A DNA stretch of 64,000 bases. Origin: Nocardioides renjunii (lineage in GTDB: Bacteria > Actinomycetota > Actinomycetes > Propionibacteriales > Nocardioidaceae). The position numbers and the translations under genes are program-made. Below, one piece after another: positions 1-64,000 of the stretch (positions are counted from its first letter, which is position 1; each line of letters opens with the position of its first letter). The DNA is taken from the NCBI RefSeq assembly GCF_034661175.1, contig NZ_CP141058.1, positions 1,240,001-1,304,000 on the forward strand, read 5' to 3'. The notes under the pieces were generated by a model. The model saw only the letters and a program-made list of their open reading frames with translations. It was not told the origin of the DNA and ran no database searches.

Positions 1-297
1 GCCGCGACGACGCGGGCGGACGTCCTCGTCATCGCCACCGACGTGCCGCACGCCGTCATCCGCTGGGGCGAGCCGGACGCTGAGCCGCTCGGCCGCCTCA
101 CTGTGGCCGAGCTGCGCGCCCACGCCGCCGACGGCCACTTCGCGTCGGGGTCCATGGGACCCAAGGTCGACGCCGTGTGCCGCTTCGTGGAGGCGACCGG
201 CCGCACCGGCGTCATCACGAGCCTCGACCAGATCACCGCAGCGGTCGCCGGCGACGCCGGCACCGTCGTCGTACCCACCCCGAAAGGAAACCGCTGA
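1..297 (+). CDS. arcC: Carbamate kinase, C-terminal fragment (5' end outside window)
   Basis: The reading frame is open from base 1 to a TGA at 295-297 and gives about 98 residues. The segment around [16 protein letters not shown] followed by [10 protein letters not shown] matches the C-terminal substrate/nucleotide region of carbamate kinases (amino-acid kinase fold). These enzymes interconvert carbamate + ATP and carbamoyl phosphate + ADP. Only two bases separate this gene from the ring-opening amidohydrolase, so the two are very probably co-transcribed. That pairing suggests a catabolic role, recovering ATP from carbamoyl phosphate made in N-heterocycle or ureido-compound breakdown, rather than arginine fermentation. 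The family call is good; the pathway role is inference. Confidence 0.8.
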
Positions 298-299
298 AC

Positions 300-1406
300 A
301 TGCCCAGCGCCATTGAAGTCCGCAAGGTCCCGATCCACTCGGTGTCCGACGCCTCCGAGCTGACGAAGCTGATCGACGAGGGCGTCATCGCCGCCGACCG
401 GGTCTTCGCCATCATCGGCAAGACCGAGGGCAACGGCGGCGTCAATGACTACACGCGGATCATCGCCGACCGCGCGTTCCGCGAGGCCCTCGTCGCCCAG
501 GGCGCCGACGCCGAGCAGGTCAAGGGCATCCCCATCGTGTGGTCGGGCGGCACCGACGGCGTGATCAGCCCGCACGCCACCATCTTCGCGACCACCGACG
601 TCCCCGAGGACGACCCGTCGCGCCAGGAGATGCGGCTCACCGCCGGCTTCGCGATGAGCGAGCCGATCCTGCCCGAGGAGATCGGCTACACCGCGATGGT
701 CGAGAAGGTGGCGGCCGGGGTGAAGGTCGCCATGGAGGGCGCCGGCATCACCGATCCTGCCGACGTGCACTACGTCCAGACCAAGACCCCGCTGCTGACC
801 ATCCACACCATCCGCGACGCCAAGTCGCGCGGCAAGACGGTGTGGACCGAGCACACCCACGAGTCGATGGACCTCTCCAACGGCGTCACCGGCCTCGGTA
901 TCGCCGTCGCCCTTGGCGAGATCGACATGCCGAGCGACGCCGACATCATGCACAACCGCGAGCTCTACTCCGCTGTCGCCTCGTGCTCGTCGGGCGTCGA
1001 GCTCGACCAGGCGCAGATCGTGGTCGTGGGCAACGCCACCGGCGTCGGGGGCCGCTACCGCATCGGCCACTCGGTCATGGAGGACGCCCTCGACGCCGAC
1101 GGCATCTGGGAGGCCATCCGCTCCGCCGGCCTCGACCTGCCGGAGCGCCCCCGCACCAGCGACCTCGACGGCAGGCTCGTCAACGTCTTCCTCAAGTGCG
1201 AGGCCAGCCAGGACGGCATGGTCCGCGGCCGGCGCAACGCCATGCTCGACGACTCCGACGTGCACTGGCACCGCCAGATCAAGGCGGCGGTCGGCGGTGT
1301 CACCGCGGCCGTGACCGGGGACCCGGCCGTCTTCGTGTCGGTCTCCGCGGCCCACCAGGGTCCCGAGGGCGGCGGCCCGGTCGCCGCCATCGTCGACCTC
1401 GGCTGA
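300..1406 (+). CDS. Ring-opening amidohydrolase (cyanuric acid amidohydrolase / barbiturase family)
   Basis: 368 residues, ATG at 300 preceded by a GAAAGGAAA ribosome site. The protein shows the threefold repeat of this family, each repeat giving one Lys and one Ser: K41 ([10 protein letters not shown]) with the SGG of WSGGTDG; the Lys of VQTKTPLL with CSSGVE; the Lys of [10 protein letters not shown] with the C-terminal [14 protein letters not shown] motif. Such enzymes hydrolyse cyanuric acid (to carboxybiuret/biuret) or barbiturate (to ureidomalonate). The sequence alone does not tell me which substrate is used. The adjacent carbamate kinase supports a nitrogen-scavenging pathway that ends in carbamoyl phosphate. 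Length fits the family (about 355-370 residues). Confidence 0.88.
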
Positions 1407-1485
1407 GCCGCTCCGACGCACCGCTCGTACGCCCCTCGGCGGGGCCGGCAGGTGACTGTCGGTCCCGCGTGATGGGGTGTCTCCC

Positions 1486-4400
1486 GTGAGCACGACGACC
1501 CGCTACCGGCTGGTGCGCCCCGACCGCGAGGTCGTGGTGCCCGAGCTCGACGAGCACCAGCAGCGCGTCGTCGACCACGAGGGCGGTCCGCTGCTCGTGC
1601 TGGCCGGCCCCGGCACGGGCAAGACCACCACCCTCGTCGAGGCGATCGTGGACCGCATCGAGGTCCGGGGCGCCTCGCCCGACTCGGTCCTCGCGCTGAC
1701 GTTCTCGCGCAAGGCCGCCGAGCAGCTGCGCGACCGGGTGACGGCCCGCGTCGCCCGCACGACCTCGGCCGCCTCGTGCTCGACGTTCCACTCCTTCGCC
1801 TACGCCCTGGTCCGCAAGTACGCCCCCGCCGAGCTCTACGAGGGCGCCATCCGCCTGCTCTCGGCCCCCGAGGCCGACGTGGTGCTGCGCGAGCTGCTGC
1901 GAGACAACCCCGAGTCGGTGGTGTGGCCCGAGCCGCTGCGGCGCGCGGTCGGCACCCGGGGGTTCGTCCGCGAGGTGCAGGCGGTGCTGGCCCGCGCCCG
2001 CGAGAAGGGCCTCGACCCCGCCGGGCTGCGCAGCCTCGGCATCGAGCACGACCTGCCGGAGCTCGTCGCCGCCGGGCTCTTCCTCGAGCAATACCTGACG
2101 GTCCTCGACAACCTCGGCGCCACCGACTACTCCGACCTCATCCGCCGGGCCGTCATCGAGGCCGAGGGCCACCGCGACGAGCTGCGCGCGCGCTGGGGCC
2201 ACGTCTTCGTGGACGAGTACCAGGACACCGACCCCGGCCAGGTGGCCCTCCTGCGGGCGCTCGCGGGCGACGGCCGCGACCTGACCGTCGTCGGCGACCC
2301 GCACCAGTCGATCTACGGCTTCCGCGGCGCCGACGTGCGCGGCATCCTCGACTTCCCGGCGAGCTTCCCGACCGCCGCCGGCGAGCCGGCCCCCGTCGTC
2401 GTGCTGCGCCGCACGAGGCGCTTCGGCCCGCGGATCCTGCTCGCCGCAGGCCGGGTCGCCAGCCGGCTCACGCTGACCGGCAGCATCGGCGCCGAGGCCC
2501 GGGAGGCGTTCCTGGCGCCCGAGGCGGTGCCGGGGCCGCACGGCAACGGCCGCGTCGAGGTCTTCACCTACGACACCGAGCGGGCCGAGGCGGAGCGGCT
2601 GGCCGACCTGCTGCGCCGCGCCCACCTCGAGGACGGCATCGCCTGGGACCGGATGGCCGTGCTCGTGCGGTCCGGCCGGACCAGCATCCCGCCGCTGCGC
2701 CGGGCACTGGCCGCATCGGGCGTGCCCGTGGAGGTCGCCTCCGACGACCTGCCGCTCGTGCACGACCCGGCCGTGCTGCCGCTGCTCGACGGGCTCCGCG
2801 CCGTGGTCAACCTCGACAACGACGACCCCGACTCGCCCGACTTCCTCGACCCGGGCCGGATCGAGTCGCTGCTGCTCTCGCCCCTGGGCGGCCTCGACGC
2901 GTCCGACCTGCGCGCCCTCGTGCGCCGCCTGCGCACCCGCGAGAAGGAGCTCGCCGACGCCAGCGACCGGCGCACCTCCCGCGAGCTGCTGCGGTTGGCG
3001 GTGGTCGAGGACGGCTTCCTCGACGGCCTCGACGGGCCCGACGTCGAGCGCGCCGCTGCGCTGGCGGACCTCCTGCGCGACGGCGGACGCATGCTGGCCG
3101 ACCGGGCCGGCGTCGAGGACGTCCTGTGGCACCTGTGGTCGACCACCACCTGGCCGCAGCGCCTGCGCCGCCAGGTCGACACCGGAGGAGCGGGCGCCCG
3201 GCGGGCCCACCGCGACCTCGACGCCATCGTCGCGCTGTTCGATCTCGCGGCCCGGGCCGTCGACCAGCGTGACCACGTCGGGGTGGAGGCGTTCTTCGCC
3301 AGCCTGGTCGCCCAGCAGCTGCCCGCCGACACCCTCGCCGAGCGCGGGGTGCGCGGCGCCGCGGTCAGGTTGCTCACCGCCCACCGCTCCAAGGGCCTCG
3401 AGTGGGACCTCGTCGTGGTCGCCCACGTCCAGCAGGAGGGCTGGCCCGACCTCCGGCGGCGCGCCACCCTGCTGGGTGCCGACCGGATCGGTGTCGACCC
3501 CGTCGGGCACCCCGACCTCGTCCCGCCCGTCACGACCCGCGCGCTGCTGATGGAGGAGCGCCGGCTGTTCTACGTCGCCTGCACCCGCGCCCGCCGCCGG
3601 CTCGTGGTGAGCGCCGTCCGCTCGCCCGAGGACGACGGCGAGCAGCCGTCGCGGTTCCTCGAGGAGCTCGGCGTGAGCATCGAGCACCAGGACGGCCGTC
3701 CCCCGCGGCCGCTGTCGCTCGGTGGCCTCGTGGCCGAGCTGCGCCGCACCGCGGCGGACCCGCAGGCGTCGACGGCGCTGCGCGAGGCGGCGGCGCGCCG
3801 GCTCGCCGCCCTCGCGGCCGAGGAGGTCGACGGGCGCCAGCTGGTGCCGGCCGCCGACCCCTCGACCTGGTGGGGCACCCGCAGCGCCACCCGGTCGATC
3901 GAGCCCATCCGCGACCCCGAACGGCCGGTGCCGGTCTCGGCCAGCATGCTCGACTCAATCCTGGTGTGCCCCGCGCAGTGGTTCTTTGAGCGCGAGGCGG
4001 GCGGGGTCTCGGCGGTGCACCAGTCCGCCAACCTCGGCCAGGTGCTGCACGCCCTCGCCGAGCGCGTCGCCCGCGGTGAGCTCCCGGCCGAGGAGGCGCC
4101 GCTGATGGCCGAGGTCGAGGCGATCTGGGACCGGCTCGCCTTCCGGACCCCGTGGTCGCGCCAGCGTGAGCTCGCCCGGATCCGCAAGGCGGTCGCGCGG
4201 TTCGTGCAGTGGCACCTCGCCAACCCCCGCCAGGTCCTCGGCGCCGAGCAGCGCTTCGAGAGCGTGGTCGACGTCGACGGCCGCCCCGTGCGGCTCACCG
4301 GCTTCGCCGACCGGCTCGAGATCGACGACGACGGCCGCGTCGTCGTCGTCGACTTCAAGAGCGCGCGCACCGCCCCCACCGGTCCCGCGGTCGCCGGCAA

Positions 4401-4716
4401 CCTCCAGCTCGCCCTCTACCAGTACGCCGTCGACGCCGGCGCCCTCGACGAGGCGGCGGGTCGTCCGGTGGCCTCCGGCGGGGCCGAGCTCGTCCAGCTC
4501 GGCATCGACGACGACTCGGCCGTCGCCAAGGTGCAGGGACAGCCCGTCCACGACGACGCCGGGCCCGAGCGCGCGCTGCTCCGCGCGGGGCTGGCGCGTG
4601 CCGCCGACCTGGTGCGCTCGGAGAACTTCCCCGCCACGGCCGGCCCGCACTGCCGCGACTGCCCGTTCGTCCCGATCTGCCCGGCGAAGGGCGCAGGGAG
4701 CGTGACCGTCCAGTGA
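1486..4716 (+). CDS. adnA: AdnA-type helicase-nuclease subunit (UvrD helicase + Fe-S nuclease)
   Basis: About 1076 residues. The N-terminal half is an SF1 UvrD-type motor: Walker A at residues 41-48 (GPGTGKTT, K46), Walker B VFVDEYQDTD, and the SKGLEWDLV and ACTRARRR motifs near residue 630-710. The C-terminal third is a RecB/AddB-type nuclease: GFADR, then VVDFKS (D956, K958) and a QLALYQY box. Four cysteines, C828, C1056, C1059 and C1065 (C...CX2CX5C), form the iron-sulfur pattern of AddB/AdnA nucleases. It is followed by adnB with a 4-bp overlap, as in the mycobacterial AdnAB double-strand-break resection machine. GTG at 1486 is chosen for the GGGG eight bases upstream; GTG at 1477 is an alternative. 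The usual motif IV region is altered (VVVLRRTRRFGPR). Confidence 0.9.
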   Translation: MSTTTRYRLVRPDREVVVPELDEHQQRVVDHEGGPLLVLAGPGTGKTTTLVEAIVDRIEVRGASPDSVLALTFSRKAAEQLRDRVTARVARTTSAASCSTFHSFAYALVRKYAPAELYEGAIRLLSAPEADVVLRELLRDNPESVVWPEPLRRAVGTRGFVREVQAVLARAREKGLDPAGLRSLGIEHDLPELVAAGLFLEQYLTVLDNLGATDYSDLIRRAVIEAEGHRDELRARWGHVFVDEYQDTDPGQVALLRALAGDGRDLTVVGDPHQSIYGFRGADVRGILDFPASFPTAAGEPAPVVVLRRTRRFGPRILLAAGRVASRLTLTGSIGAEAREAFLAPEAVPGPHGNGRVEVFTYDTERAEAERLADLLRRAHLEDGIAWDRMAVLVRSGRTSIPPLRRALAASGVPVEVASDDLPLVHDPAVLPLLDGLRAVVNLDNDDPDSPDFLDPGRIESLLLSPLGGLDASDLRALVRRLRTREKELADASDRRTSRELLRLAVVEDGFLDGLDGPDVERAAALADLLRDGGRMLADRAGVEDVLWHLWSTTTWPQRLRRQVDTGGAGARRAHRDLDAIVALFDLAARAVDQRDHVGVEAFFASLVAQQLPADTLAERGVRGAAVRLLTAHRSKGLEWDLVVVAHVQQEGWPDLRRRATLLGADRIGVDPVGHPDLVPPVTTRALLMEERRLFYVACTRARRRLVVSAVRSPEDDGEQPSRFLEELGVSIEHQDGRPPRPLSLGGLVAELRRTAADPQASTALREAAARRLAALAAEEVDGRQLVPAADPSTWWGTRSATRSIEPIRDPERPVPVSASMLDSILVCPAQWFFEREAGGVSAVHQSANLGQVLHALAERVARGELPAEEAPLMAEVEAIWDRLAFRTPWSRQRELARIRKAVARFVQWHLANPRQVLGAEQRFESVVDVDGRPVRLTGFADRLEIDDDGRVVVVDFKSARTAPTGPAVAGNLQLALYQYAVDAGALDEAAGRPVASGGAELVQLGIDDDSAVAKVQGQPVHDDAGPERALLRAGLARAADLVRSENFPATAGPHCRDCPFVPICPAKGAGSVTVQ

Positions 4717-7700
4717 CCGGGACCAGCCTGCGCGAGACGACCGTCCCCGAGCGGGAGCCGGTCCGCCTCGACACGCCCGCGGACCTGCAGGCGCTGATGG
4801 GCGGCCACGCACCGAGCGACGAGCAGTGGGCCGCCATCACCGCGCCGCTGCGCCCCACGGTCGTGGTCGCGGGAGCCGGCAGCGGCAAGACGACCCTCAT
4901 GGCCCAGCGGGTGGTCTGGCTCGTCGCCACCGGCAAGGTGCGGCCCGAGGAGGTCCTCGGCCTCACCTTCACCACCAAGGCCGCCGCCGAGCTCCGCCAG
5001 CGCGTCACCGCCGCGCTGGGCGCGGCGGGCCTGCTCGACCGCTCCGTCGTCGTCGAGGGGGAGGACGTCCTCGAGCCGACCGTCGCGACCTACCACGCCT
5101 ACGCCGCCACCCTGCTCACCGACCACGGGCTCCGCATCGGCCACGAGCCCGACACCCGCGTCGTCTCCGACGCCTCCCGCTACCAGCTCGGCGCGCGGGT
5201 GATCGAGCGCTTCACCGGCCACATCGAGCTGCTCACCGACCACCCCGCCACCGCCATCCAGAACCTCCTCGCCCTCGACGGCGCGATGAGCGAGCACCTC
5301 GTCGACGCCGACGACGTACGCCGCGTCGACCAGGACGCCCGGCGCGGGTTCGAGCGCGCGATCGAGGAGGAGCAGGCCGGCAAGGCCCGCTCGACCTACC
5401 TCGGGCCGCCGGCCAAGGCGATCAACGCCATCGACCGCCGCGCCGAGCTCTTGCAGCTCGTCAGCGGCTACCGCCGGCTCAAGGCCGACCTCGGCCTCAT
5501 GGACTTCGGGGACCAGATCGCCCTCGCCGCGCGGCTCGTCGAGGACCAGCCCGAGGTGGGCGAGATCGAGCGGGCGCGGTTCAAGGTCGTGCTGCTCGAC
5601 GAGTACCAGGACACCTCCGTCGCCCAGGCGACCATGCTGGCGCGGCTCTTCTCCGGCCCCGACCCCGAGCGCGGGCTGGGTCACCCGGTCATGGCCGTCG
5701 GCGACCCCAACCAGGCGATCTACGGCTGGCGCGGCGCCTCGGTGTCCAACATCCTCAACTTCGCCGACACCTTCCCGGCCGCCGACGGCGAGCCCGGCCG
5801 GCTCCCGCTGACCGTCAACCGGCGCTCGGACCGGCGCATCCTCGACGTGGCCAACCGGCTGGCCGAACCTCTGCTCGCGGCCTACGGCGACAAGGTGGCG
5901 CGGCTCCGCGCGGCGGAGAGGGCAGCCGACGGCCGCGTGGAGGCCGCCGTCTTCGAGCGGGCGTCCGACGAGCTCGCGTGGCTCGCCGAGGCCGTACGCC
6001 GCGAGCACGACGCGGGCAAGGCCTGGTCCGACATCGGCGTGCTGAGCCGCGACAACGCGCAGGCCGAGGACGTCTACGACACCCTCACCGCCGCCGGCGT
6101 GCCGGTCGAGATCGTCGGCCTCTCCGGCCTGGTCCGGCTCCCCGAGGTGGCGGAGGTCGTCGCCACCCTCACCCTGCTCCACGACGTCACGGCCAACTCC
6201 TCGATGCTCACCCTGCTCACCGGCCCGCGGTGGGCCATCGGCCCGCGCGACCTGCGGCTGCTGGCGCTGCGCGCGGGGGAGATCGCCGAGGTGCGGGGCC
6301 GCAAGGAGGCCGCCTCGGTCGCCGCCCAGCTCCTCCAGATCGCCGACGGCATCGACGCCTCCGAGCTGCCGGCCCTCAGCGACGCCGTGGAGTCGCCCGG
6401 CGAGGCGGCCTACTCACCCGAGGCGCTCGACCGGTTCGGGCTGCTCGCCGGCGAGCTGCGGCGCCTGCGGGCGCACGTCGGCGACCCGCTGCTCGACGTG
6501 GTGCGCCGGATCATCGACACCACCGGGGTCGACGTCGAGCTCGCCTCGGCGACCTCGCCGGCCGCTGCCGCGCGCCGTGACAACCTCGACCTGTTCGTCA
6601 AGGCCGTGGCGGAGTTCCAGTCGGTCGACGGCGACGTCACCCTGCCGGCGCTGCTGGCCTACCTCACGGCGGAGGACGACCAGGGCAACGGCCTCGACGT
6701 CGCCGTGCCGACGGCCGCCGACTCGGTCAAGCTGCTCACAGTCCACCGCGCCAAGGGCCTGGAGTGGTCCTCGGTGTTCTGCGTCGGCGTGGGGGAGACC
6801 CGCTTCCCAAGCAACCGCTCCCGCACGCTGTGGACCTCCTCGCCCGCCGTCCTGCCGGCGCCGCTGCGCGGCGACCGCGCCGACCAGCCGCAGCTCGTCG
6901 GCCACGACAAGGCTGCGCTCGACGCCTACCGCGCCGCGACGAAGGCCCATGACGCCGAGGAGGAGCTGCGCCTGGGCTACGTCGCCTACACCCGCGCCGC
7001 CCACCACCTCGCGGTGACGTCCTACCTCTGGGGCCAGCGGGCGACGCCCTTCGGGCCCTCGGCCTACCAGTGCGTGGTCCGTGACCAGCTCGACGACTGG
7101 GGCGAGCCGGTGGAGCGGTGGTTGGACAAGCCGGCCCCCAAGTCGCCCAACCCCAACGACGACGTCGACCCCTCCCGCCCCTGGCCCGTGCCGGGGCCGG
7201 GGGAGGAGGCCCGTCGGCGGCTGGCCGCCGCCGAGCTGGTGCGCAGCGTCGACCGCACCGCCCCCGACCACGACCTCGACATGGTCGAGGCGGCCCGGGT
7301 CGCCGACTGGGACGACGACCTGGCGCAGCTCCTGACCGAGGCCCGCGCCGAACGCGCCACGTCTGTCGACCTGCCGCTGCCGAGCAGCCTGTCCGCCACC
7401 TCCGTGGCCCGGCTCCGTGACGACCCCGAGGGCTTCGCCCGCGAGCTGGCGCGACCGATGCCGCGCCCGCCTGCCCCGGCCGCGCGGTTCGGCACGGCGT
7501 TCCACGCCTGGGTGGAGGAGCGGTTCGGCCAGCAGGCGCTCATCGAGCCCGACGAGCTGCCGGGGCGTGCCGACGCCGGCATCGACGACCAGGCCGACCT
7601 GGGGGAGGTGGTCAAGCGGTTCGAGGACGGACCGTTCGGCGACCGGGCCCCCCACGCCGTCGAGGCGCCGTTCGCGCTCGTGCTCGCCGGCCAGGTCGTC

Positions 7701-7973
7701 CGCGGTCGCATCGACGCCGTCTACGCCGAGCCCTCAGGGTCGGCGGACGCCCACTTCCTCGTCGTCGACTGGAAGACCGGTCGCCACGAGAGCGCCGACC
7801 CCCTCCAGCTCGCCCTCTACCGGCTGGCGTGGGCCGAGCTCACCGACACCCCGCTCGACCGCGTGCGGGCCGCGTTCCACTACGTCCGGACCGGTCACAC
7901 GGTCGAGCCCGAGGACCTGCCCGGTCGCGACCAGCTCGAGGCGCTGGTGCGCGAGGGAGCCGTCGGCGCCTGA
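4713..7973 (+). CDS. adnB: AdnB-type helicase-nuclease subunit
   Basis: 1086 residues with a GTG start inside the adnA stop (GTGA overlap), so translation is coupled. SF1 helicase motifs: Walker A GAGSGKTTL (K59), Walker B VVLLDEYQDTS, GDPNQAIYGWRG, then AKGLEWSSVF and YVAYTRAAHHL. The C-terminal nuclease has GRIDAVY, VVDWKTG (D1019, K1021) and QLALYRLAW. It lacks the cysteine set seen in AdnA, as in mycobacterial AdnB. With AdnA it should form the ATP-driven heterodimer that unwinds and resects DNA ends for homologous recombination, taking the place of RecBCD/AddAB. The gene ends just upstream of the tandem hairpin array. Confidence 0.9.
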   Translation: MTGTSLRETTVPEREPVRLDTPADLQALMGGHAPSDEQWAAITAPLRPTVVVAGAGSGKTTLMAQRVVWLVATGKVRPEEVLGLTFTTKAAAELRQRVTAALGAAGLLDRSVVVEGEDVLEPTVATYHAYAATLLTDHGLRIGHEPDTRVVSDASRYQLGARVIERFTGHIELLTDHPATAIQNLLALDGAMSEHLVDADDVRRVDQDARRGFERAIEEEQAGKARSTYLGPPAKAINAIDRRAELLQLVSGYRRLKADLGLMDFGDQIALAARLVEDQPEVGEIERARFKVVLLDEYQDTSVAQATMLARLFSGPDPERGLGHPVMAVGDPNQAIYGWRGASVSNILNFADTFPAADGEPGRLPLTVNRRSDRRILDVANRLAEPLLAAYGDKVARLRAAERAADGRVEAAVFERASDELAWLAEAVRREHDAGKAWSDIGVLSRDNAQAEDVYDTLTAAGVPVEIVGLSGLVRLPEVAEVVATLTLLHDVTANSSMLTLLTGPRWAIGPRDLRLLALRAGEIAEVRGRKEAASVAAQLLQIADGIDASELPALSDAVESPGEAAYSPEALDRFGLLAGELRRLRAHVGDPLLDVVRRIIDTTGVDVELASATSPAAAARRDNLDLFVKAVAEFQSVDGDVTLPALLAYLTAEDDQGNGLDVAVPTAADSVKLLTVHRAKGLEWSSVFCVGVGETRFPSNRSRTLWTSSPAVLPAPLRGDRADQPQLVGHDKAALDAYRAATKAHDAEEELRLGYVAYTRAAHHLAVTSYLWGQRATPFGPSAYQCVVRDQLDDWGEPVERWLDKPAPKSPNPNDDVDPSRPWPVPGPGEEARRRLAAAELVRSVDRTAPDHDLDMVEAARVADWDDDLAQLLTEARAERATSVDLPLPSSLSATSVARLRDDPEGFARELARPMPRPPAPAARFGTAFHAWVEERFGQQALIEPDELPGRADAGIDDQADLGEVVKRFEDGPFGDRAPHAVEAPFALVLAGQVVRGRIDAVYAEPSGSADAHFLVVDWKTGRHESADPLQLALYRLAWAELTDTPLDRVRAAFHYVRTGHTVEPEDLPGRDQLEALVREGAVGA

Positions 7974-8004
7974 CGCTGGTGCTCCACCCACGGCGCGCGG
8001 GTTC

Positions 8005-8572
8005 GGGTGGTGGCGGCAGATCGCGTCGTGCGGCGGGTCTGGCGTGCGAGGTGCCGCCACCCAGGTCGGCGGTGGCCGGGTGGCGACAGATCGCGTCGTA
8101 CGGCGGGTCTGACGTGCGAGGTGCCGCCACCCAGGTCGGCGGTGGCCGGGTGGCGGCAGATCGCGTCGTACGGCGGGTCTGACGTGCGAGGTGCCGCCAC
8201 CCTTGTTGGCGCAGGTTCGGGTGGTGGCGGCAGATCGCGTCGTACGGCGGGTCTGGCGTGCGAGGTGCCGCCACCCTTGTCGGCTCGCGGGTCCGGGTGG
8301 TGGCGGCAGATCGCCTCGTACGGCGGGTCTGGCGTGCAAGGTGCCGCCACCCTTGTCGGCGGTGGCCGGGTGGTGGCGGCAGATCGCGTCGTACGGCGGG
8401 TCTGGCGTGCGAGGTGCCGCCACCCTTGTCGGTGGTGGTCGGGTGGTGGCGGCAGATCGCGTCGTACGGCGGGTCTGGCGTGCGAGGTGCCGCCACCCTT
8501 GTCGGCGCAGGTTCGGGTGGTGGCGGCAGATCGCGTCGTACGGCGGGTCTGGCGTGCGAGGTGCCGCCACCC
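8005..8572. repeat. Tandem array of eight hairpin-forming repeats (unit 55-58 bp, period 70-76 bp)
   Basis: Copies lie at 8005-8062, 8078-8132, 8148-8202, 8219-8276, 8295-8352, 8368-8425, 8441-8498 and 8515-8572. Each begins GGGTGG(TGG)CGGCA and ends TGCCGCCACCC, an inverted repeat with 11-bp arms around a near-invariant core of about 33 bp. Copies 2 and 3 lack one TGG triplet and share a GAC variant in the core. Between units are 15-18 bp linkers, themselves related (AGGTCGGCGGTGGCC, TTGTCGGCGCAGGTTC and variants). The array fills the gap between the convergent adnB and deoD genes. It has no cas genes, its repeats are long and its linkers are not unique, so it is not a CRISPR. It may act as a multi-hairpin terminator/mRNA 3' end, an extragenic-palindrome cluster or a protein-binding array. 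Confidence 0.95.
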
Positions 8573-8606
8573 AGGGACCGTCGGCGCCTGGCGCGGACGA
8601 CGACCC

Positions 8607-9317
8607 TCAGGCGAGCGCCGCGGTGAGGGCGATCTCCACCATCTCGCCGAACGTCTGCTCGCGCTCCTGCGACGTGGTCTCCTCGCCGGTCACGATGTGG
8701 TCGGAGACGGTGCAGATGGCCAGCGCCCTTCGCCGGTGCTTGGCGGCGAGCGTGTAGAGCGCACTCGCCTCCATCTCGACCGCGAGCACGCCGTACTTCA
8801 CCATCTCGCCGAGCAGCTCGGGGCGCGCCGGGTAGAACGAGTCGCTGGAGAAGATCAGGCCGACGTGGAACGGCGAGCCGCCCTCGCGCGACTCGGCCGC
8901 CTCGACCGCGCCGCGCAGCAGCCCGAAGTCGGCAACTGGGGCGTAGTCGATGCCGTGGAACGCGATCCGGTTCATCGAGGAGTCGGTGCACGCCCCGGAG
9001 GCGATGATGACGTCGCGCACGCCCACGTCCTCGGTCACGGCGCCGCACGAGCCGACCCGCACGATCGACTGCACGTCGTAGTCGGTGAAGAGCTCGTTGA
9101 CGTAGATCGACATCGACGGCTGACCCATGCCGGACCCCTGCACCGACACCGGCCGGCCGTTCCACGTGCCGGTGAAGCCGAGCATCCCGCGCACCTCGCT
9201 GTAGCAGCGGGCGTCCTCGAGGAAGGTGTCCGCGATCCACCTGGCCCGCAGCGGGTCGCCGGGCAGCAGGACGATGGGGGCGATGTCGCCGGGCTGGGCG
9301 CCGATGTGCGTGCTCAC
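8607..9317 (-). CDS. deoD: Purine-nucleoside phosphorylase, DeoD type
   Basis: 236 residues from a GTG at 9317 ([11 protein letters not shown]). The sequence follows DeoD closely: LLPGDPLRA phosphate-binding segment, [28 protein letters not shown] (ribose-binding MEME-like region) and [11 protein letters not shown] carrying the purine-contacting Asp. It catalyses phosphorolysis of purine (deoxy)nucleosides to free base and (deoxy)ribose-1-phosphate in cytosolic purine salvage. Length matches the hexameric E. coli-type enzymes (about 235-240). It is transcribed towards the hairpin array and divergently from nudC, with 32 bp between the starts, so the two promoters must overlap or the mRNAs be nearly leaderless. 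Confidence 0.93.
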
Positions 9318-9349
9318 CGGCCGAACGCTACCGACTAGCGTGGGAAAGC

Positions 9350-10285
9350 GTGAGCGACCCAAGCCCCGTTGAGCGCCCCCTCCCGCACGTCGCCCTGTCG
9401 GCGCACGCCCACAACCGGATGGGGCTGCGCCGGACCGACGAGGCGTGGCTCGCCGAGCGGACGGCCGACCAAGCCACCCGCGTGCTGGTGGTCGCGGGCA
9501 ACCGGTTGCGCCCGGTCGACGGCGCGGTCGCGTGGGTGAGCCCCGACGCCGCACCCGAGGGCCGGCTCGTGCTGCTCGGCGACGCGGACGGCGTCGTGCA
9601 CCTCGCGGTCCTCGTGGAACCCGACGACGCGCCGGGGGACCCGGAGGAGTGGGTGCCGCTGCGCTCCGTGCTGACCGCGGTCGCCGACCACGCGCCCGAC
9701 CAGGCGCCGCTGCTCATGCACGCGATCGGGCTGGCCGAGTGGCACCACGCGACGCGGTTCTGCCCGCGCTGCGGCGGGACGCTGGTCAGCCGGTCCGCCG
9801 GGCACGAGCTGCGGTGCACGCAGTGCGACCGCGCCCAGTTCCCGCGCACCGACCCCGCGGTGATCATGGCCATCACGAGCGGCGACGGCGACGACGAGGC
9901 GCTCCTGCTCGGTCGCAACCGGGCCTGGCCGACAGGCCGCTGGTCGACCCTCGCCGGCTTCTGCGAGCCGGGGGAGACCCTCGAGGACGCCGTACGGCGC
10001 GAGGTGGAGGAGGAGGTCGGCGTGCGGGTCGGCGAGGTGGGCTACTTCGGCAGCCAGCCGTGGCCGCTGCCGGCCAGCCTGATGCTGGGCTTCACCGGGC
10101 GTGCGCTGACGACCGATATCGACGTCGACGGCGCCGAGATCGAGGAGGCGCGCTGGTGGACGCGCGCCGAGCTCGAGGCGGCGGTGCGCTCGGGGGAGGT
10201 CGCGGTGCCGCACGGCATCTCGATCTCGTCCTCGCTCATCGAGAGCTGGTTCGGCCGGCCCCTCGACGGGCCGGGCTGGGACTGA
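9350..10285 (+). CDS. nudC: NAD(+) diphosphatase / NAD-cap decapping hydrolase NudC
   Basis: 311 residues, GTG at 9350 after GGGAAAG. It has the full NudC architecture: a divergent N-terminal domain, a zinc ribbon (C138, C141, C156, C159), a Nudix box from about residue 203 ([23 protein letters not shown] without gaps) and the diagnostic SQPWPLPAS signature at about 235-243 that marks NAD(H) pyrophosphatases. It cleaves NAD(H) to NMN(H) + AMP and, by family knowledge, removes NAD caps from RNA. The position between adnB and mrx1/uvrD2 matches Rv3199c in Mycobacterium. Confidence 0.95.
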
Positions 10286-10297
10286 CCGCAGCCCGGC

Positions 10298-10774
10298 TCA
10301 GTCGCACTGGTCGCAGATCCCCGTGGCGGGGAGCGCGATGAAGCAGCGCGGGCACAGGTTCACCGGCCGGTCGCTCGCGGCGACGCGCGGACGGCTCGTG
10401 CCGGTGCTGCGGGTCGAGGTGGTGCGGGTCCGCGATGAGCCGGAGGAGCTCGACGGGGCGCTGGACCGCGTCGCCCGCGTGCCGGCCACGCGCTCGGGTG
10501 GCGAGTCGTCGCGGATCTCGAAGCCCAGGCGTCTCAGCGCCTTGGTCGCACCGGCCGAGCCGCCCGGGATGTCGGCGGGCGTGAGCGTACGTCCGGTGGC
10601 GAGGCCGTGAGCGATGCCGGCGATCGCGGCGGCGTCGTACTCCTTGCCGTGGTGCAGCAGGACGTGGGTCGAGACACCGCCGCGCACGAGCATGTAGTTG
10701 GCCCCGCCGGCTGCGTCCCAGGTCTCCATCGCGGTCAGGACGTGGTCGCGGTCGATCGAGTTGAGCAAGGACAC
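10298..10774 (-). CDS. ScoMcrA head-like domain protein with C-terminal zinc ribbon (hypothetical)
   Basis: 158 residues. Residues 1-90 read like the N-terminal head domain of the ScoMcrA modification-dependent endonuclease: a DRDHVLTAM helix, then HHGKEYDAAAIAGIAHG, the TGRTLTPADIPGG segment and LRRLGFEI. I recall this layout from the family but cannot score it here. A low-complexity Ser/Thr/Arg linker (about 95-130) follows, then a zinc-ribbon tail with CPRC and CDQC. No SRA, HNH or other nuclease domain is attached. The gene is convergent with nudC and lies 44 bp downstream of mrx1 on the same strand. Function is unknown; nucleic-acid binding is plausible from the ribbon and the basic linker. 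Confidence 0.7.
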   Translation of the reverse strand: MSLLNSIDRDHVLTAMETWDAAGGANYMLVRGGVSTHVLLHHGKEYDAAAIAGIAHGLATGRTLTPADIPGGSAGATKALRRLGFEIRDDSPPERVAGTRATRSSAPSSSSGSSRTRTTSTRSTGTSRPRVAASDRPVNLCPRCFIALPATGICDQCD

Positions 10775-10818
10775 GACAGCAGGCTAACCCTGCTCGCCGA
10801 CGACCGTGGGGGCGAGGC

Positions 10819-11061
10819 TCACGCGAGCGCCGCCAGCTTCTCCTTGACCTGCGCCACCGACGGGTTGGTCAGCGTGCTGCCGTCGGCGAAGAGGAGCGTG
10901 GGCACCGTCTGGTTGCCGCCGTTGGCCTGCTCGACGGTGAACGCGGCGTCCGGCTCCTGCTCGATGTCGACGATCGAGAACGCGATGCCCTCGCGGTCGA
11001 GCTGGCTCTTGAGGCGGTGGCAGTAGCCGCACCAGGGGGTGGTGAACATGGTGAAGGTCAT
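10819..11061 (-). CDS. mrx1: Mycoredoxin (glutaredoxin-like, CGYC)
   Basis: 80 residues with one thioredoxin-fold domain. The N-terminal active site is WCGYC, followed by the cis-Pro segment QTVPTLLFADGS and the TNPS motif, all typical of actinobacterial mycoredoxin-1. It reduces mixed disulfides with mycothiol (protein-S-SM), using mycothiol as the reductant. The length and the divergent placement next to uvrD2 are the same as Rv3198A/Rv3198c in M. tuberculosis. The divergent interval of about 75 bp must contain promoters for both mrx1 and uvrD2. Confidence 0.93.
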   Translation of the reverse strand: MTFTMFTTPWCGYCHRLKSQLDREGIAFSIVDIEQEPDAAFTVEQANGGNQTVPTLLFADGSTLTNPSVAQVKEKLAALA

Positions 11062-11135
11062 GGGATGGAGTGTCCCCTCCGACGTCTAGGCTGGCGAACA
11101 CCCCTCTCAACCACGACGTCGCAGGAGTTGTTCCG

Positions 11136-13178
11136 TTGCTCGAAGCGCTCGATCCCGAGCAGCGACAGGTCGCCGAGGCGCTGCGCGGGCCGGTGCGCGT
11201 CCTCGCCGGCGCGGGCACCGGCAAGACCCGCGCGATCACCCATCGCATCGCGCACGGCGTCGCCCAGGGCGTCTACGCCCCCACCGAGGTGCTGGCGCTC
11301 TCGTTCACCACGCGGGCGGCGGGCGAGATGCGCGAGCGGCTGCGTCGCCTCGGCGCCCCGGGCGTCCAGGCGCGCACCTTCCACTCCGCCGCCCTGCGCC
11401 AGCTCCGGTTCTTCTGGCCGCGGGTCCACCAGCGCGACCTGCCCGAGCTCACCGAGTCCAAGCTCGGCATGCTGGCCCTGGCCGCGCGGCGCCAGCGGCT
11501 GAGCGTGGACAAGGCGACGCTGCGCGACCTCGCCAGCGAGATCGAGTGGGCCAAGGTGTCCAACGTCGGTCCGGACGCCTACGCCGCGCTGGCCCGCTCG
11601 CGCGGCCGGGCCGTGTCAGGCCTCGAGCCCGAGGTCGTGGCCCGCGCGTTCGACGCCTACGAGGAGGTCAAGCGCGGCCAGGGGCGCATGGACATGGAGG
11701 ACGTCCTGCTCTTCGGTGCCGGCCTGCTGGCCGACAACGACGCGGTGGCGGCGCAGGTGCGCCGGCAGTACAAGTGGTTCGTCGTCGACGAGTTCCAGGA
11801 CGTCTCCCCGCTCCAGCACGCGCTCCTCGACCTGTGGCTCGGTGGCCGCGACGAGCTGTGCGTCGTCGGTGACCCCGCCCAGACGATCTACTCCTTCGCC
11901 GGCGCCGACGCGCGCTACCTCCGCGAGTTCACCCACAAGTTCCCCACCGCCACGAGCGTCGAGCTGGTCCGCAACTACCGCTCGACGCCGGAGATCGTCA
12001 CCGCGGCCAACCAGCTGCTCGCCGGCACCGCCAGCAAGGGCGTCGACCTGGTCGCCCAGCGACCCGCGGGAGCGCGCATCACCTACCGCGAGGCGACCGA
12101 CGAGGTCGCCGAGGCCGACGCGGTCGCCGAGCGCCTGGCGGGGCTGCGGGCCGCGGGCACCCCCGCCAGCCGGATGGCGGTGCTGCTGCGCATCAACGCC
12201 CAGTCCGAGCGCTTCGAGGAGGCGCTCGCGGCGCGAGGCCTGCCCTACGTCGTGCGTGGTGCGGCCCGCTTCTTCGACCGCCCCGAGGTGCGGCAGGCCA
12301 TCACCCTGGTCCGCGGCGCCGCCCGCAGCGGTGAGGCATCCGGTCCGGTGGCGGACTCCGTGGTGGCGGTGCTGTCCCAGATGGGCCACTCGACCGACCC
12401 GCCCGAGGGCAGGGGCGAGGTCCGCAACAGATGGGAGTCCCTCCAGGCGCTGGTCGACCTGGCTGCCGACTTCGGCCGCGAGCGCCCCGACGCGGTCCTG
12501 GGCGACCTCGTGGACGACCTCGACCGGCGTGCCGGCGAGCAGCACGCCCCGGTCGCCGACGCGGTCACCATCGCCACCATCCACTCGGCCAAGGGCCTGG
12601 AGTGGGACGCCGTCTTCGTCGCGGGCATGCACGAGAAGATGATGCCGATCTCGCAGGCCCAGACGCCGGCCGAGATCGAGGAGGAGCGGCGCCTGCTCTA
12701 CGTCGCCATGACCCGCGCCCGCGACGAGCTCGCGGTGTCCTGGGCGGTCGCGCGCGAGCCTGGTGGTCGGGCCAACCGGGGGAGCTCGCCCTTCCTGGCC
12801 CCGGTGCTCGACGGGGTGCCGGGCGTCTCCGGGCAGCGCCGCGAGCGGAGCAAGCGCAACCGCGCCGCGCTCCACTGCCGCGAGTGCGGGGGCGCGCTGT
12901 CCAACGCCCGGGAGAAGAAGACCGGCCGGTGCGCCGACTGCCCGGCGTCCTACGACGAGGCGCTGTTCGAGAAGCTGCGCGAGTGGCGCCTGGCGCGCGC
13001 GTCGGAGGACAGCGTGCCGGCGTTCGTCATCTTCACCGACGCCACCCTCCAGCTCATCGCCGAGCACGTCCCCAGCAACGAGTCCGGACTGCGCGCCATC
13101 AGTGGCGTGGGACCGAGCAAGATCAGCAAGTACGGCGATGAGGTGCTCGCCCTGGTCGCCGCCGAGTCCTCTCGCTGA
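11136..13178 (+). CDS. uvrD2: ATP-dependent DNA helicase UvrD2
   Basis: About 680 residues. SF1 motor motifs: GAGTGKTR near residue 28, FVVDEFQDVSPLQ, GDPAQTIYSFAGA, NYRSTPEI, SAKGLEWDAVFV and YVAMTRARDEL. Then comes the tetracysteine module of UvrD2 (HCRECGG and GRCADC) and a C-terminal HRDC domain (about 600-680; FEKLREWR, IFTDATLQLIAE, GVGPSKISKYG). UvrD2 is the essential helicase of mycobacteria (about 700 residues). The frame is open back to a GTG at 11070, but that stretch overlaps the likely promoter. A TTG at 11136 has GCAGGAG eight bases upstream, and translation from it begins shortly before the conserved LDPEQRQ helix, so I prefer it. Confidence 0.9.
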   Translation: MLEALDPEQRQVAEALRGPVRVLAGAGTGKTRAITHRIAHGVAQGVYAPTEVLALSFTTRAAGEMRERLRRLGAPGVQARTFHSAALRQLRFFWPRVHQRDLPELTESKLGMLALAARRQRLSVDKATLRDLASEIEWAKVSNVGPDAYAALARSRGRAVSGLEPEVVARAFDAYEEVKRGQGRMDMEDVLLFGAGLLADNDAVAAQVRRQYKWFVVDEFQDVSPLQHALLDLWLGGRDELCVVGDPAQTIYSFAGADARYLREFTHKFPTATSVELVRNYRSTPEIVTAANQLLAGTASKGVDLVAQRPAGARITYREATDEVAEADAVAERLAGLRAAGTPASRMAVLLRINAQSERFEEALAARGLPYVVRGAARFFDRPEVRQAITLVRGAARSGEASGPVADSVVAVLSQMGHSTDPPEGRGEVRNRWESLQALVDLAADFGRERPDAVLGDLVDDLDRRAGEQHAPVADAVTIATIHSAKGLEWDAVFVAGMHEKMMPISQAQTPAEIEEERRLLYVAMTRARDELAVSWAVAREPGGRANRGSSPFLAPVLDGVPGVSGQRRERSKRNRAALHCRECGGALSNAREKKTGRCADCPASYDEALFEKLREWRLARASEDSVPAFVIFTDATLQLIAEHVPSNESGLRAISGVGPSKISKYGDEVLALVAAESSR

Positions 13179-13197
13179 GGGTTCGTCGGAGCGCCCA

Positions 13198-13217
13198 CGA
13201 GCCTCGCGCGAGGCTCG
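13198..13217 (+). terminator. 20-bp palindrome just after uvrD2
   Basis: CGAGCCTCG-CG-CGAGGCTCG lies 20 bp after the uvrD2 stop. It can fold into a 9-bp GC-rich stem, but no T-run follows. It may be a weak or factor-assisted terminator or an mRNA 3' stabiliser separating uvrD2 from the whiB7 promoter region. Confidence 0.45.
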
Positions 13218-13265
13218 CGGGCGGGCCGTCGCGGGGCCCCGGCGAAGATTCTCGAAGAAATTCTT

Positions 13266-13315
13266 GGTAATACCCATAAAATGGTTTGCCCCTGACGACA
13301 CCCAGGGTCTAGCGT
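13266..13315 (+). promoter_or_regulatory. whiB7 promoter with AT-rich WhiB7-binding element
   Basis: An A/T-rich stretch (13266-13282), conspicuous in this GC-rich DNA, lies directly upstream of a TTGCCC -35 (13286-13291). After an 18-bp spacer comes a TAGCGT -10 (13310-13315). WhiB7 is known to bind AT-rich DNA just upstream of the -35 through its AT-hook, together with SigA, and to activate its own promoter. The arrangement here is exactly that. Transcription from it would produce a leader of about 370 nt. Confidence 0.7.
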
Positions 13316-13389
13316 TCCACTCACAACAACCCGCGCACTGGGATCGCTGACAACGATCCGCGCCCGACGCACCGAAGGAGGTGGCCCCC

Positions 13390-13572
13390 ATGGAGAACTA
13401 CACGATGACGATGACGGCGTGGACGCCGTCCTTCGGCATGTCCACCCTCGGCCGCCCCTGCGCGCACACGCGCGCCCTCGGCGCCGGCGTGGTGGCTGTC
13501 CAGGACGCCGCCGCCATCGTTCGCATCAAGGGCGATTTCCCGGGTTCTCCTGCCTGGAGTCCGTCGAGCTAG
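13390..13572 (+). CDS. whiB7 leader upstream ORF (regulatory peptide, 60 codons)
   Basis: ATG at 13390 follows a strong AAGGAGG (13375-13381) with ideal spacing. The ORF ends at 13572, 27 nt before the attenuator hairpin. The predicted 60-residue peptide starts MENYTMTMTAWTPSFG and resembles no enzyme I know. Known whiB7 genes are controlled by ribosome stalling in a leader uORF under translation-inhibiting antibiotics, which disfavours the terminator and allows read-through. The strong ribosome site, the position and the following terminator support that role here. The peptide is probably a sensor of ribosome speed rather than a functional product. Confidence 0.75.
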   Translation: MENYTMTMTAWTPSFGMSTLGRPCAHTRALGAGVVAVQDAAAIVRIKGDFPGSPAWSPSS

Positions 13573-13598
13573 GTCACACCTCGCATCGGCAGCCTCCA

Positions 13599-13640
13599 GG
13601 CCGCGGAACCCGACACCGGGATCCGCGGCCTTTTTGTTTG
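13599..13640 (+). terminator. Rho-independent attenuator in whiB7 leader
   Basis: GGCCGCGGA (13599-13607) pairs with TCCGCGGCC (13622-13630) and is followed at once by TTTTTGTTTG. It is the only hairpin with a clear T-run that I found in the window. It sits between the uORF stop and the whiB7 start (13693), so whiB7 expression needs read-through or anti-termination. Confidence 0.9.
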
Positions 13641-13692
13641 TCCCACCGATCCATTCCATCCGCGATCAGGTCAACGAGTAGGAGGTGAACAC

Positions 13693-14040
13693 ATGACCAT
13701 CAGCGTTCTCGACCGCCCCCGAGCTGCCGACGCACAGACCCAGCTGGAGCCGCAGGCTGCACTGGGCGCCCTGCACGACGCAGCTGCCGGAGTGGATGAG
13801 GAGTTGCTGCCCTGCCGCGTCAACGACGCAGAGCTGTGGTTCGCCGAGTCCCCCGCGGACGTGGAGCACGCCAAGGCCCTGTGCACGGACTGCCCCGTGC
13901 AGGCGCTGTGCCTCGACGGAGCCCTCGAGCGGCGCGAGCCGTGGGGCGTCTGGGGAGGCGAGCTCTTCCTCCAGGGCGTGGTGATCCCGCGCAAGCGGCC
14001 GCGCGGCCGGCCCCGCAAGTCCGACCAGCCCGCCGCGTAG
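13693..14040 (+). CDS. whiB7: WhiB7 transcriptional regulator of intrinsic antibiotic resistance
   Basis: 115 residues, ATG at 13693 after GTAGGAGG. Four iron-sulfur cysteines (C41, C64, C67, C73) with CX2CX5C spacing, the WhiB turn WGVWGGE (84-90), and a C-terminal AT-hook RGRPRK (104-109) after a basic stretch. The AT-hook distinguishes WhiB7 from other Wbl proteins. The [4Fe-4S] protein binds domain 4 of the principal sigma factor and activates resistance genes and its own promoter. Its place just downstream of uvrD2 is the same as in mycobacteria, and the leader shows attenuation architecture. Confidence 0.95.
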   Translation: MTISVLDRPRAADAQTQLEPQAALGALHDAAAGVDEELLPCRVNDAELWFAESPADVEHAKALCTDCPVQALCLDGALERREPWGVWGGELFLQGVVIPRKRPRGRPRKSDQPAA

Positions 14041-14085
14041 GCACACCGCGTCATCCCCTCCAAGGAAATACAGGAATCAACTTCA

Positions 14086-14280
14086 ATGAATACCTACCGA
14101 AATGGACGCAACGACATGAATCTCATGCATGAAGAACTCGCACGCGCGCAAATGTCCGCGCGCCTGGGAGAGGCGCACGAACTGCGACGCGGCCACCACC
14201 TGGCCATGGCCCGTCGGTTGAGCCGCAAGGCCGAGCAGGCCGCGCAGCAGGCGCGTCTCGCCCTCGCTCGCGCGATCTGA
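14086..14280 (+). CDS. Small basic conserved protein downstream of whiB7 (hypothetical)
   Basis: 64 residues, ATG at 14086 after CAAGGAAATAC. An internal ATG at 14116 is an alternative start. The sequence is mostly one predicted amphipathic helix rich in Ala, Arg, Glu and His (LARAQMSARLGEAHELRR, then RRLSRKAEQAAQQARLALARA), without signal or membrane segment. It follows whiB7 by 45 bp in the same direction and may share its antibiotic-inducible transcript. Small proteins of this composition are frequent in actinobacteria; I know no function for them. Confidence 0.6.
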   Translation: MNTYRNGRNDMNLMHEELARAQMSARLGEAHELRRGHHLAMARRLSRKAEQAAQQARLALARAI

Positions 14281-14341
14281 GCACAGCACCTCGAGGACGG
14301 ACCTCGGGACACGCTCCACCCTGATCGCGGGTGAACCCAGC

Positions 14342-14382
14342 ACGAGCCGGTACGTCGTCACGGTGACGACGTACCGGCTCGT
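14342..14382. terminator. 41-bp near-perfect palindrome (20-bp arms, 1-nt centre)
   Basis: The bases 14342-14361 are the exact reverse complement of 14363-14382, with a single G at 14362. The arms read ACGAGCCGGTACGTCGTCAC and its complement. It lies 61 bp after the small ORF and 27 bp before the next gene. It has no T-run. It is either a strong bidirectional RNA hairpin ending the whiB7 transcript or a cruciform/protein-binding site. Confidence 0.7.
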
Positions 14383-14409
14383 CTGCGTCCCGGGGGTAGC
14401 CTCGGCCGG

Positions 14410-14577
14410 GTGAGCGACGTGGTCACCTGTGCCTTCTGCGGCACCGAGGCGCCGGAGGCGGAGACCCTCACCTGGACCGTCGCAGTGGAGAACGGCCGGC
14501 GCCGGGCGTTCTGCGACACCTGCTCGCGCAGCAACCTGCGGGCCATGGAGGGCAAGCTCGACAGCGAGTGGTGGTGA
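14410..14577 (+). CDS. Small zinc-ribbon-like protein (CxxC...CxxC), 55 residues
   Basis: GTG at 14410 to TGA at 14575-14577. The translation begins VSDVVTCAFCGTEAP and ends GKLDSEWW. Two CX2C knuckles (CAFC near residue 7-10, CDTC near 36-39) flank a beta-rich segment, suggesting a single treble-clef or zinc ribbon. Short actinobacterial proteins with this layout and the D/E-WW tail are common; their role is unknown to me. A promoter-like TAGCCT lies about ten bases upstream, so the mRNA could be nearly leaderless. It is convergent with the TOMM-like gene. Confidence 0.65.
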   Translation: MSDVVTCAFCGTEAPEAETLTWTVAVENGRRRAFCDTCSRSNLRAMEGKLDSEWW

Positions 14578-14596
14578 CCGGGCCGCTCGCGGCGGG

Positions 14597-15118
14597 TCAG
14601 CCGGTCTCGAACCAGGCGCACCCGCAGTAGGGGTGGCGCTGCCAGCGCCGGTCCCGCGGGACTGGCTCGTGGTCTAGGAGCCAGGACGTCAGCCAGGTGG
14701 ACGGCGTCTCGCCGCGCGACCAGGCGGCGAGCTCGCGGGCCGCCGCGCCGGCGGCCATCGCCAGCAGGGGGCGGGGCGGCTGCGGGTCGTGCACCGCGCC
14801 ACCCTCGTCGAGGACGTACGCCGCGACGCACCGGGCGCACGGACCGACGCCGGGCGCCGCCCACGGTCCCACCTCGACGGCGTGCGGGCGGACGCCGACC
14901 AGCAGGTGGGGGAGCGAGGACACGGTCCAGTCGTCGACCGTCCCCGACACCTGACGGCCGGCCGCCACGGCGAGGCCCACGGGCGCGGCGGCGTCGACGA
15001 CGACGCCGGCCGCGGTGAGGGCGGCGAGCACCGGCTCGCACCAGGCGCGGGGGCAGTCGAGCTGGGCGCGGAGCGGGACGGACCAGGGGCGGGCGCTGGC
15101 GGGCAGGCTGGCGGGCAT
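14597..15118 (-). CDS. TOMM leader-binding / cyclodehydratase-like protein, short form
   Basis: 173 residues from ATG at 15118. The block VGPWAAPGVGPCARCVAAYV resembles the PG-x-x-x-C-x-x-C segment of ThiF/YcaO-partner cyclodehydratases that bind TOMM leader peptides. A second pair of cysteines in the C-terminal HPYCGCAWF completes a likely zinc site. The length is well below that of full E1-like TOMM proteins, and no YcaO, dehydrogenase or precursor gene is nearby. An orphan of this type stands near uvrD2/whiB7 in mycobacteria as well (Rv3196, by recollection), so it is probably a conserved protein with a non-RiPP function. A GTG at 15163 is an alternative start. Confidence 0.6.
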   Translation of the reverse strand: MPASLPASARPWSVPLRAQLDCPRAWCEPVLAALTAAGVVVDAAAPVGLAVAAGRQVSGTVDDWTVSSLPHLLVGVRPHAVEVGPWAAPGVGPCARCVAAYVLDEGGAVHDPQPPRPLLAMAAGAAARELAAWSRGETPSTWLTSWLLDHEPVPRDRRWQRHPYCGCAWFETG

Positions 15119-15179
15119 GTCCTGACGTTGCCACGCGGGACGCGGCGACGGCCGGTCGTCCACAGCCCCGTGAATGCAG

Positions 15180-15210
15180 CAGCGGCGCCGCCCGGGGGGC
15201 GGCGCCGCTG
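15180..15210 (-). terminator. GC-rich terminator hairpin after the DUF5679 gene
   Basis: CAGCGGCGCCGCCC (15180-15193) and its complement (15197-15210) form a 14-bp stem with a GGG loop, 23 bp past the stop of the DUF5679 gene. No T-run is present. It separates that gene from the TOMM-like gene on the same strand. Confidence 0.6.
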
Positions 15211-15232
15211 TCAGGTGCTCACAGGGTGAGGC

Positions 15233-15391
15233 TCACGCCTTGCCGAGGATGCGGTTCAGGTTGGTGCCGCAGACCGGGCACACGCCCTTGGCCATCTTGG
15301 TGCCCTTGTCGTTGACCTTGATCTCGCCCTCCGCCTCGCGCTTCTCCTTGCACTTGACGCAGTAGAACTCACCGCTCCAGGTCTCCGCCAT
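15233..15391 (-). CDS. DUF5679 zinc-ribbon protein, 52 residues
   Basis: ATG at 15391 (MAETWSGEFYCVKCKEKRE) to TGA at 15233. Two CX2C pairs (CVKC about 11-14, CPVC about 39-42) and the C-terminal NRILGKA are characteristic of the DUF5679 family of very small actinobacterial zinc-binding proteins. The function is unknown. Start choice is supported by an AAGGAGG just upstream on the minus strand. The gene has its own hairpin terminator. Confidence 0.8.
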   Translation of the reverse strand: MAETWSGEFYCVKCKEKREAEGEIKVNDKGTKMAKGVCPVCGTNLNRILGKA

Positions 15392-15584
15392 GACGGCCTC
15401 CTTGCTTCGTAACTTCGTGGTCGTCGCGGCGGGGTGGTCGAGGGGGAAGCCCGCCGGGGAGGGCCGGCGGGTGCCAGCGCTCCGTCGAAGACCCTACGCC
15501 ACGCGTGGCCCACGCTCACGCACCACACGCGCTGAGCGTGAATCCGCCTCCCGCCGCGCCCGGCCGGCTCAGTACCCTCTGGTC

Positions 15585-16391
15585 ATGCCGGAGCCCCTTG
15601 CCGACCTCGCCCACCTCCGCCTCGAGCGGCCCTCCGAGGGGGTCGCGCTGCTGACCCTCGACAACCCGGGGATGCGCAACGCGATGAGCCACGAGATGAC
15701 CTCGTCGTGGGTCGCCGCGATCGACCACCTCGCCGCCGACACCTCGCTGCGAGCCCTGGTCGTGACCGGGGAGGGCAGCGCCTTCTGCTCGGGCGGCAAC
15801 ACGTCGTGGATCGCGAGCGAGCCCGACGCGAGCGTGGACCGCCTGCGCAGCCGGATGCTGCCGTTCTACCGCGCCTGGCTGTCGGTCCGGCGCCTGGAGG
15901 TCCCCACCATCGCCGCGGTCAACGGACCGGCAATTGGGGCCGGGCTGTGCCTGGCGCTGGCCTGCGACATCCGCTACGCCGCCGCGGGCGCCCGGCTCGG
16001 CGTGCCGTTCAACACGCTCGGCATGCACGCCGGGATGGCCGGCACCTGGCTGCTGCCCGAGGTGGTCGGTCCCGCCCACGCGCGCGACCTGCTGCTCACC
16101 GGCCGGGTGGTCGACGCGGACGAGGCCCTGCGCCTCGGGATGGTCTCGCGGGTCATCGACCCGGACGGCTTCCTCGAGGAGGTCCTCGAGACGGCCGCCG
16201 GCATCGCCGCGACCGCGCCCATCGCGGCCCGGCTGACCAAGATCGCCCTCGCCGACGGCGGCCACGCCGACTTCGAGGCGGCCCTGCAGTGGGAGGCCCT
16301 CGCCCAGCCGATGACACTGGCCACCGCGGACCTCCAGGAGGGCATCCGCGCGGCGAAGGAGAAGCGGGCGCCGGAGTTCCGGGGCCACTGA
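15585..16391 (+). CDS. Enoyl-CoA hydratase/isomerase (crotonase) family protein
   Basis: 268 residues, ATG at 15585. The crotonase fold is clear: the oxyanion segment GEGSAFCSGGNTSW around residue 63-76, and AAVNGPAIGAGLCLALACDIRYA with the second oxyanion Gly. The position usually holding the first catalytic Glu is within FNTLGMHAGMAGTWLLP, which lacks an obvious Glu; the second-Glu position (usually PGxGG) is also absent. It may therefore be an isomerase, hydrolase or dehalogenase-like member rather than a classical hydratase. The upstream frame stays open to 15390, but that part overlaps the DUF5679 start and has no ribosome site. Confidence 0.8.
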   Translation: MPEPLADLAHLRLERPSEGVALLTLDNPGMRNAMSHEMTSSWVAAIDHLAADTSLRALVVTGEGSAFCSGGNTSWIASEPDASVDRLRSRMLPFYRAWLSVRRLEVPTIAAVNGPAIGAGLCLALACDIRYAAAGARLGVPFNTLGMHAGMAGTWLLPEVVGPAHARDLLLTGRVVDADEALRLGMVSRVIDPDGFLEEVLETAAGIAATAPIAARLTKIALADGGHADFEAALQWEALAQPMTLATADLQEGIRAAKEKRAPEFRGH

Positions 16392-16526
16392 CCGGGCCAC
16401 TGACCGGGTCCACGCAGGGGGGCCACCCCTGTGGACAGGCCTGTGGACGCCCTGTGCACGGCGCGGCGCCGTACTGTGCGGGTGACCAGCGACAACGGCA
16501 GCAGCGCGGTGGTGAGGAGAGAGAAG

Positions 16527-17585
16527 TTGGCCGAGAGCACGTCGAGCCAGGCACCCGACCGGGCGCGAGGACCCGTCGCCACCCTGCGCCGCATCGCCTT
16601 CCTCATGGAGCGCCAGCGCGAGGAGACCCGCCGCATCGAGGCGTTCCGCAAGGCGGCGCGCACGATCCTGCCGCTGCCCGAGGAGGACGTACGCCGGCGC
16701 GCCGCGGACGGGACGCTCACCGAGCTCGCGGGCATCGGCCCGAGCACCGCGGCGGTGATCACCGACGCCTGCAACGGTGTCGTGCCGGAGCGCCTGCGGG
16801 CGCTGGAGGAGACGGCGGGCCCGCTCGCCACCGGCGGCGAGGAGCTGCGCGCGCGGTTGCGCGGCGACCTGCACTCGCACTCGGACTGGTCCGACGGCGG
16901 CTCGCCGCTGGAGGAGATGGCGATGACCGCCATGGAGCTCGGCCACGACTACCTCGTGCTCACCGACCACAGCCCGCGCCTGCGGGTCGCCAACGGGCTC
17001 AGCGCGGAGCGGCTCACCCGGCAGCTCGCCGTCGTGGACGCGGTCAACGAGCACCTCGGCGGGGCCTTCACCCTCCTCAAGGGCATCGAGGTCGACATCC
17101 TCGACGACGGGTCGCTCGACCAGACCCCCGAGATGCTCGGGCGGCTCCAGGTGCGCGTCGCGTCGGTGCACTCCAAGCTCAAGATGGAGGCCCCGCAGAT
17201 GACGAGGCGGATGATCGGCGCGGTGCGCAACCCGCACACCAACGTGCTGGGGCACTGCACGGGCCGCCTGGTGACCGGCGGGCGCGGCACCCGTCCGCAG
17301 AGCCAGTTCGACGCGCGCGCCGTCTTCACCGCGTGTGCGGAGGAGGGCGTCGCCGTCGAGATCAACTCCCGCCCGGAGCGCCGCGACCCGCCCACCCGTC
17401 TGCTGGAGCTGGCGCGCGACACCGGCTGCCTGTTCTCGATCGACTCCGACGCCCACGCCCCCGGCCAGCTCGACATGCTCGACCACGGTGCGGCCCGGGC
17501 GACGGAGGCGGGCATCGACCCCGACCGGATCGTCAACACCTGGGAGCGCGACCGGCTGCTCGCCTGGGCCGCCTCCCGGCTCTGA
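16527..17585 (+). CDS. Helix-hairpin-helix + PHP-domain phosphoesterase (PolX C-terminal-like)
   Basis: About 352 residues from a TTG at 16527 preceded by GAGGAG. Upstream GTG codons at 16482 and 16431 are alternatives. The N-terminal helical region (about 15-105) resembles the helix-hairpin-helix part of family X polymerases (LTELAGIGPSTAAVI). A PHP domain follows from about 115: DLHSHSDWSDG (HxH metal ligands), LTDHS, GIEVDI, SVHSK, GHCTGR and SIDSDAHAP. This is the PolX-type PHP exonuclease/phosphoesterase half without polymerase catalytic motifs. A Mn/Zn-dependent nuclease or phosphatase activity is likely; the substrate is unknown. Confidence 0.82.
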   Translation: MAESTSSQAPDRARGPVATLRRIAFLMERQREETRRIEAFRKAARTILPLPEEDVRRRAADGTLTELAGIGPSTAAVITDACNGVVPERLRALEETAGPLATGGEELRARLRGDLHSHSDWSDGGSPLEEMAMTAMELGHDYLVLTDHSPRLRVANGLSAERLTRQLAVVDAVNEHLGGAFTLLKGIEVDILDDGSLDQTPEMLGRLQVRVASVHSKLKMEAPQMTRRMIGAVRNPHTNVLGHCTGRLVTGGRGTRPQSQFDARAVFTACAEEGVAVEINSRPERRDPPTRLLELARDTGCLFSIDSDAHAPGQLDMLDHGAARATEAGIDPDRIVNTWERDRLLAWAASRL

Positions 17586-17630
17586 GCGCGGCTCCGGGAC
17601 GTCGTGGGTGCGGACGGCTAGGTTCGCCCC

Positions 17631-18233
17631 ATGAGCACGACTGCGCCGACGCCGCCGGGGGTCCCGGAGGTGGAGGTACGCCGCTCGCGGCGCCGGCGGC
17701 GGACGGTCTCGGCCTACCGCGACGGTGACCGCATCGTCGTGCTCATCCCCGCCACCATGAGCAAGCGCGACGAGGCGACGTGGGTGGCCGACATGGTCGC
17801 CCGCATCCAGCGCCAGGAGCGCCGCAGGATGCGCTCCGACGACGACCTCGTCGCCCGGGCGGCCACGCTCAACGACCTCTACTTCGGCGGGCTCGCTGTG
17901 CCGGCGTCGGTGCGCTGGGTGAGCAACCAGAACGCCCGCTGGGGCTCCTGCACCCCCGGCGACCGCACGATCCGGCTCAGCCACCGGCTGCAGAAGGTGC
18001 CCGGGTGGGTGGTCGACTACGTGCTGGTGCACGAGCTCGCCCACCTCCTCGAGGCGGGCCACACGCCGGCCTTCTGGGCGTGGGTCGACCGCTACCCGCG
18101 GGCCGAGAAGGCCAAGGGCTACCTCGAGGGCTACTCCGCCGCCGCCCGCCTCGAGCCGCCGCCCGGCGGTGAGGAGTCGGACGGGGGAGTGGTCGAGCAC
18201 GCGGTCGAAGACCTGAGCGACGACGCCGACTAG
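17631..18233 (+). CDS. YgjP-like (DUF45) M48-family metallopeptidase
   Basis: 200 residues, ATG at 17631. Zinc-protease signature HELAHLLEAGH at H134-E135-x-x-H138 with a third ligand in GHTPAFWAWVDR. NARWGSCTP just before it is the typical YgjP/WLM-type motif. No signal peptide or membrane segment, so it is cytosolic. Its proteolytic target is not known. The acidic C-terminal tail (after 175) looks unstructured. It is convergent with the Nudix gene. Confidence 0.88.
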   Translation: MSTTAPTPPGVPEVEVRRSRRRRRTVSAYRDGDRIVVLIPATMSKRDEATWVADMVARIQRQERRRMRSDDDLVARAATLNDLYFGGLAVPASVRWVSNQNARWGSCTPGDRTIRLSHRLQKVPGWVVDYVLVHELAHLLEAGHTPAFWAWVDRYPRAEKAKGYLEGYSAAARLEPPPGGEESDGGVVEHAVEDLSDDAD

Positions 18234-18254
18234 GCGGACGGGCCGGGCGGACGG

Positions 18255-18278
18255 GGACCGGCTAGGACAGGCCGGTCC
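18255..18278. terminator. Possible bidirectional hairpin between convergent genes
   Basis: GGACCGGC (18255-18262) pairs with GCCGGTCC (18271-18278), between the metallopeptidase stop and the Nudix gene stop, which it slightly overlaps. The 8-bp GC stem could serve both convergent transcripts. No T-run. Confidence 0.4.
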
Positions 18279-18846
18279 GACGTCCGGCGTCCGACCGGCC
18301 GCGCACGCGGGCCACCGCGACGTCGACGAGGGCGTACATGTCGTCGAAGGTCGCCGGCAGGTCGTCGACGGGCCACCAACGGACGTCGAGCGACTCCTCG
18401 CTGGTGGCGTGGGTGCCGCCGGGGTCGGCGACGGCCAGGAAGCGCACGTCGAGGTGGTGGACGGTGCCCCGGGCGGAGCAGAACTCCACGGCGTGGGCGT
18501 CGAGGCACAGCGGCTCGGGGTCGAAGGTGAACGACGCCAGGCCCGACTCCTCGACCAGCTCGCGGCGGGCGCCGTCGGCGAGCGAGCCGTCGCCGGGTTC
18601 GAGGTGGCCGCCGAAGGCCAGCCACGCGTCGGCCTTGCGGTGGTGGTTGAGCAGCACGGCGTCGCCGTCCGGTGACACCACGATCGCCCCGGCGGTGAGG
18701 TGGTCGGGGAAGCACGCCTTGGCGAGCCCGTCCGGGTGCGCGGCGAGTTGGGCGAGGAAGCGGTCGCGCAGGGCTGACTGGTCGGCCGACGGCGGTGCCC
18801 AACCGGTCAGCGCGGCCACCGCGCTCGCGTGGAGTCCGGTGCTCAC
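18262..18846 (-). CDS. Nudix hydrolase
   Basis: 194 residues from a GTG at 18846 that overlaps the stop of the DUF2342 gene (GTGA), so the two are translationally coupled. The Nudix box is present in the GD-variant form (GHLEPGDGSLADGARRELVEESGL), with one extra residue in the loop but an intact REL-x-EE-x-G core for metal binding. The substrate (nucleoside diphosphate linked to X) cannot be deduced. Pairing of a Nudix hydrolase with a DUF2342 protein supports a housekeeping function. Confidence 0.85.
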   Translation of the reverse strand: MSTGLHASAVAALTGWAPPSADQSALRDRFLAQLAAHPDGLAKACFPDHLTAGAIVVSPDGDAVLLNHHRKADAWLAFGGHLEPGDGSLADGARRELVEESGLASFTFDPEPLCLDAHAVEFCSARGTVHHLDVRFLAVADPGGTHATSEESLDVRWWPVDDLPATFDDMYALVDVAVARVRGRSDAGRRTGLS

Positions 18847-20174
18847 TCGGACCGGGGGTCGTCGCCGCCGCCGTCGAGGAGGTCGCGCAGCCCGGCGTCG
18901 AACTCCTCGTCGGAGAGCTCGCCCGGCGAGACGGAGTCCTCGCGGAAGCCGAGCGGGTCGTCGAGGTCCTCGGCGGTGGGCAGGAGGTGCGGCGACATCC
19001 ACACGCCGTCGCGGGCCTCGGCACCCTGGCGCGTGCGGAGCGAGCCCCACAGCGTCGAGGCGTCGCGCAGCCGGCGTGGCCGCAGCTCGAGGCCGACGAG
19101 GGTGGCGAACGTCTGCTCGGCCGGCCCGCCCGCGGCGCGGCGGCGGCGTACGGTCTCCTGCAGCTTGGCGGCGGCGGGCATCCGCTCGGCGGTGGCCTGG
19201 CTGACCACCTCGTCGACCCAGCCCTCGACGAGCGCGAGGGTGACCTCGAGCTTCTCCAGCGCCGCCTTCTGCGCGGCGGACGGCTCGGGGTCGAACAGCC
19301 CGCCGGCGAGCGCCTCCTGCATCGCCTCGGGGTTGGCCATGTCCATCCCGCGGAGCTTCTCCTCCATGCCGGAGGTGTCGAAGTCCATGCCGGCGCCGTA
19401 CTCGGCGACCGCGCCGATGAGGTGGTCGCGCAGCCACGGCACGCCTGCGAAGAGGCGCTGGTGCGCGGCCTCGCGCAGGGCGAGGTAGAGCAGCACGTCG
19501 TCGGTGGTGACGTCGGGCAGCTCGGCGGCGAACGCCGCCACGTTGGTGGGCAGCAGCGCCGCCTTGCCGATCGGTCCGAGGGGCAGGCCGATGTCGGAGG
19601 CGCTGAGGACGTCGCCGGCCAGCGCGCCGAGCCCGCTGCCGACCTGGGAGGCGACCATCGCCCCACTGGCCTTGCCGAGCATCGCCATGAGCGGGCCGGC
19701 GAGCTGCTTCATCTCCTCGGGCATCGCCTGCCCGAGGGCGGACGTGGCGGAGCCGGCGATCGGCTCGACGAGCACCTTCCAGACGTCGATGGTCTCCACG
19801 ATCCACTCCGCGCGCGACCACGCCGCGGTGGTCGTGACGCCGGAGGGGAACTCGGTGGTCGTGTCGAGCCAGTGGTCGGCCAGTCGCACGGCGTCGGCGA
19901 CGGCGCCCGACTGGGCGGCGGTGACCGTCGGGTCGGGCTCCTGCGCGGCGGTGCGGCGCGCCAGGTCGGTGACCGTCTGCCAGTTGACGGGGCCCTCGTG
20001 CGGGGCGAAGAGCGACTGCATCTGCGCCATCAGGGCGTTGAGGTCGGGCATGCCGCCCCCGGCCCCGAAGCCGCCCATCTGCGAGAAGATCTGCTCGAAG
20101 GGCGTGCCCTTGAAGGGGTTGTCGTCGTCGGGGCCCTGCCCAGCCGGTCCGGAGCCTCCGGGGGTGTCACTCAT
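18843..20174 (-). CDS. Zinc-dependent metalloprotease, DUF2342 (Rv3195-like)
   Basis: 443 residues, ATG at 20174. N-terminal Gly/Pro/Asp-rich stretch including FEQIFSQMGGFGAGGGMPD. The central fold has ALREAAHQRLF (E-x-x-H type zinc helix), and SALGQAMPEEMKQLAGPLMAMLG and ASQVGSGLGALAGDVLSASDIGLPLGP segments typical of the DUF2342/coenzyme F420 biosynthesis-associated family. Despite the family name, a link to F420 is not demonstrated by anything in this window. No signal peptide. It matches Rv3195 in the conserved neighbourhood and is coupled to the Nudix gene downstream. Confidence 0.88.
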   Translation of the reverse strand: MSDTPGGSGPAGQGPDDDNPFKGTPFEQIFSQMGGFGAGGGMPDLNALMAQMQSLFAPHEGPVNWQTVTDLARRTAAQEPDPTVTAAQSGAVADAVRLADHWLDTTTEFPSGVTTTAAWSRAEWIVETIDVWKVLVEPIAGSATSALGQAMPEEMKQLAGPLMAMLGKASGAMVASQVGSGLGALAGDVLSASDIGLPLGPIGKAALLPTNVAAFAAELPDVTTDDVLLYLALREAAHQRLFAGVPWLRDHLIGAVAEYGAGMDFDTSGMEEKLRGMDMANPEAMQEALAGGLFDPEPSAAQKAALEKLEVTLALVEGWVDEVVSQATAERMPAAAKLQETVRRRRAAGGPAEQTFATLVGLELRPRRLRDASTLWGSLRTRQGAEARDGVWMSPHLLPTAEDLDDPLGFREDSVSPGELSDEEFDAGLRDLLDGGGDDPRSE

Positions 20175-20234
20175 GGCGTCAACGGTACTCACCGCGCCCA
20201 GCCCCGGCATCCCCGCGCGCCTAGACTCTGAGCC

Positions 20235-20672
20235 GTGACCGACCCCGTCCCCGACCCCGTGCGACTCGTCGACATCCGCGACACCCCGCTCGACGTCACC
20301 GAGGTGCTCGACGCGCTCGGCGACGACGGCGCCGGTGGGCTCACGCTCTTCGTCGGGCAGGTCCGCGACCACGACGGGGGCAAGGGGGTCACCGCCCTCG
20401 ACTACTCCGCCCACCCCACGGCGCTCGAGCGCCTGCGCGAGGTGTGCCGGCGGGTGGCGGCCGAGCACGACGTTCGCGGCGTCGCCGCCGTGCACCGCGT
20501 CGGCGAGCTGCGCATCGGCGACCTCGCCGTCGTGGTCGCCACCACGGCCGCCCACCGCGGCGACGCCTTCGCTGCGTCGCGCGCGCTGATCGACACCCTC
20601 AAGGCCGAGGTGCCGATCTGGAAGCACCAGGTCTTCGACGACCGGACCGAGGAGTGGGTCGGCACGCCGTAG
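20235..20672 (+). CDS. moaE: Molybdopterin synthase catalytic subunit MoaE
   Basis: 145 residues, GTG at 20235. The MoaE hallmark KAEVPIWKHQ (K123 and K130, the catalytic lysines) is near the C-terminus, with LDYSAHPTALERL and VHRVGELRIGDLAVVV before it. MoaE, with the thiocarboxylated MoaD, converts precursor Z (cPMP) to molybdopterin in molybdenum cofactor synthesis. No moaD or other moa gene is adjacent. The gene is divergent from the DUF2342 gene with 60 bp between the starts. Confidence 0.95.
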   Translation: MTDPVPDPVRLVDIRDTPLDVTEVLDALGDDGAGGLTLFVGQVRDHDGGKGVTALDYSAHPTALERLREVCRRVAAEHDVRGVAAVHRVGELRIGDLAVVVATTAAHRGDAFAASRALIDTLKAEVPIWKHQVFDDRTEEWVGTP

Positions 20673-20715
20673 GACCTGACGCGACCGGCGGTCGCGGAGG
20701 CCTAGGCTCCGGTGC

Positions 20716-20988
20716 GTGGAGATCCTGCTCTGGCTCGTGCCCTCCGTCGTCGTGACGGCGGTGGCCATGCTGTGGGTGTCGTGGGTCAGCCGGGACGGGC
20801 GCGGCGAGGTCGACCGCGACGTCGCCGCCCAGCGGCTCGGCAGGGCCATCGCCAAGGACCTGCCGGCGGGCACCCGCCGTACGCCGCCGCAGGCGCGCGA
20901 CCGCAGCACCGGCATCGCCGTGCGGCCCAGCCACGGGGCGGGCCCGGGGGAGGGCTCCCACGGCGGCGCCACCCGTCGCGCGTCGTAG
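20716..20988 (+). CDS. Small single-pass membrane protein (hypothetical)
   Basis: 90 residues, GTG at 20716. Residues 3-24 form one hydrophobic helix (ILLWLVPSVVVTAVAMLWVSWV). The rest is a basic, Gly/Pro/Arg-rich and probably disordered cytoplasmic tail. It lies 43 bp after moaE and 27 bp before the YlbL-type gene, in the same direction. No family recognised. Confidence 0.6.
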   Translation: MEILLWLVPSVVVTAVAMLWVSWVSRDGRGEVDRDVAAQRLGRAIAKDLPAGTRRTPPQARDRSTGIAVRPSHGAGPGEGSHGGATRRAS

Positions 20989-21015
20989 TTGCGCCGGTTT
21001 GAGAGAGTTGCGCCC

Positions 21016-22071
21016 ATGAGTCAGCGGACCAGGGCGGGCCTGCTCGCACTGTGCCTCCTGGCCGTGCTGTGGGGCACTGCAGCCTTCGTGCCGCTGCCCT
21101 ACGTCACCTACTACCCCGGACCGACCGTCGACATCCTCGGCACGGGCGACGACGGTGAGGAGACGGTGCAGGTCACCGGCCACGAGGCCTTCTACGACGA
21201 GGGCGAGCTGCGGATGACGACCGTCTACGTCAGCTCGCCGCAGGAGGACGTGACCCTGCCCGACCTGCTGAAGGCCTACTTCGACCCCGACGCCGCGGTC
21301 TGGCCGCGGTCCTCCATCTACGCCCCGGACGAGACCGACGAGTCCAGCGACCGCCAGTCCGACCTGGCCATGATGTCGTCGCAGGACACCGCCATCGCGG
21401 CGGCGCTCACCGAGCTGGGCGAGGACCTCGACCCGGTCGTCGAGGTCCTCGACGTCACGCCGGGGCTGCCCGCGGACGGCAGGCTCGAGGTGCGCGACGT
21501 GCTGCTCGAGGTGGGCGACACCACGATCACCGAGGCCCAGGACGTCGTCGACGCGGTCGAGGGCGCCGAGGTGGGCGAGCCCATCCCGTTCGTCGTACGC
21601 CGCGACGGCGAGCGCGTGCGCGTCGAGATCACGCCGGAGGAGGTCGACGGCAGCCCGCGCGTCGGCATCACGCCCGCCGAGGGCTTCGACTTCCCGTTCC
21701 AGGTCAGCGTCGCCATCTCCGACAACATCGGTGGCCCGAGCGCCGGACTGATGATGTCGCTGGCCATCTACGACACCCTCACCCCCGGGTCCATGACCGA
21801 CGGCGCCGACATCGCCGGCACGGGCACCATCACCCCCGCCGGCGAGGTGGGACCGATCGGCGGCATCCAGCAGAAGATCGCCGCCGCCCGCGACGCCGGC
21901 GCGCAGCTCTTCTTCGTGCCGGCCGACAACTGCGACGGCATCGGGGGAGTCGACCCCGGCGACATGCGGCTCGCCAGGGCCACGACCATGAGCAGCGCCG
22001 TGACGACCCTCGCCGACTGGGTCGACGATCCCGACGCCTCCCTTCCCAGCTGCGAGGACACCGCTTCATGA
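21016..22071 (+). CDS. YlbL-type membrane-anchored PDZ + Lon-like serine protease (Rv3194c-like)
   Basis: 351 residues, ATG at 21016. One N-terminal membrane anchor (about 6-28), then an extracytoplasmic region with a PDZ domain (about 150-215; PGLPADGRLEVRDVLLEVGD) and a Lon-type proteolytic domain. The Ser-Lys dyad is S242 (GGPSAGLMM) and K287 (GGIQQKIAAA). Such proteins act on secreted or membrane targets. The following gene starts inside the stop (ATGA). The order YlbL - PPA1309 - UPF0182 resembles the Rv3194c-Rv3193c region. Confidence 0.9.
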   Translation: MSQRTRAGLLALCLLAVLWGTAAFVPLPYVTYYPGPTVDILGTGDDGEETVQVTGHEAFYDEGELRMTTVYVSSPQEDVTLPDLLKAYFDPDAAVWPRSSIYAPDETDESSDRQSDLAMMSSQDTAIAAALTELGEDLDPVVEVLDVTPGLPADGRLEVRDVLLEVGDTTITEAQDVVDAVEGAEVGEPIPFVVRRDGERVRVEITPEEVDGSPRVGITPAEGFDFPFQVSVAISDNIGGPSAGLMMSLAIYDTLTPGSMTDGADIAGTGTITPAGEVGPIGGIQQKIAAARDAGAQLFFVPADNCDGIGGVDPGDMRLARATTMSSAVTTLADWVDDPDASLPSCEDTAS

Positions 22072-22712
22072 CCGAGACCCCGGACACCCCGGAGACGCCC
22101 GACCTGCCCGACGTCCCCCCGCCCGGTGCCCTCCCCGAGGACCCGGCGCTCGCCGCGGCCGTGCTGGAGATCGAGGCGCACGTCGCCCAGGACGGGTGGG
22201 ACCAGCCCGCCCGGCTCTACGCGCTGGTCGACACCGCCGAGCTGATCGCGCAGGAGCCCGCCCTCGCCGCGGTCATGTCGATCGACGGACCCGGTGACGA
22301 GGGGTCCTTCACCCCGATCGAGCAGGAGGGGCTGCCGCCCGGGCAGGCCCTCGAGGACGCGCTGCCCTCGATCGCGTGGCCCGAGAGCGTGGCCGGCTGT
22401 GCGGCCGTCATCGAGCGGCTGGTCCTGCCTCCCGAGGTCGACGACGAGATCCCCGACGACCCGACCGCCGCCGAGCTGTTCGCCCGGGAGCACCCGCACC
22501 GCCAGGAGGTCCGCATGGTCGCCGGCGTGACCCGGGCCGGCGCGTCGTACTGTGCCCTCCGGTTGCGCGCCCACGACGACGAGCAGTCGGTCGTCAACGG
22601 CACCGAGCTGGTGCCCGGCCTCCTCGACCTCCTCCACGCCACGCTGCACGACACCGACCCCGACGCCCAGTCGGACACACCCCACGAGACCTCTGAGCAG
22701 GGGCCCGCATGA
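22068..22712 (+). CDS. PPA1309-family conserved actinobacterial protein
   Basis: 214 residues, ATG at 22068 overlapping the previous stop by 4 bp and overlapped by the next start in the same way, so it is the middle gene of a tightly coupled three-gene unit. The sequence has an acidic Pro/Glu/Asp-rich N-terminus, then a globular domain (EIEAHVAQDGWDQPARLYALVDTAEL; LPSIAWPESVAGCAAVIERLVLP; RQEVRMVAGVTRAGASYCALRL) matching the PPA1309 family as I recall it. The function is unknown. No membrane segment; probably cytosolic. Confidence 0.82.
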   Translation: MTETPDTPETPDLPDVPPPGALPEDPALAAAVLEIEAHVAQDGWDQPARLYALVDTAELIAQEPALAAVMSIDGPGDEGSFTPIEQEGLPPGQALEDALPSIAWPESVAGCAAVIERLVLPPEVDDEIPDDPTAAELFAREHPHRQEVRMVAGVTRAGASYCALRLRAHDDEQSVVNGTELVPGLLDLLHATLHDTDPDAQSDTPHETSEQGPA

Positions 22713-25700
22713 GCAATCCGTTCGACCGACCCAGCGGACCGAACGGTCCCGACGGCCCCCAGCGGCCCGGCGGACCGGGAGGACCGGGAGGACCGGGCGC
22801 CCAGCGCCCGGCGGCCACGTCGCGCCGTCCCGGTGCGCTCGTCATCACCGCGATCATCCTGGTCCTCGGGTTCATGCTCCTGAGCGGCTTCGCCTCGTTC
22901 TGGACCGAGCGGCTGTGGTTCGGCTCCGTCGGCTACAGCGGTGTCTTCACGACGCTGCTGCTCACTCGCATCGGGCTCTTCCTCGTCTTCGCGGGGCTGA
23001 TGGCGGCGACCGTGGCGCTGTCCATGGCGATGGCCTACCGGTTCCGCCCGGTGCTGTGGCCCGGCATGCCCGGGATGCCCGACGACGGGATGGACCGCTA
23101 CCGCCAGGTGCTGGCCCCCCGCATGGGCTGGGTGATCGCGGGCGCCTCGATCGTGATGGGCCTGTTCGCCGGCGCCTCGGCGACCGGGCAGTGGCGCAGC
23201 TACTCCCTGTGGCGCCACAGCGAGTCCTTCGGCACCACCGACCCCTACTTCGAGAAGGACGTGGGCTTCTACGTCTTCGAGCTGCCGTTCTGGCACTACC
23301 TCGTCGACTACGTCATGGCGCTGGCCGTCGTGGGCCTGCTCGCGTCGGTGGTGATGAACTACCTCTTCGGCGGCATCCGGCTCTCGGCGCGGCCCGGCGA
23401 GCGGCTCACGAGCGCGGCCCAGATCCAGGTGTCGGCGCTGCTGGCGCTGTTCGTGCTCGCCAAGGCCGTCGACTACTGGCTCGACCGCTACGACCTGGTC
23501 ACCAACTCGGGGTCCATCTTCACCGGCATGGGCTACACCGACGACAAGGCGGTGCTCCCGGCGAAGGAGATCCTCGCCGGCATCGCGATCGTCTGCGCCC
23601 TGCTCTTCCTGGCCAACATCTGGCGCCGCACGTGGCTGCTCCCGTCCGTGGGCGTCGCGCTCTTCGCGCTCTCGGCGATCATCCTGGGCCTCATCGTCCC
23701 GACGCTCGTCCAGGCGATCCGGGTCAACCCCAACGTGCCGGACCGTGAGGGCCCCTACATCGCGGCCAACATCGAGGCCACGCGCGCGGCCTACCAGCTC
23801 GACCAGATCGAGACCCGGCCCGTGGGCGGCGGCGCGCAGGTCGACGGCCGGCTCGAGGCCCTCGACGGCGTCACCGACGGCGTACCGCTGGTCGACCCCC
23901 AGATCGTCAGCGAGATCTTCGAGCAGCAGCAGCAGGTGCGGGCCTACTACTCCGTGCCCAACGTGCTCGACGTCGACCGCTACGAGATCGACGGCCAGGA
24001 CCGCGCCGTCGTCCTCGGCGTGCGCGAGCTCGACCAGAGCGGACTGGCCGAGGGCGACCAGAACTGGTCGAACCTCCACACCGCCTACACGCACGGCAAC
24101 GGCGTCATCGCGGCGTTCGCCAACCAGCGTCCCGAGGACGACTCGACCCAGCAGACCGGCATCCAGTGGGCCGAGGGCGCCGAGGCCGACGAGGACACGC
24201 TGACCCGGCTCGCCGGGCCCGACGGCTACGAGACGCGGGTCTACTTCGGTGAGCAGAGCCCGACCTACAGCATCGTGGGCCTCGACCCCAGCGGGAACCC
24301 GGTCGAGTTCGACCTGCCGCAGGGCGACCGCAGCGAGGAGGACGTCGCGACGACGTACGACGGCAAGGCGGGCGTGCCGATCGGCAACCTCGTCAACCAG
24401 CTGCTCTACGCCGTGCGCTTCAGCGAGCCCAACCTGCTGCTGTCGAGCCGCGTCCACGACAACTCCAAGATCCTCTACGACCGCGAGCCGCGGCAGATGG
24501 TCGAGAAGGTGGCGCCGTGGCTCACCGTGGACTCCGACCCCTACCCCGCAGTGGTGGACGGCCGGATCCAGTGGATCCTCGACGGCTACACCGTCACCGA
24601 CAAGTACCCCCTCTCGCAGCGCGAGTCGCTGGAGGAGATGACCGACGACTCCCTGCAGGAGAACACCGGCTTCCAGACGCTGCCGACCGACGAGATCAAC
24701 TACCTGCGCAACTCGGTGAAGGCGACCGTCGACGCCTACGACGGCACGGTGTCGCTCTACGCCTGGGACGAGGAGGACCCGATCCTCAAGGCGTGGCAGA
24801 AGGTGTTCCCCGACGTCGTCCAGCCCAAGGACGCCATCCCGGACGCGCTGACCGAGCACCTGCGCTACCCCGAGGACCTCTTCAAGGCGCAGCGCTACCA
24901 GTTCCAGCGCTACCACGAGACCTCCGCGTCCGCGTGGTTCGAGGGCTCGAGCCGCTGGGAGGTGCCCAGCGACCCGCAGCTCACCAGCCGCCTGCAGCCG
25001 CCGTACCGCCTCTTCACCGACACCGGCGAGGGCGAGACCTGGTCGCTGACGTCGGTCTACGTGCCGCGCGACAAGGAGAACAACCTCGCGGCCTACATGG
25101 CGGTCAACAGCGACGCGACGAGCGAGGACTACGGCAAGGTCTCGGTGCTCGAGCTGCCCAACGAGCCGACCGGCGGGCCGCTGCAGATCGCGAACACGTT
25201 CTCGACCAACGAGGACGTCAGCCAGGCGCTCCTGCCCTACACCACGGGTGATGCCGACCGGGTGCCCGGCAACCTGCTGACGCTGCCGGTCAACGATTCG
25301 TTCATCTACGTGCAGCCGGTCTACACCCGTCGCGACGGTGAGTCGAACTTCCCGATCCTGCGGTTCGTGCTCGTCTCCTACGAGGGCCGGGTGGGCATCG
25401 GCACGACGCTCACCGGCGCCATCGAGGACGCCCTGCTGGCGGAGGCCACCTCCGGGGACGAGACCGAGGAGCCCACGGAGGAGCCGACCGGCGAGCCCAC
25501 GGAGTCGCCGGGTGCGTCGCCGACCGAGGAGCCGTCCGAGGAGCCCACGACGCCGTCGGGCAGCACGCAGCAGCAGATCCGCGAGCTGCTGCGCCAGGCC
25601 GAGGCGAAGTTCTCCCAGGCCGACGCGGCCCAGCAGGCGGGCGACACCGTGCGGTGGGCGCGCCTGATGGAGGAGGGCCGCGAGCTGATCGAGGAGGCCG

Positions 25701-25717
25701 TCCGGCTGGCCGGCTGA
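22709..25717 (+). CDS. UPF0182 large membrane protein (Rv3193c-like)
   Basis: 1002 residues, ATG at 22709 in ATGA overlap. Gly/Pro-rich N-terminus (about 1-45), then roughly seven transmembrane helices up to about residue 340 (for example ALVITAIILVLGFMLLSGFA), and a large extracytoplasmic domain. The tail is Glu/Pro/Thr-rich (about 905-955, repeats of EEPTEEPTGEPTE type) before a final amphipathic helix. Length and layout fit UPF0182/Rv3193c. Function unknown. It closes the coupled operon that begins with the YlbL-type protease. Confidence 0.92.
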   Translation: MSNPFDRPSGPNGPDGPQRPGGPGGPGGPGAQRPAATSRRPGALVITAIILVLGFMLLSGFASFWTERLWFGSVGYSGVFTTLLLTRIGLFLVFAGLMAATVALSMAMAYRFRPVLWPGMPGMPDDGMDRYRQVLAPRMGWVIAGASIVMGLFAGASATGQWRSYSLWRHSESFGTTDPYFEKDVGFYVFELPFWHYLVDYVMALAVVGLLASVVMNYLFGGIRLSARPGERLTSAAQIQVSALLALFVLAKAVDYWLDRYDLVTNSGSIFTGMGYTDDKAVLPAKEILAGIAIVCALLFLANIWRRTWLLPSVGVALFALSAIILGLIVPTLVQAIRVNPNVPDREGPYIAANIEATRAAYQLDQIETRPVGGGAQVDGRLEALDGVTDGVPLVDPQIVSEIFEQQQQVRAYYSVPNVLDVDRYEIDGQDRAVVLGVRELDQSGLAEGDQNWSNLHTAYTHGNGVIAAFANQRPEDDSTQQTGIQWAEGAEADEDTLTRLAGPDGYETRVYFGEQSPTYSIVGLDPSGNPVEFDLPQGDRSEEDVATTYDGKAGVPIGNLVNQLLYAVRFSEPNLLLSSRVHDNSKILYDREPRQMVEKVAPWLTVDSDPYPAVVDGRIQWILDGYTVTDKYPLSQRESLEEMTDDSLQENTGFQTLPTDEINYLRNSVKATVDAYDGTVSLYAWDEEDPILKAWQKVFPDVVQPKDAIPDALTEHLRYPEDLFKAQRYQFQRYHETSASAWFEGSSRWEVPSDPQLTSRLQPPYRLFTDTGEGETWSLTSVYVPRDKENNLAAYMAVNSDATSEDYGKVSVLELPNEPTGGPLQIANTFSTNEDVSQALLPYTTGDADRVPGNLLTLPVNDSFIYVQPVYTRRDGESNFPILRFVLVSYEGRVGIGTTLTGAIEDALLAEATSGDETEEPTEEPTGEPTESPGASPTEEPSEEPTTPSGSTQQQIRELLRQAEAKFSQADAAQQAGDTVRWARLMEEGRELIEEAVRLAG

Positions 25718-25766
25718 CCCCCGATTTGGGCTCCACCCCCCGCCCCTGTAATGTTCTGTTCACCGA

Positions 25767-25840
25767 CGCGGGGTGGAGCAGCTCGGTAGCTCGCTGGGCT
25801 CATAACCCAGAGGTCGCAGGTTCAAATCCTGCCCCCGCTA
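25767..25840 (+). tRNA. Initiator tRNA-Met (CAT anticodon at 25801-25803)
   Basis: Cloverleaf folds cleanly: acceptor strand CGCGGGG with CCCCGC; D-arm GAGC/GCTC; anticodon stem CTGGG/CCCAG around CTCATAA; T-arm CAGGTTCAAATCCTG. Initiator features are a non-Watson-Crick 1:72 pair (C against T) and three consecutive G:C pairs at the base of the anticodon stem (GGGCTCATAACCC). CCA is not encoded (CAA follows). Boundaries are good to one base. Confidence 0.97.
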
Positions 25841-25845
25841 CAAAG

Positions 25846-25885
25846 AACAGGGCCCGACCCGCGGAGACGCAGGTCGGGCCCTGTT
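25846..25885 (+). terminator. Terminator hairpin of tRNA-Met
   Basis: AACAGGGCCCGACC (25846-25859) pairs exactly with GGTCGGGCCCTGTT (25872-25885), a 14-bp stem with a 12-nt loop, starting five bases after the tRNA. No long T-run; the stem itself ends in TT. Confidence 0.75.
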
Positions 25886-26214
25886 GCTGTCCGCCCGAGG
25901 CCTCGCACTGGTCGCCCGAAGGGGCTGTCCGTCGGGTGGCGCGCGTCACGTGGCCGCCCGGAATGTTGAAGCAGATCGGGCCGTTGTGAAGGACAGCTGG
26001 TCCGAGATCTTGCCCCCGGGCCTCACCCTTCGCCGCTACGAGCGGCCACCCGCCGAGAGGCGGCAGACGGACCAGCGAGCAGCACCGCGAGACCGCCCGC
26101 CGGGTAAGCCCCGGTCCGGGCGGTCACGTGTTTCCGGGCCAAGGTGTCGTCAGCGTGGCGCCTCGCGCAGCGGCGTGGTTGTCGCGGGGACCACGCTGCC
26201 GCGATGCTGTGCGC
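25886..26214. other. Noncoding interval between tRNA-Met and LysR gene, with one strong hairpin
   Basis: No convincing gene is seen here on either strand. A hairpin with outer arms GACCGCCCG (26091-26099) and CGGGCGGTC (26117-26125) and an inner CCGGG/CCCGG stem lies about 90 bp before the LysR start. It has no T-run. It could be a leader structure of the LysR mRNA. No integrase, direct repeat or att-like duplication of the tRNA 3' end was found. Confidence 0.5.
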
Positions 26215-27153
26215 ATGGATCCGCGCGGACTCGACCTGCGCCGGCTGCTGATCTTCCGGGAGGTGGCGGTCGCGGGGTCCCTGGGCGCGGCGGCCCGCTC
26301 CCTGGGGTGGACGCAGCCGGCGGTCAGCCAGCAGGTGCGCGCCCTCGAGAGGGAGCTCGGGTGCCCGCTGGTCCTCAGGACGTCGAAGGGCGTTGTCCCG
26401 ACCGCTGCCGGGGAGCTGGTGCTCGCGCGGGCACAGCGCATCGCCGAGGAGGTCGACGCGTTGCGCGGCGAGCTCGCCGAGCGCGCCGCCGGCGCGAGGT
26501 CGGTGGTGCGCATCGCGGCCTACCCCTCGGCATCGGCCACGCTGATCCCGCGCGTGATGGCGGCGCTGCAGGACACGGAGCCGGACATCACCACCGAGCT
26601 CGTCGAGGCCGAGCCCCCCGAGGCCGAGGTGGCGCTCCTGGCCGACGAGGTCGACCTCGCGCTCGTGTTCCGCTACCCGTCGGAGAGCGCGACCGCGGGG
26701 GGTCTGCACTGGCTCCCGCTCTTCGAGGAGCGGATGGACCTCGTCATCGGCGGCGACCACCCGCTGGCCGCGCGGGCTGCGGGCAGGGACGCGCCTCCTA
26801 CGGTGGCCGACCTCGCCGAGCAGACCTGGGTCGCCGGCTGCGAGCGCTGTCGGCGCCACGTGACGGAGATCTGTGCGGCCGCCGGCTACGCCCCGACGAT
26901 CCGCCACGCCACCGATGACTACGTGCTCGTCCAGAACATGGTCGCGGCGGGACTCGGGGTCGCGGTGCTCCCGCAGTCGGCGCTGAGGGCGTTCCGGCAC
27001 CCCGACGTGGTGGTCGTGGCCGGTCCCTCCTTCGGACGGCGCGTGTGCGGCCTGGTCGTCCGCGACGAGCCGGTCGGCGAGGCGACCGAGGCGCTCGTCA
27101 GGGCTTTCCGCCCCGTGCGGGACCGGTCGCTCGAGGAGCCCGCCGACGCCTGA
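26215..27153 (+). CDS. LysR-family transcriptional regulator
   Basis: 312 residues, ATG at 26215. N-terminal winged HTH (about 5-65): LRRLLIFREVAVAGSLGAAARSLGWTQPAVSQQVRALEREL, the standard LysR pattern. A periplasmic-binding-like effector domain follows (about 95-300), with RIAAYPSASATLIPRVMAAL at its start. Two Cys pairs in CERCRR near the middle are unusual. The frame is open further upstream, but MDPRGLDLRRL is the natural start. It is convergent with a hydrolase-racemase operon, whose promoter carries a clear dyad, and may regulate it. Confidence 0.9.
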   Translation: MDPRGLDLRRLLIFREVAVAGSLGAAARSLGWTQPAVSQQVRALERELGCPLVLRTSKGVVPTAAGELVLARAQRIAEEVDALRGELAERAAGARSVVRIAAYPSASATLIPRVMAALQDTEPDITTELVEAEPPEAEVALLADEVDLALVFRYPSESATAGGLHWLPLFEERMDLVIGGDHPLAARAAGRDAPPTVADLAEQTWVAGCERCRRHVTEICAAAGYAPTIRHATDDYVLVQNMVAAGLGVAVLPQSALRAFRHPDVVVVAGPSFGRRVCGLVVRDEPVGEATEALVRAFRPVRDRSLEEPADA

Positions 27154-27164
27154 GCACCGGGGGC

Positions 27165-28130
27165 TCAGGCGCGAGCGCCGAGCCAGCCGAGGAGCGCGTC
27201 GGCCGTCCAGGCGGCGTCCTCCATGTGGGGCAGGTGCCCCACGCCCGCCCTGGTCCGGAAGTCCCACCGCTCCGGCACGCTCGCGTGTGCCCGCACTGAC
27301 GTGGCGAGCCGGGTGGCGTCGTCCAGCGGGACCTTCAGGTCGTCGTGCCCCTGCAGCCACAGCGTCGGCACCGCGACCTCCGCGAGCCGGTCGCGCCACT
27401 CCAGCGGGCGGGCCAGCAGGTCGATGGTGCCGAGGATCGCGTTCCACTGGGTGCGCCGGGCAGCGGCCGCGTCCGGGGCGGAGGCCCGGACCTCCTGCTC
27501 GGCGACCGAGGCGGCGAGCGCGGCGGCAGGGACGCGGTCGGTGTGGGGCGTCGCCTCCGCGACCTGGCGCACCACGAGGTCCGCCGGCGCCGTGCGTCGC
27601 AGCTGCCGGTCCACGAGCCCGCGGACCAGCGACGTGCCGAGGACCGCCCGTTTGGCCGCCAGTCCACGGTCGCGCGCCGCGTCGGTGCGGTGGGGCACCG
27701 GCGGAGCCAGCAGCACCAGCCGGTCCACCGTCTCCGGGTGCGCGAGCGTGTGCAGCACGGCGAGCACCCCGCCGAGCGAGTGGCCGACGAGGACGACCGG
27801 TTCGTCGACGCGGGTGGCCACGTAGGTGGCGACCAGGTCGAGCTGCTCCTCGACCGCGGCCGAGGCTGACAGCTCCGGCCGGCCCGAGCGCGTGCCGCCA
27901 TGACCGAGGAGGTCCAGCGCGACGACCCGGTGGCGCTCCGCGAGGAGCGGGGTGACCGGGCCGAAGTTGAGGGCCGACCCGCCGAGGCCGTGCAGGCAGA
28001 GCACAGTCGCGACCTCCCCGGTCCCGGCACCCGGGCCGGGCCGGACCCAGGCGTGCACGGGGCCGCCGATGTCGACGGTGGTCGAGGTGGCGCCGTACGG
28101 CGTCCGGATGTCGTGGCTGTCGTCGGGCAT
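27165..28130 (-). CDS. Alpha/beta-fold hydrolase
   Basis: 321 residues, ATG at 28130 with AAGGAGC upstream. Classical fold: LCLHGLGGSALNFG oxyanion loop, nucleophile elbow GHSLGG (S118), an acid in QGHDDLKVP and the terminal His in GVGHLPHMED. The cytosolic protein is related to ester/lactone hydrolases and haloperoxidase-like enzymes. It follows the racemase gene by 20 bp and is probably co-transcribed with it. The substrate is unknown; a shared pathway with an amino-acid or malonate-type racemase is inference. Confidence 0.85.
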   Translation of the reverse strand: MPDDSHDIRTPYGATSTTVDIGGPVHAWVRPGPGAGTGEVATVLCLHGLGGSALNFGPVTPLLAERHRVVALDLLGHGGTRSGRPELSASAAVEEQLDLVATYVATRVDEPVVLVGHSLGGVLAVLHTLAHPETVDRLVLLAPPVPHRTDAARDRGLAAKRAVLGTSLVRGLVDRQLRRTAPADLVVRQVAEATPHTDRVPAAALAASVAEQEVRASAPDAAAARRTQWNAILGTIDLLARPLEWRDRLAEVAVPTLWLQGHDDLKVPLDDATRLATSVRAHASVPERWDFRTRAGVGHLPHMEDAAWTADALLGWLGARA

Positions 28131-28150
28131 GGTGCTCCTTCTCGGTGCGG

Positions 28151-28873
28151 TCACGGACGGTCAGGGCCGTTGCTGGTGACGGTGGCGGCGAGGGCCAGGT
28201 CGACGGCGGCCAGGGCGTGCAGGGCCATGGAGTCGATGAGCGGCACGGGACAGTCCTCCTGGCGCAGCAGCAGCTCGATCTCGGTGCAGGCCAGCACGAC
28301 CGCTTGGGCGCCGGCGTCGGCGAGGTCCGCCACGACCCGGGCGTACGCCCGTGCCGACTCCTCGCGGACCGTGCCCTGCGTCAGCTCCTCGAAGATCACG
28401 CGGTCGACCATCGCCCGGTCCTCCGCGCCCGGGGTGAGGCAGCGGACGCCGGCAGCGGCCAGCCGGTCGCGGTAGAAGGGCTCCTCCATCACCCAGCGCG
28501 TCGCCAGGAGGCCGACGGCGGTCAGCCCCCGCCCGAGCGCCTCCGCCGCGACGATGTCGGGGATGTGCAGCACGGGGACGGTCACTGCCGCCGCCACGTC
28601 GTCGGCCACCTTGTGCATGAGGTTCGAGCAGATCAGCAGCACGTCTGCGCCGGCGGCCTCGCAGTCCCTGCCTGCCGCGGCGAGCATCCTGCCGGCCGCG
28701 GGCCAGTCGTCGCGCAGCTGGTGCTCGCGCACCGCCGCGAAGTCGACCGAGCGCATCGCGATCTCGGCCGAGCCGTGCCCGCCGAGCCTACGCTGCGTCT
28801 CCTCGTTGATCGTCCGGTAGTACTGGGCGGTGGAGTACCAGCTGAGCCCGCCGATGAGACCTGTCGTGTGCAT
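28151..28873 (-). CDS. Aspartate/glutamate racemase family protein
   Basis: 240 residues, ATG at 28873. Family markers: TGLIGGLSWYST at the N-terminus, first catalytic Cys in ICSNLMHKV (C82), second in VLACTEIELL (C196), and LIDSMALHALAAV at the end. The usual CNT-x-H around the first Cys reads CSNLMH here, still with Cys and Asn. It is most likely a cofactor-independent amino-acid racemase (Asp/Glu/hydantoin type). It is first gene of a two-gene operon with the hydrolase. Confidence 0.88.
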   Translation of the reverse strand: MHTTGLIGGLSWYSTAQYYRTINEETQRRLGGHGSAEIAMRSVDFAAVREHQLRDDWPAAGRMLAAAGRDCEAAGADVLLICSNLMHKVADDVAAAVTVPVLHIPDIVAAEALGRGLTAVGLLATRWVMEEPFYRDRLAAAGVRCLTPGAEDRAMVDRVIFEELTQGTVREESARAYARVVADLADAGAQAVVLACTEIELLLRQEDCPVPLIDSMALHALAAVDLALAATVTSNGPDRP

Positions 28874-28928
28874 GCCCCAAGCATCTGCCCGCCGGAGCCG
28901 GTCCGGTAGCCCTCGCCTCGTTGGCAGC

Positions 28929-28949
28929 GTCCCAAGCCGTGCTTGGGAC
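28929..28949. promoter_or_regulatory. 21-bp dyad upstream of racemase operon (likely operator)
   Basis: GTCCCAAGC-CGT-GCTTGGGAC is a perfect inverted repeat with 9-bp arms, 56 bp upstream of the racemase start. A related half, CCCCAAGC, recurs at 28875-28882 right beside the start codon. The T-N11-A pattern inside the dyad fits a LysR-type recognition site. The LysR gene at 26215 is the nearest candidate to bind it. Confidence 0.55.
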
Positions 28950-29044
28950 CATCGCCCGGCGCCACCTTGCCGCTGCTAGGTTCGGGCTGGTGCGGCGGGT
29001 GCCGCGACGCCCGTCGAGGGCGGCGATCCCCAGGAGGAGCAGCA

Positions 29045-29350
29045 GTGAGCGTTGAGGTGGTCGACGTCCCCGAGCGTCAGCGGTTCGAGGCCCTCGTGGA
29101 CGGCACCCTGGTCGGGTTCGCGGCCTACCAGACGACGTCCGAGATGGTCGTGTTCACCCACACCGAGGTCGACTCGTCGGTCGAGGGCCAGGGAGTGGGT
29201 GGCGCACTGGTGCGTGGAGCCCTCGACCAGGTGCGCGGGGCGGGGCTGCGGGTGCTGCCCATCTGTCCCTTCGTGCAGGCCTGGATCGGGCGTCACCCCG
29301 ACTACGCGGACCTCGACTACCGACGCCCGCCGAGCAAGGTGACCGACTGA
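29045..29350 (+). CDS. GNAT-like N-acetyltransferase, short YidJ/NATD1 type
   Basis: 101 residues, GTG at 29045 after AGGAGGAGC. Compact GNAT fold: beta strands RFEALVDGTLVGFAAYQ, VVFTHTEVDSSVEGQGVGGALVRGAL with the acetyl-CoA-binding Q-G-x-G loop, then VLPICPFVQAWIGRHPDYADL. This is the small GCN5-related (NATD1/YjdJ) group, whose substrates are mostly unknown. Monocistronic. Confidence 0.88.
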   Translation: MSVEVVDVPERQRFEALVDGTLVGFAAYQTTSEMVVFTHTEVDSSVEGQGVGGALVRGALDQVRGAGLRVLPICPFVQAWIGRHPDYADLDYRRPPSKVTD

Positions 29351-29363
29351 CCCGAAGGTCGGG

Positions 29364-30011
29364 TCAGCGCGACGCCCGGTCGAGGTAGTGCAACACGGCC
29401 GTCACGCGGCGGTCGGCGTCGTCGGAGGGCGGCAGGTCGAGCTTGGCGAAGATCGAGCGGATGTGCTTGTGCACCGCGCCCTCGGTCACGACCAGGGCCT
29501 GCGCGATCGAGGTGTTGCCGCGCCCCTCGGCCATCAGCGCCAGCACCTCCCGCTCGCGAGCGGTGAGCCGCGACAGCCGCGCGTCCGGGCGCGCCACCAG
29601 CTGGCCCACCACCTCGGGGTCGATCGCCGTCCCGCCGCGGGCGACGTGCTCGAGGGCCTGGACGAACATCTCCACCCGCCCGACGCGCTCCTTGAGCAGG
29701 TAGCCGAGACCGGCGCTGCCGTGGGCGAGGAGCTCGGTGGCGAACGCCTGCTCGACGTAGGCCGACAGGACGAGCACGGGCAGCCCGGGCCGTCGCCGGC
29801 GCGCCTCGACGGCGGCCCGGACGCCCTCGTCGGTGTGCGTCGGGGGCATGCGTACGTCGACGACCGCGACGTCGGGCTCGTGTTGCTCCACGGCGGCCAG
29901 CAGCAGCTCGCCGTCGCCCACCGCGGCGACGACGTCGTGGCCCTCGGCGAGCAGCACGGCGCTGATCCCCTCACGCAGCAGCGGGTCGTCCTCGGCGATC
30001 ACGATCCGCAC
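29364..30011 (-). CDS. NarL/FixJ-type response regulator
   Basis: 215 residues from a GTG at 30011, overlapping the kinase gene by 13 bp. Receiver domain with acidic D8-D9, phospho-acceptor D52 (VVDVRMP) and the switch Lys in YLLKERVG. A LuxR-type HTH follows (about 148-205; LTAREREVLALMAEGRGNTSIAQALVVTEGAVHKHIRSIFAKL). It is the partner of the histidine kinase encoded directly upstream. Its target genes are unknown; the divergent serine hydrolase gene is a candidate. Confidence 0.93.
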   Translation of the reverse strand: MRIVIAEDDPLLREGISAVLLAEGHDVVAAVGDGELLLAAVEQHEPDVAVVDVRMPPTHTDEGVRAAVEARRRRPGLPVLVLSAYVEQAFATELLAHGSAGLGYLLKERVGRVEMFVQALEHVARGGTAIDPEVVGQLVARPDARLSRLTAREREVLALMAEGRGNTSIAQALVVTEGAVHKHIRSIFAKLDLPPSDDADRRVTAVLHYLDRASR

Positions 30012-31225
30012 GGGACCACCACCCGCAGCTCGGTCGGGCCGCCCGGCGGGCTGGTCAGCGACCAGCGGCCGTCCATCGCCTCGACCCGGTGCCGGATCCC
30101 GGACAGCCCGGTGCCGACGCCCTCCCTCGCACCGCCGGCGCCGTCGTCGCGGACGACCGCCTCGACGACCTCGGAGCCGTCGTCGGCCGCCCGCAGGCGT
30201 ACGTCGACGTGGGCCCGCTCGGCACCGCTGTGCCGGGCGACGTTGGTGAGGGCTTCGGCGACCACGAAGTAGATGGTGGCCTCCACCGACGCCGCGCTGC
30301 GCACCGGGACGTCCACGGTCGTGGTGCACGGCACCGGGCTCGCGGCGGCGAGCCCCTGCAGGGCGCCCGCCAGGCCGCGGTCGGCGAGCACCGGCGGGAG
30401 GATCGTGCGCACCACGGCGCGCAGCTCGGCGAGGGCGAGCTCCGCCGCGTCCTGCGCCTGGCCGAGCAGCTGGTCGGTCGCGGCCGGACCCGTGGTCGCC
30501 AGGCTGCGGCGGGCCGCGCCGATGAGCACCGTCGTGGCCACGATGCGGTTCTGCGCACCGTCGTGGAGCGAGCGCTCGATGCGCCGCAGCTCGGCCGCGT
30601 GGGCGTCGAGCGCGGCGGCGCGGGTGCGGGTCAGCTCCGCCACCCGCATCGTCAGGTCGCCGGGGTCCTGCCCGAGCAGCCGCCGCGCGACCCGCAGCTG
30701 CCGGCGCGCCGCGACCGGGGCCAGCAGGACGGTGGCGGACGCCCAGCAGGCACCGAGGAGGACGACGCCTGGCACGCCCGACCACTCGCGGACGACCCAG
30801 AACCCCAGCGAGGGGCTCGCCCAGCCGTCCGGCAGGGTCCACCACCACAGCGGGAACGTCAGGTCGCGCGCGGCGGAGAACGGGGCGAGCACCGCCAGGA
30901 AGCCGACCACGTTGCCGGCGACGGCGTGCCGCGCCAGCCACGCCAGCTCCGACCGGGTGGCGGGGTCCCGGAGCGCCTCGCCGAGGCGTACGGGCCGGAC
31001 CGCCGGCGCCGCCACCTCGACGCCCCAGCGCCCGAGCCGGGCCCGCTCGCGGTCGGCCAGGCCGTGCACCAGACCGAGGGTGGTCGCGGCGGTGAACCAG
31101 CCCAGGGTCACGGCCCACACCAGCAGTCCGAGCGCCAGCAGCGCGGTGCCGAAGCCGCCCAGCAGCTGCTCCAGGGACCGGAGGGTGCGCCGCAGGGCGG
31201 GTCGGACGCGCGCTGTCGTCGCCAC
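29999..31225 (-). CDS. Membrane sensor histidine kinase (HisKA_3 type)
   Basis: 408 residues from a GTG at 31225 with AGGAGGGAG upstream. It has about four membrane helices in the first 200 residues, then a coiled dimerisation segment with the phospho-acceptor His in RIERSLHDGAQNR. The HATPase domain has an N-box (NVARHSG), DDGAGG and GTGLSGIRHRVEAMDG. It is of the same class as DesK/LiaS/NarX-type kinases. It overlaps the response-regulator gene and should phosphorylate it. The signal is unknown; membrane or cell-wall stress is common in this class. Confidence 0.92.
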   Translation of the reverse strand: MATTARVRPALRRTLRSLEQLLGGFGTALLALGLLVWAVTLGWFTAATTLGLVHGLADRERARLGRWGVEVAAPAVRPVRLGEALRDPATRSELAWLARHAVAGNVVGFLAVLAPFSAARDLTFPLWWWTLPDGWASPSLGFWVVREWSGVPGVVLLGACWASATVLLAPVAARRQLRVARRLLGQDPGDLTMRVAELTRTRAAALDAHAAELRRIERSLHDGAQNRIVATTVLIGAARRSLATTGPAATDQLLGQAQDAAELALAELRAVVRTILPPVLADRGLAGALQGLAAASPVPCTTTVDVPVRSAASVEATIYFVVAEALTNVARHSGAERAHVDVRLRAADDGSEVVEAVVRDDGAGGAREGVGTGLSGIRHRVEAMDGRWSLTSPPGGPTELRVVVPCGS

Positions 31226-31447
31226 GGTGCTGCTCCCTCCTGCCGACCGGCCCGGCGACCGGTCATGCGTGCTCGTGCGGATGTGCCGGCCACCGCACCG
31301 TAGGGGGAGCGACGTGCTCGGCCCAACACCTGCGGGCCAGGAGTAGTGCCTGCTGTACCAACCGCTCGGCAGCCAGCGGGATCGATCGCCGGCGCGGGAA
31401 CGACGACGGTTGAGGGACACATCGACACCCCATCCGAGGAGATCACC

Positions 31448-32635
31448 ATGTTCCGTCGCATGTCCCGCACCACCGCCGTCGCCCTGACGGTGTCGGCCGT
31501 CGCCGTGTCGGTCACCAGCAACGTCGTCGCCGCGAAGGCGGCCCCGGCGCCGGATGGTGCCGGGCACCACGCCGCGACGTCCACCCAGGAGCGGCTCGAC
31601 CGGCTCGTGTCCCGCACCGGCTTCCCGGGAGTCATCGCCACCGTCCGCGGGGCGGACGGGAAGGTGCGCACCTGGACCGCCGGCAGCGGCGACCTCGCCA
31701 CCGGTGCCCCCGTCCCGGCGGACTCGCGGGTCCGGATCGCCAGCAACACCAAGATGTTCACCGCCACCGTCGTGCTCCAGCTGGTGGGGGAGGGCCTCGT
31801 CGAGCTGGACGCGCCGGTCGAGCGCTACCTGCCCGGGGTCGTGCGCGGCGGTGGCAACGACGGACGGCGCATCACCGTGCGCCAGCTGCTGCAGCAGACG
31901 AGCGGGCTGCCCGACTACGACTCGCTGGTGATCGAGGCCGGCGGCTCGCTGAGCGCCGTCGCGCACACCTACTTCGAGCCGCACGACCTGCTCGACGCGG
32001 CACTGGCCGAGGGGCGGGACTTCCGCCCGGGCACGCGCTGGGCGTACTCCAACACCAACTACGTCGTCCTCGGCCTGCTCGTGCAGCGCGTCACCGGCCG
32101 CCCGGTCGGGGAGGAGATCGCCCACCGGATCATCGAGCCGCTCGGCCTGCGCGACACCTACTGGCCGCGCGCCGGCGAGCAGCGGATCCGCGGCAGCCAC
32201 CCGCACGGCTACCTCGCCGCCGAGCCCGGCGCGCCCGGCGCGCCGTGGGAGGACATCACCCGCATGGACCCGTCCCTCGGCTGGGCCGCCGGCCAGCTGG
32301 TGTCGACGCCGGCCGACCTCGGCGCCTTCATGGGCGCGTTGGTGGGTGGCGAGCTCCTCGAGCCCGCGCAGCTGGACGCGATGCAGCAGACCGTGCGGGC
32401 GCCCGGCTTCGACGCCGAGCCCGGCTGGCGCTACGGCCTGGGCCTCGCCAGCCAGCAGCTCGACTGCGGCGTCGTGGGCTGGGGCCACGGCGGCGACATC
32501 CAGGGCTTCGAGACCCGCAACCTCGTCACCTCCGACGGCCGGTGGGCGGTCGTGGCCGTGACGGCGCTGCCGACGAGCTTGGAGATGCTCGCCGACGTGA
32601 GCGGCACGGTCGACGACCTCGTCTGCGGGGCCTGA
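31448..32635 (+). CDS. Secreted serine hydrolase, beta-lactamase / D-Ala-D-Ala carboxypeptidase family
   Basis: 395 residues, ATG at 31448 after GAGGAG. Signal peptide about 1-32 ending AKAA. Class C/PBP4*-like catalytic motifs: SNTK (S99, K102), YSNTN (Tyr-x-Asn) and HGG near residue 345 replacing KTG. It hydrolyses peptides, esters or beta-lactams outside the membrane; which one cannot be told. It is divergent from the two-component system, across 222 bp, and so may be its target. Confidence 0.88.
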   Translation: MFRRMSRTTAVALTVSAVAVSVTSNVVAAKAAPAPDGAGHHAATSTQERLDRLVSRTGFPGVIATVRGADGKVRTWTAGSGDLATGAPVPADSRVRIASNTKMFTATVVLQLVGEGLVELDAPVERYLPGVVRGGGNDGRRITVRQLLQQTSGLPDYDSLVIEAGGSLSAVAHTYFEPHDLLDAALAEGRDFRPGTRWAYSNTNYVVLGLLVQRVTGRPVGEEIAHRIIEPLGLRDTYWPRAGEQRIRGSHPHGYLAAEPGAPGAPWEDITRMDPSLGWAAGQLVSTPADLGAFMGALVGGELLEPAQLDAMQQTVRAPGFDAEPGWRYGLGLASQQLDCGVVGWGHGGDIQGFETRNLVTSDGRWAVVAVTALPTSLEMLADVSGTVDDLVCGA

Positions 32636-32641
32636 CGCGAC

Positions 32642-32672
32642 GCGGGCCCCACTCCCTATGGGTGGGGTCCGC
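32642..32672 (+). terminator. Terminator hairpin after serine hydrolase
   Basis: GCGGGCCCCAC (32642-32652) pairs with GTGGGGTCCGC (32662-32672), one G:T pair, loop of 9 nt, six bases after the stop. Followed only by TTG. Confidence 0.6.
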
Positions 32673-32698
32673 TTGCCCTCCGAAGCCGTCCGTGGTTC

Positions 32699-32713
32699 GT
32701 TTACAACGTAAAC
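32699..32713. promoter_or_regulatory. GTTTAC-AAC-GTAAAC dyad upstream of MscS-like gene
   Basis: A perfect 6-3-6 inverted repeat, notably A/T-rich for this genome, 128 bp before the MscS-like start. It is a good candidate for a repressor operator (TetR/GntR/MarR size class). No regulator gene stands immediately next to it. Confidence 0.45.
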
Positions 32714-32840
32714 CCGCCGCGACGGCGTGCCGCCCGTGAGCCGGTCGACCCGTTCGCCGGCAGGCGCTCGGTCGCGCTCCCAGCCCTGTGCGGAGCGCGC
32801 CGGGTGCTGTCGCGGTGTCCCCCGGACCAAGGAGAAACGC

Positions 32841-33698
32841 ATGCAAGAATCACTGGAGAACGGCCTGCGGAGCGGGTTCAGCCTCATCGCCGAGTTCCTG
32901 CCCAAGCTCGTGCTCTTCCTGATCATCCTCGTCGTCGGCCTCCTCGTCGCGAAGGCCATCGGCAAGGCGCTCAACGCCGTCCTGGAGCGGGTCGGATTCG
33001 ACCGCGCGGTGGAGCGTGGAGGTGTGCGGAAGGCGCTGGAGAACTCCAAGATGGACGCGAGCGACATCGTCGCCAAGCTCATCCACTACACGCTCGTGCT
33101 GTTCGTCCTGCAGCTCGCCTTCGGGGTGTTCGGTCCCAACCCGATCAGCGACCTGCTGACCCAGGTGATCACCTTCCTGCCCAGCCTGATCGTCGCGATC
33201 ATCATCCTCGTGGTCGCCTCCGCGATCGCCGCTGCGGTCAAGGTCCTGGTCGAGGGCGCCCTGGGCGGCCTGTCCTACGGCAAGGCACTGGCCAACGTCG
33301 CCTCGATCTTCATCCTCTTCCTCGGCGTGGTCGCCGCGCTCAACCAGGTCGGCGTCGCCACGACGGTGACGACCCCCGTGCTCGTCGCCATCCTCGCCAC
33401 CGTCGGCGGCGTGATCGTGGTCGGTGTCGGTGGTGGCCTGATCAAGCCGATGCAGCACCGCTGGGAGGGCTACCTGTCCCGCGCCGAGGAGGAGGCTCCC
33501 CGCATCAAGCGCGAGGCCGCCGCCGCCCCGAGCGTCGGCGAGCGGGCGCAGCAGGCGACCTCCAGCCTGCGCACCGGCACCGGCTCCGGCACCGGCTCCG
33601 GCACCGCTGGTGGCTCCACTGCCGCCGGCGGGACGTACGACCCCACGTACAACTCGACCTTCGGTGCTCCGGGGACCGACGGCACGCCGCGGACCTGA
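32841..33698 (+). CDS. MscS-like / conserved TM-helix membrane protein
   Basis: 285 residues, ATG at 32841 after CCAAGGAGA. Four or five hydrophobic helices: FLPKLVLFLIILVVGLLVA (about 19-37), YTLVLFVLQLAFGVF, FLPSLIVAIIILVVASAIAAAVKVLV, IFILFLGVVAALNQVGVAT and VLVAILATVGGVIVVGVGGGL. These fit the TM-helix repeat of small-conductance mechanosensitive channel relatives. The cytoplasmic MscS beta-domain is absent. The C-terminus is basic, then Gly/Ser/Thr-rich with GTGSGTGSG repeats. Channel function is inferred. Confidence 0.78.
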   Translation: MQESLENGLRSGFSLIAEFLPKLVLFLIILVVGLLVAKAIGKALNAVLERVGFDRAVERGGVRKALENSKMDASDIVAKLIHYTLVLFVLQLAFGVFGPNPISDLLTQVITFLPSLIVAIIILVVASAIAAAVKVLVEGALGGLSYGKALANVASIFILFLGVVAALNQVGVATTVTTPVLVAILATVGGVIVVGVGGGLIKPMQHRWEGYLSRAEEEAPRIKREAAAAPSVGERAQQATSSLRTGTGSGTGSGTAGGSTAAGGTYDPTYNSTFGAPGTDGTPRT

Positions 33699-33705
33699 CA
33701 CCCGG

Positions 33706-34584
33706 TCAGGCAGCCAGCGCCCGCGCGTCGTCGGTCTCCCCGACGGCGTCGCGGGCGCCGCTGCGCTCGGCGCCGATGCCGGCCGCCACGACCAGCGAGA
33801 TGCCCGCGATCGCGATGCCGTTGGGCACCTGGCTCAGCGCCAGGAACCCGATCACGAGGGCGAAGGCCGGCTCGAGGGCCATCAGGGTGCCGAACGCGGC
33901 GGTGGTCAGCCGTCGCAGGGCGACCAGCTCGAGGGCGAAGGGCACGACGGGCAGCAGGATCGCCAGCCCGAGGCCCTGGAGCAGCAGCTCCGGCGTGAGG
34001 TGGCCGACGACGCCCGGCCCCGCGACGACCGTGGCCACCAGCGCCGCGACGGGCATCGAGATCGCCAGCCCGCCCAGGCCGCTCACCGCGTCGCCCACCC
34101 GCTGCGTCAGCAGGATGTACGCCGCCCAGCACAAGGCGGCACCGAGCGCGAAGGCCACGCCGAGGGGGTCGGCGGCGCCCGTCCACGGCTGGGTCAGCAG
34201 CACGACCCCCGCCGCGGCGACCAGGGCCCAGGCGCGCCCGACGCCGCGGCTGCGCCACACGGCGACCCCCAGGGGTCCCAGGAACTCCAGGGCGCTGGCG
34301 GTGCCGAGGGGCAGCCTCGCGATGGAGGCCATGAACAGGAGCGTGACGCCGGCGGTGACGACGCCGAGCGCCGTGCCGGCCACCAGGGCCTCGCGGCTGT
34401 AGAGCCCCCGCCGCGGGCGGACGATGACCAGCAGCAGGATCCCCGCCCAGAAGAGCCGCAGCCACGCCGCGCCGGACGCGCCGACGTCGTCGATCAGGCC
34501 GACGGACGCGGCCAGCCCGAGCTGGACGCAGAGCATGGAGGCGACAGCCATCGAGGCACCGGTGCGGGCGGGGGAGAGGGGCAT
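33706..34584 (-). CDS. EamA-family exporter (RhtA-like)
   Basis: 292 residues, ATG at 34584 after GGGGAGAGGGG. Ten hydrophobic helices in two EamA repeats, including [33 protein letters not shown], and [19 protein letters not shown] of the second half. The segments resemble the RhtA group that exports threonine/homoserine or other amino acids. It is divergent from a LysR gene across 83 bp, a typical regulator-exporter pair. Confidence 0.88.
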
Positions 34585-34667
34585 GCCTCCAGTAGAGACG
34601 ACGCCCACCGTTCGCGTCCACGTGACTTTGTTGGACATATCGTTCGTCATCCCGACACAATCGGGGG

Positions 34668-35531
34668 ATGGACGTGCGGCGACTCCGGATGCTCCTCGAG
34701 CTCTCCCGGCTCGGGTCGATGCACGAGGTGGCGGACGCGCTCGGCACCACGACCTCGAGCGTCTCCCAGGGCATCGCCGCCCTCGCCCGCGACGTCGGGA
34801 GCCCGCTCCTCGAGCCGGACGGCCGGCGCGTCCGCCTGACGCCGGCCGGGCGACGGCTGGCCGACCACGCCGTGACGATCCTCGCGGCGGTGGAGTCGGC
34901 CCGGCTCGACCTCGACCCCGCCGCCGAGCCGGTCGGCGTGCTGCGGGTGGCCGGGTTCGCCTCGGCCGTGCGCCGCTCGCTGCTCCCCGCGATCGACGAC
35001 CTGCAGCGCACCCATCCCGGCATCGAGGTCCGCGTCCTCGAGTACGAGCCGCTCGAGGCGTTCGGGCTGCTCGCGCGCGACGAGGTCGACCTCGCGCTCG
35101 TCTACGACTACGACCTCGCGCCCGCCGACTGGCGCGAGGACCACGAGGTCGTGCCGCTGTGGCAGGTCGAGTGGGGCGTCGGCGTGCCCACCCGCGACCG
35201 CGGGCTCACGCTCGCCGACCTCGCCGACCGCGACTGGATCATCAACTCGCGCAACACCGCCGACGAGGACGCACTGCGCACCCTCGCCTCACGGGCCGGC
35301 TTCGTCCCGCGCATCGCCCATCGCATCGACGCCCTCGAGCTGGTCGACGACCTGGTGGTCGCCGGCCGGGGGGTGGGGCTGCTGCCGCGCGGACGCGCGT
35401 CGCGGCGCGGGGTGAGCGTCGTACGCCTGCGCGACCCCGGGCTGTGGCTGCGCGCCTACGCCGTCACCCGGCGCGGCCGCGCGACCTGGCCGCCGCTGCG
35501 TGCGGTGACCGAGCGCCTGGCGACCGGCTGA
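34668..35531 (+). CDS. LysR-family regulator divergent from EamA exporter
   Basis: 287 residues, ATG at 34668. HTH about 1-60 ([37 protein letters not shown]), then a ligand-binding domain from about 85 ([24 protein letters not shown]). The divergent arrangement strongly suggests that it controls the exporter gene. The short spacer holds several T-N11-A-like arrangements (for example around 34630-34660), but I cannot single out one site. Confidence 0.9.
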
Positions 35532-35567
35532 GTACCCGCTGATTACAGGGGGAGGACCGGGCCGGCG

Positions 35568-36359
35568 TCAGCGGACGAGGCTGTTGCCGTGGACGGCGGC
35601 GAGCCGCGCCTTGACGCTGAGCAGCGTCTCGATGATGAGGTCCTCGCGGCCGTTGTCGAGGCGGCTGATCGGCACGGCGACGCTGAGGGCGTCGACGGCC
35701 TGGTGGCTGAAGGGCAGGGCGACGCCGAAGCAGCGCACGCCCATGCACGACTCCTCGCTCTCGGTGGCGTAGCCGTGGATCTCCGCGCGCTCGATGATCT
35801 CGAGGACCGCGTCCTTGTCGGTGGTGGTGTTGGGCGTGATCGCGCTGATGTGGTCGGGGACCATGTCGCGGCGCTCCTCCAGGGGCAGCTCGGCGAGCAG
35901 CGCCCGGCCCAGGGAGGTGGCGTAGGCGGGCAGGCGCCGGCCGACGGCGGAGTGCATCCGCAGCGGGTGCATCGACTCGCGCTTGGCGGTGTAGATGACG
36001 TCGTGGCCGTCGAGGCGCCCGAGGTGCACGGTCTCCTCGGTGGCCGCCGCGACCTCGTCGAGGACCGAGGCGGCACGCGCGAGCACGGGGTCGCCGTCGA
36101 GGTAGGCCGAGCTCACGACGAGGGAGTGGATCCCGAGCTGGTAGACGCTGCCGGTGGGATCGGTCTGCAGCCACCCGCGGTCCACCATCGTGCGCAGCAG
36201 CGCGTGCAGGCTGCTCTTGGGGATGCTCAGCCGGGTCGAGAGCTGCAGCTGGGTGCCGGGGCCGTTGGCGGCGATCTCGTCGAGCAGGTCGAGCGCCCGG
36301 GCGGCCGACTTGACCGGACCGGCGGCGGTGGGCGGAGCGAGCTCCTTCTGCAGCGTCAT
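35568..36359 (-). CDS. IclR-family regulator of the kdu/KDG catabolic cluster
   Basis: 263 residues, ATG at 36359 after GGGGAGACGAG. N-terminal winged HTH (about 15-75; ARALDLLDEIAANGPGTQLQLSTRLSIPKSSLHALLRTMVDRGWL) and the IclR effector domain (about 90-255; LGRLDGHDVIYTAKRES, GRRLPAYATSLGRALLA, CMGVRCFGVALPF). The KdgR group of this family senses 2-keto-3-deoxygluconate and represses pectin/uronate genes. Divergence from kduI makes the same role likely. Dyads in the kduI promoter are the probable operators. Confidence 0.9.
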   Translation of the reverse strand: MTLQKELAPPTAAGPVKSAARALDLLDEIAANGPGTQLQLSTRLSIPKSSLHALLRTMVDRGWLQTDPTGSVYQLGIHSLVVSSAYLDGDPVLARAASVLDEVAAATEETVHLGRLDGHDVIYTAKRESMHPLRMHSAVGRRLPAYATSLGRALLAELPLEERRDMVPDHISAITPNTTTDKDAVLEIIERAEIHGYATESEESCMGVRCFGVALPFSHQAVDALSVAVPISRLDNGREDLIIETLLSVKARLAAVHGNSLVR

Positions 36360-36431
36360 GGACTCGTCTCCCCGTGATGGTGCGGGGCTCCGTGCCCCGT
36401 CGTGCTCGATCGTAGCGCGAGTTCGCATACA

Positions 36432-36445
36432 TGGACAGTGGTCCA
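36432..36445. promoter_or_regulatory. TGGAC-AGTG-GTCCA dyad between IclR gene and kduI promoter
   Basis: A 5-4-5 inverted repeat just upstream of the kduI -35 and about 75 bp upstream of the IclR start codon. Possible autoregulatory site or activator site for the IclR protein. Confidence 0.4.
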
Positions 36446-36450
36446 GATGC

Positions 36451-36480
36451 TTGACCAGTGACGGGCGTCACGTATACGCT
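36451..36480 (+). promoter_or_regulatory. Predicted kduI operon promoter
   Basis: TTGACC (36451-36456), 18-bp spacer, TACGCT (36475-36480); an overlapping TATACG (36473-36478) is an alternative -10. Initiation would fall within the first GAACNCAGTTC dyad, so a bound repressor would block the start site. Confidence 0.6.
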
Positions 36481-36510
36481 GAACTCAGTTCACATAGACG
36501 AACGCAGTTC
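36480..36510. promoter_or_regulatory. Two GAAC-NCA-GTTC operators (probable IclR/KdgR sites)
   Basis: TGAAC-TCA-GTTCA at 36480-36492 and GAAC-GCA-GTTC at 36500-36510 share the consensus GAAC(T/G)CAGTTC, centres 19 bp apart, nearly two helical turns. They cover the predicted start site and leader of kduI. The spacing suits a pair of regulator dimers on one DNA face. Confidence 0.65.
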
Positions 36511-36534
36511 ATAACACCGAGGAGTGTTCCCGTC

Positions 36535-37350
36535 ATGCAGGTGCGATATTCCACGTCTCCGACCAGTGCGGAGACTGCCACCACGGCAGACCTGCGCGAC
36601 ACCTTCCTGGTCCCGGACCTCTTCGTCAACGGTGAGGTCCACGCCACCTACACCCACGAGGACCGCATGGTGATCGGCGGCGCGGTGCCCGGCACGGGGC
36701 AGCTCGACCTGCCGGCCTGGACCGACGTCCTCGGCACCGAGTCCCACCTCGAGCGCCGCGAGCTCGGCGTCATCAACGTCGGCGGCGCCGGCCACGTCAT
36801 CGTGGACGGCGAGAAGTTCGAGCTCGAGCACCTCGACGGCCTCTACGTCGGCCGGGGGAGCGAGGTCGCCTTCGCCGGCGAGGAGGCCGCCTTCTACTTC
36901 GTGTCGGCCTCGGCCCACGCGACCTACCCCGCCACCCTCCTGAGCCACGAGCAGGTCGAGCCGGTCGCCCTCGGGTCGCCGGAGGCGGCCAACGAGCGCA
37001 GCCTGTTCCGCTACGCGTGGGGCCAGGACCTCGAGACCTCCGTCCTCCAGTTCGGCGTCACCGTCATCGCCGACGGCTCGGTGTGGAACACGTTCCCGCC
37101 CCACCTCCACGCGCGCCGCACCGAGGTCTACTGCTACGTCGACCTGGCCGAGGACGACCGCGTCTTCCACTTCATGGGCCAGCCCGGGCACACCCGCCAC
37201 CTCGTGGTGCGGAACCGCCAGGCCGTCATCGCGCCGCCGTGGTCGATCCACGCCGGCGCCGGCACCGGGTCGTACGCCTTCATCTGGGCGATGGCCGGTG
37301 AGAACAACTGCTACACCGACCTCTCGCCCGTGGCGGTGGACGACCTGTGA
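36535..37350 (+). CDS. kduI: 5-dehydro-4-deoxy-D-glucuronate isomerase KduI
   Basis: 271 residues (family about 278), ATG at 36535. The cupin-like KduI fold has the zinc ligands in FPPHLHARRTEVYCY (two His and Glu) and in WSIHAGAGTG, and the family-typical GGAVPGTGQLDLP and ERRELGVINVGG segments. It isomerises 4-deoxy-L-threo-5-hexosulose uronate, the product of unsaturated uronates from pectin or glycosaminoglycan lyases, to 3-deoxy-2,5-hexodiulosonate. First gene of the coupled operon; kduD starts inside its stop. Confidence 0.95.
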   Translation: MQVRYSTSPTSAETATTADLRDTFLVPDLFVNGEVHATYTHEDRMVIGGAVPGTGQLDLPAWTDVLGTESHLERRELGVINVGGAGHVIVDGEKFELEHLDGLYVGRGSEVAFAGEEAAFYFVSASAHATYPATLLSHEQVEPVALGSPEAANERSLFRYAWGQDLETSVLQFGVTVIADGSVWNTFPPHLHARRTEVYCYVDLAEDDRVFHFMGQPGHTRHLVVRNRQAVIAPPWSIHAGAGTGSYAFIWAMAGENNCYTDLSPVAVDDL

Positions 37351-38162
37351 CCCAGCTCGCCCCCTCCTCCTCCCGGTCCGGCTCCCCGTCGCCCGCCACC
37401 GACGGCGCCCGCTCGCCGTTCGACCTGCACGGCAGGTGCGCGGTGGTGACCGGTGCCGGTCGCGGCATCGGGCGCGCGGTGGCCCTCGGCCTCGCGCAGG
37501 CCGGCGCCGACGTCGTGCTCCTCGGTCGCCCCGGCGCCCAGGACGCCACGCGTGACGCCGTGCAGGAGCTGGGCCGGTCGGTCGACGTGGTCGACCTCGA
37601 CGTGAGCGACCACGACGCCGTCGAGCGCGTGGCCGCCGAGCTGGCCGCCGAGCGCCAGGTCGACGTCCTCGTCAACAACGCCGGGATCATCGACCGCGAG
37701 GACAGCGTCGACGTCGACCGCGCGTCGTGGGAGCGGGTCCTCGACGTGAACCTCACCGGGATGTTCCTCCTCTGCCAGGCGCTCGGGCGTCCGATGGTCG
37801 AGCGCGGCCACGGCAAGATCGTCAGCATCGCCAGCCTGCTGTCCTTCCAGGGCGGCGTCCGCGTGGTGTCGTACGCCGCCAGCAAGCACGGCGTCGCCGG
37901 CGTCACCAAGGCGCTCGCCAACGAGTGGGGACCGCACGGCGTGCAGGTCAACGCGATCGCGCCCGGCTACATCTCCACCGACAACACCACCGCCCTGCGC
38001 GAGGACCCCGACCGCTCGCGGTCCATCCTCGAGCGGATCCCCGCGGGCCGCTGGGGCTCGGCCGACGACATCGCCGGCGCGGCGGTCTTCCTCAGCTCGT
38101 CGGCCGCCGACTACGTCAACGGGCACGTGCTCGCCGTCGACGGCGGCTGGATGGCCCGCTGA
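37347..38162 (+). CDS. kduD: 2-deoxy-D-gluconate / 2,5-diketo-3-deoxygluconate reductase KduD (SDR)
   Basis: 271 residues with a GTG in GTGA overlap with kduI. Classical short-chain dehydrogenase: GAGRGIGRAVA nucleotide loop, LVNNAGI, catalytic Ser in SIASL, YAASK (Tyr and Lys), and PGYISTDNT. KduD reduces 3-deoxy-2,5-hexodiulosonate to 2-keto-3-deoxygluconate with NAD(P)H. The Pro/Ser-rich first 25 residues are an extension. The assignment rests on the fused kduI-kduD order and SDR motifs. Confidence 0.9.
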   Translation: MTQLAPSSSRSGSPSPATDGARSPFDLHGRCAVVTGAGRGIGRAVALGLAQAGADVVLLGRPGAQDATRDAVQELGRSVDVVDLDVSDHDAVERVAAELAAERQVDVLVNNAGIIDREDSVDVDRASWERVLDVNLTGMFLLCQALGRPMVERGHGKIVSIASLLSFQGGVRVVSYAASKHGVAGVTKALANEWGPHGVQVNAIAPGYISTDNTTALREDPDRSRSILERIPAGRWGSADDIAGAAVFLSSSAADYVNGHVLAVDGGWMAR

Positions 38163-38319
38163 CCCACCCGGTTCCCCGCACCACCCCCACCGCACCATCC
38201 CTCACCCCGCCGCACCACCCCACCGCACCACCCCTCACCGCACCACCACTCGGGGCAGTACCTGACCCAGTCAGTCCCACCGCCGGACAACCGGCTCCGA
38301 AAGAGAATGAGGATCGACC

Positions 38320-39405
38320 ATGAAGTTCACCTCTCGACCGACCGCAGTCGTGCTCGGCCTGACCCTGGCAGCTGCCGCCCTCGCCGGCTGCAGCGAGGAG
38401 GCCGGTGGCAGCGGCGGTGGCGGCTCCGAGGCTGGAGCCTGCGCGCCCGAGGACGTCACCCTGGTGGGCCAGGTGCGCAACGAGTCCAACCCCTACGAGG
38501 CTTCGTGGCTCGACGGCGGCGACGCCTTCGCCGAGCAGGTCGGCCTCGAGCAGCAGCGCCTCACCTACGACGCCGACTCGACCAAGCAGCAGGAGCAGAT
38601 CACCCAGCTGCTCGCCGGCAACACCGACTGCCTCGTCATGAACATCCTGCCCAACGGCGACTCCGACACCCTGCCGATCGTCGAGGGTGCCGAGGAGGCC
38701 GGCGCCTACCTCGTCACGCAGTGGAACAAGCCGGCCGACGTCAACGTCACCGACTACGACCAGTGGCTGAGCCACATCACCTACAACGGCGTGGAGTCCG
38801 GCCAGCAGATCGGCGACGCGCTCGCGGAGGCCATCGGCGGCTCGGGCGGCATCATCGCCCTGCAGGGCATCCTCGACACCGGCGCCGCCAAGGACCGCTT
38901 CGCCGGGCTCGAGGCGTCGCTGGAGGCCAACCCCGACGTCGAGCTCCTCGACGACCAGACCGCCAACTTCTCGCGCGACGAGGCGCTGGCCGTCACCAAG
39001 ACGCTCCTCACCAAGCACGGTGACGACGTCAAGGGCATCTGGGCCGCCAACGACGACATGGCGCTCGGCGCGCTCGCGGCGCTCGAGCAGGCGGGCCGGG
39101 ACGACGTCGCGGTCGTCGGCATCGACGCCGTCCCGGACGCGCTGACCGCCATCGAGGACGGCGCCATGACCGCGACCGTCTCCTCGGACGGCCCGTGGCA
39201 GGGCGGCATCGGCCTGGCCATCGGCTACTGCGTGGCCACCGGTGAGCTCTCCGTCGACGACATCGCCGACGAGGACCGCGCCTGGTTCGCCGAGCAGTTC
39301 CTCATCACCGGCGACAACGTCGGCGAGTTCACCGCTCCCGAGGTGGACGAGTCCGACTTCGCGTGCGACAACGTCTTCAGCCGGTCGCAGGGCCCGATCT
39401 CGTGA
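38320..39405 (+). CDS. Sugar ABC transporter substrate-binding lipoprotein (RbsB-like)
   Basis: 361 residues, ATG at 38320. Lipoprotein signal with lipobox LAGC, modified Cys C24, then a Gly/Ser-rich linker. The binding domain is the periplasmic-binding-protein type I fold (TLVGQVRNESNPYEASWLDGGDAFAEQVG; IWAANDDMALGALAALEQAG; VAVVGIDAVPDAL). Preceded by 157 bp with C-rich CCGCACCACC-like runs and no hairpin. It delivers substrate to the two permeases and ATPase encoded next. From the cluster, a deoxy-keto uronate, KDG or oligo-uronate is a plausible substrate. Confidence 0.92.
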   Translation: MKFTSRPTAVVLGLTLAAAALAGCSEEAGGSGGGGSEAGACAPEDVTLVGQVRNESNPYEASWLDGGDAFAEQVGLEQQRLTYDADSTKQQEQITQLLAGNTDCLVMNILPNGDSDTLPIVEGAEEAGAYLVTQWNKPADVNVTDYDQWLSHITYNGVESGQQIGDALAEAIGGSGGIIALQGILDTGAAKDRFAGLEASLEANPDVELLDDQTANFSRDEALAVTKTLLTKHGDDVKGIWAANDDMALGALAALEQAGRDDVAVVGIDAVPDALTAIEDGAMTATVSSDGPWQGGIGLAIGYCVATGELSVDDIADEDRAWFAEQFLITGDNVGEFTAPEVDESDFACDNVFSRSQGPIS

Positions 39406-40421
39406 CCATGACATCCCCCGCCAAGGCCGACGACGAGGTCGTGATCCCGCCGCGCCCCCAGCCTCGGCGGGGGGTGTCGCTCCGGGACGCTGGTCCCCCG
39501 ATCGCGCTGGTGGTCATCGTCGGCATCTTCTCGGTGCTGAGCCCTGACTTCCGCACGGTCGGCAACGTGCAGAACATCCTGGACGCGGCGGCGGTCCTCG
39601 CCGTCGTCACCTGCGGCATCTCCTTCGTGCTGATGATGGGGTCGATCGACCTCTCGGTCCCTGGAGTGATGGGGGCCTCCGCGATCGCGGTCGCCCTGCT
39701 CGTCGCCAACAACCGCAACGGCAACGACTGGGGACTCCTCGGCGTCCTCGTCGCGGTCCTGCTCGGCTCGGCCCTCGGCTGCCTGAGCGGCATGGCGCTG
39801 GTGACGCTGAAGGTCCCGTCCTTCATGACCACTCTCGGTGTGTCGGCCGTCGGGCTCGGCGTCGCGACGCTGCTGTTCTCCGGCGTGCAGCCCAACATCT
39901 CCGACGAGATGCTGCGCAGCTGGGCCGTCAGCCGCTTCCTGGGCCTGGCCTACCTGACGTGGATCGCCGTCGGCTGCGTGCTCGTCGGCTGGCTCGTCCA
40001 GCGCTACTCGCGCCTGGGCCGCTACGCGTACGCGATCGGCGGCGCCGAGGAGGTGTTGTCCCTCTCCGGCGTGAAGGTCGCCCCCTACAAGGTCGCCGTG
40101 TTCACCCTCGCCGGGTCGTTCTACGGGCTCGCGGGCGTGCTGGTGACGAGCCAGCTCAGCGCCGGGCTCGTCCAGGCGGGCAAGGGCTACGACTTCGCGG
40201 CGATCACCGCCGCCGTCGTCGGTGGCACCCTGCTCACCGGCGGTCGCGGGGGAGTGCTCCACTCCGCCGTCGGCGTCCTCCTCGTCACCGTCCTGACCAA
40301 CGGCCTCGTGCAGATCGGGGTCAGCCCCTACTGGCAGGGCGGTGTCCAGGGCCTCATCGTCGTCGCGGCCGTCTCGGCCGCGGTCATCCCCCAGCGTCGT
40401 AGGAACCAGGTGACCAAGTGA
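39402..40421 (+). CDS. Sugar ABC transporter permease (RbsC-like) 1
   Basis: 339 residues; GTG at 39402 overlaps the binding-protein stop, with an ATG two codons on as an alternative. Eight to ten hydrophobic helices and the BPD_transp_2 pattern: VTCGISFVLMMGSIDLSVPGVMG, TLKVPSFMTTLGVSAVGLGV, YAIGGAEEVLSLSGVKVAPYK (the EAA-like cytoplasmic loop that contacts the ATPase) and AAVVGGTLLTGGRGG. Translational coupling on both sides. Confidence 0.92.
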   Translation: MTMTSPAKADDEVVIPPRPQPRRGVSLRDAGPPIALVVIVGIFSVLSPDFRTVGNVQNILDAAAVLAVVTCGISFVLMMGSIDLSVPGVMGASAIAVALLVANNRNGNDWGLLGVLVAVLLGSALGCLSGMALVTLKVPSFMTTLGVSAVGLGVATLLFSGVQPNISDEMLRSWAVSRFLGLAYLTWIAVGCVLVGWLVQRYSRLGRYAYAIGGAEEVLSLSGVKVAPYKVAVFTLAGSFYGLAGVLVTSQLSAGLVQAGKGYDFAAITAAVVGGTLLTGGRGGVLHSAVGVLLVTVLTNGLVQIGVSPYWQGGVQGLIVVAAVSAAVIPQRRRNQVTK

Positions 40422-41980
40422 CCACCGACCTGCAGCTCCAGCCCGACGCCCCGGCGCCGGCTCCCGTCCCCGCCCTCGAGGTGCGCGGACTGGTCAAGCA
40501 CTACCCGGGCGTCAAGGCGCTCGACGGCGTCGACCTCGTCGTGCGCCAGCACGAGGTGCTCGGCCTCGCCGGCGAGAACGGCGCCGGCAAGTCCACGCTC
40601 CTCAAGGCGCTCGTCGGCCTGGTCCGCCCCGACTCCGGCGAGATCTGGGTCCGGGGCGAGAAGGTCCGCCTGCGCAGCGTCGTCGAGGCCGCCGACCACG
40701 GCATCGGCATGGTGTTCCAGGAGCAGTCGCTCGTCCCCAACCTCACCGCCGCGGAGAACATCGTCCTGGGCAGCGAGGGCGCCGGCGTGCGCCGCGGGAT
40801 CTACCGCTGGGACACGATGCGCAAGCTCGCGCAGGCCCAGCTCGACAAGATCGGCTCCCACATCGACCCGCTGGCGCGCACCGACATGTTGACGTTCGCC
40901 GAGCGGCAGATGGTCGAGATCGCCAAGGTCCTCCGCATCGAGGAGCGCACCTCCCACCCGCCCGTCATCATCCTCGACGAGCCCACCTCGGTGCTGGAGT
41001 CCAAGGAGATCGAGACGCTCTTCACCCAGGTCCGCCGGCTCCGCGAGTTCGCGTCGGTGGTCTTCGTCTCGCACCGCCTCGACGAGGTGCTCGACGTGTG
41101 CGACCGGGTCACCGTGCTCCGCGGCGGGCAGTCGGTGGGCGAGGTGGCCACCGCGGGCGCCGCGCCCTCGGAGCTGCACCGCATGATGATCGGCTCGACG
41201 GGCTCCGACGACCACTACCACGCGGGACTCTCGGAGCGGACCGCGGCGGAGGCCGAGCCCCGCCTGGTCGTCACCGGGCTGTCCGGCAGGACCTTCCGCG
41301 ACGTGGACCTCGAGGTCAGGGCCGGTGAGATCGTCGGCATCGTCGGCGTGCACGGCTCGGGGCGCGAGGACGTGTGCCGCGCGCTCTTCGGGGCCGAGCC
41401 CACCCTGGCCGGCGAGGTCACCCTCGACGGCCGGAAGCTCGACCTGTCCGGCACCCGGGCCGCCGTGGCCTCCGGCGTCGGCTACGTGCCCGCCGAGCGC
41501 AAGATCGAGGGCATGGTCGGCCCGATGTCGGTCGCCGACAACATGACCCTCACCAAGCAGAAGTCGCGCTGCGCCGGCCCGATGGTGGTGCCGCAGAAGC
41601 AGGCCACCCTGGTCGACAAGTGGATCGAGCGGCTCTCGATCCGCACCCCGCACCGCGGCACGCAGATCGGGCGCCTGTCCGGCGGCAACCAGCAGAAGGT
41701 CGTCCTGGCGCGCTGGCTGGTGGCCGGCGACATCCGCCTGCTGCTCCTCGACCACCCGACCCGCGGCCTCGACATCGGCGCCCGCTCGGAGGTCTACCGG
41801 CTGATGCGCGAGCTCGCCAACAGCGGCGTGGCCACCGTGCTCCTCGCCGACAGCCTGGAGGAGGCCATCGGGATGTCCGACCGGATCATCGTGATGAGCG
41901 ACGGTCGGGCGACCGCCGAGGTCGCGTGCCCCCACGGCGGCAAGCCGACCCCGCTCGACCTGGTGAAGGAGATGGTCTGA
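40418..41980 (+). CDS. Sugar ABC transporter ATPase, two NBDs (RbsA/MglA-like)
   Basis: 520 residues, GTG in GTGA overlap. NBD1: Walker A GENGAGKST, Q-loop VFQEQ, Walker B VIILDEPTSVLE, but a degenerate signature (LTFAERQMVEIAKVL). NBD2: degenerate Walker A (GVHGSGRED), intact LSGGNQQKVVLARWL, and Walker B LLLLDHPTRGLD, where the catalytic Glu after Asp is His. So each composite ATP site has one weakened component, a known feature of this family. The E-to-H change is noted separately. Energises uptake through the two permeases. Confidence 0.93.
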   Translation: MTTDLQLQPDAPAPAPVPALEVRGLVKHYPGVKALDGVDLVVRQHEVLGLAGENGAGKSTLLKALVGLVRPDSGEIWVRGEKVRLRSVVEAADHGIGMVFQEQSLVPNLTAAENIVLGSEGAGVRRGIYRWDTMRKLAQAQLDKIGSHIDPLARTDMLTFAERQMVEIAKVLRIEERTSHPPVIILDEPTSVLESKEIETLFTQVRRLREFASVVFVSHRLDEVLDVCDRVTVLRGGQSVGEVATAGAAPSELHRMMIGSTGSDDHYHAGLSERTAAEAEPRLVVTGLSGRTFRDVDLEVRAGEIVGIVGVHGSGREDVCRALFGAEPTLAGEVTLDGRKLDLSGTRAAVASGVGYVPAERKIEGMVGPMSVADNMTLTKQKSRCAGPMVVPQKQATLVDKWIERLSIRTPHRGTQIGRLSGGNQQKVVLARWLVAGDIRLLLLDHPTRGLDIGARSEVYRLMRELANSGVATVLLADSLEEAIGMSDRIIVMSDGRATAEVACPHGGKPTPLDLVKEMV

Positions 41981-41981
41981 G

Positions 41982-42989
41982 ATGAGCACACCGGTCCTCA
42001 CGACCCCCGAGTCCAACCCGGCGGCCGAGCCCGCCATCGTCAAGGGCGGTCCCACCGTCGGCCAGCGCGTCACCTCGTTCATGCCGCTCATCGCGCTCGT
42101 CGCGCTGCTCGCGGCCCTCACGGTCGCCGACCCCGACTTCATCACCCAGCGCAGCCTCACCGCCGCCGTACGCACGTCGGCCCCGCTGGTCGTGCTCGCG
42201 GCCGGTGCCACGCTGGTGGTGCTGTGCGGTGGCATCGACCTGTCGATCGCCGCCCTCTGCTCCCTGTCGACGGTGTTCTTCGCGATGTGGTTGCCCGACC
42301 TCGGTGGCCTCACCGTGCTCGGCGTCATCGCCGCGGCCGGCGCCATCGGCGCCGTCCAGGGCATCGCGCACGTGCTGCTGAGGATCCCGTCGTTCGTCGT
42401 CACGCTCGGAGGCATGAGCATCTTCTCCGCGATCGCGCTCGTCATCTCCGACGCCGGGCCCATCCGGGTCGTCGACCGCGACGCCACGAAGTGGCTCAAC
42501 CTCTACGTCGCCGGCTACGTCCCGATGTCGTTCTTCGTCGCGCTCCTCGTCGTCGCGGTGATCTCGCTCGTCATCAAGCTCACGCCGCTGGAGAGCTTCG
42601 TCCGGGCCACCGGCTACTCGGAGTCGGCCGCCCGGCTGGCCGGCACGCCCGTCGACCTGGTGAAGGTCGCCGCGTTCACGGTGTCGGGCGCCTGTGCCGG
42701 CCTCGCCGCCGTCATGCTCGCCTCCCGCAACTTCAGCGGCAGCCCCACGATGGCCGACAACCTGCTGCTCCCCGCGGTGGCGGCCATCGTGGTCGGCGGC
42801 ACAGCCATCACCGGCGGTCACGGCTCGCTGTGGCGCAGCCTCGCCGGCGCCCTCGTCGTCACCCTGCTCCGGGTGGGCCTGCCGATCGTCGGCGTCCCGT
42901 CCGCCTGGGAGCAGATCCTCTACGGCGCCATCATCGTCGCCGCCGTCGCGCTCACCCTCGACCGGTCGAAGGTGCTGATCATCAAGTAG
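41982..42989 (+). CDS. Sugar ABC transporter permease (RbsC-like) 2
   Basis: 335 residues, ATG at 41982, one base after the ATPase stop. Same BPD_transp_2 family as the first permease: LVVLAAGATLVVLCGGIDLSIAAL, RIPSFVVTLGGMSIFSAIALV, FVRATGYSESAARLAGTPVDLVK coupling loop, and AIVVGGTAITGGHGSLWRS. The two different permeases flanking one double ATPase indicate a heterodimeric channel. Confidence 0.92.
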   Translation: MSTPVLTTPESNPAAEPAIVKGGPTVGQRVTSFMPLIALVALLAALTVADPDFITQRSLTAAVRTSAPLVVLAAGATLVVLCGGIDLSIAALCSLSTVFFAMWLPDLGGLTVLGVIAAAGAIGAVQGIAHVLLRIPSFVVTLGGMSIFSAIALVISDAGPIRVVDRDATKWLNLYVAGYVPMSFFVALLVVAVISLVIKLTPLESFVRATGYSESAARLAGTPVDLVKVAAFTVSGACAGLAAVMLASRNFSGSPTMADNLLLPAVAAIVVGGTAITGGHGSLWRSLAGALVVTLLRVGLPIVGVPSAWEQILYGAIIVAAVALTLDRSKVLIIK

Positions 42990-43098
42990 CAGCCCGACCC
43001 CGACCGCCACCCTGACCTCCAACCCCCCCGATCGCCCCGACACCCGACACCCGATCCACGATCCGCCACGAACCCCGCCACGAACCCGGAAGGCTCCC

Positions 43099-44589
43099 AT
43101 GTCCGAGAACTCCCAGCTCCTCCCCGCCGTCTCCTCGTTCCTCTCCTCGCCGCGCCAGCTGCTCATCGACGGCGAGTGGGTCGACGCCAAGGACGGCCAG
43201 ACGTTCGACACCGTCAACCCGGCCACCGAGGAGGTCCTCGTGCAGGTGGCCCGCGCCTCGGCCGTGGACGCCGACCGCGCCGTCGTGGCCGCCCGCAACG
43301 CCTTCGAGGCCGGGTCGCCGTGGTCGCGGATGACGCCGCGCGAGCGCTCGCACCTGCTGTGGCGCATCGGCGACATGATCGACGAGCGCGCCGAGGAGTT
43401 CGCCCAGCTCGAGTCGCTCGACAACGGCAAGAGCCTGGCCTCGGCCCGCGGCGACGTCGGCGTGGCCGCCGAGCTGTTCCGCTACTTCGCCGGCTGGGCC
43501 ACCAAGATGGAGGGCACCACCATCCCGATGTCGGTGCCCGGTCGCGAGTTCCACGCCTACACCCGCCGTGAGGCCATCGGTGTTGTCGCCGGCATCGTCC
43601 CGTGGAACTTCCCGCTCACCATGGCGGCGTTCAAGATCATCCCGTCGATCACCGCGGGCAACACCGTGGTGCTCAAGCCGGCCGAGCAGACGCCGCTGAC
43701 GGCGCTGCGGCTGGGCCAGCTGCTGCTCGAGGCCGGCGTGCCCGCCGGCGTGGTCAACATCCTGCCCGGCTTCGGTGACGCGGGTGCCGCCCTCGTCGAC
43801 CACGCCGACGTAGACAAGGTCGCCTTCACCGGCAGCACCGAGGTCGGCAAGAAGATCGCCGCCGGTGCGTCCAGGAACCTCAAGAAGGTCTCGCTCGAGC
43901 TCGGCGGCAAGGCGCCCAACATCATCTTCGCCGACGCCGACCTGGACGCCGCGATCGCCGGCGCCGCGCTGGCGGGCTACTTCAACGAGGGCCAGTGCTG
44001 CGTCAACGGCTCGCGCCTCTACGTCCAGCGCGAGGTCTTCGACCAGGTCATCGAGGGCGTCGCCGCCGCCGCGAAGGCGATCCGGGTGGGCGACGCGTTC
44101 GACCCGGCCACCACGATGGGGCCGCTGGTCTCCCAGGAGCAGCACGAGAAGGTGATGGGCTACGTCCGCGGCGCGGTCGCCGACGGCGCCACCATCGCCG
44201 CGGGCAGCCCCGACCCGGCGGCCGAGCGCGGCTACTTCTTCTCCCCGACGCTCATCACCGACGTGACCGAGCAGATGGCGGTGCAGACCGATGAGATCTT
44301 CGGCCCGGTCATCACCGCGATCCCGTTCGACTCCGAGGACGAGGTCGTCGCCGCCGCCAACAACACCGTCTACGGCCTCGCGGCCGGCGTCTGGTCCAAG
44401 GACCTCGGCACCGCCCACCGGGTCGGCGGCAAGCTGCGGGCCGGCACGGTCTGGCTCAACACCTGGCACGCCGACGACGTCACGCTGCCGCGCGGTGGCT
44501 TCAAGCAGTCCGGCTGGGGCCGCGAGCTCGGGTCGTTCGGCCTGGACGACTACACCGAGCTCAAGACCGTCATCGCCGAGCTCCGGTGA
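43099..44589 (+). CDS. NAD(P)-dependent aldehyde dehydrogenase
   Basis: 496 residues, ATG at 43099 after GGAAGG. Full ALDH: GIVPWNFPLTMAAFKI, KPAEQTPL, FTGSTEVGKKI, general base in LELGGKAPN, catalytic Cys C301 (NEGQCCVNGSRL), EIFGPV, and GGFKQSGWGRELG at the C-terminus. Similar to betaine-aldehyde/phenylacetaldehyde type enzymes; the exact aldehyde is unknown. In this operon it may oxidise an aldehyde derived from the uronate or an aldehyde made by the downstream copper oxidase; both are inference. The KDPG aldolase gene starts in its stop codon. Confidence 0.9.
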   Translation: MSENSQLLPAVSSFLSSPRQLLIDGEWVDAKDGQTFDTVNPATEEVLVQVARASAVDADRAVVAARNAFEAGSPWSRMTPRERSHLLWRIGDMIDERAEEFAQLESLDNGKSLASARGDVGVAAELFRYFAGWATKMEGTTIPMSVPGREFHAYTRREAIGVVAGIVPWNFPLTMAAFKIIPSITAGNTVVLKPAEQTPLTALRLGQLLLEAGVPAGVVNILPGFGDAGAALVDHADVDKVAFTGSTEVGKKIAAGASRNLKKVSLELGGKAPNIIFADADLDAAIAGAALAGYFNEGQCCVNGSRLYVQREVFDQVIEGVAAAAKAIRVGDAFDPATTMGPLVSQEQHEKVMGYVRGAVADGATIAAGSPDPAAERGYFFSPTLITDVTEQMAVQTDEIFGPVITAIPFDSEDEVVAAANNTVYGLAAGVWSKDLGTAHRVGGKLRAGTVWLNTWHADDVTLPRGGFKQSGWGRELGSFGLDDYTELKTVIAELR

Positions 44590-45254
44590 TCCACGGAGTG
44601 AAGCCCACCGTGAGCGCGACCGACGTCCTGGGCGGCCACCGCATCGTGCCGGTGGTCGTCCTGGACGACCCGGCCAGGGCCGACGCGCTCGGCGCCGCCC
44701 TCGTCGAGGGCGGGCTGCCGGTCGCCGAGGCGACGTTCCGCACGCCCGGGGCGGCCGCCGTCCTGCGCCGGCTCGCCGAGAACGCCGACCTGGTCGTCGG
44801 GGCCGGCACCGTCCTCACCGACCGCCAGGTCGACGAGGCGCTGGAGGCGGGGGCGCGGTTCGTCGTGTCGCCGGGCCTCAGCGCCGCCGTCGTACGACGC
44901 TGCCAGGACGCCGGCGTGCCGGTCGTCCCCGGTGTCGCCACCCCGACGGAGGTCATGCAGGCCCTCGACCTCGGCCTCGACACCGTGAAGTTCTTCCCGG
45001 CCGAGGCCAACGGGGGACTGCCCACGATCAAGGCGCTGGCCGCCGCCTTCCCGCAGGTGCGGTTCATGCCCACCGGCGGGATCACGGCCGAGAGCGCCCC
45101 GGCCTACCTCGCCCACCCGGCGGTCGCCGCCGTCGGCGGCAGCTGGATGGTCGCCGGCGACCTGCTGGCGACCGGCCGCTGGGACGAGGTCGCCGCCCGC
45201 TGCGCCGCCTCGACGCGGCTCTACCACCCGACCCTCGAAGGAGCACCCGCATGA
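44586..45254 (+). CDS. eda: 2-keto-3-deoxy-6-phosphogluconate (KDPG) aldolase
   Basis: 222 residues, GTG in GTGA overlap with the dehydrogenase gene (later GTGs at 44598 and 44610 possible). TIM-barrel class I aldolase: E48 (VAEATFRT), GAGTVL, SPGLS, GVATPTEV, Schiff-base Lys K135 (TVKFFPAEANGG) and MPTGGI. It splits KDPG to pyruvate and glyceraldehyde-3-phosphate, the last step of the pathway encoded here. Confidence 0.93.
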   Translation: MIHGVKPTVSATDVLGGHRIVPVVVLDDPARADALGAALVEGGLPVAEATFRTPGAAAVLRRLAENADLVVGAGTVLTDRQVDEALEAGARFVVSPGLSAAVVRRCQDAGVPVVPGVATPTEVMQALDLGLDTVKFFPAEANGGLPTIKALAAAFPQVRFMPTGGITAESAPAYLAHPAVAAVGGSWMVAGDLLATGRWDEVAARCAASTRLYHPTLEGAPA

Positions 45255-46348
45255 TCGAGACCCGTCCGGCCGAGGAGTGCGAGCTCGACATCGTCGCGCT
45301 CGGGGAGGTGATGCTGCGCCTCGACCCGGGGGAGGGCCGCATCCGCACCGCCCGCCGGTTCGAGGCCTGGGAGGGCGGCGGCGAGTACAACGTCGCCCGC
45401 GGCATGCGCAAGGTCTTCGGCCTGCGCGCCGGGGTCGTCACCGCCCTCGCTGACAACGAGATCGGCCACCTCGTCGAGAACCTCGTCATGCAGGGCGGCG
45501 TGGACACCTCGCTGATCCGCTGGGAGGACTACGACGGCATCGGGCGCACGGTGCGCAACGGGCTCAACTTCACCGAGCGCGGCTACGGCGTCCGCGGCGC
45601 GGTCGGTGTCTCCGACCGGGCCAACACCGCGATCGCCCACCTGGCGCCCGGCACCGTGGACTGGGACGACCTGTTCGGTCGACGTGGCGTGCGCTGGCTG
45701 CACACCGGCGGCATCTACGCCGCCCTGTCCGAGAACGCCGCCGCGGTGGCGGAGGAGGCGATGGCGGCCGCCCGGCGGCACGGGACGATCGTGTCCTTCG
45801 ACCTCAACTACCGGCCCAGCCTGTGGGCGGGCATCGGCGGCACCGAGCGCGCCCGCGACGTGAACACCCGGCTCGCGGAGCACGTGGACGTGATGATCGG
45901 CAACGAGGAGGACTTCACCGCGGCCCTCGGCTTCGAGGTGGCCCACGTCGACGAGCACCTCAGCACGCTGCCGATGGACAGCTTCGAGGCGATGGTCGCC
46001 ACGGTCGCGGAGAAGATGCCCTGGCTCCAGGTCGTCGCGACGACCTTGCGCACCGTGCACACCGCCAGCGACAACGACTGGCAGGCCATCGCGTGGTCGC
46101 CGGAGACGGGCGTGCTCGCCTCGACGCCCCGCGAGCACCTCGGCATCTTCGACCGCGTGGGAGGCGGTGACGGCTTCGCCTCCGGGCTGGTCTACGGCCT
46201 GCTGGAGGGCGAGCCGCTGCAGCAGTGCCTCGAGCTCGGCGCCGCCCACGGCGCGCTCGCCATGACCACCCCCGGTGACACCTCGATGGCCACCCGGGAG
46301 GAGGTGCGCGCGCTCGCCGGTGGCGGCAGCGCGCGCGTACGTCGCTAG
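45251..46348 (+). CDS. kdgK: 2-keto-3-deoxygluconate kinase (PfkB family)
   Basis: 365 residues, ATG in ATGA overlap with eda. Ribokinase/PfkB fold: ALGEVMLRLDPGEG at the N-terminus, GGEYNVARGM substrate loop, VSFDLNYRPSLW, IGNEEDF, and the anion-hole/catalytic-base motif DRVGGGDGFASGLVYGL. Sequence and placement next to eda support KdgK, which phosphorylates KDG to KDPG. Length is somewhat over the usual 310-340. It closes the operon before a strong hairpin. Confidence 0.92.
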   Translation: MIETRPAEECELDIVALGEVMLRLDPGEGRIRTARRFEAWEGGGEYNVARGMRKVFGLRAGVVTALADNEIGHLVENLVMQGGVDTSLIRWEDYDGIGRTVRNGLNFTERGYGVRGAVGVSDRANTAIAHLAPGTVDWDDLFGRRGVRWLHTGGIYAALSENAAAVAEEAMAAARRHGTIVSFDLNYRPSLWAGIGGTERARDVNTRLAEHVDVMIGNEEDFTAALGFEVAHVDEHLSTLPMDSFEAMVATVAEKMPWLQVVATTLRTVHTASDNDWQAIAWSPETGVLASTPREHLGIFDRVGGGDGFASGLVYGLLEGEPLQQCLELGAAHGALAMTTPGDTSMATREEVRALAGGGSARVRR

Positions 46349-46375
46349 CCGCCGGCTGGCACACACCACCCAGAC

Positions 46376-46428
46376 CAGGCCTGGGCGGTCCGACCCCGTG
46401 CGGGGGATCGGCCGCCCAGGCCTGCTTT
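46376..46428 (+). terminator. Terminator hairpin of the kdu/ABC/kdgK operon
   Basis: CAGGCCTGGGCGG (46376-46388) pairs with CCGCCCAGGCCTG (46412-46424), 13-bp stem plus inner CCGA/TCGG pairs, followed by CTTTC. Lies 28 bp after the kdgK stop. Confidence 0.75.
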
Positions 46429-46470
46429 CATGTATCGGAACGTTTGCGCCGTCGAGTTCACAATTCTGGA

Positions 46471-46507
46471 CAGAGTTCTTGACTCTGTGTGATGCCCGTC
46501 ATACGTT
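46471..46507 (+). promoter_or_regulatory. Promoter of the ThuA/copper-oxidase gene with overlapping dyad
   Basis: TTGACT (46479-46484), 17-bp spacer, TACGTT (46502-46507). A perfect CAGAGT-N5-ACTCTG dyad (46471-46487) overlaps the -35, a repressor-like placement. The surrounding 60 bp is unusually A/T-rich for the window. The leader to the chosen ATG would be about 70 nt. Confidence 0.6.
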
Positions 46508-46581
46508 TCCGCTGTCTCGTGAGCGCTGACCGCACCCGCCGCCCGCCGAGCTCCGCCCCGCCGAGCCCTAGGGAAACGTTG

Positions 46582-49500
46582 ATGAACCTGCTGCACCGAT
46601 CTGCCCGCCGGCGCCCGACACGGCGCCTCCGCCGCGCAGCGACACGAGTCGTCGCCCTGACCGCCGCCCTCGGCGTCGCGCTCCCGCTCGCCACCCTCGC
46701 CGCCGCGCCCGCGACCGCCGTGACCGCGTCGGCTGCGCCCGGCGACGACGACGTGCTGCGCGTCCTGCTGTTCTCGAGCGGCGACGGCGTGCACGGCTCG
46801 GTGGCCAACACCCGCGCCGCGGTCAAGGAGATGGCCAACTCGCTCGCGGCCCAGTACGGCCTCGACGGCAACACCGGCGACGCGTCCAAGGCCGTCGCCG
46901 AGGTGCAGGAGACGACCAACGCCGCCGTCTTCACCCCCGAGAACCTCGGCACCAAGGACCTGCTGGTGTTCGCCCACACCGCGGGGGTGCTCTTCAACAC
47001 CGACCAGCGGGCCGCCCTGGAGGGCTACATCCGCGGCGGCGGCGGGTTCGCGGGCATCCACTACACCTCGTGGTCCCCCGACCAGACCGAGCACGACGTG
47101 AACCCGTTCTACCGCCGGCTCGTCGGCGCGGCGTCCACGGGCCACCCCGAGCCCGCCGGCGGCCAGCGGGGCACCGTCACCGTCACCGACGGCGCCCACC
47201 CGCTCACCGCGGGCATCAGCTCGCCGCTGTCCTACACCGACGAGTGGTACGAGTGGGACGTCAACCCCACGCAGAACGTGCGCACCCTCGTGACCGTCGA
47301 CGAGTCCACCTACGCCCCCGGCGCCCGGATCGGTGAGGAGGGCACGTCCCACCCGGTGACCTGGTGCCAGTCCATCGACCAGGGTCGCTCGTGGTACTCC
47401 TCGCTCGGGCACCACGCCTCGGCCTGGACCGCGGCCGACGACGGCGGCAACGCCAACGACAACCAGGCCGACGACTTCGTCCGGGCCCAGCTGCGCAACG
47501 GCATGGCCTACTCCGCCGGCCTGCTGCCCGCCGACTGCTCGCCCCCGAAGAAGGACGAGCAGGGCGAGATGAGCGCCGTCACGCCGTGGCCGCTCATGCC
47601 CATCAACGCCGCCCTCACCTCCGACGGCAAGGTCCAGTCCTTCGGCTCGGTGGGCTCGGGCTGCACCGACAACACGCCGTACGACTACAGCGGCAACGAC
47701 TGCGTCACGCAGGGCGGCCAGATGGAGATCGACGTCTGGGACCCGACGGTGGTGCGCACCGTGGCCAACCTGGTCTCCGGCGTCGTCCCCAACGCGACCT
47801 ACACCGACCTGTTCTGCTCCATGCAGGTGCAGATGCCGCACCGTCGCTCGACGTTCACCGTCGGCGGTGACGACGGCCTCGGCGGCAACGCGCCCAACGA
47901 CGCCGCCATCGGCGTCACCAGCTACTCCACGGGCAAGGGCCTCAAGAACGAGGCGCCGATGAACTTCCCGCGCTGGTACCCGACCGGCACCACGCTGCCC
48001 AACGGCTCCATCGTCGCCCAGGGCGGCTCGCTGCGCGGCGGCCCCGGCGGCCCGGGAGTGCTCACGCCCGAGGTCTACGACCCGCAGCAGGGCAGCTCCT
48101 GGAAGCTGCTGACCGGCGCCACCAGCGCCCAGGCCTACGGCGACGGCGCCGACGCCCCCCAGGACGAGAACCGCTGGTGGTACCCCCGCGCCTTCGTCGC
48201 CCCGACCAACGGCAACGTCTTCACCATCACCGGCACCCAGATGTTCGAGCTCGACCCGTCCGGCGACGGTGCGGTCACGATGCGCGGCACGCTGGGCAAC
48301 GGCACCGGCAACCAGGGCGCCCTCGGCAACCCGGTCGGCGCCACCTCGACCGCCACGATGTACCGCCCCGGCAAGATCCTGCAGGTCGGCGGCGGCTGGT
48401 GGGCCAACGGCGGCGGCCCCGCCGGCGCCCGTGCCGGGTTCACCGTCGACATCTCGGGCGGCACCGCCGCCCCGGTGGTCACCGCGACCGACCCGATGAA
48501 GCACCGACGCCACTGGGCGACCTCGACGGTCATGCCCGACGGCAGGGTGCTCGTCACCGGTGGATCGCGCGACAACAACGGCCAGGGCGGCTACGTCACC
48601 AACCCGGAGATCTGGAACCCGGACGCCCCGAGCGGTCAGCAGTGGACCGAGGTCGAGATCCCCTACGAGCACGCCCGGCTCTACCACTCGGTCGCGCTGC
48701 TCCTGCCCGACGGCCGGATCATGATCGGCGGCGGCGGCGCCCCGGGCCCGCACAACTACACCGACGTGGAGTACTACTCCCCGGCCTACCTCTTCGACGG
48801 CGACGAGCCGGCCGTGCGGCCGGTCGTCACCAACGCCCCGAGGAAGATCGGCTACGACGGCACGTTCTCGCTGTCCTCGGACAAGCCGGTCGAGCGGGTC
48901 ACCCTCGTCCGCAACGGCTCGGTCACCCACGGCTTCAACAACGACCAGAACTTCCAGGACCTGTCGTTCACGCAGTCGGGCGGCACGGTCAGCGTCACCT
49001 CCCCGACGAACGCCAACTTCGCGCCCCCCGGTGCCTACATGGTCTTCGTGTGGAGCGGCGGCGTCCCGTCCGTGGCCAAGATCGTCCAGATCGACCCGAC
49101 CGTGAAGATGGCCGCGCCGGCTCCGACCGTCGTCGACCAGTTCGAGTACCCCCGCCTGCCCGCCTCGTGGCGGTCCGGCACCTACGACAGCGTCCAGGTG
49201 GCGGCGGGCAACGGCCGCATGTCGCCGTGGGTCGTCGACGACCAGGTGCAGCTCATCCGCGCCAACGCGGGCGGCATGGGCGCCCTCGGCCTCACCGGCT
49301 ACCACCTCGCGGTGGGTGCCGACGGCGAGCTGACCCGCACCCTCAAGGGCCTGAGCGTGGGCAAGCAGTACCGCCTGTCGGTGCGCTACGCCCGTGACAG
49401 CCGCTCCGCCGGCACCGCGCCCGGCACGGCCGCCCTCTCGATCGCCGACCTGACCACCACCTTGTCGGCGTCCACCCAGAAGTCGTCCAACGCCGCCTTC

Positions 49501-52434
49501 GACACCTTCGTCGGGACCTTCACCGCCACCGCGCGGCAGCAGGACCTGACGATCTCGGGCGGCGGGCCGGGCGGCAGTGTCGTCCTCGACGACCTCGTGG
49601 TCGTCGGCACCGGTCTCGGCGTCGACGACGCCGTGGTCCAGTACGCGTTCGAGGAGGGCACCGGCTCCACGGCGGCCAACACCGGGTCCGACAACACCGT
49701 CGGCGCGGCCACGCTCACCGGCACCACCGGGTGGAGCACCGACGGGGTCACGGGAGGCGCGCTCGACCTCCCGGGCGGCACCAACGCCAACACGGTCGAT
49801 CTGCCCGACAACCTGCTCCAGGGCGAGACGGACTTCACCACCTCGTTCTGGGTCCGGCCCGACACCAAGGGGAACTGGATCAACCTGTTCCACATCGGTG
49901 ACGGCCTCGGCGACGCGGGCAGCTTCTTCCAGGTCCAGATGCAGACCCAGGCCAACGGCAACACCGGGCTTGCTGCGACCTTCAAGAAGAAGGGCAGCAA
50001 CGTCCAGGAGCGGGTCTTCGCCGTGCCGACCAAGGACGTCGCCGCGGGCAGGTGGAACCACGTCGTGTTCACGCGACAGGGCGCCACGGGCACGCTGTAC
50101 CTCGACGGCCAGAAGATCGCCAGCCGCAACGACCTGACGATCACCATGACCGACGTCGGTCCGACGACCAACAACTGGCTGGGCCGCAACGGCTACCCGG
50201 ACCCCGCGTTCGACGGCCGGATGGACGACGTACGGCTCTGGACCACCGCGCTCACGGACGCCGACGTCGCGGGGCTCCACGCCGACGGCACGGCGGTCGA
50301 CACGACCACCACCGTGACGACGTCGCCCGCCTCCCCGTCGGCCTTCAACACCCCCATCACGGTGTCGGCCACGGTCAAGGACGAGGCGAACGCCAACCCG
50401 ACCGGCGTCGCCGAGCTGTGGATCGACGGCACGAGCCAGGGGGGCCAGGTCGCGGTCACCAACGGCCAGGTCGTCTTCCCCGAGGTCACGCTGGCGCCGC
50501 GCCAGCACGACATCGAGGTCCGCTTCATCGCGGCTGCAGGTTGGCGCGACTCGGTCGGCACCACCCAGCACACGGTGGCGCGTCCCCCGGTGGGCGAGGG
50601 CGTCCCGGTCCGCTACACCTTCGACGAGGGCACGGGCACGTCGGCCGCCAACTCCGGGTCCGACCCGGCCATCGGCGCCGGTGTGCTGCAGGGCAACGCC
50701 GGGTGGACCGCTGCGGGCAAGTACGGCAGCGCGCTCAACCTGCCCGGTCAGGGCCACGTCCGGCTGCCCAACGACATCACCGAGGGCATGGAGGAGGAGA
50801 TCACCATCTCCACCTGGATCCGTCCGACCGCCCTGCCCAACTGGACGTCCCACGTCCAGATCGGCAAGGGCCAGGACGAGTTCTTGCTGGTCCAGTCCGA
50901 GTGGGACAGCGGCGCACGCGGCTTCGTGGTCACCCTGCGCAACAACAACGGTGAGCAGTACCGCACCGCGCTGCCCGGCACGCAGGACCTGCCGCTGGGC
51001 CAGTGGACGCACGTCGCCGTCACCATGGGACCGGCGGCCTCGGGCACCGGCTCCACGGTGAAGATCTACTTCGACGGCGTGCTCCGGGCGGAGAACACCG
51101 TCCCGGTCATGATCGGCGACATCACCGAGGGCGGCACCAACGCCAACTTCATCGGCAACGGCAGCTGGCCCGACCCCCGCCCCACCGAGCAGCAGGACGA
51201 CTTCCGCATCTACGGCTACGCGCTGAGCGCGGAGGACGTGCTGGCCATCTTCAACGGCACGACCAACGTCGCGCCGGTCGGTGTGCCGGACGCCTACACC
51301 ACGACCGAGGGGCAGGTCCTCGAGGTCTCGGCCGAGGACGGTGTCCTGGCCAACGACACCGACGCCGAGGGTGACGACCTCACCGCCGGCGACGTGTCCG
51401 GGGCCGCCGGTGGCGTCGTCACGGTCGACGCGGACGGCTCGTTCAGCTACGTCCCGGACGAGGGCTTTAGCGGCGCCGACACCTTCACCTACAAGGCCAG
51501 CGACGGGACCGCCACGTCCCAGGCCACCACCGTGACCGTCACGGTGGAGGAGGTCGCCGAGACGCCGAACAGGGCGCCCGTGGGCGTCGACGACGCCTTC
51601 GCGACCGTGGCCGGTGAGCCGCTGACGCTCGCCGCGCCGGGTGTCCTCGGCAACGACACCGACGCCGACGGCGACGCGCTGACCGCGACGCGGACCAGCC
51701 AGCCCGTCAACGGCTCGGTGACGGTGAACGCCAACGGTTCCTTCACCTACACGCCCGACGCGGGCTTCGCAGGCAGGGACGTGTTCACCTACACGGCGGG
51801 CGACGGCACCGACACCTCGGCGCCGGCCACCGTCACGATCACCGTGAGGCCCACGGGCGGCAACGGTGGTGGTCCGCTCACCTCCGCGGTGGCAGGCGCC
51901 TCGACGCCCATCACCTACGGCCAGGCGGGCACGATCGTGGCGAGCGTCGCGCCGTCGGGGGCCACCGGCAGGGTCGAGGCGGTCGACGGCACCACGGTGC
52001 TGGCGTCCGGCGTCCTCGCCTCCGGGCAGGCCAGGTTGGCCCTCCCGGCCAGGAGCCTGCTGCCCGGCACGCACCGGCTCACCCTCCGCTACGTCGGGGA
52101 CGACGGCCACCGTGCCTCGTCCTCGTCGATGGAGGTCACCGTCGCCAAGGTCGTCCCGCGGATGACCGTGAAGGCGCCGAGCACGGTGAAGAAGGGCAAG
52201 GCCGCGAAGGTCACCGTCGTCCTGACGGCTGCTGACGACGTACCGGTCACGGGCACCGTGTCGGTCGCGGTCAGGGGCGGCAGGACCGTCACCGGCACGT
52301 TGCGGGACGGCAGGGTCGTCATCAGGCTGCCCAAGGCGACGAGGACCTGGCGGCTGACCGTGACCTACGGCGGGAGCGCGCTCGCCGAGCCGGTCTCGGA
52401 CAAGGTGACGATCAAGGTCCGCAGGAAGAAGTAG
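46582..52434 (+). CDS. Secreted ThuA + copper-radical (galactose/glyoxal) oxidase + LamG + cadherin-like giant protein
   Basis: 1950 residues. ATG at 46582 (after AGGGAAACG) gives an Arg-rich n-region and hydrophobic core, a signal peptide to about residue 46; the frame is open to 46489 but that lies in the promoter. Domains: ThuA-like about 55-312; kelch-type oxidase about 329-840; a jelly-roll-like segment about 850-1015; LamG about 1018-1237; Ig-like about 1240-1330; LamG about 1340-1557; two cadherin/VCBS-like repeats about 1563-1655 and 1663-1755 (DTDAEGDDL and DTDADGDAL calcium-type loops); Ig-like tail to 1950. Predicted oxidase copper ligands and cofactor residues are all present: C412 and Y466 (Cys-Tyr radical), Y701-H702 (ARLYHS) and H783 (VTHGFNNDQ). 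It should oxidise alcohols or aldehydes with O2, giving H2O2, while tethered to polysaccharide. No LPXTG anchor. Confidence 0.88.
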   Translation: MNLLHRSARRRPTRRLRRAATRVVALTAALGVALPLATLAAAPATAVTASAAPGDDDVLRVLLFSSGDGVHGSVANTRAAVKEMANSLAAQYGLDGNTGDASKAVAEVQETTNAAVFTPENLGTKDLLVFAHTAGVLFNTDQRAALEGYIRGGGGFAGIHYTSWSPDQTEHDVNPFYRRLVGAASTGHPEPAGGQRGTVTVTDGAHPLTAGISSPLSYTDEWYEWDVNPTQNVRTLVTVDESTYAPGARIGEEGTSHPVTWCQSIDQGRSWYSSLGHHASAWTAADDGGNANDNQADDFVRAQLRNGMAYSAGLLPADCSPPKKDEQGEMSAVTPWPLMPINAALTSDGKVQSFGSVGSGCTDNTPYDYSGNDCVTQGGQMEIDVWDPTVVRTVANLVSGVVPNATYTDLFCSMQVQMPHRRSTFTVGGDDGLGGNAPNDAAIGVTSYSTGKGLKNEAPMNFPRWYPTGTTLPNGSIVAQGGSLRGGPGGPGVLTPEVYDPQQGSSWKLLTGATSAQAYGDGADAPQDENRWWYPRAFVAPTNGNVFTITGTQMFELDPSGDGAVTMRGTLGNGTGNQGALGNPVGATSTATMYRPGKILQVGGGWWANGGGPAGARAGFTVDISGGTAAPVVTATDPMKHRRHWATSTVMPDGRVLVTGGSRDNNGQGGYVTNPEIWNPDAPSGQQWTEVEIPYEHARLYHSVALLLPDGRIMIGGGGAPGPHNYTDVEYYSPAYLFDGDEPAVRPVVTNAPRKIGYDGTFSLSSDKPVERVTLVRNGSVTHGFNNDQNFQDLSFTQSGGTVSVTSPTNANFAPPGAYMVFVWSGGVPSVAKIVQIDPTVKMAAPAPTVVDQFEYPRLPASWRSGTYDSVQVAAGNGRMSPWVVDDQVQLIRANAGGMGALGLTGYHLAVGADGELTRTLKGLSVGKQYRLSVRYARDSRSAGTAPGTAALSIADLTTTLSASTQKSSNAAFDTFVGTFTATARQQDLTISGGGPGGSVVLDDLVVVGTGLGVDDAVVQYAFEEGTGSTAANTGSDNTVGAATLTGTTGWSTDGVTGGALDLPGGTNANTVDLPDNLLQGETDFTTSFWVRPDTKGNWINLFHIGDGLGDAGSFFQVQMQTQANGNTGLAATFKKKGSNVQERVFAVPTKDVAAGRWNHVVFTRQGATGTLYLDGQKIASRNDLTITMTDVGPTTNNWLGRNGYPDPAFDGRMDDVRLWTTALTDADVAGLHADGTAVDTTTTVTTSPASPSAFNTPITVSATVKDEANANPTGVAELWIDGTSQGGQVAVTNGQVVFPEVTLAPRQHDIEVRFIAAAGWRDSVGTTQHTVARPPVGEGVPVRYTFDEGTGTSAANSGSDPAIGAGVLQGNAGWTAAGKYGSALNLPGQGHVRLPNDITEGMEEEITISTWIRPTALPNWTSHVQIGKGQDEFLLVQSEWDSGARGFVVTLRNNNGEQYRTALPGTQDLPLGQWTHVAVTMGPAASGTGSTVKIYFDGVLRAENTVPVMIGDITEGGTNANFIGNGSWPDPRPTEQQDDFRIYGYALSAEDVLAIFNGTTNVAPVGVPDAYTTTEGQVLEVSAEDGVLANDTDAEGDDLTAGDVSGAAGGVVTVDADGSFSYVPDEGFSGADTFTYKASDGTATSQATTVTVTVEEVAETPNRAPVGVDDAFATVAGEPLTLAAPGVLGNDTDADGDALTATRTSQPVNGSVTVNANGSFTYTPDAGFAGRDVFTYTAGDGTDTSAPATVTITVRPTGGNGGGPLTSAVAGASTPITYGQAGTIVASVAPSGATGRVEAVDGTTVLASGVLASGQARLALPARSLLPGTHRLTLRYVGDDGHRASSSSMEVTVAKVVPRMTVKAPSTVKKGKAAKVTVVLTAADDVPVTGTVSVAVRGGRTVTGTLRDGRVVIRLPKATRTWRLTVTYGGSALAEPVSDKVTIKVRRKK

Positions 52435-52460
52435 CAGGACCACGCAGGACCAGGCAGGAA

Positions 52461-52500
52461 GGAGCAGGCCCCGGAGGAGCGATCCTCCGGGGCCCGCTCC
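52461..52500 (+). terminator. Terminator hairpin after the giant oxidase gene
   Basis: GGCCCCGGAGGA (52467-52478) pairs with TCCTCCGGGGCC (52483-52494), GCGA loop, extended by GGAGC/GCTCC at the ends. 26 bp after the stop. No T-run. Confidence 0.65.
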
Positions 52501-52560
52501 GCTTCACCGGGTCCGGCGTGGCACCGTTCAGCCGATGGTGAGCCGGCCGAGGAGACGTGG

Positions 52561-53508
52561 GTGAGCAGCAAGAAGCAGCGCGAGGCACGCCGCAGGGCCG
52601 AGCGGGAGCAGTGGGAGCTCGACCAGCGGCGCCTGGCCGCGCGTCGCCGACGTGGCACGGTGCTCGGCGTCGTCGGGGCAGTTCTCGCCGTCGTCGCGGT
52701 GGTCGTCGCCCTCGTCGCCCTCACCGGGCGCGACCAGCCGGATCCCGGCACCGGGGAGCCGCAGGTCCGCGACACCGAGCTGCTGGCCTCCGAGGCGGCC
52801 GGTGAGGCGCAGGCGTCCGCGGCGGCCGGTGCGGTCGAGGCCGGCGCGGTCCTGGCGGAGGACTTCACCGTCGAGCCGGGGACCGCCGTGGACAGCGGTG
52901 TGCGACCAGCGAAGGACGACCGTCCCGTCGCCTGCGGGGCCGAGGCACCGGCGGACGCGCGTGCGTCGCGTCCCCGCTATCCCGGTGGTCCGGCCGACGT
53001 GCTCGAGGACGGCGTCGACTACGTCGCGAGGATCGAGACGTCCTGCGGCCCCCTCGTCATCGACCTGCTAGAGCGGGACGCCCCGGTGGCGGTCAACTCC
53101 TTCGTCTTCCTCGCCGAGGAGGGGTTCTACGACGGGCTCGAGGTCTTCCGCGACTTCGGCGCCGTCGCCGCCGTGCAGGCGGGCAGCGGCGACAACACCG
53201 TCCGGTGGGACGTCGGCTACCTGCTCCCCGACGAGCTGGGCCGGGCGAAGCGGGAGGGCTACCCCGTCGGGACGGTGACCACCGCCGGCACGGGTGCTCC
53301 CTACACCGCCGGCAGCGGGTTCTTCATCGCCTACGGCAAGGAGTTCGACGCCGGCTACCGGACCGACCGGGTCCAGACGACGTTCGGCCGGGTGCTGGCC
53401 GGGATGGACGTCATCGACACGATGACCGCGATGGACCGGCTGGGGATGGGCGGGGAGGCGTTCGCCGAGCGGCTGTTCCTGGAGTCGGTCACCATCGAGC
53501 GGCGCTGA
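52561..53508 (+). CDS. Membrane-anchored cyclophilin-type peptidyl-prolyl isomerase
   Basis: 315 residues, GTG at 52561. Basic N-terminal stretch and coiled helix (about 1-31), one membrane helix (about 32-55), an Ala/Glu-rich linker, then a cyclophilin domain (about 150-315): ARIETSCGPLVIDLLERDAPVAVNSFVFLAEEGFYDGLEVFRDFG, and FFIAYGKEFDAGYRTDRVQTTFGRVLAGMDVID. The canonical F-H-R...Q-G-G-D is altered (FRDFGAVAAVQAGSGD), so the active Arg may be missing although Gln is kept. It probably assists folding outside the membrane, possibly of the large secreted protein encoded before it. Confidence 0.85.
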   Translation: MSSKKQREARRRAEREQWELDQRRLAARRRRGTVLGVVGAVLAVVAVVVALVALTGRDQPDPGTGEPQVRDTELLASEAAGEAQASAAAGAVEAGAVLAEDFTVEPGTAVDSGVRPAKDDRPVACGAEAPADARASRPRYPGGPADVLEDGVDYVARIETSCGPLVIDLLERDAPVAVNSFVFLAEEGFYDGLEVFRDFGAVAAVQAGSGDNTVRWDVGYLLPDELGRAKREGYPVGTVTTAGTGAPYTAGSGFFIAYGKEFDAGYRTDRVQTTFGRVLAGMDVIDTMTAMDRLGMGGEAFAERLFLESVTIERR

Positions 53509-53580
53509 GGCCGTGGGCCCGAGGACGACGACGCCTCCTCGCGCGGGCGAGGAGGCGTCGTGGGACCTGCTGGTGCCGGC

Positions 53581-53805
53581 TCAGTCGTCGGCCAGCGCGG
53601 CGACCACGCCGGCGCGGCTCTCGTCCTCGCTGGCCAGCACACCGCCGTTGGCCACGATGTCGGGGGTGATCTCGCTGAAGACCATGCGGACGTCCTGGCG
53701 ACGGGCACCGAGGATCTCCACGGCACTGTCCGCCACGGCCTGCGCGAAGTCGCGGCGCTGCTCGACCGAGCGTCCCTTGAGGAGCTCGACGGTGATGTTG
53801 GGCAT
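53581..53805 (-). CDS. 4-oxalocrotonate tautomerase family protein
   Basis: 74 residues. The start must be the ATG at 53805, because family members use an N-terminal proline exposed by Met removal (MPNITVELLKGRSVEQRRDFAQAVADS). An upstream in-frame ATG at 53826 would bury it. Small beta-alpha-beta subunit, functioning as a hexamer or dimer. The activity could be tautomerase or decarboxylase/dehalogenase-like; the substrate is unknown. Arg residues at GARRQDV fit the usual substrate-binding position. Confidence 0.85.
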   Translation of the reverse strand: MPNITVELLKGRSVEQRRDFAQAVADSAVEILGARRQDVRMVFSEITPDIVANGGVLASEDESRAGVVAALADD

Positions 53806-54003
53806 GGGGTGTTCCCTCTCTGTCATTCTTCGGACGGACCCGTGTCGGGCGGCGTCCTGTTCAGGTTGACGACCACGGTTCGGTGACTTGAATCACGGTA
53901 GTACCAGTTCACATCCTTGACAACAGTTCGAGCCGCTGGTTGTGTGACCGTCACCACCCCACCCCCGTCCCACCCGTCCCTCCACGCCTCGTCGGGAGCT
54001 CCC

Positions 54004-54630
54004 ATGAACCGGATCCGCGCGCTCGCGGCCGGCGCGAGGTCGGGAGCGGCGGCCGGTGTCGCTGTGCTGGGCCTGGCCCTGACCGCGTCCCCGGCGGCGG
54101 CCCACGTGACCGTCACGGCCAGCACGACGGCCGCCGGCGCGACCGCGGAGGTGCGGATGCAGGTCCCGCACGGCTGCGAGGGATCGGCCACCACGGAGAT
54201 CGCCGTCCGGATGCCCGACGAGGTGGCCGAGCTCGTGCTCACCGACACCGAGCGCTGGTCCGCCGAGCAGGTCGAGGGTGGCGCCACCTTCCGCACCGAC
54301 GACCCGTTGCCCGACGCCCTGCGCGACGAGGTGGCCTTCTCCGTACGCCTGCCCGACGTCGCCGGCACCGAGCTCGTGTTCCCGGTGGTGCAGCGGTGCG
54401 AGCAGGGGGAGGCGGCCTGGACCGAGGTGGCCGAGGACGCGGCCAGCCGGGACGAGCTCGACATGCCCGCGCCGGTCATCGTCGTGACCGCCGGCGAGGA
54501 GTCCGCGGGCGCCCCGGCCGACGACCGGGAGCAGGGCGGACGGGTGATGGCCTGGAGTGCCGGTGGCGTGCTCGCGCTGGGGTGCCTGGCCAGCGGCACG
54601 GTCCTGCTGCTGCGCCGCCGACGCGCATGA
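54004..54630 (+). CDS. YcnI-family copper-binding membrane protein (DUF1775)
   Basis: 208 residues, ATG at 54004. Signal peptide to about residue 33, cleaved at AAA-H so that the mature chain starts HVTV; YcnI proteins bind Cu(II) through this N-terminal His. The YcnI domain (about 34-150) has MQVPHGCEGSATTEIAVRMP, and one C-terminal membrane helix (about 183-202) anchors it. It is followed in ATGA overlap by the CopC-CopD fusion, the usual ycnI-ycnJ partnership in copper handling. Confidence 0.9.
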   Translation: MNRIRALAAGARSGAAAGVAVLGLALTASPAAAHVTVTASTTAAGATAEVRMQVPHGCEGSATTEIAVRMPDEVAELVLTDTERWSAEQVEGGATFRTDDPLPDALRDEVAFSVRLPDVAGTELVFPVVQRCEQGEAAWTEVAEDAASRDELDMPAPVIVVTAGEESAGAPADDREQGGRVMAWSAGGVLALGCLASGTVLLLRRRRA

Positions 54631-56309
54631 CCCCACGCTCCTCGCGGCGCCGGGCGGCCGGCTGGCTGCTGCTCGCCTCCGCCCTGGTGCACGCCGCGCT
54701 CCTCCTCGTCCTGGGCACGGCCTCTCCGGCGGCGGCGCACGCGACCCTCGTCAGCACCGACCCGGCGGAGGGCGCCGTGCTGGAGGCGGCACCTGACCAG
54801 GTCACCTTCACGTTCAACGAGTCGGTCATCGGCGTCCCGGCCGGGATCCAGGTGTTCGACGCGTCCGGTGAGGAGGTGGCCTCGACGGCGTCGGTGCGCC
54901 AGGCGCAGCTCGTCGTGGGCCTCGACGAGGAGGTGGGCCGAGGGACGCTGGTCGTCGTCTGGCGACTCGTCTCGGCCGACGGCCACCCCGTCGGCGGGTC
55001 CCTCAGCTTCTCGGTCGGCGAGCGGAGCGACGTGGTGGACGTCCCCACGACGAGCGCGGACGCGGGGACGGAGGCGCCGCTGCTCCTGAGCGTGGTGAGG
55101 TGGCTGGGCTACGTGGGCCTGCTGGTCGCCACCGGCGTGGCCGCGTTCGCGGTCCTCCTCCTCCCGGCCGACCGGGCCGACGACGGCTCGCGGCGCCGCC
55201 TCCGGGCGGTGGCGCGCGGCGCCGCGCTCGTCGGGGCGGTGGCCTGGTGCGCGGCCGTCCCGATGGTCGCGCTCTACCAGCTCGGCCTGCCGGCCTCGGC
55301 GCTCGGCGACGGGTCGACCTGGGCGGCGCTGGCGCCCGCCGAGCGCGTCGTACCGGCCCTGTTGGTCACCGGCATCGCGCTCGCAGCCGTGGCCGTCCCG
55401 GCGGGTCCCCCCGGTCGCGGACGGACTGCCCTGGTGCTGGCCGGGTGCGCCCTCGCCCTGGCGGCACCGGCGCTGACGGGCCACACCCGTGCCAGCACCC
55501 CGGAGGCGCTGGTGGTCGCGGTCGACGTCCTGCACCTCGTCGCGGGAGCACTGTGGCTCGGTGGGCTGGTCGCGGTCGCGGCGGTGCTGGGCGACCTCGC
55601 CACGCGCGGCGAGGACGGCGCCGTGGTGCTGTCCCGGTTCTCGACGTGGGCCTCGGGCGTGCTGGCGGTCCTCGTCGTCGCCGGCTCGGTCCTGGCCTGG
55701 CGCATCGCCGGCTCCTGGAGCGCGCTGCTCGACACCGGCTACGGCGGGTTCCTGCTGGTCAAGGTCCTCGCCGTGCTGGTCGCGATCGGCATCGCCGCCT
55801 GGAACCGCCTGGCGCTCCTGCCGCGCCTGCGCGCGGCGTCGCGCAGGCGTGAGCGGCGGGACGCCGGCGCCCTGCTGGTGCGGACGACGTTCGCCGAGGC
55901 GGGGGTGCTGGTCGTCGTCCTCCTGCTGACCGGGTTCCTCGTCGACCGCAGCCCCGAGCCGGACGTGACCGTCACCTCCCCGGCGGCGGGGGAGACCGCG
56001 ACCCGCACGCTCGACCTCGACGACATCTCCGCGAAGGTGACGCTCGAGCCGCTCGGGGTGGGCCCGGCGACCGTCACGATCGAGCTGCGCGACGACGCGG
56101 GCGCGCCGACCGAGGGCTACGAGGCACCGCGGGTCAGCCTGTCCGGCGACGAGGTCGACCTCGGGGAGGTGCAGCTGAGCAATCTCGGGCCGGGCGTCTA
56201 CGCCGGCGACGTCGTGCTGCCGACCGTCGGCACCTGGGAGGTGCAGCTCTCGCTGCGCACCACCGAGTTCGACAACCCGGTGCGCAGCACCACCTTCGAC
56301 GTGCCCTGA
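54627..56309 (+). CDS. CopC-CopD fusion copper import/resistance protein (YcnJ-like)
   Basis: 560 residues, ATG at 54627. Signal peptide then CopC domain (about 38-130) beginning HATLVSTDPAEGAVLEAAPDQVTFTF, with the copper His at the mature N-terminus and ADGHPVGGSLSFSV at its end. The CopD domain follows with about eight membrane helices (about 150-430), including WLGYVGLLVATGVAAFAVLLL and VDVLHLVAGALWLGGL. A C-terminal extracytoplasmic beta domain (about 445-560; YtkA-like) comes last. Together with YcnI it most likely imports copper or sequesters it at the membrane. Proximity to the copper-radical oxidase gene suggests a supply role, which is inference. Confidence 0.92.
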   Translation: MTPRSSRRRAAGWLLLASALVHAALLLVLGTASPAAAHATLVSTDPAEGAVLEAAPDQVTFTFNESVIGVPAGIQVFDASGEEVASTASVRQAQLVVGLDEEVGRGTLVVVWRLVSADGHPVGGSLSFSVGERSDVVDVPTTSADAGTEAPLLLSVVRWLGYVGLLVATGVAAFAVLLLPADRADDGSRRRLRAVARGAALVGAVAWCAAVPMVALYQLGLPASALGDGSTWAALAPAERVVPALLVTGIALAAVAVPAGPPGRGRTALVLAGCALALAAPALTGHTRASTPEALVVAVDVLHLVAGALWLGGLVAVAAVLGDLATRGEDGAVVLSRFSTWASGVLAVLVVAGSVLAWRIAGSWSALLDTGYGGFLLVKVLAVLVAIGIAAWNRLALLPRLRAASRRRERRDAGALLVRTTFAEAGVLVVVLLLTGFLVDRSPEPDVTVTSPAAGETATRTLDLDDISAKVTLEPLGVGPATVTIELRDDAGAPTEGYEAPRVSLSGDEVDLGEVQLSNLGPGVYAGDVVLPTVGTWEVQLSLRTTEFDNPVRSTTFDVP

Positions 56310-56334
56310 CCGCGCGCGAAAGGCCTCGTCCCCC

Positions 56335-57408
56335 TCAGAAGGCGTAGCGCACGCGGCACTCCGGCAGCTTCTCGGCGAGGAGGTCGGTGAGCTGGCGCAC
56401 CCAGCGACCCTTCCAGCCGGTGCGGTAGCGCACGTTGGTCTGACCGCTCTGGCTGCGCTTGGTCTCCTGGATGTCGGGGCGCCACAGCAGCTCCTCGCCG
56501 CGCGGGTGCCAGCCGAGGTTGACCTCGTGCAGGCCCTCGTTGTGGGTGAGGAAGATGATCTCGGCCGCGAGCTGGTCCCGGGTGCGCGCGCTGGTGCCGT
56601 CGGCGACCTGCTCGAGCAGCTCGGCCCACTCCTCGAGCCAGGTCTCGTGGACGATCACCGGGCTGAGGTTGAGGTGGACCTCGTAGCCCGCCTCGACGAA
56701 GTCGTCCATCGCCGCGATCCGGTCGGCGATCCTTGACGTGCGCACGTCGACGAGGCGGGAGGGGCCCTCCGGCATGAGGCTGAACCGGACCCGGGTGCCA
56801 CCGCGCGGGTCCCAGCCCAGCAGGTCGCGGTTGACGAGCTTGGTCGCGAAGCTCGCCTTGGCGTGGGGGAGGCGGGCGTAGAGGTCGACCAGGTCGCGCA
56901 CGTTGTCGGAGACGAGCGCGTCGGCCGAGCAGTCGCTGTTCTCGCCGATGTCGTAGACCCAGTCGACCGGGTCGCACTGGTTGGGCTCGGGCTTCACGCC
57001 CTGGCGTCCGGCGTGGCGCTCGAGGTAGCCCAGCACCGCCTCGATGTTGGCGAACACGGTGATGGGGTTGGCGAAGCCCTTGCGCCGCGGCACGTAGCAG
57101 TAGGAGCACGCCATCGCGCAGCCGTTGGCGGTCGACGGCGCGATCCAGTCGCTGGAGCGCTCGTTGCGGCGCGCGCTGAGCGACTTCTTCTCGCCGAGCA
57201 CGAGCACCTCGCGCTTGTTGCGGACCCAGTCCTCGACGGCGCCCGCGTTGCCGTGCAGGCCGGGGATCGCCTGATGGGAGAGCACCTGGATGCGCTCGGC
57301 GTCGGGGAAGCGCTCGAGCACCTGGCGGGCGCGCGGGAACCGCTCGATGTCGGGCTCGTGGTAGATCCGGCGGACGTCGAGCAGCCGGTCCGCGAGGTCG
57401 GCGGGCAC
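56335..57408 (-). CDS. Spore photoproduct lyase-like radical SAM protein
   Basis: 357 residues from a GTG at 57408, eight bases after the DUF2200 stop. Radical SAM cluster motif CxxxCxxC in NGCAMACSYCYVPRRKGFANP, and family segments IQVLSHQAIPGLHG, SSDWIAPSTANGC, NSDCSADALVSDN and LTHNEGLHEVNLGWHP. These fit the SplB family, which repairs thymine dimers (spore photoproduct) using SAM. The organism class suggested here usually makes no endospores, so another DNA or nucleotide lesion may be the substrate. Length is close to B. subtilis SplB (342). Confidence 0.85.
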   Translation of the reverse strand: MPADLADRLLDVRRIYHEPDIERFPRARQVLERFPDAERIQVLSHQAIPGLHGNAGAVEDWVRNKREVLVLGEKKSLSARRNERSSDWIAPSTANGCAMACSYCYVPRRKGFANPITVFANIEAVLGYLERHAGRQGVKPEPNQCDPVDWVYDIGENSDCSADALVSDNVRDLVDLYARLPHAKASFATKLVNRDLLGWDPRGGTRVRFSLMPEGPSRLVDVRTSRIADRIAAMDDFVEAGYEVHLNLSPVIVHETWLEEWAELLEQVADGTSARTRDQLAAEIIFLTHNEGLHEVNLGWHPRGEELLWRPDIQETKRSQSGQTNVRYRTGWKGRWVRQLTDLLAEKLPECRVRYAF

Positions 57409-57416
57409 ACGGCGGT

Positions 57417-57758
57417 TCAGCTGCGGAGCACCTTCTCCATCGGGCGGCCCTTGGCCAGCTCGTCGACGAGCTTGTCGAGGTAGCGGATGCGGCGCATCAG
57501 CGGGTCCTCGACCTCCTGCACCTTCACGCCGCAGACCGACCCGGTGATCTGGTCCACCCGCGGGTTGAGGGTGGCGTCGGCGAAGAACGCCTCGAAGGTG
57601 GTGCCGCGGTCGAGGTGCTCGCGCAGCGCGGCCTGGTCGAAGCCGGTGAGCCACTCGATCACGCGGTCGACCTCGGCGGCCGTGCGCCCCTTGCGCTCCA
57701 CCTTGGTGACGTAGTGCGGGTAGACCGACGCGACGCTCGTGCCGAAGATCCGGTGCAT
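57417..57758 (-). CDS. DUF2200 family protein
   Basis: 113 residues, ATG at 57758. The whole length matches DUF2200: [40 protein letters not shown] at the start, and [49 protein letters not shown] at the end. Function unknown; the fold is helical. First gene of a two-gene unit with the SplB-like gene, which may reflect linked function. Confidence 0.9.
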
Positions 57759-57787
57759 GGTCCGAGGATAGGTCGAGGCGGTGACAG

Positions 57788-58477
57788 TCAGCCCTTGTCG
57801 GGGTCGGCCGCCCGACCAAGGACCTCGGCCTCGCTGGCCACGGCCTTGACCGTGGCCGGGTCGACCAGCGGCTCGGTGCCGGGCTGGTAGAGGTCGGTCT
57901 CGGTGGTGTCGGGGTTGTAGCCCTCGTCGGCGGCGGGGATGCCCGAGGGGGTGCGCAGGTCGTCGGTGGTCTCCACCCCGACGCCGTCGGCGACCTCGTC
58001 CTCGGTCAGGCCCAGCGCCGGCGCGAGGACGGCGGCCTGCTTCGAGGGTGCCTTCTTCGCGGGTGCCTTCTTGGCGGCTGCCTTCTTCGCGGGCGCCTTC
58101 GCGGCAGCGGCCTTCTTCGCCGGTGCCTTCGTGGCGGGTGCCTTCTTCGCGGCGGCCCTCTCAGCAGGTGCCTTCTCGGCGGACGCCATGGCCGGCGCCT
58201 CCGGGCTCACGTCGGAGGTGCCGCTCGAGGTGGCTGCAGAGGTCGGCTCCTCCGCGGTCAGGGTGTCCTGCGCGGGGCGCGGCGCCGGCACCGACGAGGC
58301 GCCGTGCTCGGCGACGGTGCCCGCGGCCCGCTCGACCGCCCACCCCACCACCCGTGCCGTCGTCCTCAGCCCGGCGGTCGCGACGCCGACGGACGCGCCG
58401 ACCGTCGCTCCGGCGACTGCGCCGACGGTGCGTGCCGGGTGGGTGATGGCTGCGGTGACCTTGCCTAGCGGGTTCAC
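57788..58477 (-). CDS. Lys/Ala/Pro-rich histone-like protein with hydrophobic N-terminus (hypothetical)
   Basis: 229 residues from a GTG at 58477 with GAGAGGAACC upstream. Residues 8-50 are Ala/Gly/Val-rich ([20 protein letters not shown]) and could lie in a membrane. The middle (about 100-150) consists of AAKKAPAKK-type repeats like the tails of HupB/histone H1, a DNA-binding composition. The C-terminal part is acidic ([37 protein letters not shown]). No known family covers the whole. Possible nucleoid-to-membrane link or stress protein; function inferred only from composition. Confidence 0.65.
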
Positions 58478-58655
58478 GTGGGTTCCTCTCGTCAGGGCTT
58501 GCCTCCGACCGTACCCCCGTGCGCCCATCCCACTCCGTGGCGTGCGCCACGTCGCCGGGCCTCGCTCGTCCGGGTGGTGCGCACGCGTGACGGGACGCGG
58601 CGTGGGTACCGAGCGGCACGCGCACAGCGGGTGCGCCACCGAGAGGAGCAAGCCG

Positions 58656-59111
58656 ATGGCCGACAACATGCACGTCCGATCCACGTCCACCGCAACGCGC
58701 GCGCCGGTGCAGGCCGCCGCCGCCGCGGTTGGTGCGGTCTTCCTGCTCGTGGGGGTCCTGGGCTTCATCCCGGGCATCACGACCGGCTACGACAGCCTCG
58801 AGGCCGCCGGCCACGAGTCCCACGCCAAGCTCCTGGGGATCTTCCAGGTGTCGGTGCTCCACAACATCGTCCACCTCCTGTTCGGGGCCGCCGGCCTGGC
58901 GCTCGCGCGCACCGCCTCGGGTGCCAGGACGTACCTCATCGGCGGCGGTGTGGTCTACCTGGTGCTGTGGCTCTACGGCCTGGTCATCGACAAGTCGTCG
59001 CAGGCCAACTTCGTGCCGCTCAACACCGCAGACGACTGGCTGCACTTCGTGCTGGGCCTGGGCATGATCGCCCTCGGCGTGGTGCTCGGCAAGCGCCCGG
59101 CGACGCGCTGA
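58656..59111 (+). CDS. DUF4383 four-helix membrane protein
   Basis: 151 residues, ATG at 58656 after GAGAGGAGC. Four hydrophobic helices: VQAAAAAVGAVFLLVGVLGFIPGI, ILHN-type segment VSVLHNIVHLLFGAAGLALA, TYLIGGGVVYLVLWLYGLVI and WLHFVLGLGMIALGVVLG, with conserved His in HNIVHLLFG and WLHF. This is the DUF4383 family, common in actinobacteria and often in stress-induced sets. It is divergent from the Lys-rich protein gene, with a GGGTAC box in front of each start. Confidence 0.85.
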   Translation: MADNMHVRSTSTATRAPVQAAAAAVGAVFLLVGVLGFIPGITTGYDSLEAAGHESHAKLLGIFQVSVLHNIVHLLFGAAGLALARTASGARTYLIGGGVVYLVLWLYGLVIDKSSQANFVPLNTADDWLHFVLGLGMIALGVVLGKRPATR

Positions 59112-59123
59112 TCCGCTGATCCC

Positions 59124-59936
59124 ATGGCCACCGGGGACAGGCTCCACTTCATCGGCAACGCCACCACGGTCCTGACGCTGGGGTCCTTCACGCTGCTCAC
59201 GGACCCCAACTTCATCCACCGTGGCCAGCGCGCCTACCTGGGGTGGGGCCTGTCCACGCGGCGCCTCGTCGATCCCGCGATCGAGCCCGAGGACCTGCCG
59301 GTGCTCGACGCCGTCGTGCTCTCGCACCTCCACGGCGACCACTTCGACCGCGTCGCCCGCCACCGGCTCGACCGCACCGCGCCCGTGCTGTCGACGCCCG
59401 AGGCCGCGCGACGCCTGTCGCGGTGGGGCTTCGAGACGCAGGACCTGAGGACCTGGCAGGCGCACTCGCTGGTCAAGGGCGGCGAGGAGCTGCGGGTCAC
59501 CGCCGTCCCGGGCATCCACGCCCGCGGCCTGCTGGGGAAGATGCTGCCGTCGGTGATGGGCAGCATCCTCGAGCACGTCGTCGACGGCGACGTACGACGT
59601 CGCGTCTACCTCAGCGGCGACACGCTCACCGGGTCGCACGTCGACGAGATCGGCGCGCGCTTCCCCGACATCGACGCCGCCGTGGTCCACCTCGGAGGGA
59701 CGCGCGTGCTGATGCGAACGGTCACCATGGACGCCCGGATGGGCGTCGACTTCGTCAACCGCTGCCGCCCCTCCGTCGTGGTGCCCGTCCACCACGACGA
59801 CTACACCGTGTTCCGCTCGCCCCTCTCAGACTTCCTCGACCGGGCCCGCGCCGAGGGCCTCGCGGCGACGCTCCGCTGCCCCGGCCGGGGCGAGGTCGTC
59901 AGCCTCGACCCCACGGAGCCCGACACCGCCGCCTGA
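59124..59936 (+). CDS. MBL-fold metal-dependent hydrolase (UlaG-like)
   Basis: 270 residues, ATG at 59124, 12 bp after the DUF4383 stop, so likely in one operon. Metallo-beta-lactamase motif SHLHGDHFD with further metal ligands in GIHARG, YLSGDT and VPVHHDDY. Closest in layout to UlaG/L-ascorbate-6-P lactonase-like and N-acyl-phosphatidylethanolamine phospholipase-D-like hydrolases. No signal peptide. Substrate unknown. Confidence 0.85.
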   Translation: MATGDRLHFIGNATTVLTLGSFTLLTDPNFIHRGQRAYLGWGLSTRRLVDPAIEPEDLPVLDAVVLSHLHGDHFDRVARHRLDRTAPVLSTPEAARRLSRWGFETQDLRTWQAHSLVKGGEELRVTAVPGIHARGLLGKMLPSVMGSILEHVVDGDVRRRVYLSGDTLTGSHVDEIGARFPDIDAAVVHLGGTRVLMRTVTMDARMGVDFVNRCRPSVVVPVHHDDYTVFRSPLSDFLDRARAEGLAATLRCPGRGEVVSLDPTEPDTAA

Positions 59937-59969
59937 GGACGTGACCGGCGCGACCCGCCCCGTGCGCCG

Positions 59970-60710
59970 TCAGCCGGCCCGTCCGGGCAGGTCGACCGGC
60001 CGCCCCAGGAACGGGGCGACCATCTGTCGCATCCGGTCGCTCGGAGCCAGGCCGAGCTCGTCGGCGAGGAGGCGCCGGTAGCCGTCGTAGTGGCGCAGCG
60101 CCTCTGCCTGGTTGTCCTCCGCGAGGTGCACCTGGATCACCCGTCGGTGCGCGCTCTCGCGCAGGGGCTCCGAGCGCACCGCGCCCAGGCCGGCCGACAG
60201 CGCGTCGTGGTAGCGCCCGGCCCGGCACAGCAGGTCGGCGCCGCGCTCCAGCGCGTGCAGCCGGCGCTGGCGGAACGACTCCTGCTCGACCGCGAGCCAG
60301 GAGTCGTGCCACGTCGGAAGCAGGTCGTGGGTCAGCAGCGCGAGGTCGGGGAGGTCCTCGACCAGCGGGGCGACGGACCCGCACAGCAGCTGTGCCTGCG
60401 TCTCCGCCTCCCAGAGGTCGACCCAGAGGTCGGGGTGCACCCACACCTCCATCGCGTCGCCGAGGACGAGCGCGCGCCCCCGGTCGCGCGGCAGCCGCCA
60501 CAGCACCGACCGCAGGGTCGAGGTGGCGCGCGCCGGGTCGGAGTCGGGCCGCATCGCCTCGGCGAGCGCGGTCCGCGAGACGCGACGCCCGCGGTGCACC
60601 ACCGCCAGCAGGGCCAGGAGCCGGCGCGCGGTGGCGGGCACCGGGTGCGGTCGACCGTCGAGCTCGAGGGCGAACTCGCCCAGCAGGTGTAGCCGTGCCG
60701 CAAGAGCCAT
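59970..60710 (-). CDS. SARP/AfsR-type transcriptional regulator (wHTH + BTAD)
   Basis: 246 residues, ATG at 60710 after GGGGAGGCG. N-terminal OmpR-like winged helix (about 5-95; RLHLLGEFALELDGRPHPVPATARRLLALLAVVHRGRRVSRTALAEAMRPDSDPARATSTLRSVLWRL) and a bacterial transcriptional activation domain (about 100-240; DLWEAETQAQLL; RRLHALERGADLLCRAGRYHDALSAGLGAVRSEPLRESAHRRVIQVHLAEDNQAEALRHYDGYRRLLADELG). SARPs usually activate antibiotic clusters; here the neighbours are oxidative-stress genes. Three direct repeats lie upstream. Confidence 0.9.
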   Translation of the reverse strand: MALAARLHLLGEFALELDGRPHPVPATARRLLALLAVVHRGRRVSRTALAEAMRPDSDPARATSTLRSVLWRLPRDRGRALVLGDAMEVWVHPDLWVDLWEAETQAQLLCGSVAPLVEDLPDLALLTHDLLPTWHDSWLAVEQESFRQRRLHALERGADLLCRAGRYHDALSAGLGAVRSEPLRESAHRRVIQVHLAEDNQAEALRHYDGYRRLLADELGLAPSDRMRQMVAPFLGRPVDLPGRAG

Positions 60711-60772
60711 GTCGCCTCCCCAGGTCGCGTGGGCTTCCCAGTGCCCCCGACACGGGCGCTCAATGCGTCGTT

Positions 60773-60804
60773 GCAGTGACGCCGCGGTGACGGTTGCGGT
60801 GACG
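60773..60804. promoter_or_regulatory. Three GC(A/G)GTGACG direct repeats, SARP-type operator
   Basis: GCAGTGACG at 60773-60781, GCGGTGACG at 60784-60792 and 60796-60804, starts 11 and 12 bp apart, on one helix face. SARP regulators bind tandem repeats of about 7 bp with 11-bp periodicity near the -35. The set lies between the SARP start (60710) and the manganese catalase start (60957). An inverted copy (CGTCACG) appears near 60879. Confidence 0.6.
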
Positions 60805-60956
60805 CCCGGGGCGCGGCCCGAGGGACGCCGAGGAGGCGCCCGGCGAGGCGCGACGGAGGCGCCGGGGGAGCGGTCGCCGTCACGCCGTCGGGACGGGCGT
60901 CCCCGAACGTGGAGGGGTCAGGAGCGAACGGCGCTCCCGCCACCGAGAGGAACGAC

Positions 60957-61877
60957 ATGTACCGGCACACGAAGGAGCTCCAGTGGAGCGCCAAGCCCGA
61001 CCGTCCCGACGCGCTCTACGCGGCCAAGCTGCAGGAGGTCATCGGCGGCCAGTTCGGGGAGATGACCGTGATGATGCAGTACATGTGGCAGGGCTGGGCC
61101 TGTCGCACCCCGGGCAAGTACAAGGACATGATCCTCGACATCGGCACCGAGGAGATCGGCCACGTCGAGATGCTGACGACGCTCCTGGCCCGGCTCCTCG
61201 AGGGCGCGCCGGCCGAGACCCAGGCCGAGGCGGCGGCCGCCAACCCCGCGCTGGCAGCCGTGCTCGGCGGGCAGAACCCGCAGCACGCGATCGTCAGCGG
61301 CGGCTTCGCGATGCCCACCAACAGCATGGGCGTGCCGTGGAACGCCGGCTACATCGTCGCCAGCGGCAACCTGCTGGCCGACTTCCGCCACAACGTCATG
61401 GCCGAGGCACAGGGCCGGCTGCAGGTCGCCCGCCTGATCGGGATGACCGACGACCCGGGCGTCAAGGAGACGCTGTCCTTTGCGCTGGCCCGGGACACCT
61501 TCCACCAGCAGCAGTGGCTCCTCGGCATCGAGCAGCTCATCGAGGACGGCCACACCGACGGGCTCGAGGACTCGCGCAAGGACGAGGAGGCGGCCGGACA
61601 GAACGACGTCTTCTACAGCTTCCACGAGGGCAGCACCGCCCACGAGGGTCGCTGGGCGCAGGGCTCCACGCTGGTCGGCGACGGTGAGATCCGCTTCGAG
61701 GAGGGCCGCGCGCTCCAGGACGACGTCCAGGAGCTCCCGGCGCCCGACCCGCTGCTGTTCGGCACCTACGACGGCTCGAAGGGTCCCGGCAAGCCGGGCA
61801 CCGCGGGAGGCGCCTTCGTCCAGGGCGCGCAGAACCTGGTCAGCAAGGCCAAGGACAAGCTCACTCCCGGGGAGTGA
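60957..61877 (+). CDS. Manganese catalase
   Basis: 306 residues, ATG at 60957 after GAGAGGAACG. The four-helix dimanganese core is intact: E35 (FGEMTVMMQYMWQG), E66 and H69 (TEEIGHVEM), a Glu in NVMAEAQGRLQVARL and a His in RDTFHQQQW, with the numbering of the first three identical to characterised enzymes. It dismutates H2O2 to water and O2 in the cytosol without haem. The C-terminal tail (about 230-306) is family-typical, ending in a Lys/Gly-rich stretch. Nine bases separate it from the manganese transporter gene. Confidence 0.95.
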   Translation: MYRHTKELQWSAKPDRPDALYAAKLQEVIGGQFGEMTVMMQYMWQGWACRTPGKYKDMILDIGTEEIGHVEMLTTLLARLLEGAPAETQAEAAAANPALAAVLGGQNPQHAIVSGGFAMPTNSMGVPWNAGYIVASGNLLADFRHNVMAEAQGRLQVARLIGMTDDPGVKETLSFALARDTFHQQQWLLGIEQLIEDGHTDGLEDSRKDEEAAGQNDVFYSFHEGSTAHEGRWAQGSTLVGDGEIRFEEGRALQDDVQELPAPDPLLFGTYDGSKGPGKPGTAGGAFVQGAQNLVSKAKDKLTPGE

Positions 61878-61886
61878 GCGGCTGCC

Positions 61887-62975
61887 ATGTCCTCCGCGCT
61901 GACCGAGCTGCTGCTCCGCCCGCTCGCCGACGCCTTCATGCAGGTCGGCGTCTTCGTCGCCCTCATGGTGGCGCCGTTCGGCTGGGCGCGCTGCCGGTGG
62001 GGCTACCGCCTCGATGCCGCCCTCGAGCGGCGTCGGGGCGCCGGCCCCCTGGTGGCGGCGGCGCTCACGATGCCGCCCGGGTGCGGCGGCGCCATCCTGG
62101 TGATGGCGGCGTACGGACGCGGCGCGGTGTCGTACGGCGCGGCGGTCGCAGCCCTGGTGGCGACCATGGGCGACGCGTCGTGGGTGCTGCTGGCCCACGA
62201 CCCGTGGCTCACCGTGCAGCTCAAGGCGCTGCTGCTCGTCGTGGGCGCCTGCACCGGGTGGCTGGTCGATGCCGTGGGCATCAGCCCGCGACGCCGCGCG
62301 GTCGCGACGGTGCCGGCGCCCGCGCCGCAGCGCCCGCCGGTGCCGGTCACGCCGGCCCAGCCGGCGCTGCCACGACCCGCCTTCGCCCTCCACGAGGTGG
62401 GCGTGCTGCCGGTGCTGCTGTGGCTGGCGATCGGCGGAGGCGCGACCGTCAGCGTGCCGGTCACCTTCCAGCTCCTCGACCCCCAGACGCTCTACCTCGT
62501 GCTGGGCGTGCTCGGGGCGTCGATGGCCATCGTGGTGTTCGTGCGCGGCGGGTGCCGCCTCGCCGACGACGACGAGGCCAGTGCGGAGGAGACCTCGTTC
62601 GCCGCGGTGCTGCGGCACGGCGGCCACGAGGTCGCGTTCGTGACCGTCTGGGTGGCCGTGGCCTACGTCGCCTGGTCGCTGCTCACCCACATCACGGGCT
62701 TCGACGGCTCGCAGCTGCCCGTGCTCGGGCTCGCCGGTGTCGTCGTCGGCGCCCTCATCGGCCTCGTGCCGGGGTGCGCCGTGCAGATCGTCTTCGCCGG
62801 CATGTTCGCCGCCGGCGGCATGCCGCTGGCCACCCTCGTGGCCAACACCATCAGCCAGGACGGCGACGCGCTCCTGCCGCTGCTGGCCCTCGAGCACCGC
62901 TCGGCGCTGGTGGCCACGGTGCTGACCACCATCCCGGCCCTCGTGGTCGGGCTCGGGTTCCTCGTCCTCACCTGA
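61887..62975 (+). CDS. Putative manganese exporter (10-TM heavy-metal permease, ArsP_2-like)
   Basis: 362 residues, ATG at 61887. About ten helices in two related halves, with a Pro/Ala-rich central loop (about 135-165). Family hallmarks: LTMPPGCGGAILVMAAYGRG in the first half, and GLVPGCAVQIVFAGMFAAGG followed by NTISQDGDALLPLLAL in the second, as in the putative manganese transporter family. Coupling to the manganese catalase gene supports Mn(II) homeostasis. The direction (export is usual for this family) is not proven. Confidence 0.85.
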   Translation: MSSALTELLLRPLADAFMQVGVFVALMVAPFGWARCRWGYRLDAALERRRGAGPLVAAALTMPPGCGGAILVMAAYGRGAVSYGAAVAALVATMGDASWVLLAHDPWLTVQLKALLLVVGACTGWLVDAVGISPRRRAVATVPAPAPQRPPVPVTPAQPALPRPAFALHEVGVLPVLLWLAIGGGATVSVPVTFQLLDPQTLYLVLGVLGASMAIVVFVRGGCRLADDDEASAEETSFAAVLRHGGHEVAFVTVWVAVAYVAWSLLTHITGFDGSQLPVLGLAGVVVGALIGLVPGCAVQIVFAGMFAAGGMPLATLVANTISQDGDALLPLLALEHRSALVATVLTTIPALVVGLGFLVLT

Positions 62976-63041
62976 CCTCGGACCCAGTCCCGACCTGTCC
63001 CGACCCGTCCCGACCTGTCCCCACCAGCCCGGAGGTATGCC

Positions 63042-63320
63042 ATGTCCGCCCACCGACTCGCCCCCGCACCCCGCGTCGTGCCGCGCACGACCGGCAGCGA
63101 GCGGCTGCACCTCCTGCTCGCCGCCTGCTGCGCGCTGACGCTGATGCCGCTGGGCCTCACCATGGCGGTCGTGGTGCTCGCCGTGCTCGTCGCCCGGCGG
63201 CAGGCACGCCGCTCGCTGCAGCGGTCAGTCGCGGTGGGTCGAGGGATCCTCGCCCCGGCGCAGCAGCCCCGCGTGCTCCACACGGCCGGTCACCGCCGCC
63301 AGGCCGTCGCTCGCCCGTGA
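63042..63320 (+). CDS. Small single-pass membrane protein (hypothetical)
   Basis: 92 residues, ATG at 63042 with GGAGG seven bases upstream. One hydrophobic segment (about 22-50; LHLLLAACCALTLMPLGLTMAVVVLAVLVA) and an Arg-rich C-terminus. Its last 96 bp overlap the convergent hemerythrin gene, so either the C-terminus of one of them is poorly conserved or this ORF is not translated in full. The ribosome site and the catalase-transporter context support a real gene. Confidence 0.5.
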   Translation: MSAHRLAPAPRVVPRTTGSERLHLLLAACCALTLMPLGLTMAVVVLAVLVARRQARRSLQRSVAVGRGILAPAQQPRVLHTAGHRRQAVARP

Positions 63321-63932
63321 CGCCTGCACGTGCAGGTGGGGGAACCGGCGAGCGCCGGACTCCAGCACGTCGCGGGAGCGGTCCAGCACCGTCAGCGGCA
63401 GCGCGGCCAGCGCGTTGCCGGGCGGTCGGCGCGAGACGACCGGGTGCGGCCGGGTCGGCGCCGTGCGCCGTACGGCCTCCCACGCCACGCCCAGCAGGCG
63501 GAGTCGGCGCACGCCGACGGCCTCCTGCAGGCGGGGGAGCAGCTCGTCCTCCTCGTCGCGGACGTCCTCGCGCAGCACGGTCGTCAGGCGGGCCAGCGCC
63601 TCGGCCCGCTCCGGGCTTCCGGACGGGAGGTCCTCGAGCGAGATCCACAGCTCGTTGACCTCCTGGTGCTCCTGCTCCACCTGCAGCGTCAGGGCCTCGC
63701 CGTCGGGCAGGACGCGACGCGCCTCGGGCCACAGCACCGACTCCTCGGCGAACGCGTGCGGGAACACGAGGCGGGCGATGGCCTGCAGGGTGGTCTGCTC
63801 CTCCACGCCCGGGGCGCTGCGGTCGAGGCGGTGGAGCAGCCGGTCGAGCCGCTCGTGGTCGCGCTTCTGGCGGGTCAGGATGCTGAGCGGACCACCGAGG
63901 CTGTCGAGGTCCTGGTCGGCGAGCGAGGTCAT
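63225..63932 (-). CDS. Hemerythrin HHE domain-containing protein
   Basis: 235 residues, ATG at 63932. N-terminal four-helix HHE domain: RQKRDHERLDRLLHRLDRS, FPHAFAEESVLWPEARRVL, EQEHQEVNELW and REDVRDEEDELLPRLQEAVG supply the His/Glu/Asp set for a diiron site. The C-terminal 90 residues are Arg/Pro-rich without a known domain. Such proteins bind O2 or respond to oxidative/nitrosative stress. Convergent with and overlapping the small ORF by 96 bp. It belongs functionally with the manganese catalase group. Confidence 0.88.
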   Translation of the reverse strand: MTSLADQDLDSLGGPLSILTRQKRDHERLDRLLHRLDRSAPGVEEQTTLQAIARLVFPHAFAEESVLWPEARRVLPDGEALTLQVEQEHQEVNELWISLEDLPSGSPERAEALARLTTVLREDVRDEEDELLPRLQEAVGVRRLRLLGVAWEAVRRTAPTRPHPVVSRRPPGNALAALPLTVLDRSRDVLESGARRFPHLHVQASRASDGLAAVTGRVEHAGLLRRGEDPSTHRD

Positions 63933-64000
63933 GCGAGGTCGTACCCCGTCCGGCGCGTCGTCACGCGTCCGACGACGCCGGACCGGGCCGGCCGATGAGC

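Follow-up and report, generated by a model that had tools for sequence, protein, structure and literature searches.

Putative IclR-type three-box operators at the kduI locus of Nocardioides renjunii

In the 64,000-nucleotide window of Nocardioides renjunii DNA analysed here (the whole stretch, from contig NZ_CP141058.1), two GAAC-N3-GTTC dyads in front of kduI appear to be fragments of three-box operators that the product of the divergent iclR gene would bind, repressing the kdu operon, iclR itself and a gene for a secreted ThuA-domain protein until a KDG-like inducer appears, with a probable Crp layer on top; we put the probability of this reading at about 0.8. It draws on the sequence, its conservation, the co-occurrence of the regulator and the genome-wide specificity of the motif, from which we infer binding, the direction of control, the inducer and the role of Crp.

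The iclR gene (minus strand) and kduI (plus strand) diverge with 175 bp between them. The features of this region are given below, with fractions referring to an alignment of 25 intergenic sequences.

35568-36359, minus strand: iclR, encoding the presumed binder (263 aa; ATG at 36359, Shine-Dalgarno GGGGAG)
36409-36414, minus strand: predicted iclR promoter -10, TACGAT (A...TA just upstream of box U1 in 23/25)
36421-36436, plus strand: iclR-side operator GTTCGCATACATGGAC, boxes U1 GTTC (22/25) and U2 GGAC (23/25), 8 bp apart
36437-36432, minus strand: predicted weak -35 of the iclR promoter, TGTCCA
36441-36444, plus strand: third box of the iclR-side operator, GTCC in the window and NTTC in the 24 relatives, at a spacing of 4 or 3 bp
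36451-36456, plus strand: predicted kdu promoter -35, TTGACC (25/25)
36458-36471, plus strand: Crp/GlxR-like GTGA-N6-TCAC inside the kdu promoter spacer (GTGA 20/25, GTGG in the other 5; TCAC 24/25; variable centre, 0.86 bits)
36475-36480, plus strand: predicted kdu promoter -10, TACGCT (TA...T in 24/25)
36481-36484, plus strand: fourth, lineage-restricted box GAAC, the left arm of the first dyad (5/25)
36488-36510, plus strand: kdu three-box operator GTTC-ACATAGAC-GAAC-GCA-GTTC, about +1 to +23 (boxes 23/25, 25/25 and 24/25; third GTTC at 36507)
36535-37350, plus strand: kduI, first gene of the presumably regulated operon (NCBIfam PRK00924, 364 bits against a cut-off of 250)
37347-46348, plus strand: rest of the presumed operon, with kduD, RbsB-like binding protein, permease, ATPase, permease, aldehyde dehydrogenase, KDPG aldolase and PfkB-type sugar kinase
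44586-45254, plus strand: the KDPG aldolase gene of this operon, product above its NCBIfam cut-off
45257-46348, plus strand: the PfkB-type sugar kinase gene, last of the presumed operon

The sequence-only reading had described two dyads of the same consensus 19 bp apart on the predicted transcription start, with a further TGGAC-N4-GTCCA dyad upstream, and all three are where it placed them: GAACTCAGTTC at 36481-36491 and GAACGCAGTTC at 36500-36510, 19 bp from start to start, and the upstream element at 36432-36445. GAACNNNGTTC occurs twice in the window against 0.28 expected, a count reached in 1 of 100 shuffles, and GAACNCAGTTC is found in the 4,403,084-base genome at these two places only (reversed control, 0). 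A readable, conserved -35/-10 pair with an 18-bp spacer puts the kdu start near 36487, at the first GTTC box, but a mechanical sigma-70 scan returned no promoter in 36300-36600, and the kdu and iclR promoter calls rest on conservation in the alignment.

That alignment comprised the window and 24 other non-redundant iclR-kduI intergenic regions from Nocardioides and Promicromonospora, five of them from the latter; left out were a sequence from the window's own species (L003), one in which the kdu side is gone (L011), duplicates (L031-L035, L037, L039, L040) and the weaker relatives L049-L060. When all 16-bp windows were ranked by information content, 36421-36436 came first (1.71 bits) and 36488-36503 second (1.67 bits), compared with 0.49 bits for the iclR leader. 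Both have the form GTTC-N8-GRAC (GTTCGCATACATGGAC and GTTCACATAGACGAAC, respectively), and each is followed 3 or 4 bp on by a third box in the orientation of the first. Judged by this conservation, the operator unit is GTTC-N8-GRAC-N3/4-NTTC, and the symmetry that had been read into the dyads does not survive, only 5 of 25 sequences having the left GAAC at 36481, and all 24 others having NTTC where the window has the upstream GTCC at 36441. Since the left GAAC is so restricted, the second dyad corresponds to the last two kdu boxes and the first to an extra lineage-restricted box joined to the first GTTC. With the symmetry wrong, the search signature derived from it is wrong as well: GAAC-N3-GTTC (GAACNNNGTTC), proposed as a regulon signature, occurs at 14 places in the genome against 4 in the control, of which 4 lie in the regulon found here and the other 10 were unexamined, and it misses the operators of iclR and the ThuA gene. 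Among the weaker relatives, L051, L052, L054 and L055 carry GTTC-N8-GAAC pairs and L053 has, by inspection, ATTC-N8-GAAC-N3-ATTC; the strict pair was not found in the remaining members of L049-L060. Three Promicromonospora species (L013-L015) have an extra repeat, GACGAACGCGATTCG, after the kdu three-box, which looks like the addition of another box pair to the operator. LexA/DinR boxes have the form CGAAC-N4-GTTCG, and such an identity was rejected on spacing, the dyads here having N3 and the conserved pair being GTTC-N8-GAAC.

The gene content of the operon fits a uronate pathway, in which an unsaturated uronate is converted via DKI and DKII to KDG, then to KDPG and pyruvate. KduI, KduD and the KDPG aldolase exceed their NCBIfam cut-offs, the binding protein, permeases and ATPase form a sugar ABC importer, and the best matches of the PfkB-type kinase (an aldolase/sugar kinase fusion and a KDG/KDGal kinase) stay below theirs.

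The iclR product is an IclR-family protein, with an IclR-type helix-turn-helix (HTH_IclR PF09339, 44.4 bits, cut-off 22) and an IclR effector domain (IclR_C PF01614, 118.3 bits, cut-off 24) in Pfam. No NCBIfam equivalog cut-off was reached by its matches to BhcR (126 bits, cut-off 350), KdgR (NF011671, 118.5 against 275) or PcaR/PcaU (TIGR02431, 119.5 against 284.75). Its top solved-structure matches, practically level, were the KdgR effector domain 1ysp (79.1 bits), which we take to be the Escherichia coli protein, and the Pca-regulon regulator 8eju (79.0 bits). With no equivalog assigned and these two regulators level among the structures, the inducer is a guess. Nocardioides sp. zg-1308 has the same protein (100% identity), and 16 named loci, one from the window's own species, encode relatives of it. 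A close ortholog (E < 1e-120) was present in 18 of 197 family genomes, 17 of which also have KduI (E up to 1e-20; the exception is G154), and, conversely, all 17 KduI-bearing genomes of the window's genus in this set, its own genome and the same species included, encode a close ortholog. A partial KduI match, located at the end of a contig, was also seen in one genome from a different genus (G015), which has no close IclR. On the strength of the protein domains, the match to published IclR motif classes and this co-occurrence, the earlier assignment of the dyads to the divergent IclR gene is very probably right.

The Promicromonospora proteins (L012-L016) are 84-87% identical to that of the window, and one from Nocardioides (L018) is further off at 77%, which suggests, from these identities, lateral transfer of the iclR-kdu cluster between what we take to be distant genera. 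The kdu locus of G120 encodes two IclR paralogs, which share 75% and 54% identity with the protein of the window and are separated by about 12 kb (G120:C1:396434 and 408933), and a three-box stands before a cupredoxin-like gene at 420429. Nocardioides lacusdianchii (L011) retains iclR and its own operator, with the kdu side replaced by other sequence and the junction, by eye, inside the former kdu promoter spacer.

The layout of the operators has precedents in the family, among them that of HmgR, which controls aromatic catabolism. Suvorova and Gelfand 2021 (PMC8222616) describe in their main text two IclR motif arrangements, which 32 orthologous groups combine as three alternating boxes; PcaU, PobR and HmgR are the known cases there, the third box is needed for PcaU binding, and PcaU and PobR are tabulated as controlling aromatic catabolism (their Table 1). 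By its sequence, the kdu operator belongs to this class: its boxes alternate, one pair has group 1 spacing and the adjacent pair group 2 spacing, and an IclR gene stands beside a sugar-acid operon, whereas its pair has an even length of 16 bp, closest by our comparison to the NGT-12-ACN subgroup, and a fourth box accompanies it in 5 of 25 sequences. With the operators of PcaU, PobR and HmgR it shares an inverted pair plus an external direct half-site repeat (PMC8222616); their boxes read GTTCGAT and those here GTTC-RCATA. Gamma-proteobacterial KdgR is likewise an IclR-family protein, listed with pectin/polygalacturonate control in Table 1 of the same paper, and its effector domain is the top structure match, level with the Pca regulator, but its operator RWWGAAACGNCGTTTCAKKA is of an A/T-rich palindromic kind unlike the sites described here. 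The neighbourhood of the window's regulator, a kduI/kduD operon with a KDPG aldolase and a KDG-kinase-like gene, agrees with KdgR-type control. The words kdu and Nocardioides do not occur in the main text of PMC8222616, none of the papers searched matched Nocardioides with kduI, and searches for kduI with IclR and for KdgR with Streptomyces yielded, by title and start of abstract, nothing on this locus.

A strict genome search with GTTC-N8-GRAC-N3/4-RTTC gave five places at four loci and none in the control: the window has an overlapping pair at kdu and a single match at 46456-46478, and the other two are at 3709362 and 4356064. The window's iclR operator was missed because its third box is GTCC. 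A looser search with the 16-mer GTTCNCATANNNGRAC at up to two mismatches (73 and 63 matches, against 77 and 74 in the control) was discarded as a regulon marker, showing no excess as a whole; its zero-mismatch matches were the two iclR-kdu operators, and it also pointed to 46426 and 46456. The downstream site in the window comprises these features:

46426-46441, plus strand: TTTCATGTATCGGAAC, an accessory two-box that precedes the ThuA-gene operator by exactly 30 bp
46456-46478, plus strand: ThuA-gene three-box operator GTTCACAATTCTGGACAGAGTTC, abutting a predicted -35 TTGACT (46479-46484; -10 TACGTT at 46502-46507)
46489-46502, plus strand: GTGATGCCCGTCAT, a Crp-like GTGA-N6-TCA(C/T) between -35 and -10 of the ThuA-gene promoter
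46582-52434, plus strand: gene for a secreted 1950-aa protein with ThuA, galactose-oxidase-like E-set, LamG and Big_9/cadherin-like domains (Pfam), 10 kb downstream of the kdu operator

The start of the ThuA gene was revised from 46489 to 46582, as inferred from the promoter position and a signal peptide-like N-terminus. Among 15 relatives scanned, 14 have the gene and 12 the three-box abutting the -35 (L099 and L103 have the gene without it), and in 10 of these 12 a two-box likewise lies 30 bp earlier; according to PMC8222616, IclR sites roughly three helical turns apart are also over-represented. The two other matches precede genes for secreted proteins, at 3709362 a cupredoxin/PKD protein and at 4356064 a CBM/DUF1080/5'-nucleotidase-C protein. 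The expected link to carbohydrate genes holds for the targets found. The cupredoxin site is also found ahead of homologs in L138-L142 and L150, as well as in L156 and L159, where the first box is ATTC; in G137, which has the regulator, it is degenerate. The CBM site recurs before homologs in L148 and L149 (71% and 57% identical), and two further homologs (L143 and L144, 58%) stand behind a ThuA-type promoter. Coding conservation (ATG TCG AAC) as an explanation of the 4356064 site was dropped, the site in L148 and L149 again preceding a homolog of the CBM gene. A site group GTTCGAAACATAGAACACTGTTC (L145-L147) was set aside; it overlaps a different long palindrome and stands upstream of a gene whose product in L146 is TetR-like by eye. 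In another genome, six alternating GTTC/GAAC boxes, forming four overlapping three-box matches (G213:C2:158061-158109), possibly mark another IclR target.

Outside the iclR-kdu region, three-box matches numbered 51 in 17 genomes with the regulator versus 33 in 29 without it (Mann-Whitney p = 4e-5, relatedness uncorrected), or 38 in 17 once 13 ThuA-gene sites are subtracted; the regulator-free set was drawn from 98 genomes and consists of those also searched for IclR in the family survey. The box grammar is thus not exclusive to this regulator, and the cupredoxin and CBM targets are therefore candidates: other proteins may use the same grammar, and these two sites could belong to one of them. 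We consider it rather unlikely that another IclR-family regulator owns both. The 33 matches in regulator-free genomes would agree with such an owner, as would the 8-bp centres of the two sites, AGGAGTGC and AGCATGTC, which differ from ACATAGAC and GCATACAT; however, tblastn with IclR (E up to 1e-3) found no relative around either site (about 9.4 + 2.6 kb and 11 + 1.9 kb on either side), in G218 the cupredoxin gene immediately follows iclR, with a three-box in the gap, and G123, whose best IclR match (E 4.8e-19) is not a close one, has the cupredoxin gene but has lost boxes 1 and 3 of its site.

The GTGA-N6-TCAC element in the kdu promoter suggests a second, Crp-type input. GTGA-N6-TCAT or CCAT accompanies all 12 ThuA-gene three-boxes, the cupredoxin promoter of the window's genome carries GTGG-N6-TCAC, and no such element was noticed in the iclR promoter. 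GTGAN6TCAC occurs 59 times in the genome versus 12 in the reversed control. A single Crp homolog exceeds its Pfam cut-off in the genome, with 3mzh (1.7e-77) and 4byy (2.5e-75) as closest solved structures, both presumably actinobacterial Crp/GlxR proteins. The GlxR consensus is TGTGA-N6-TCACA, and aceA is repressed by GlxR (PMC7999487); compared with the sites in that paper, the kdu element has the core GTGA-N6-TCAC, conserved, and the genome encodes a GlxR/Crp-type ortholog, whereas the outer T and A are absent at kdu and the element lies between -35 and -10. This unusual placement, and the GTGG found in 5 of 25 kdu promoters, would suit a mere part of a strong promoter spacer, yet we think that explanation unlikely, given that the arms are conserved while the centre varies, that the motif exceeds its control, that the ortholog is encoded and that the promoters of the ThuA and cupredoxin genes have the element too. 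The pattern TTGACN0-8GTGAN6TCA gave six matches in the genome versus one in the control, at least one of the six (L136) apparently inside a gene; it looks like coding sequence and was dismissed as a chance match. Two further loci (L132 and L137; G000:C1:201494, 4371351, minus) also have a Crp-like element between -35 and -10, and next to the -10 each shows, on visual inspection, a palindrome resembling a sugar-repressor operator.

Because the operators of kdu, iclR and the ThuA gene lie across or directly against predicted promoters, repression with autoregulation is the likely mode of control. An IclR dimer or tetramer on the kdu operator would block RNA polymerase; a second operator copy, which overlaps the iclR promoter at its spacer and at the predicted weak -35, would provide autorepression, and a third, against the ThuA-gene -35, would repress that gene. 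IclR would be released on binding an intermediate of the pathway, for which KDG or a closely related compound is the most plausible candidate, and the Crp/GlxR-type site in the kdu and ThuA promoter spacers would probably add global carbon control. Some IclR proteins activate rather than repress, and PcaU and PobR are activators that recruit RNA polymerase in the presence of inducer. It seems quite improbable that the operators here serve activation in this manner, with IclR bound and recruiting the polymerase when inducer is present: the three-box architecture is common to PcaU, PobR and HmgR (PMC8222616) and the iclR-side site, some 40-55 bp ahead of the kdu -10, is placed where an activator could work, but repression is favoured both by the kdu site, which sits on the predicted start and downstream of it, and by the iclR site, which falls within the promoter of iclR itself, and the kdu -35 is near-consensus and invariant in the alignment. 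Two tandem GAAC-N3-GTTC palindromes of group 2 geometry, each holding an IclR dimer with centres 19 bp apart as a tetramer site, are very unlikely, for all that the dyads are perfect, fit the consensus TGRAACAN1-2TGTTYCA, have a spacing inside the 18-22 bp range that PMC8222616 gives for tandem IclR sites and keep all four boxes in 5 of 25 sequences, since 20 of 25 lack the left box of the first dyad while keeping the 8-bp-spaced pair and GAAC-N3-GTTC is absent from the iclR and ThuA operators.

Read as three-box operators under repression, these sites suggest that IclR likely keeps the uronate operon, iclR itself and the genes of a few sugar-related secreted proteins repressed as long as no breakdown product is present. 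As a sequence-based assignment, the kdu site is an ordinary but well-supported addition to the IclR three-box operators, with a regulon that appears small, specific and partly unexpected. For an uncharacterised IclR of soil actinobacteria with a link to uronates, it supplies a regulon signature that is both precise and specific, and it connects the KduI/KduD pathway with several large, functionally unassigned secreted proteins; the natural four-box and three-box variants bear on the alternative-dimerisation idea published for IclR operators. More tentatively, and at somewhat less than even odds, one Nocardioides IclR may co-control KduI/KduD together with large secreted ThuA/galactose-oxidase-like, cupredoxin/PKD and CBM/DUF1080 3-keto-glycoside-hydrolase-like proteins, with a Crp/GlxR site between -35 and -10 beside the three-box. 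If true, this would be an undescribed polysaccharide-utilisation regulon in which 3-keto-sugar chemistry is joined to uronate catabolism under a Crp switch embedded in the core promoter.
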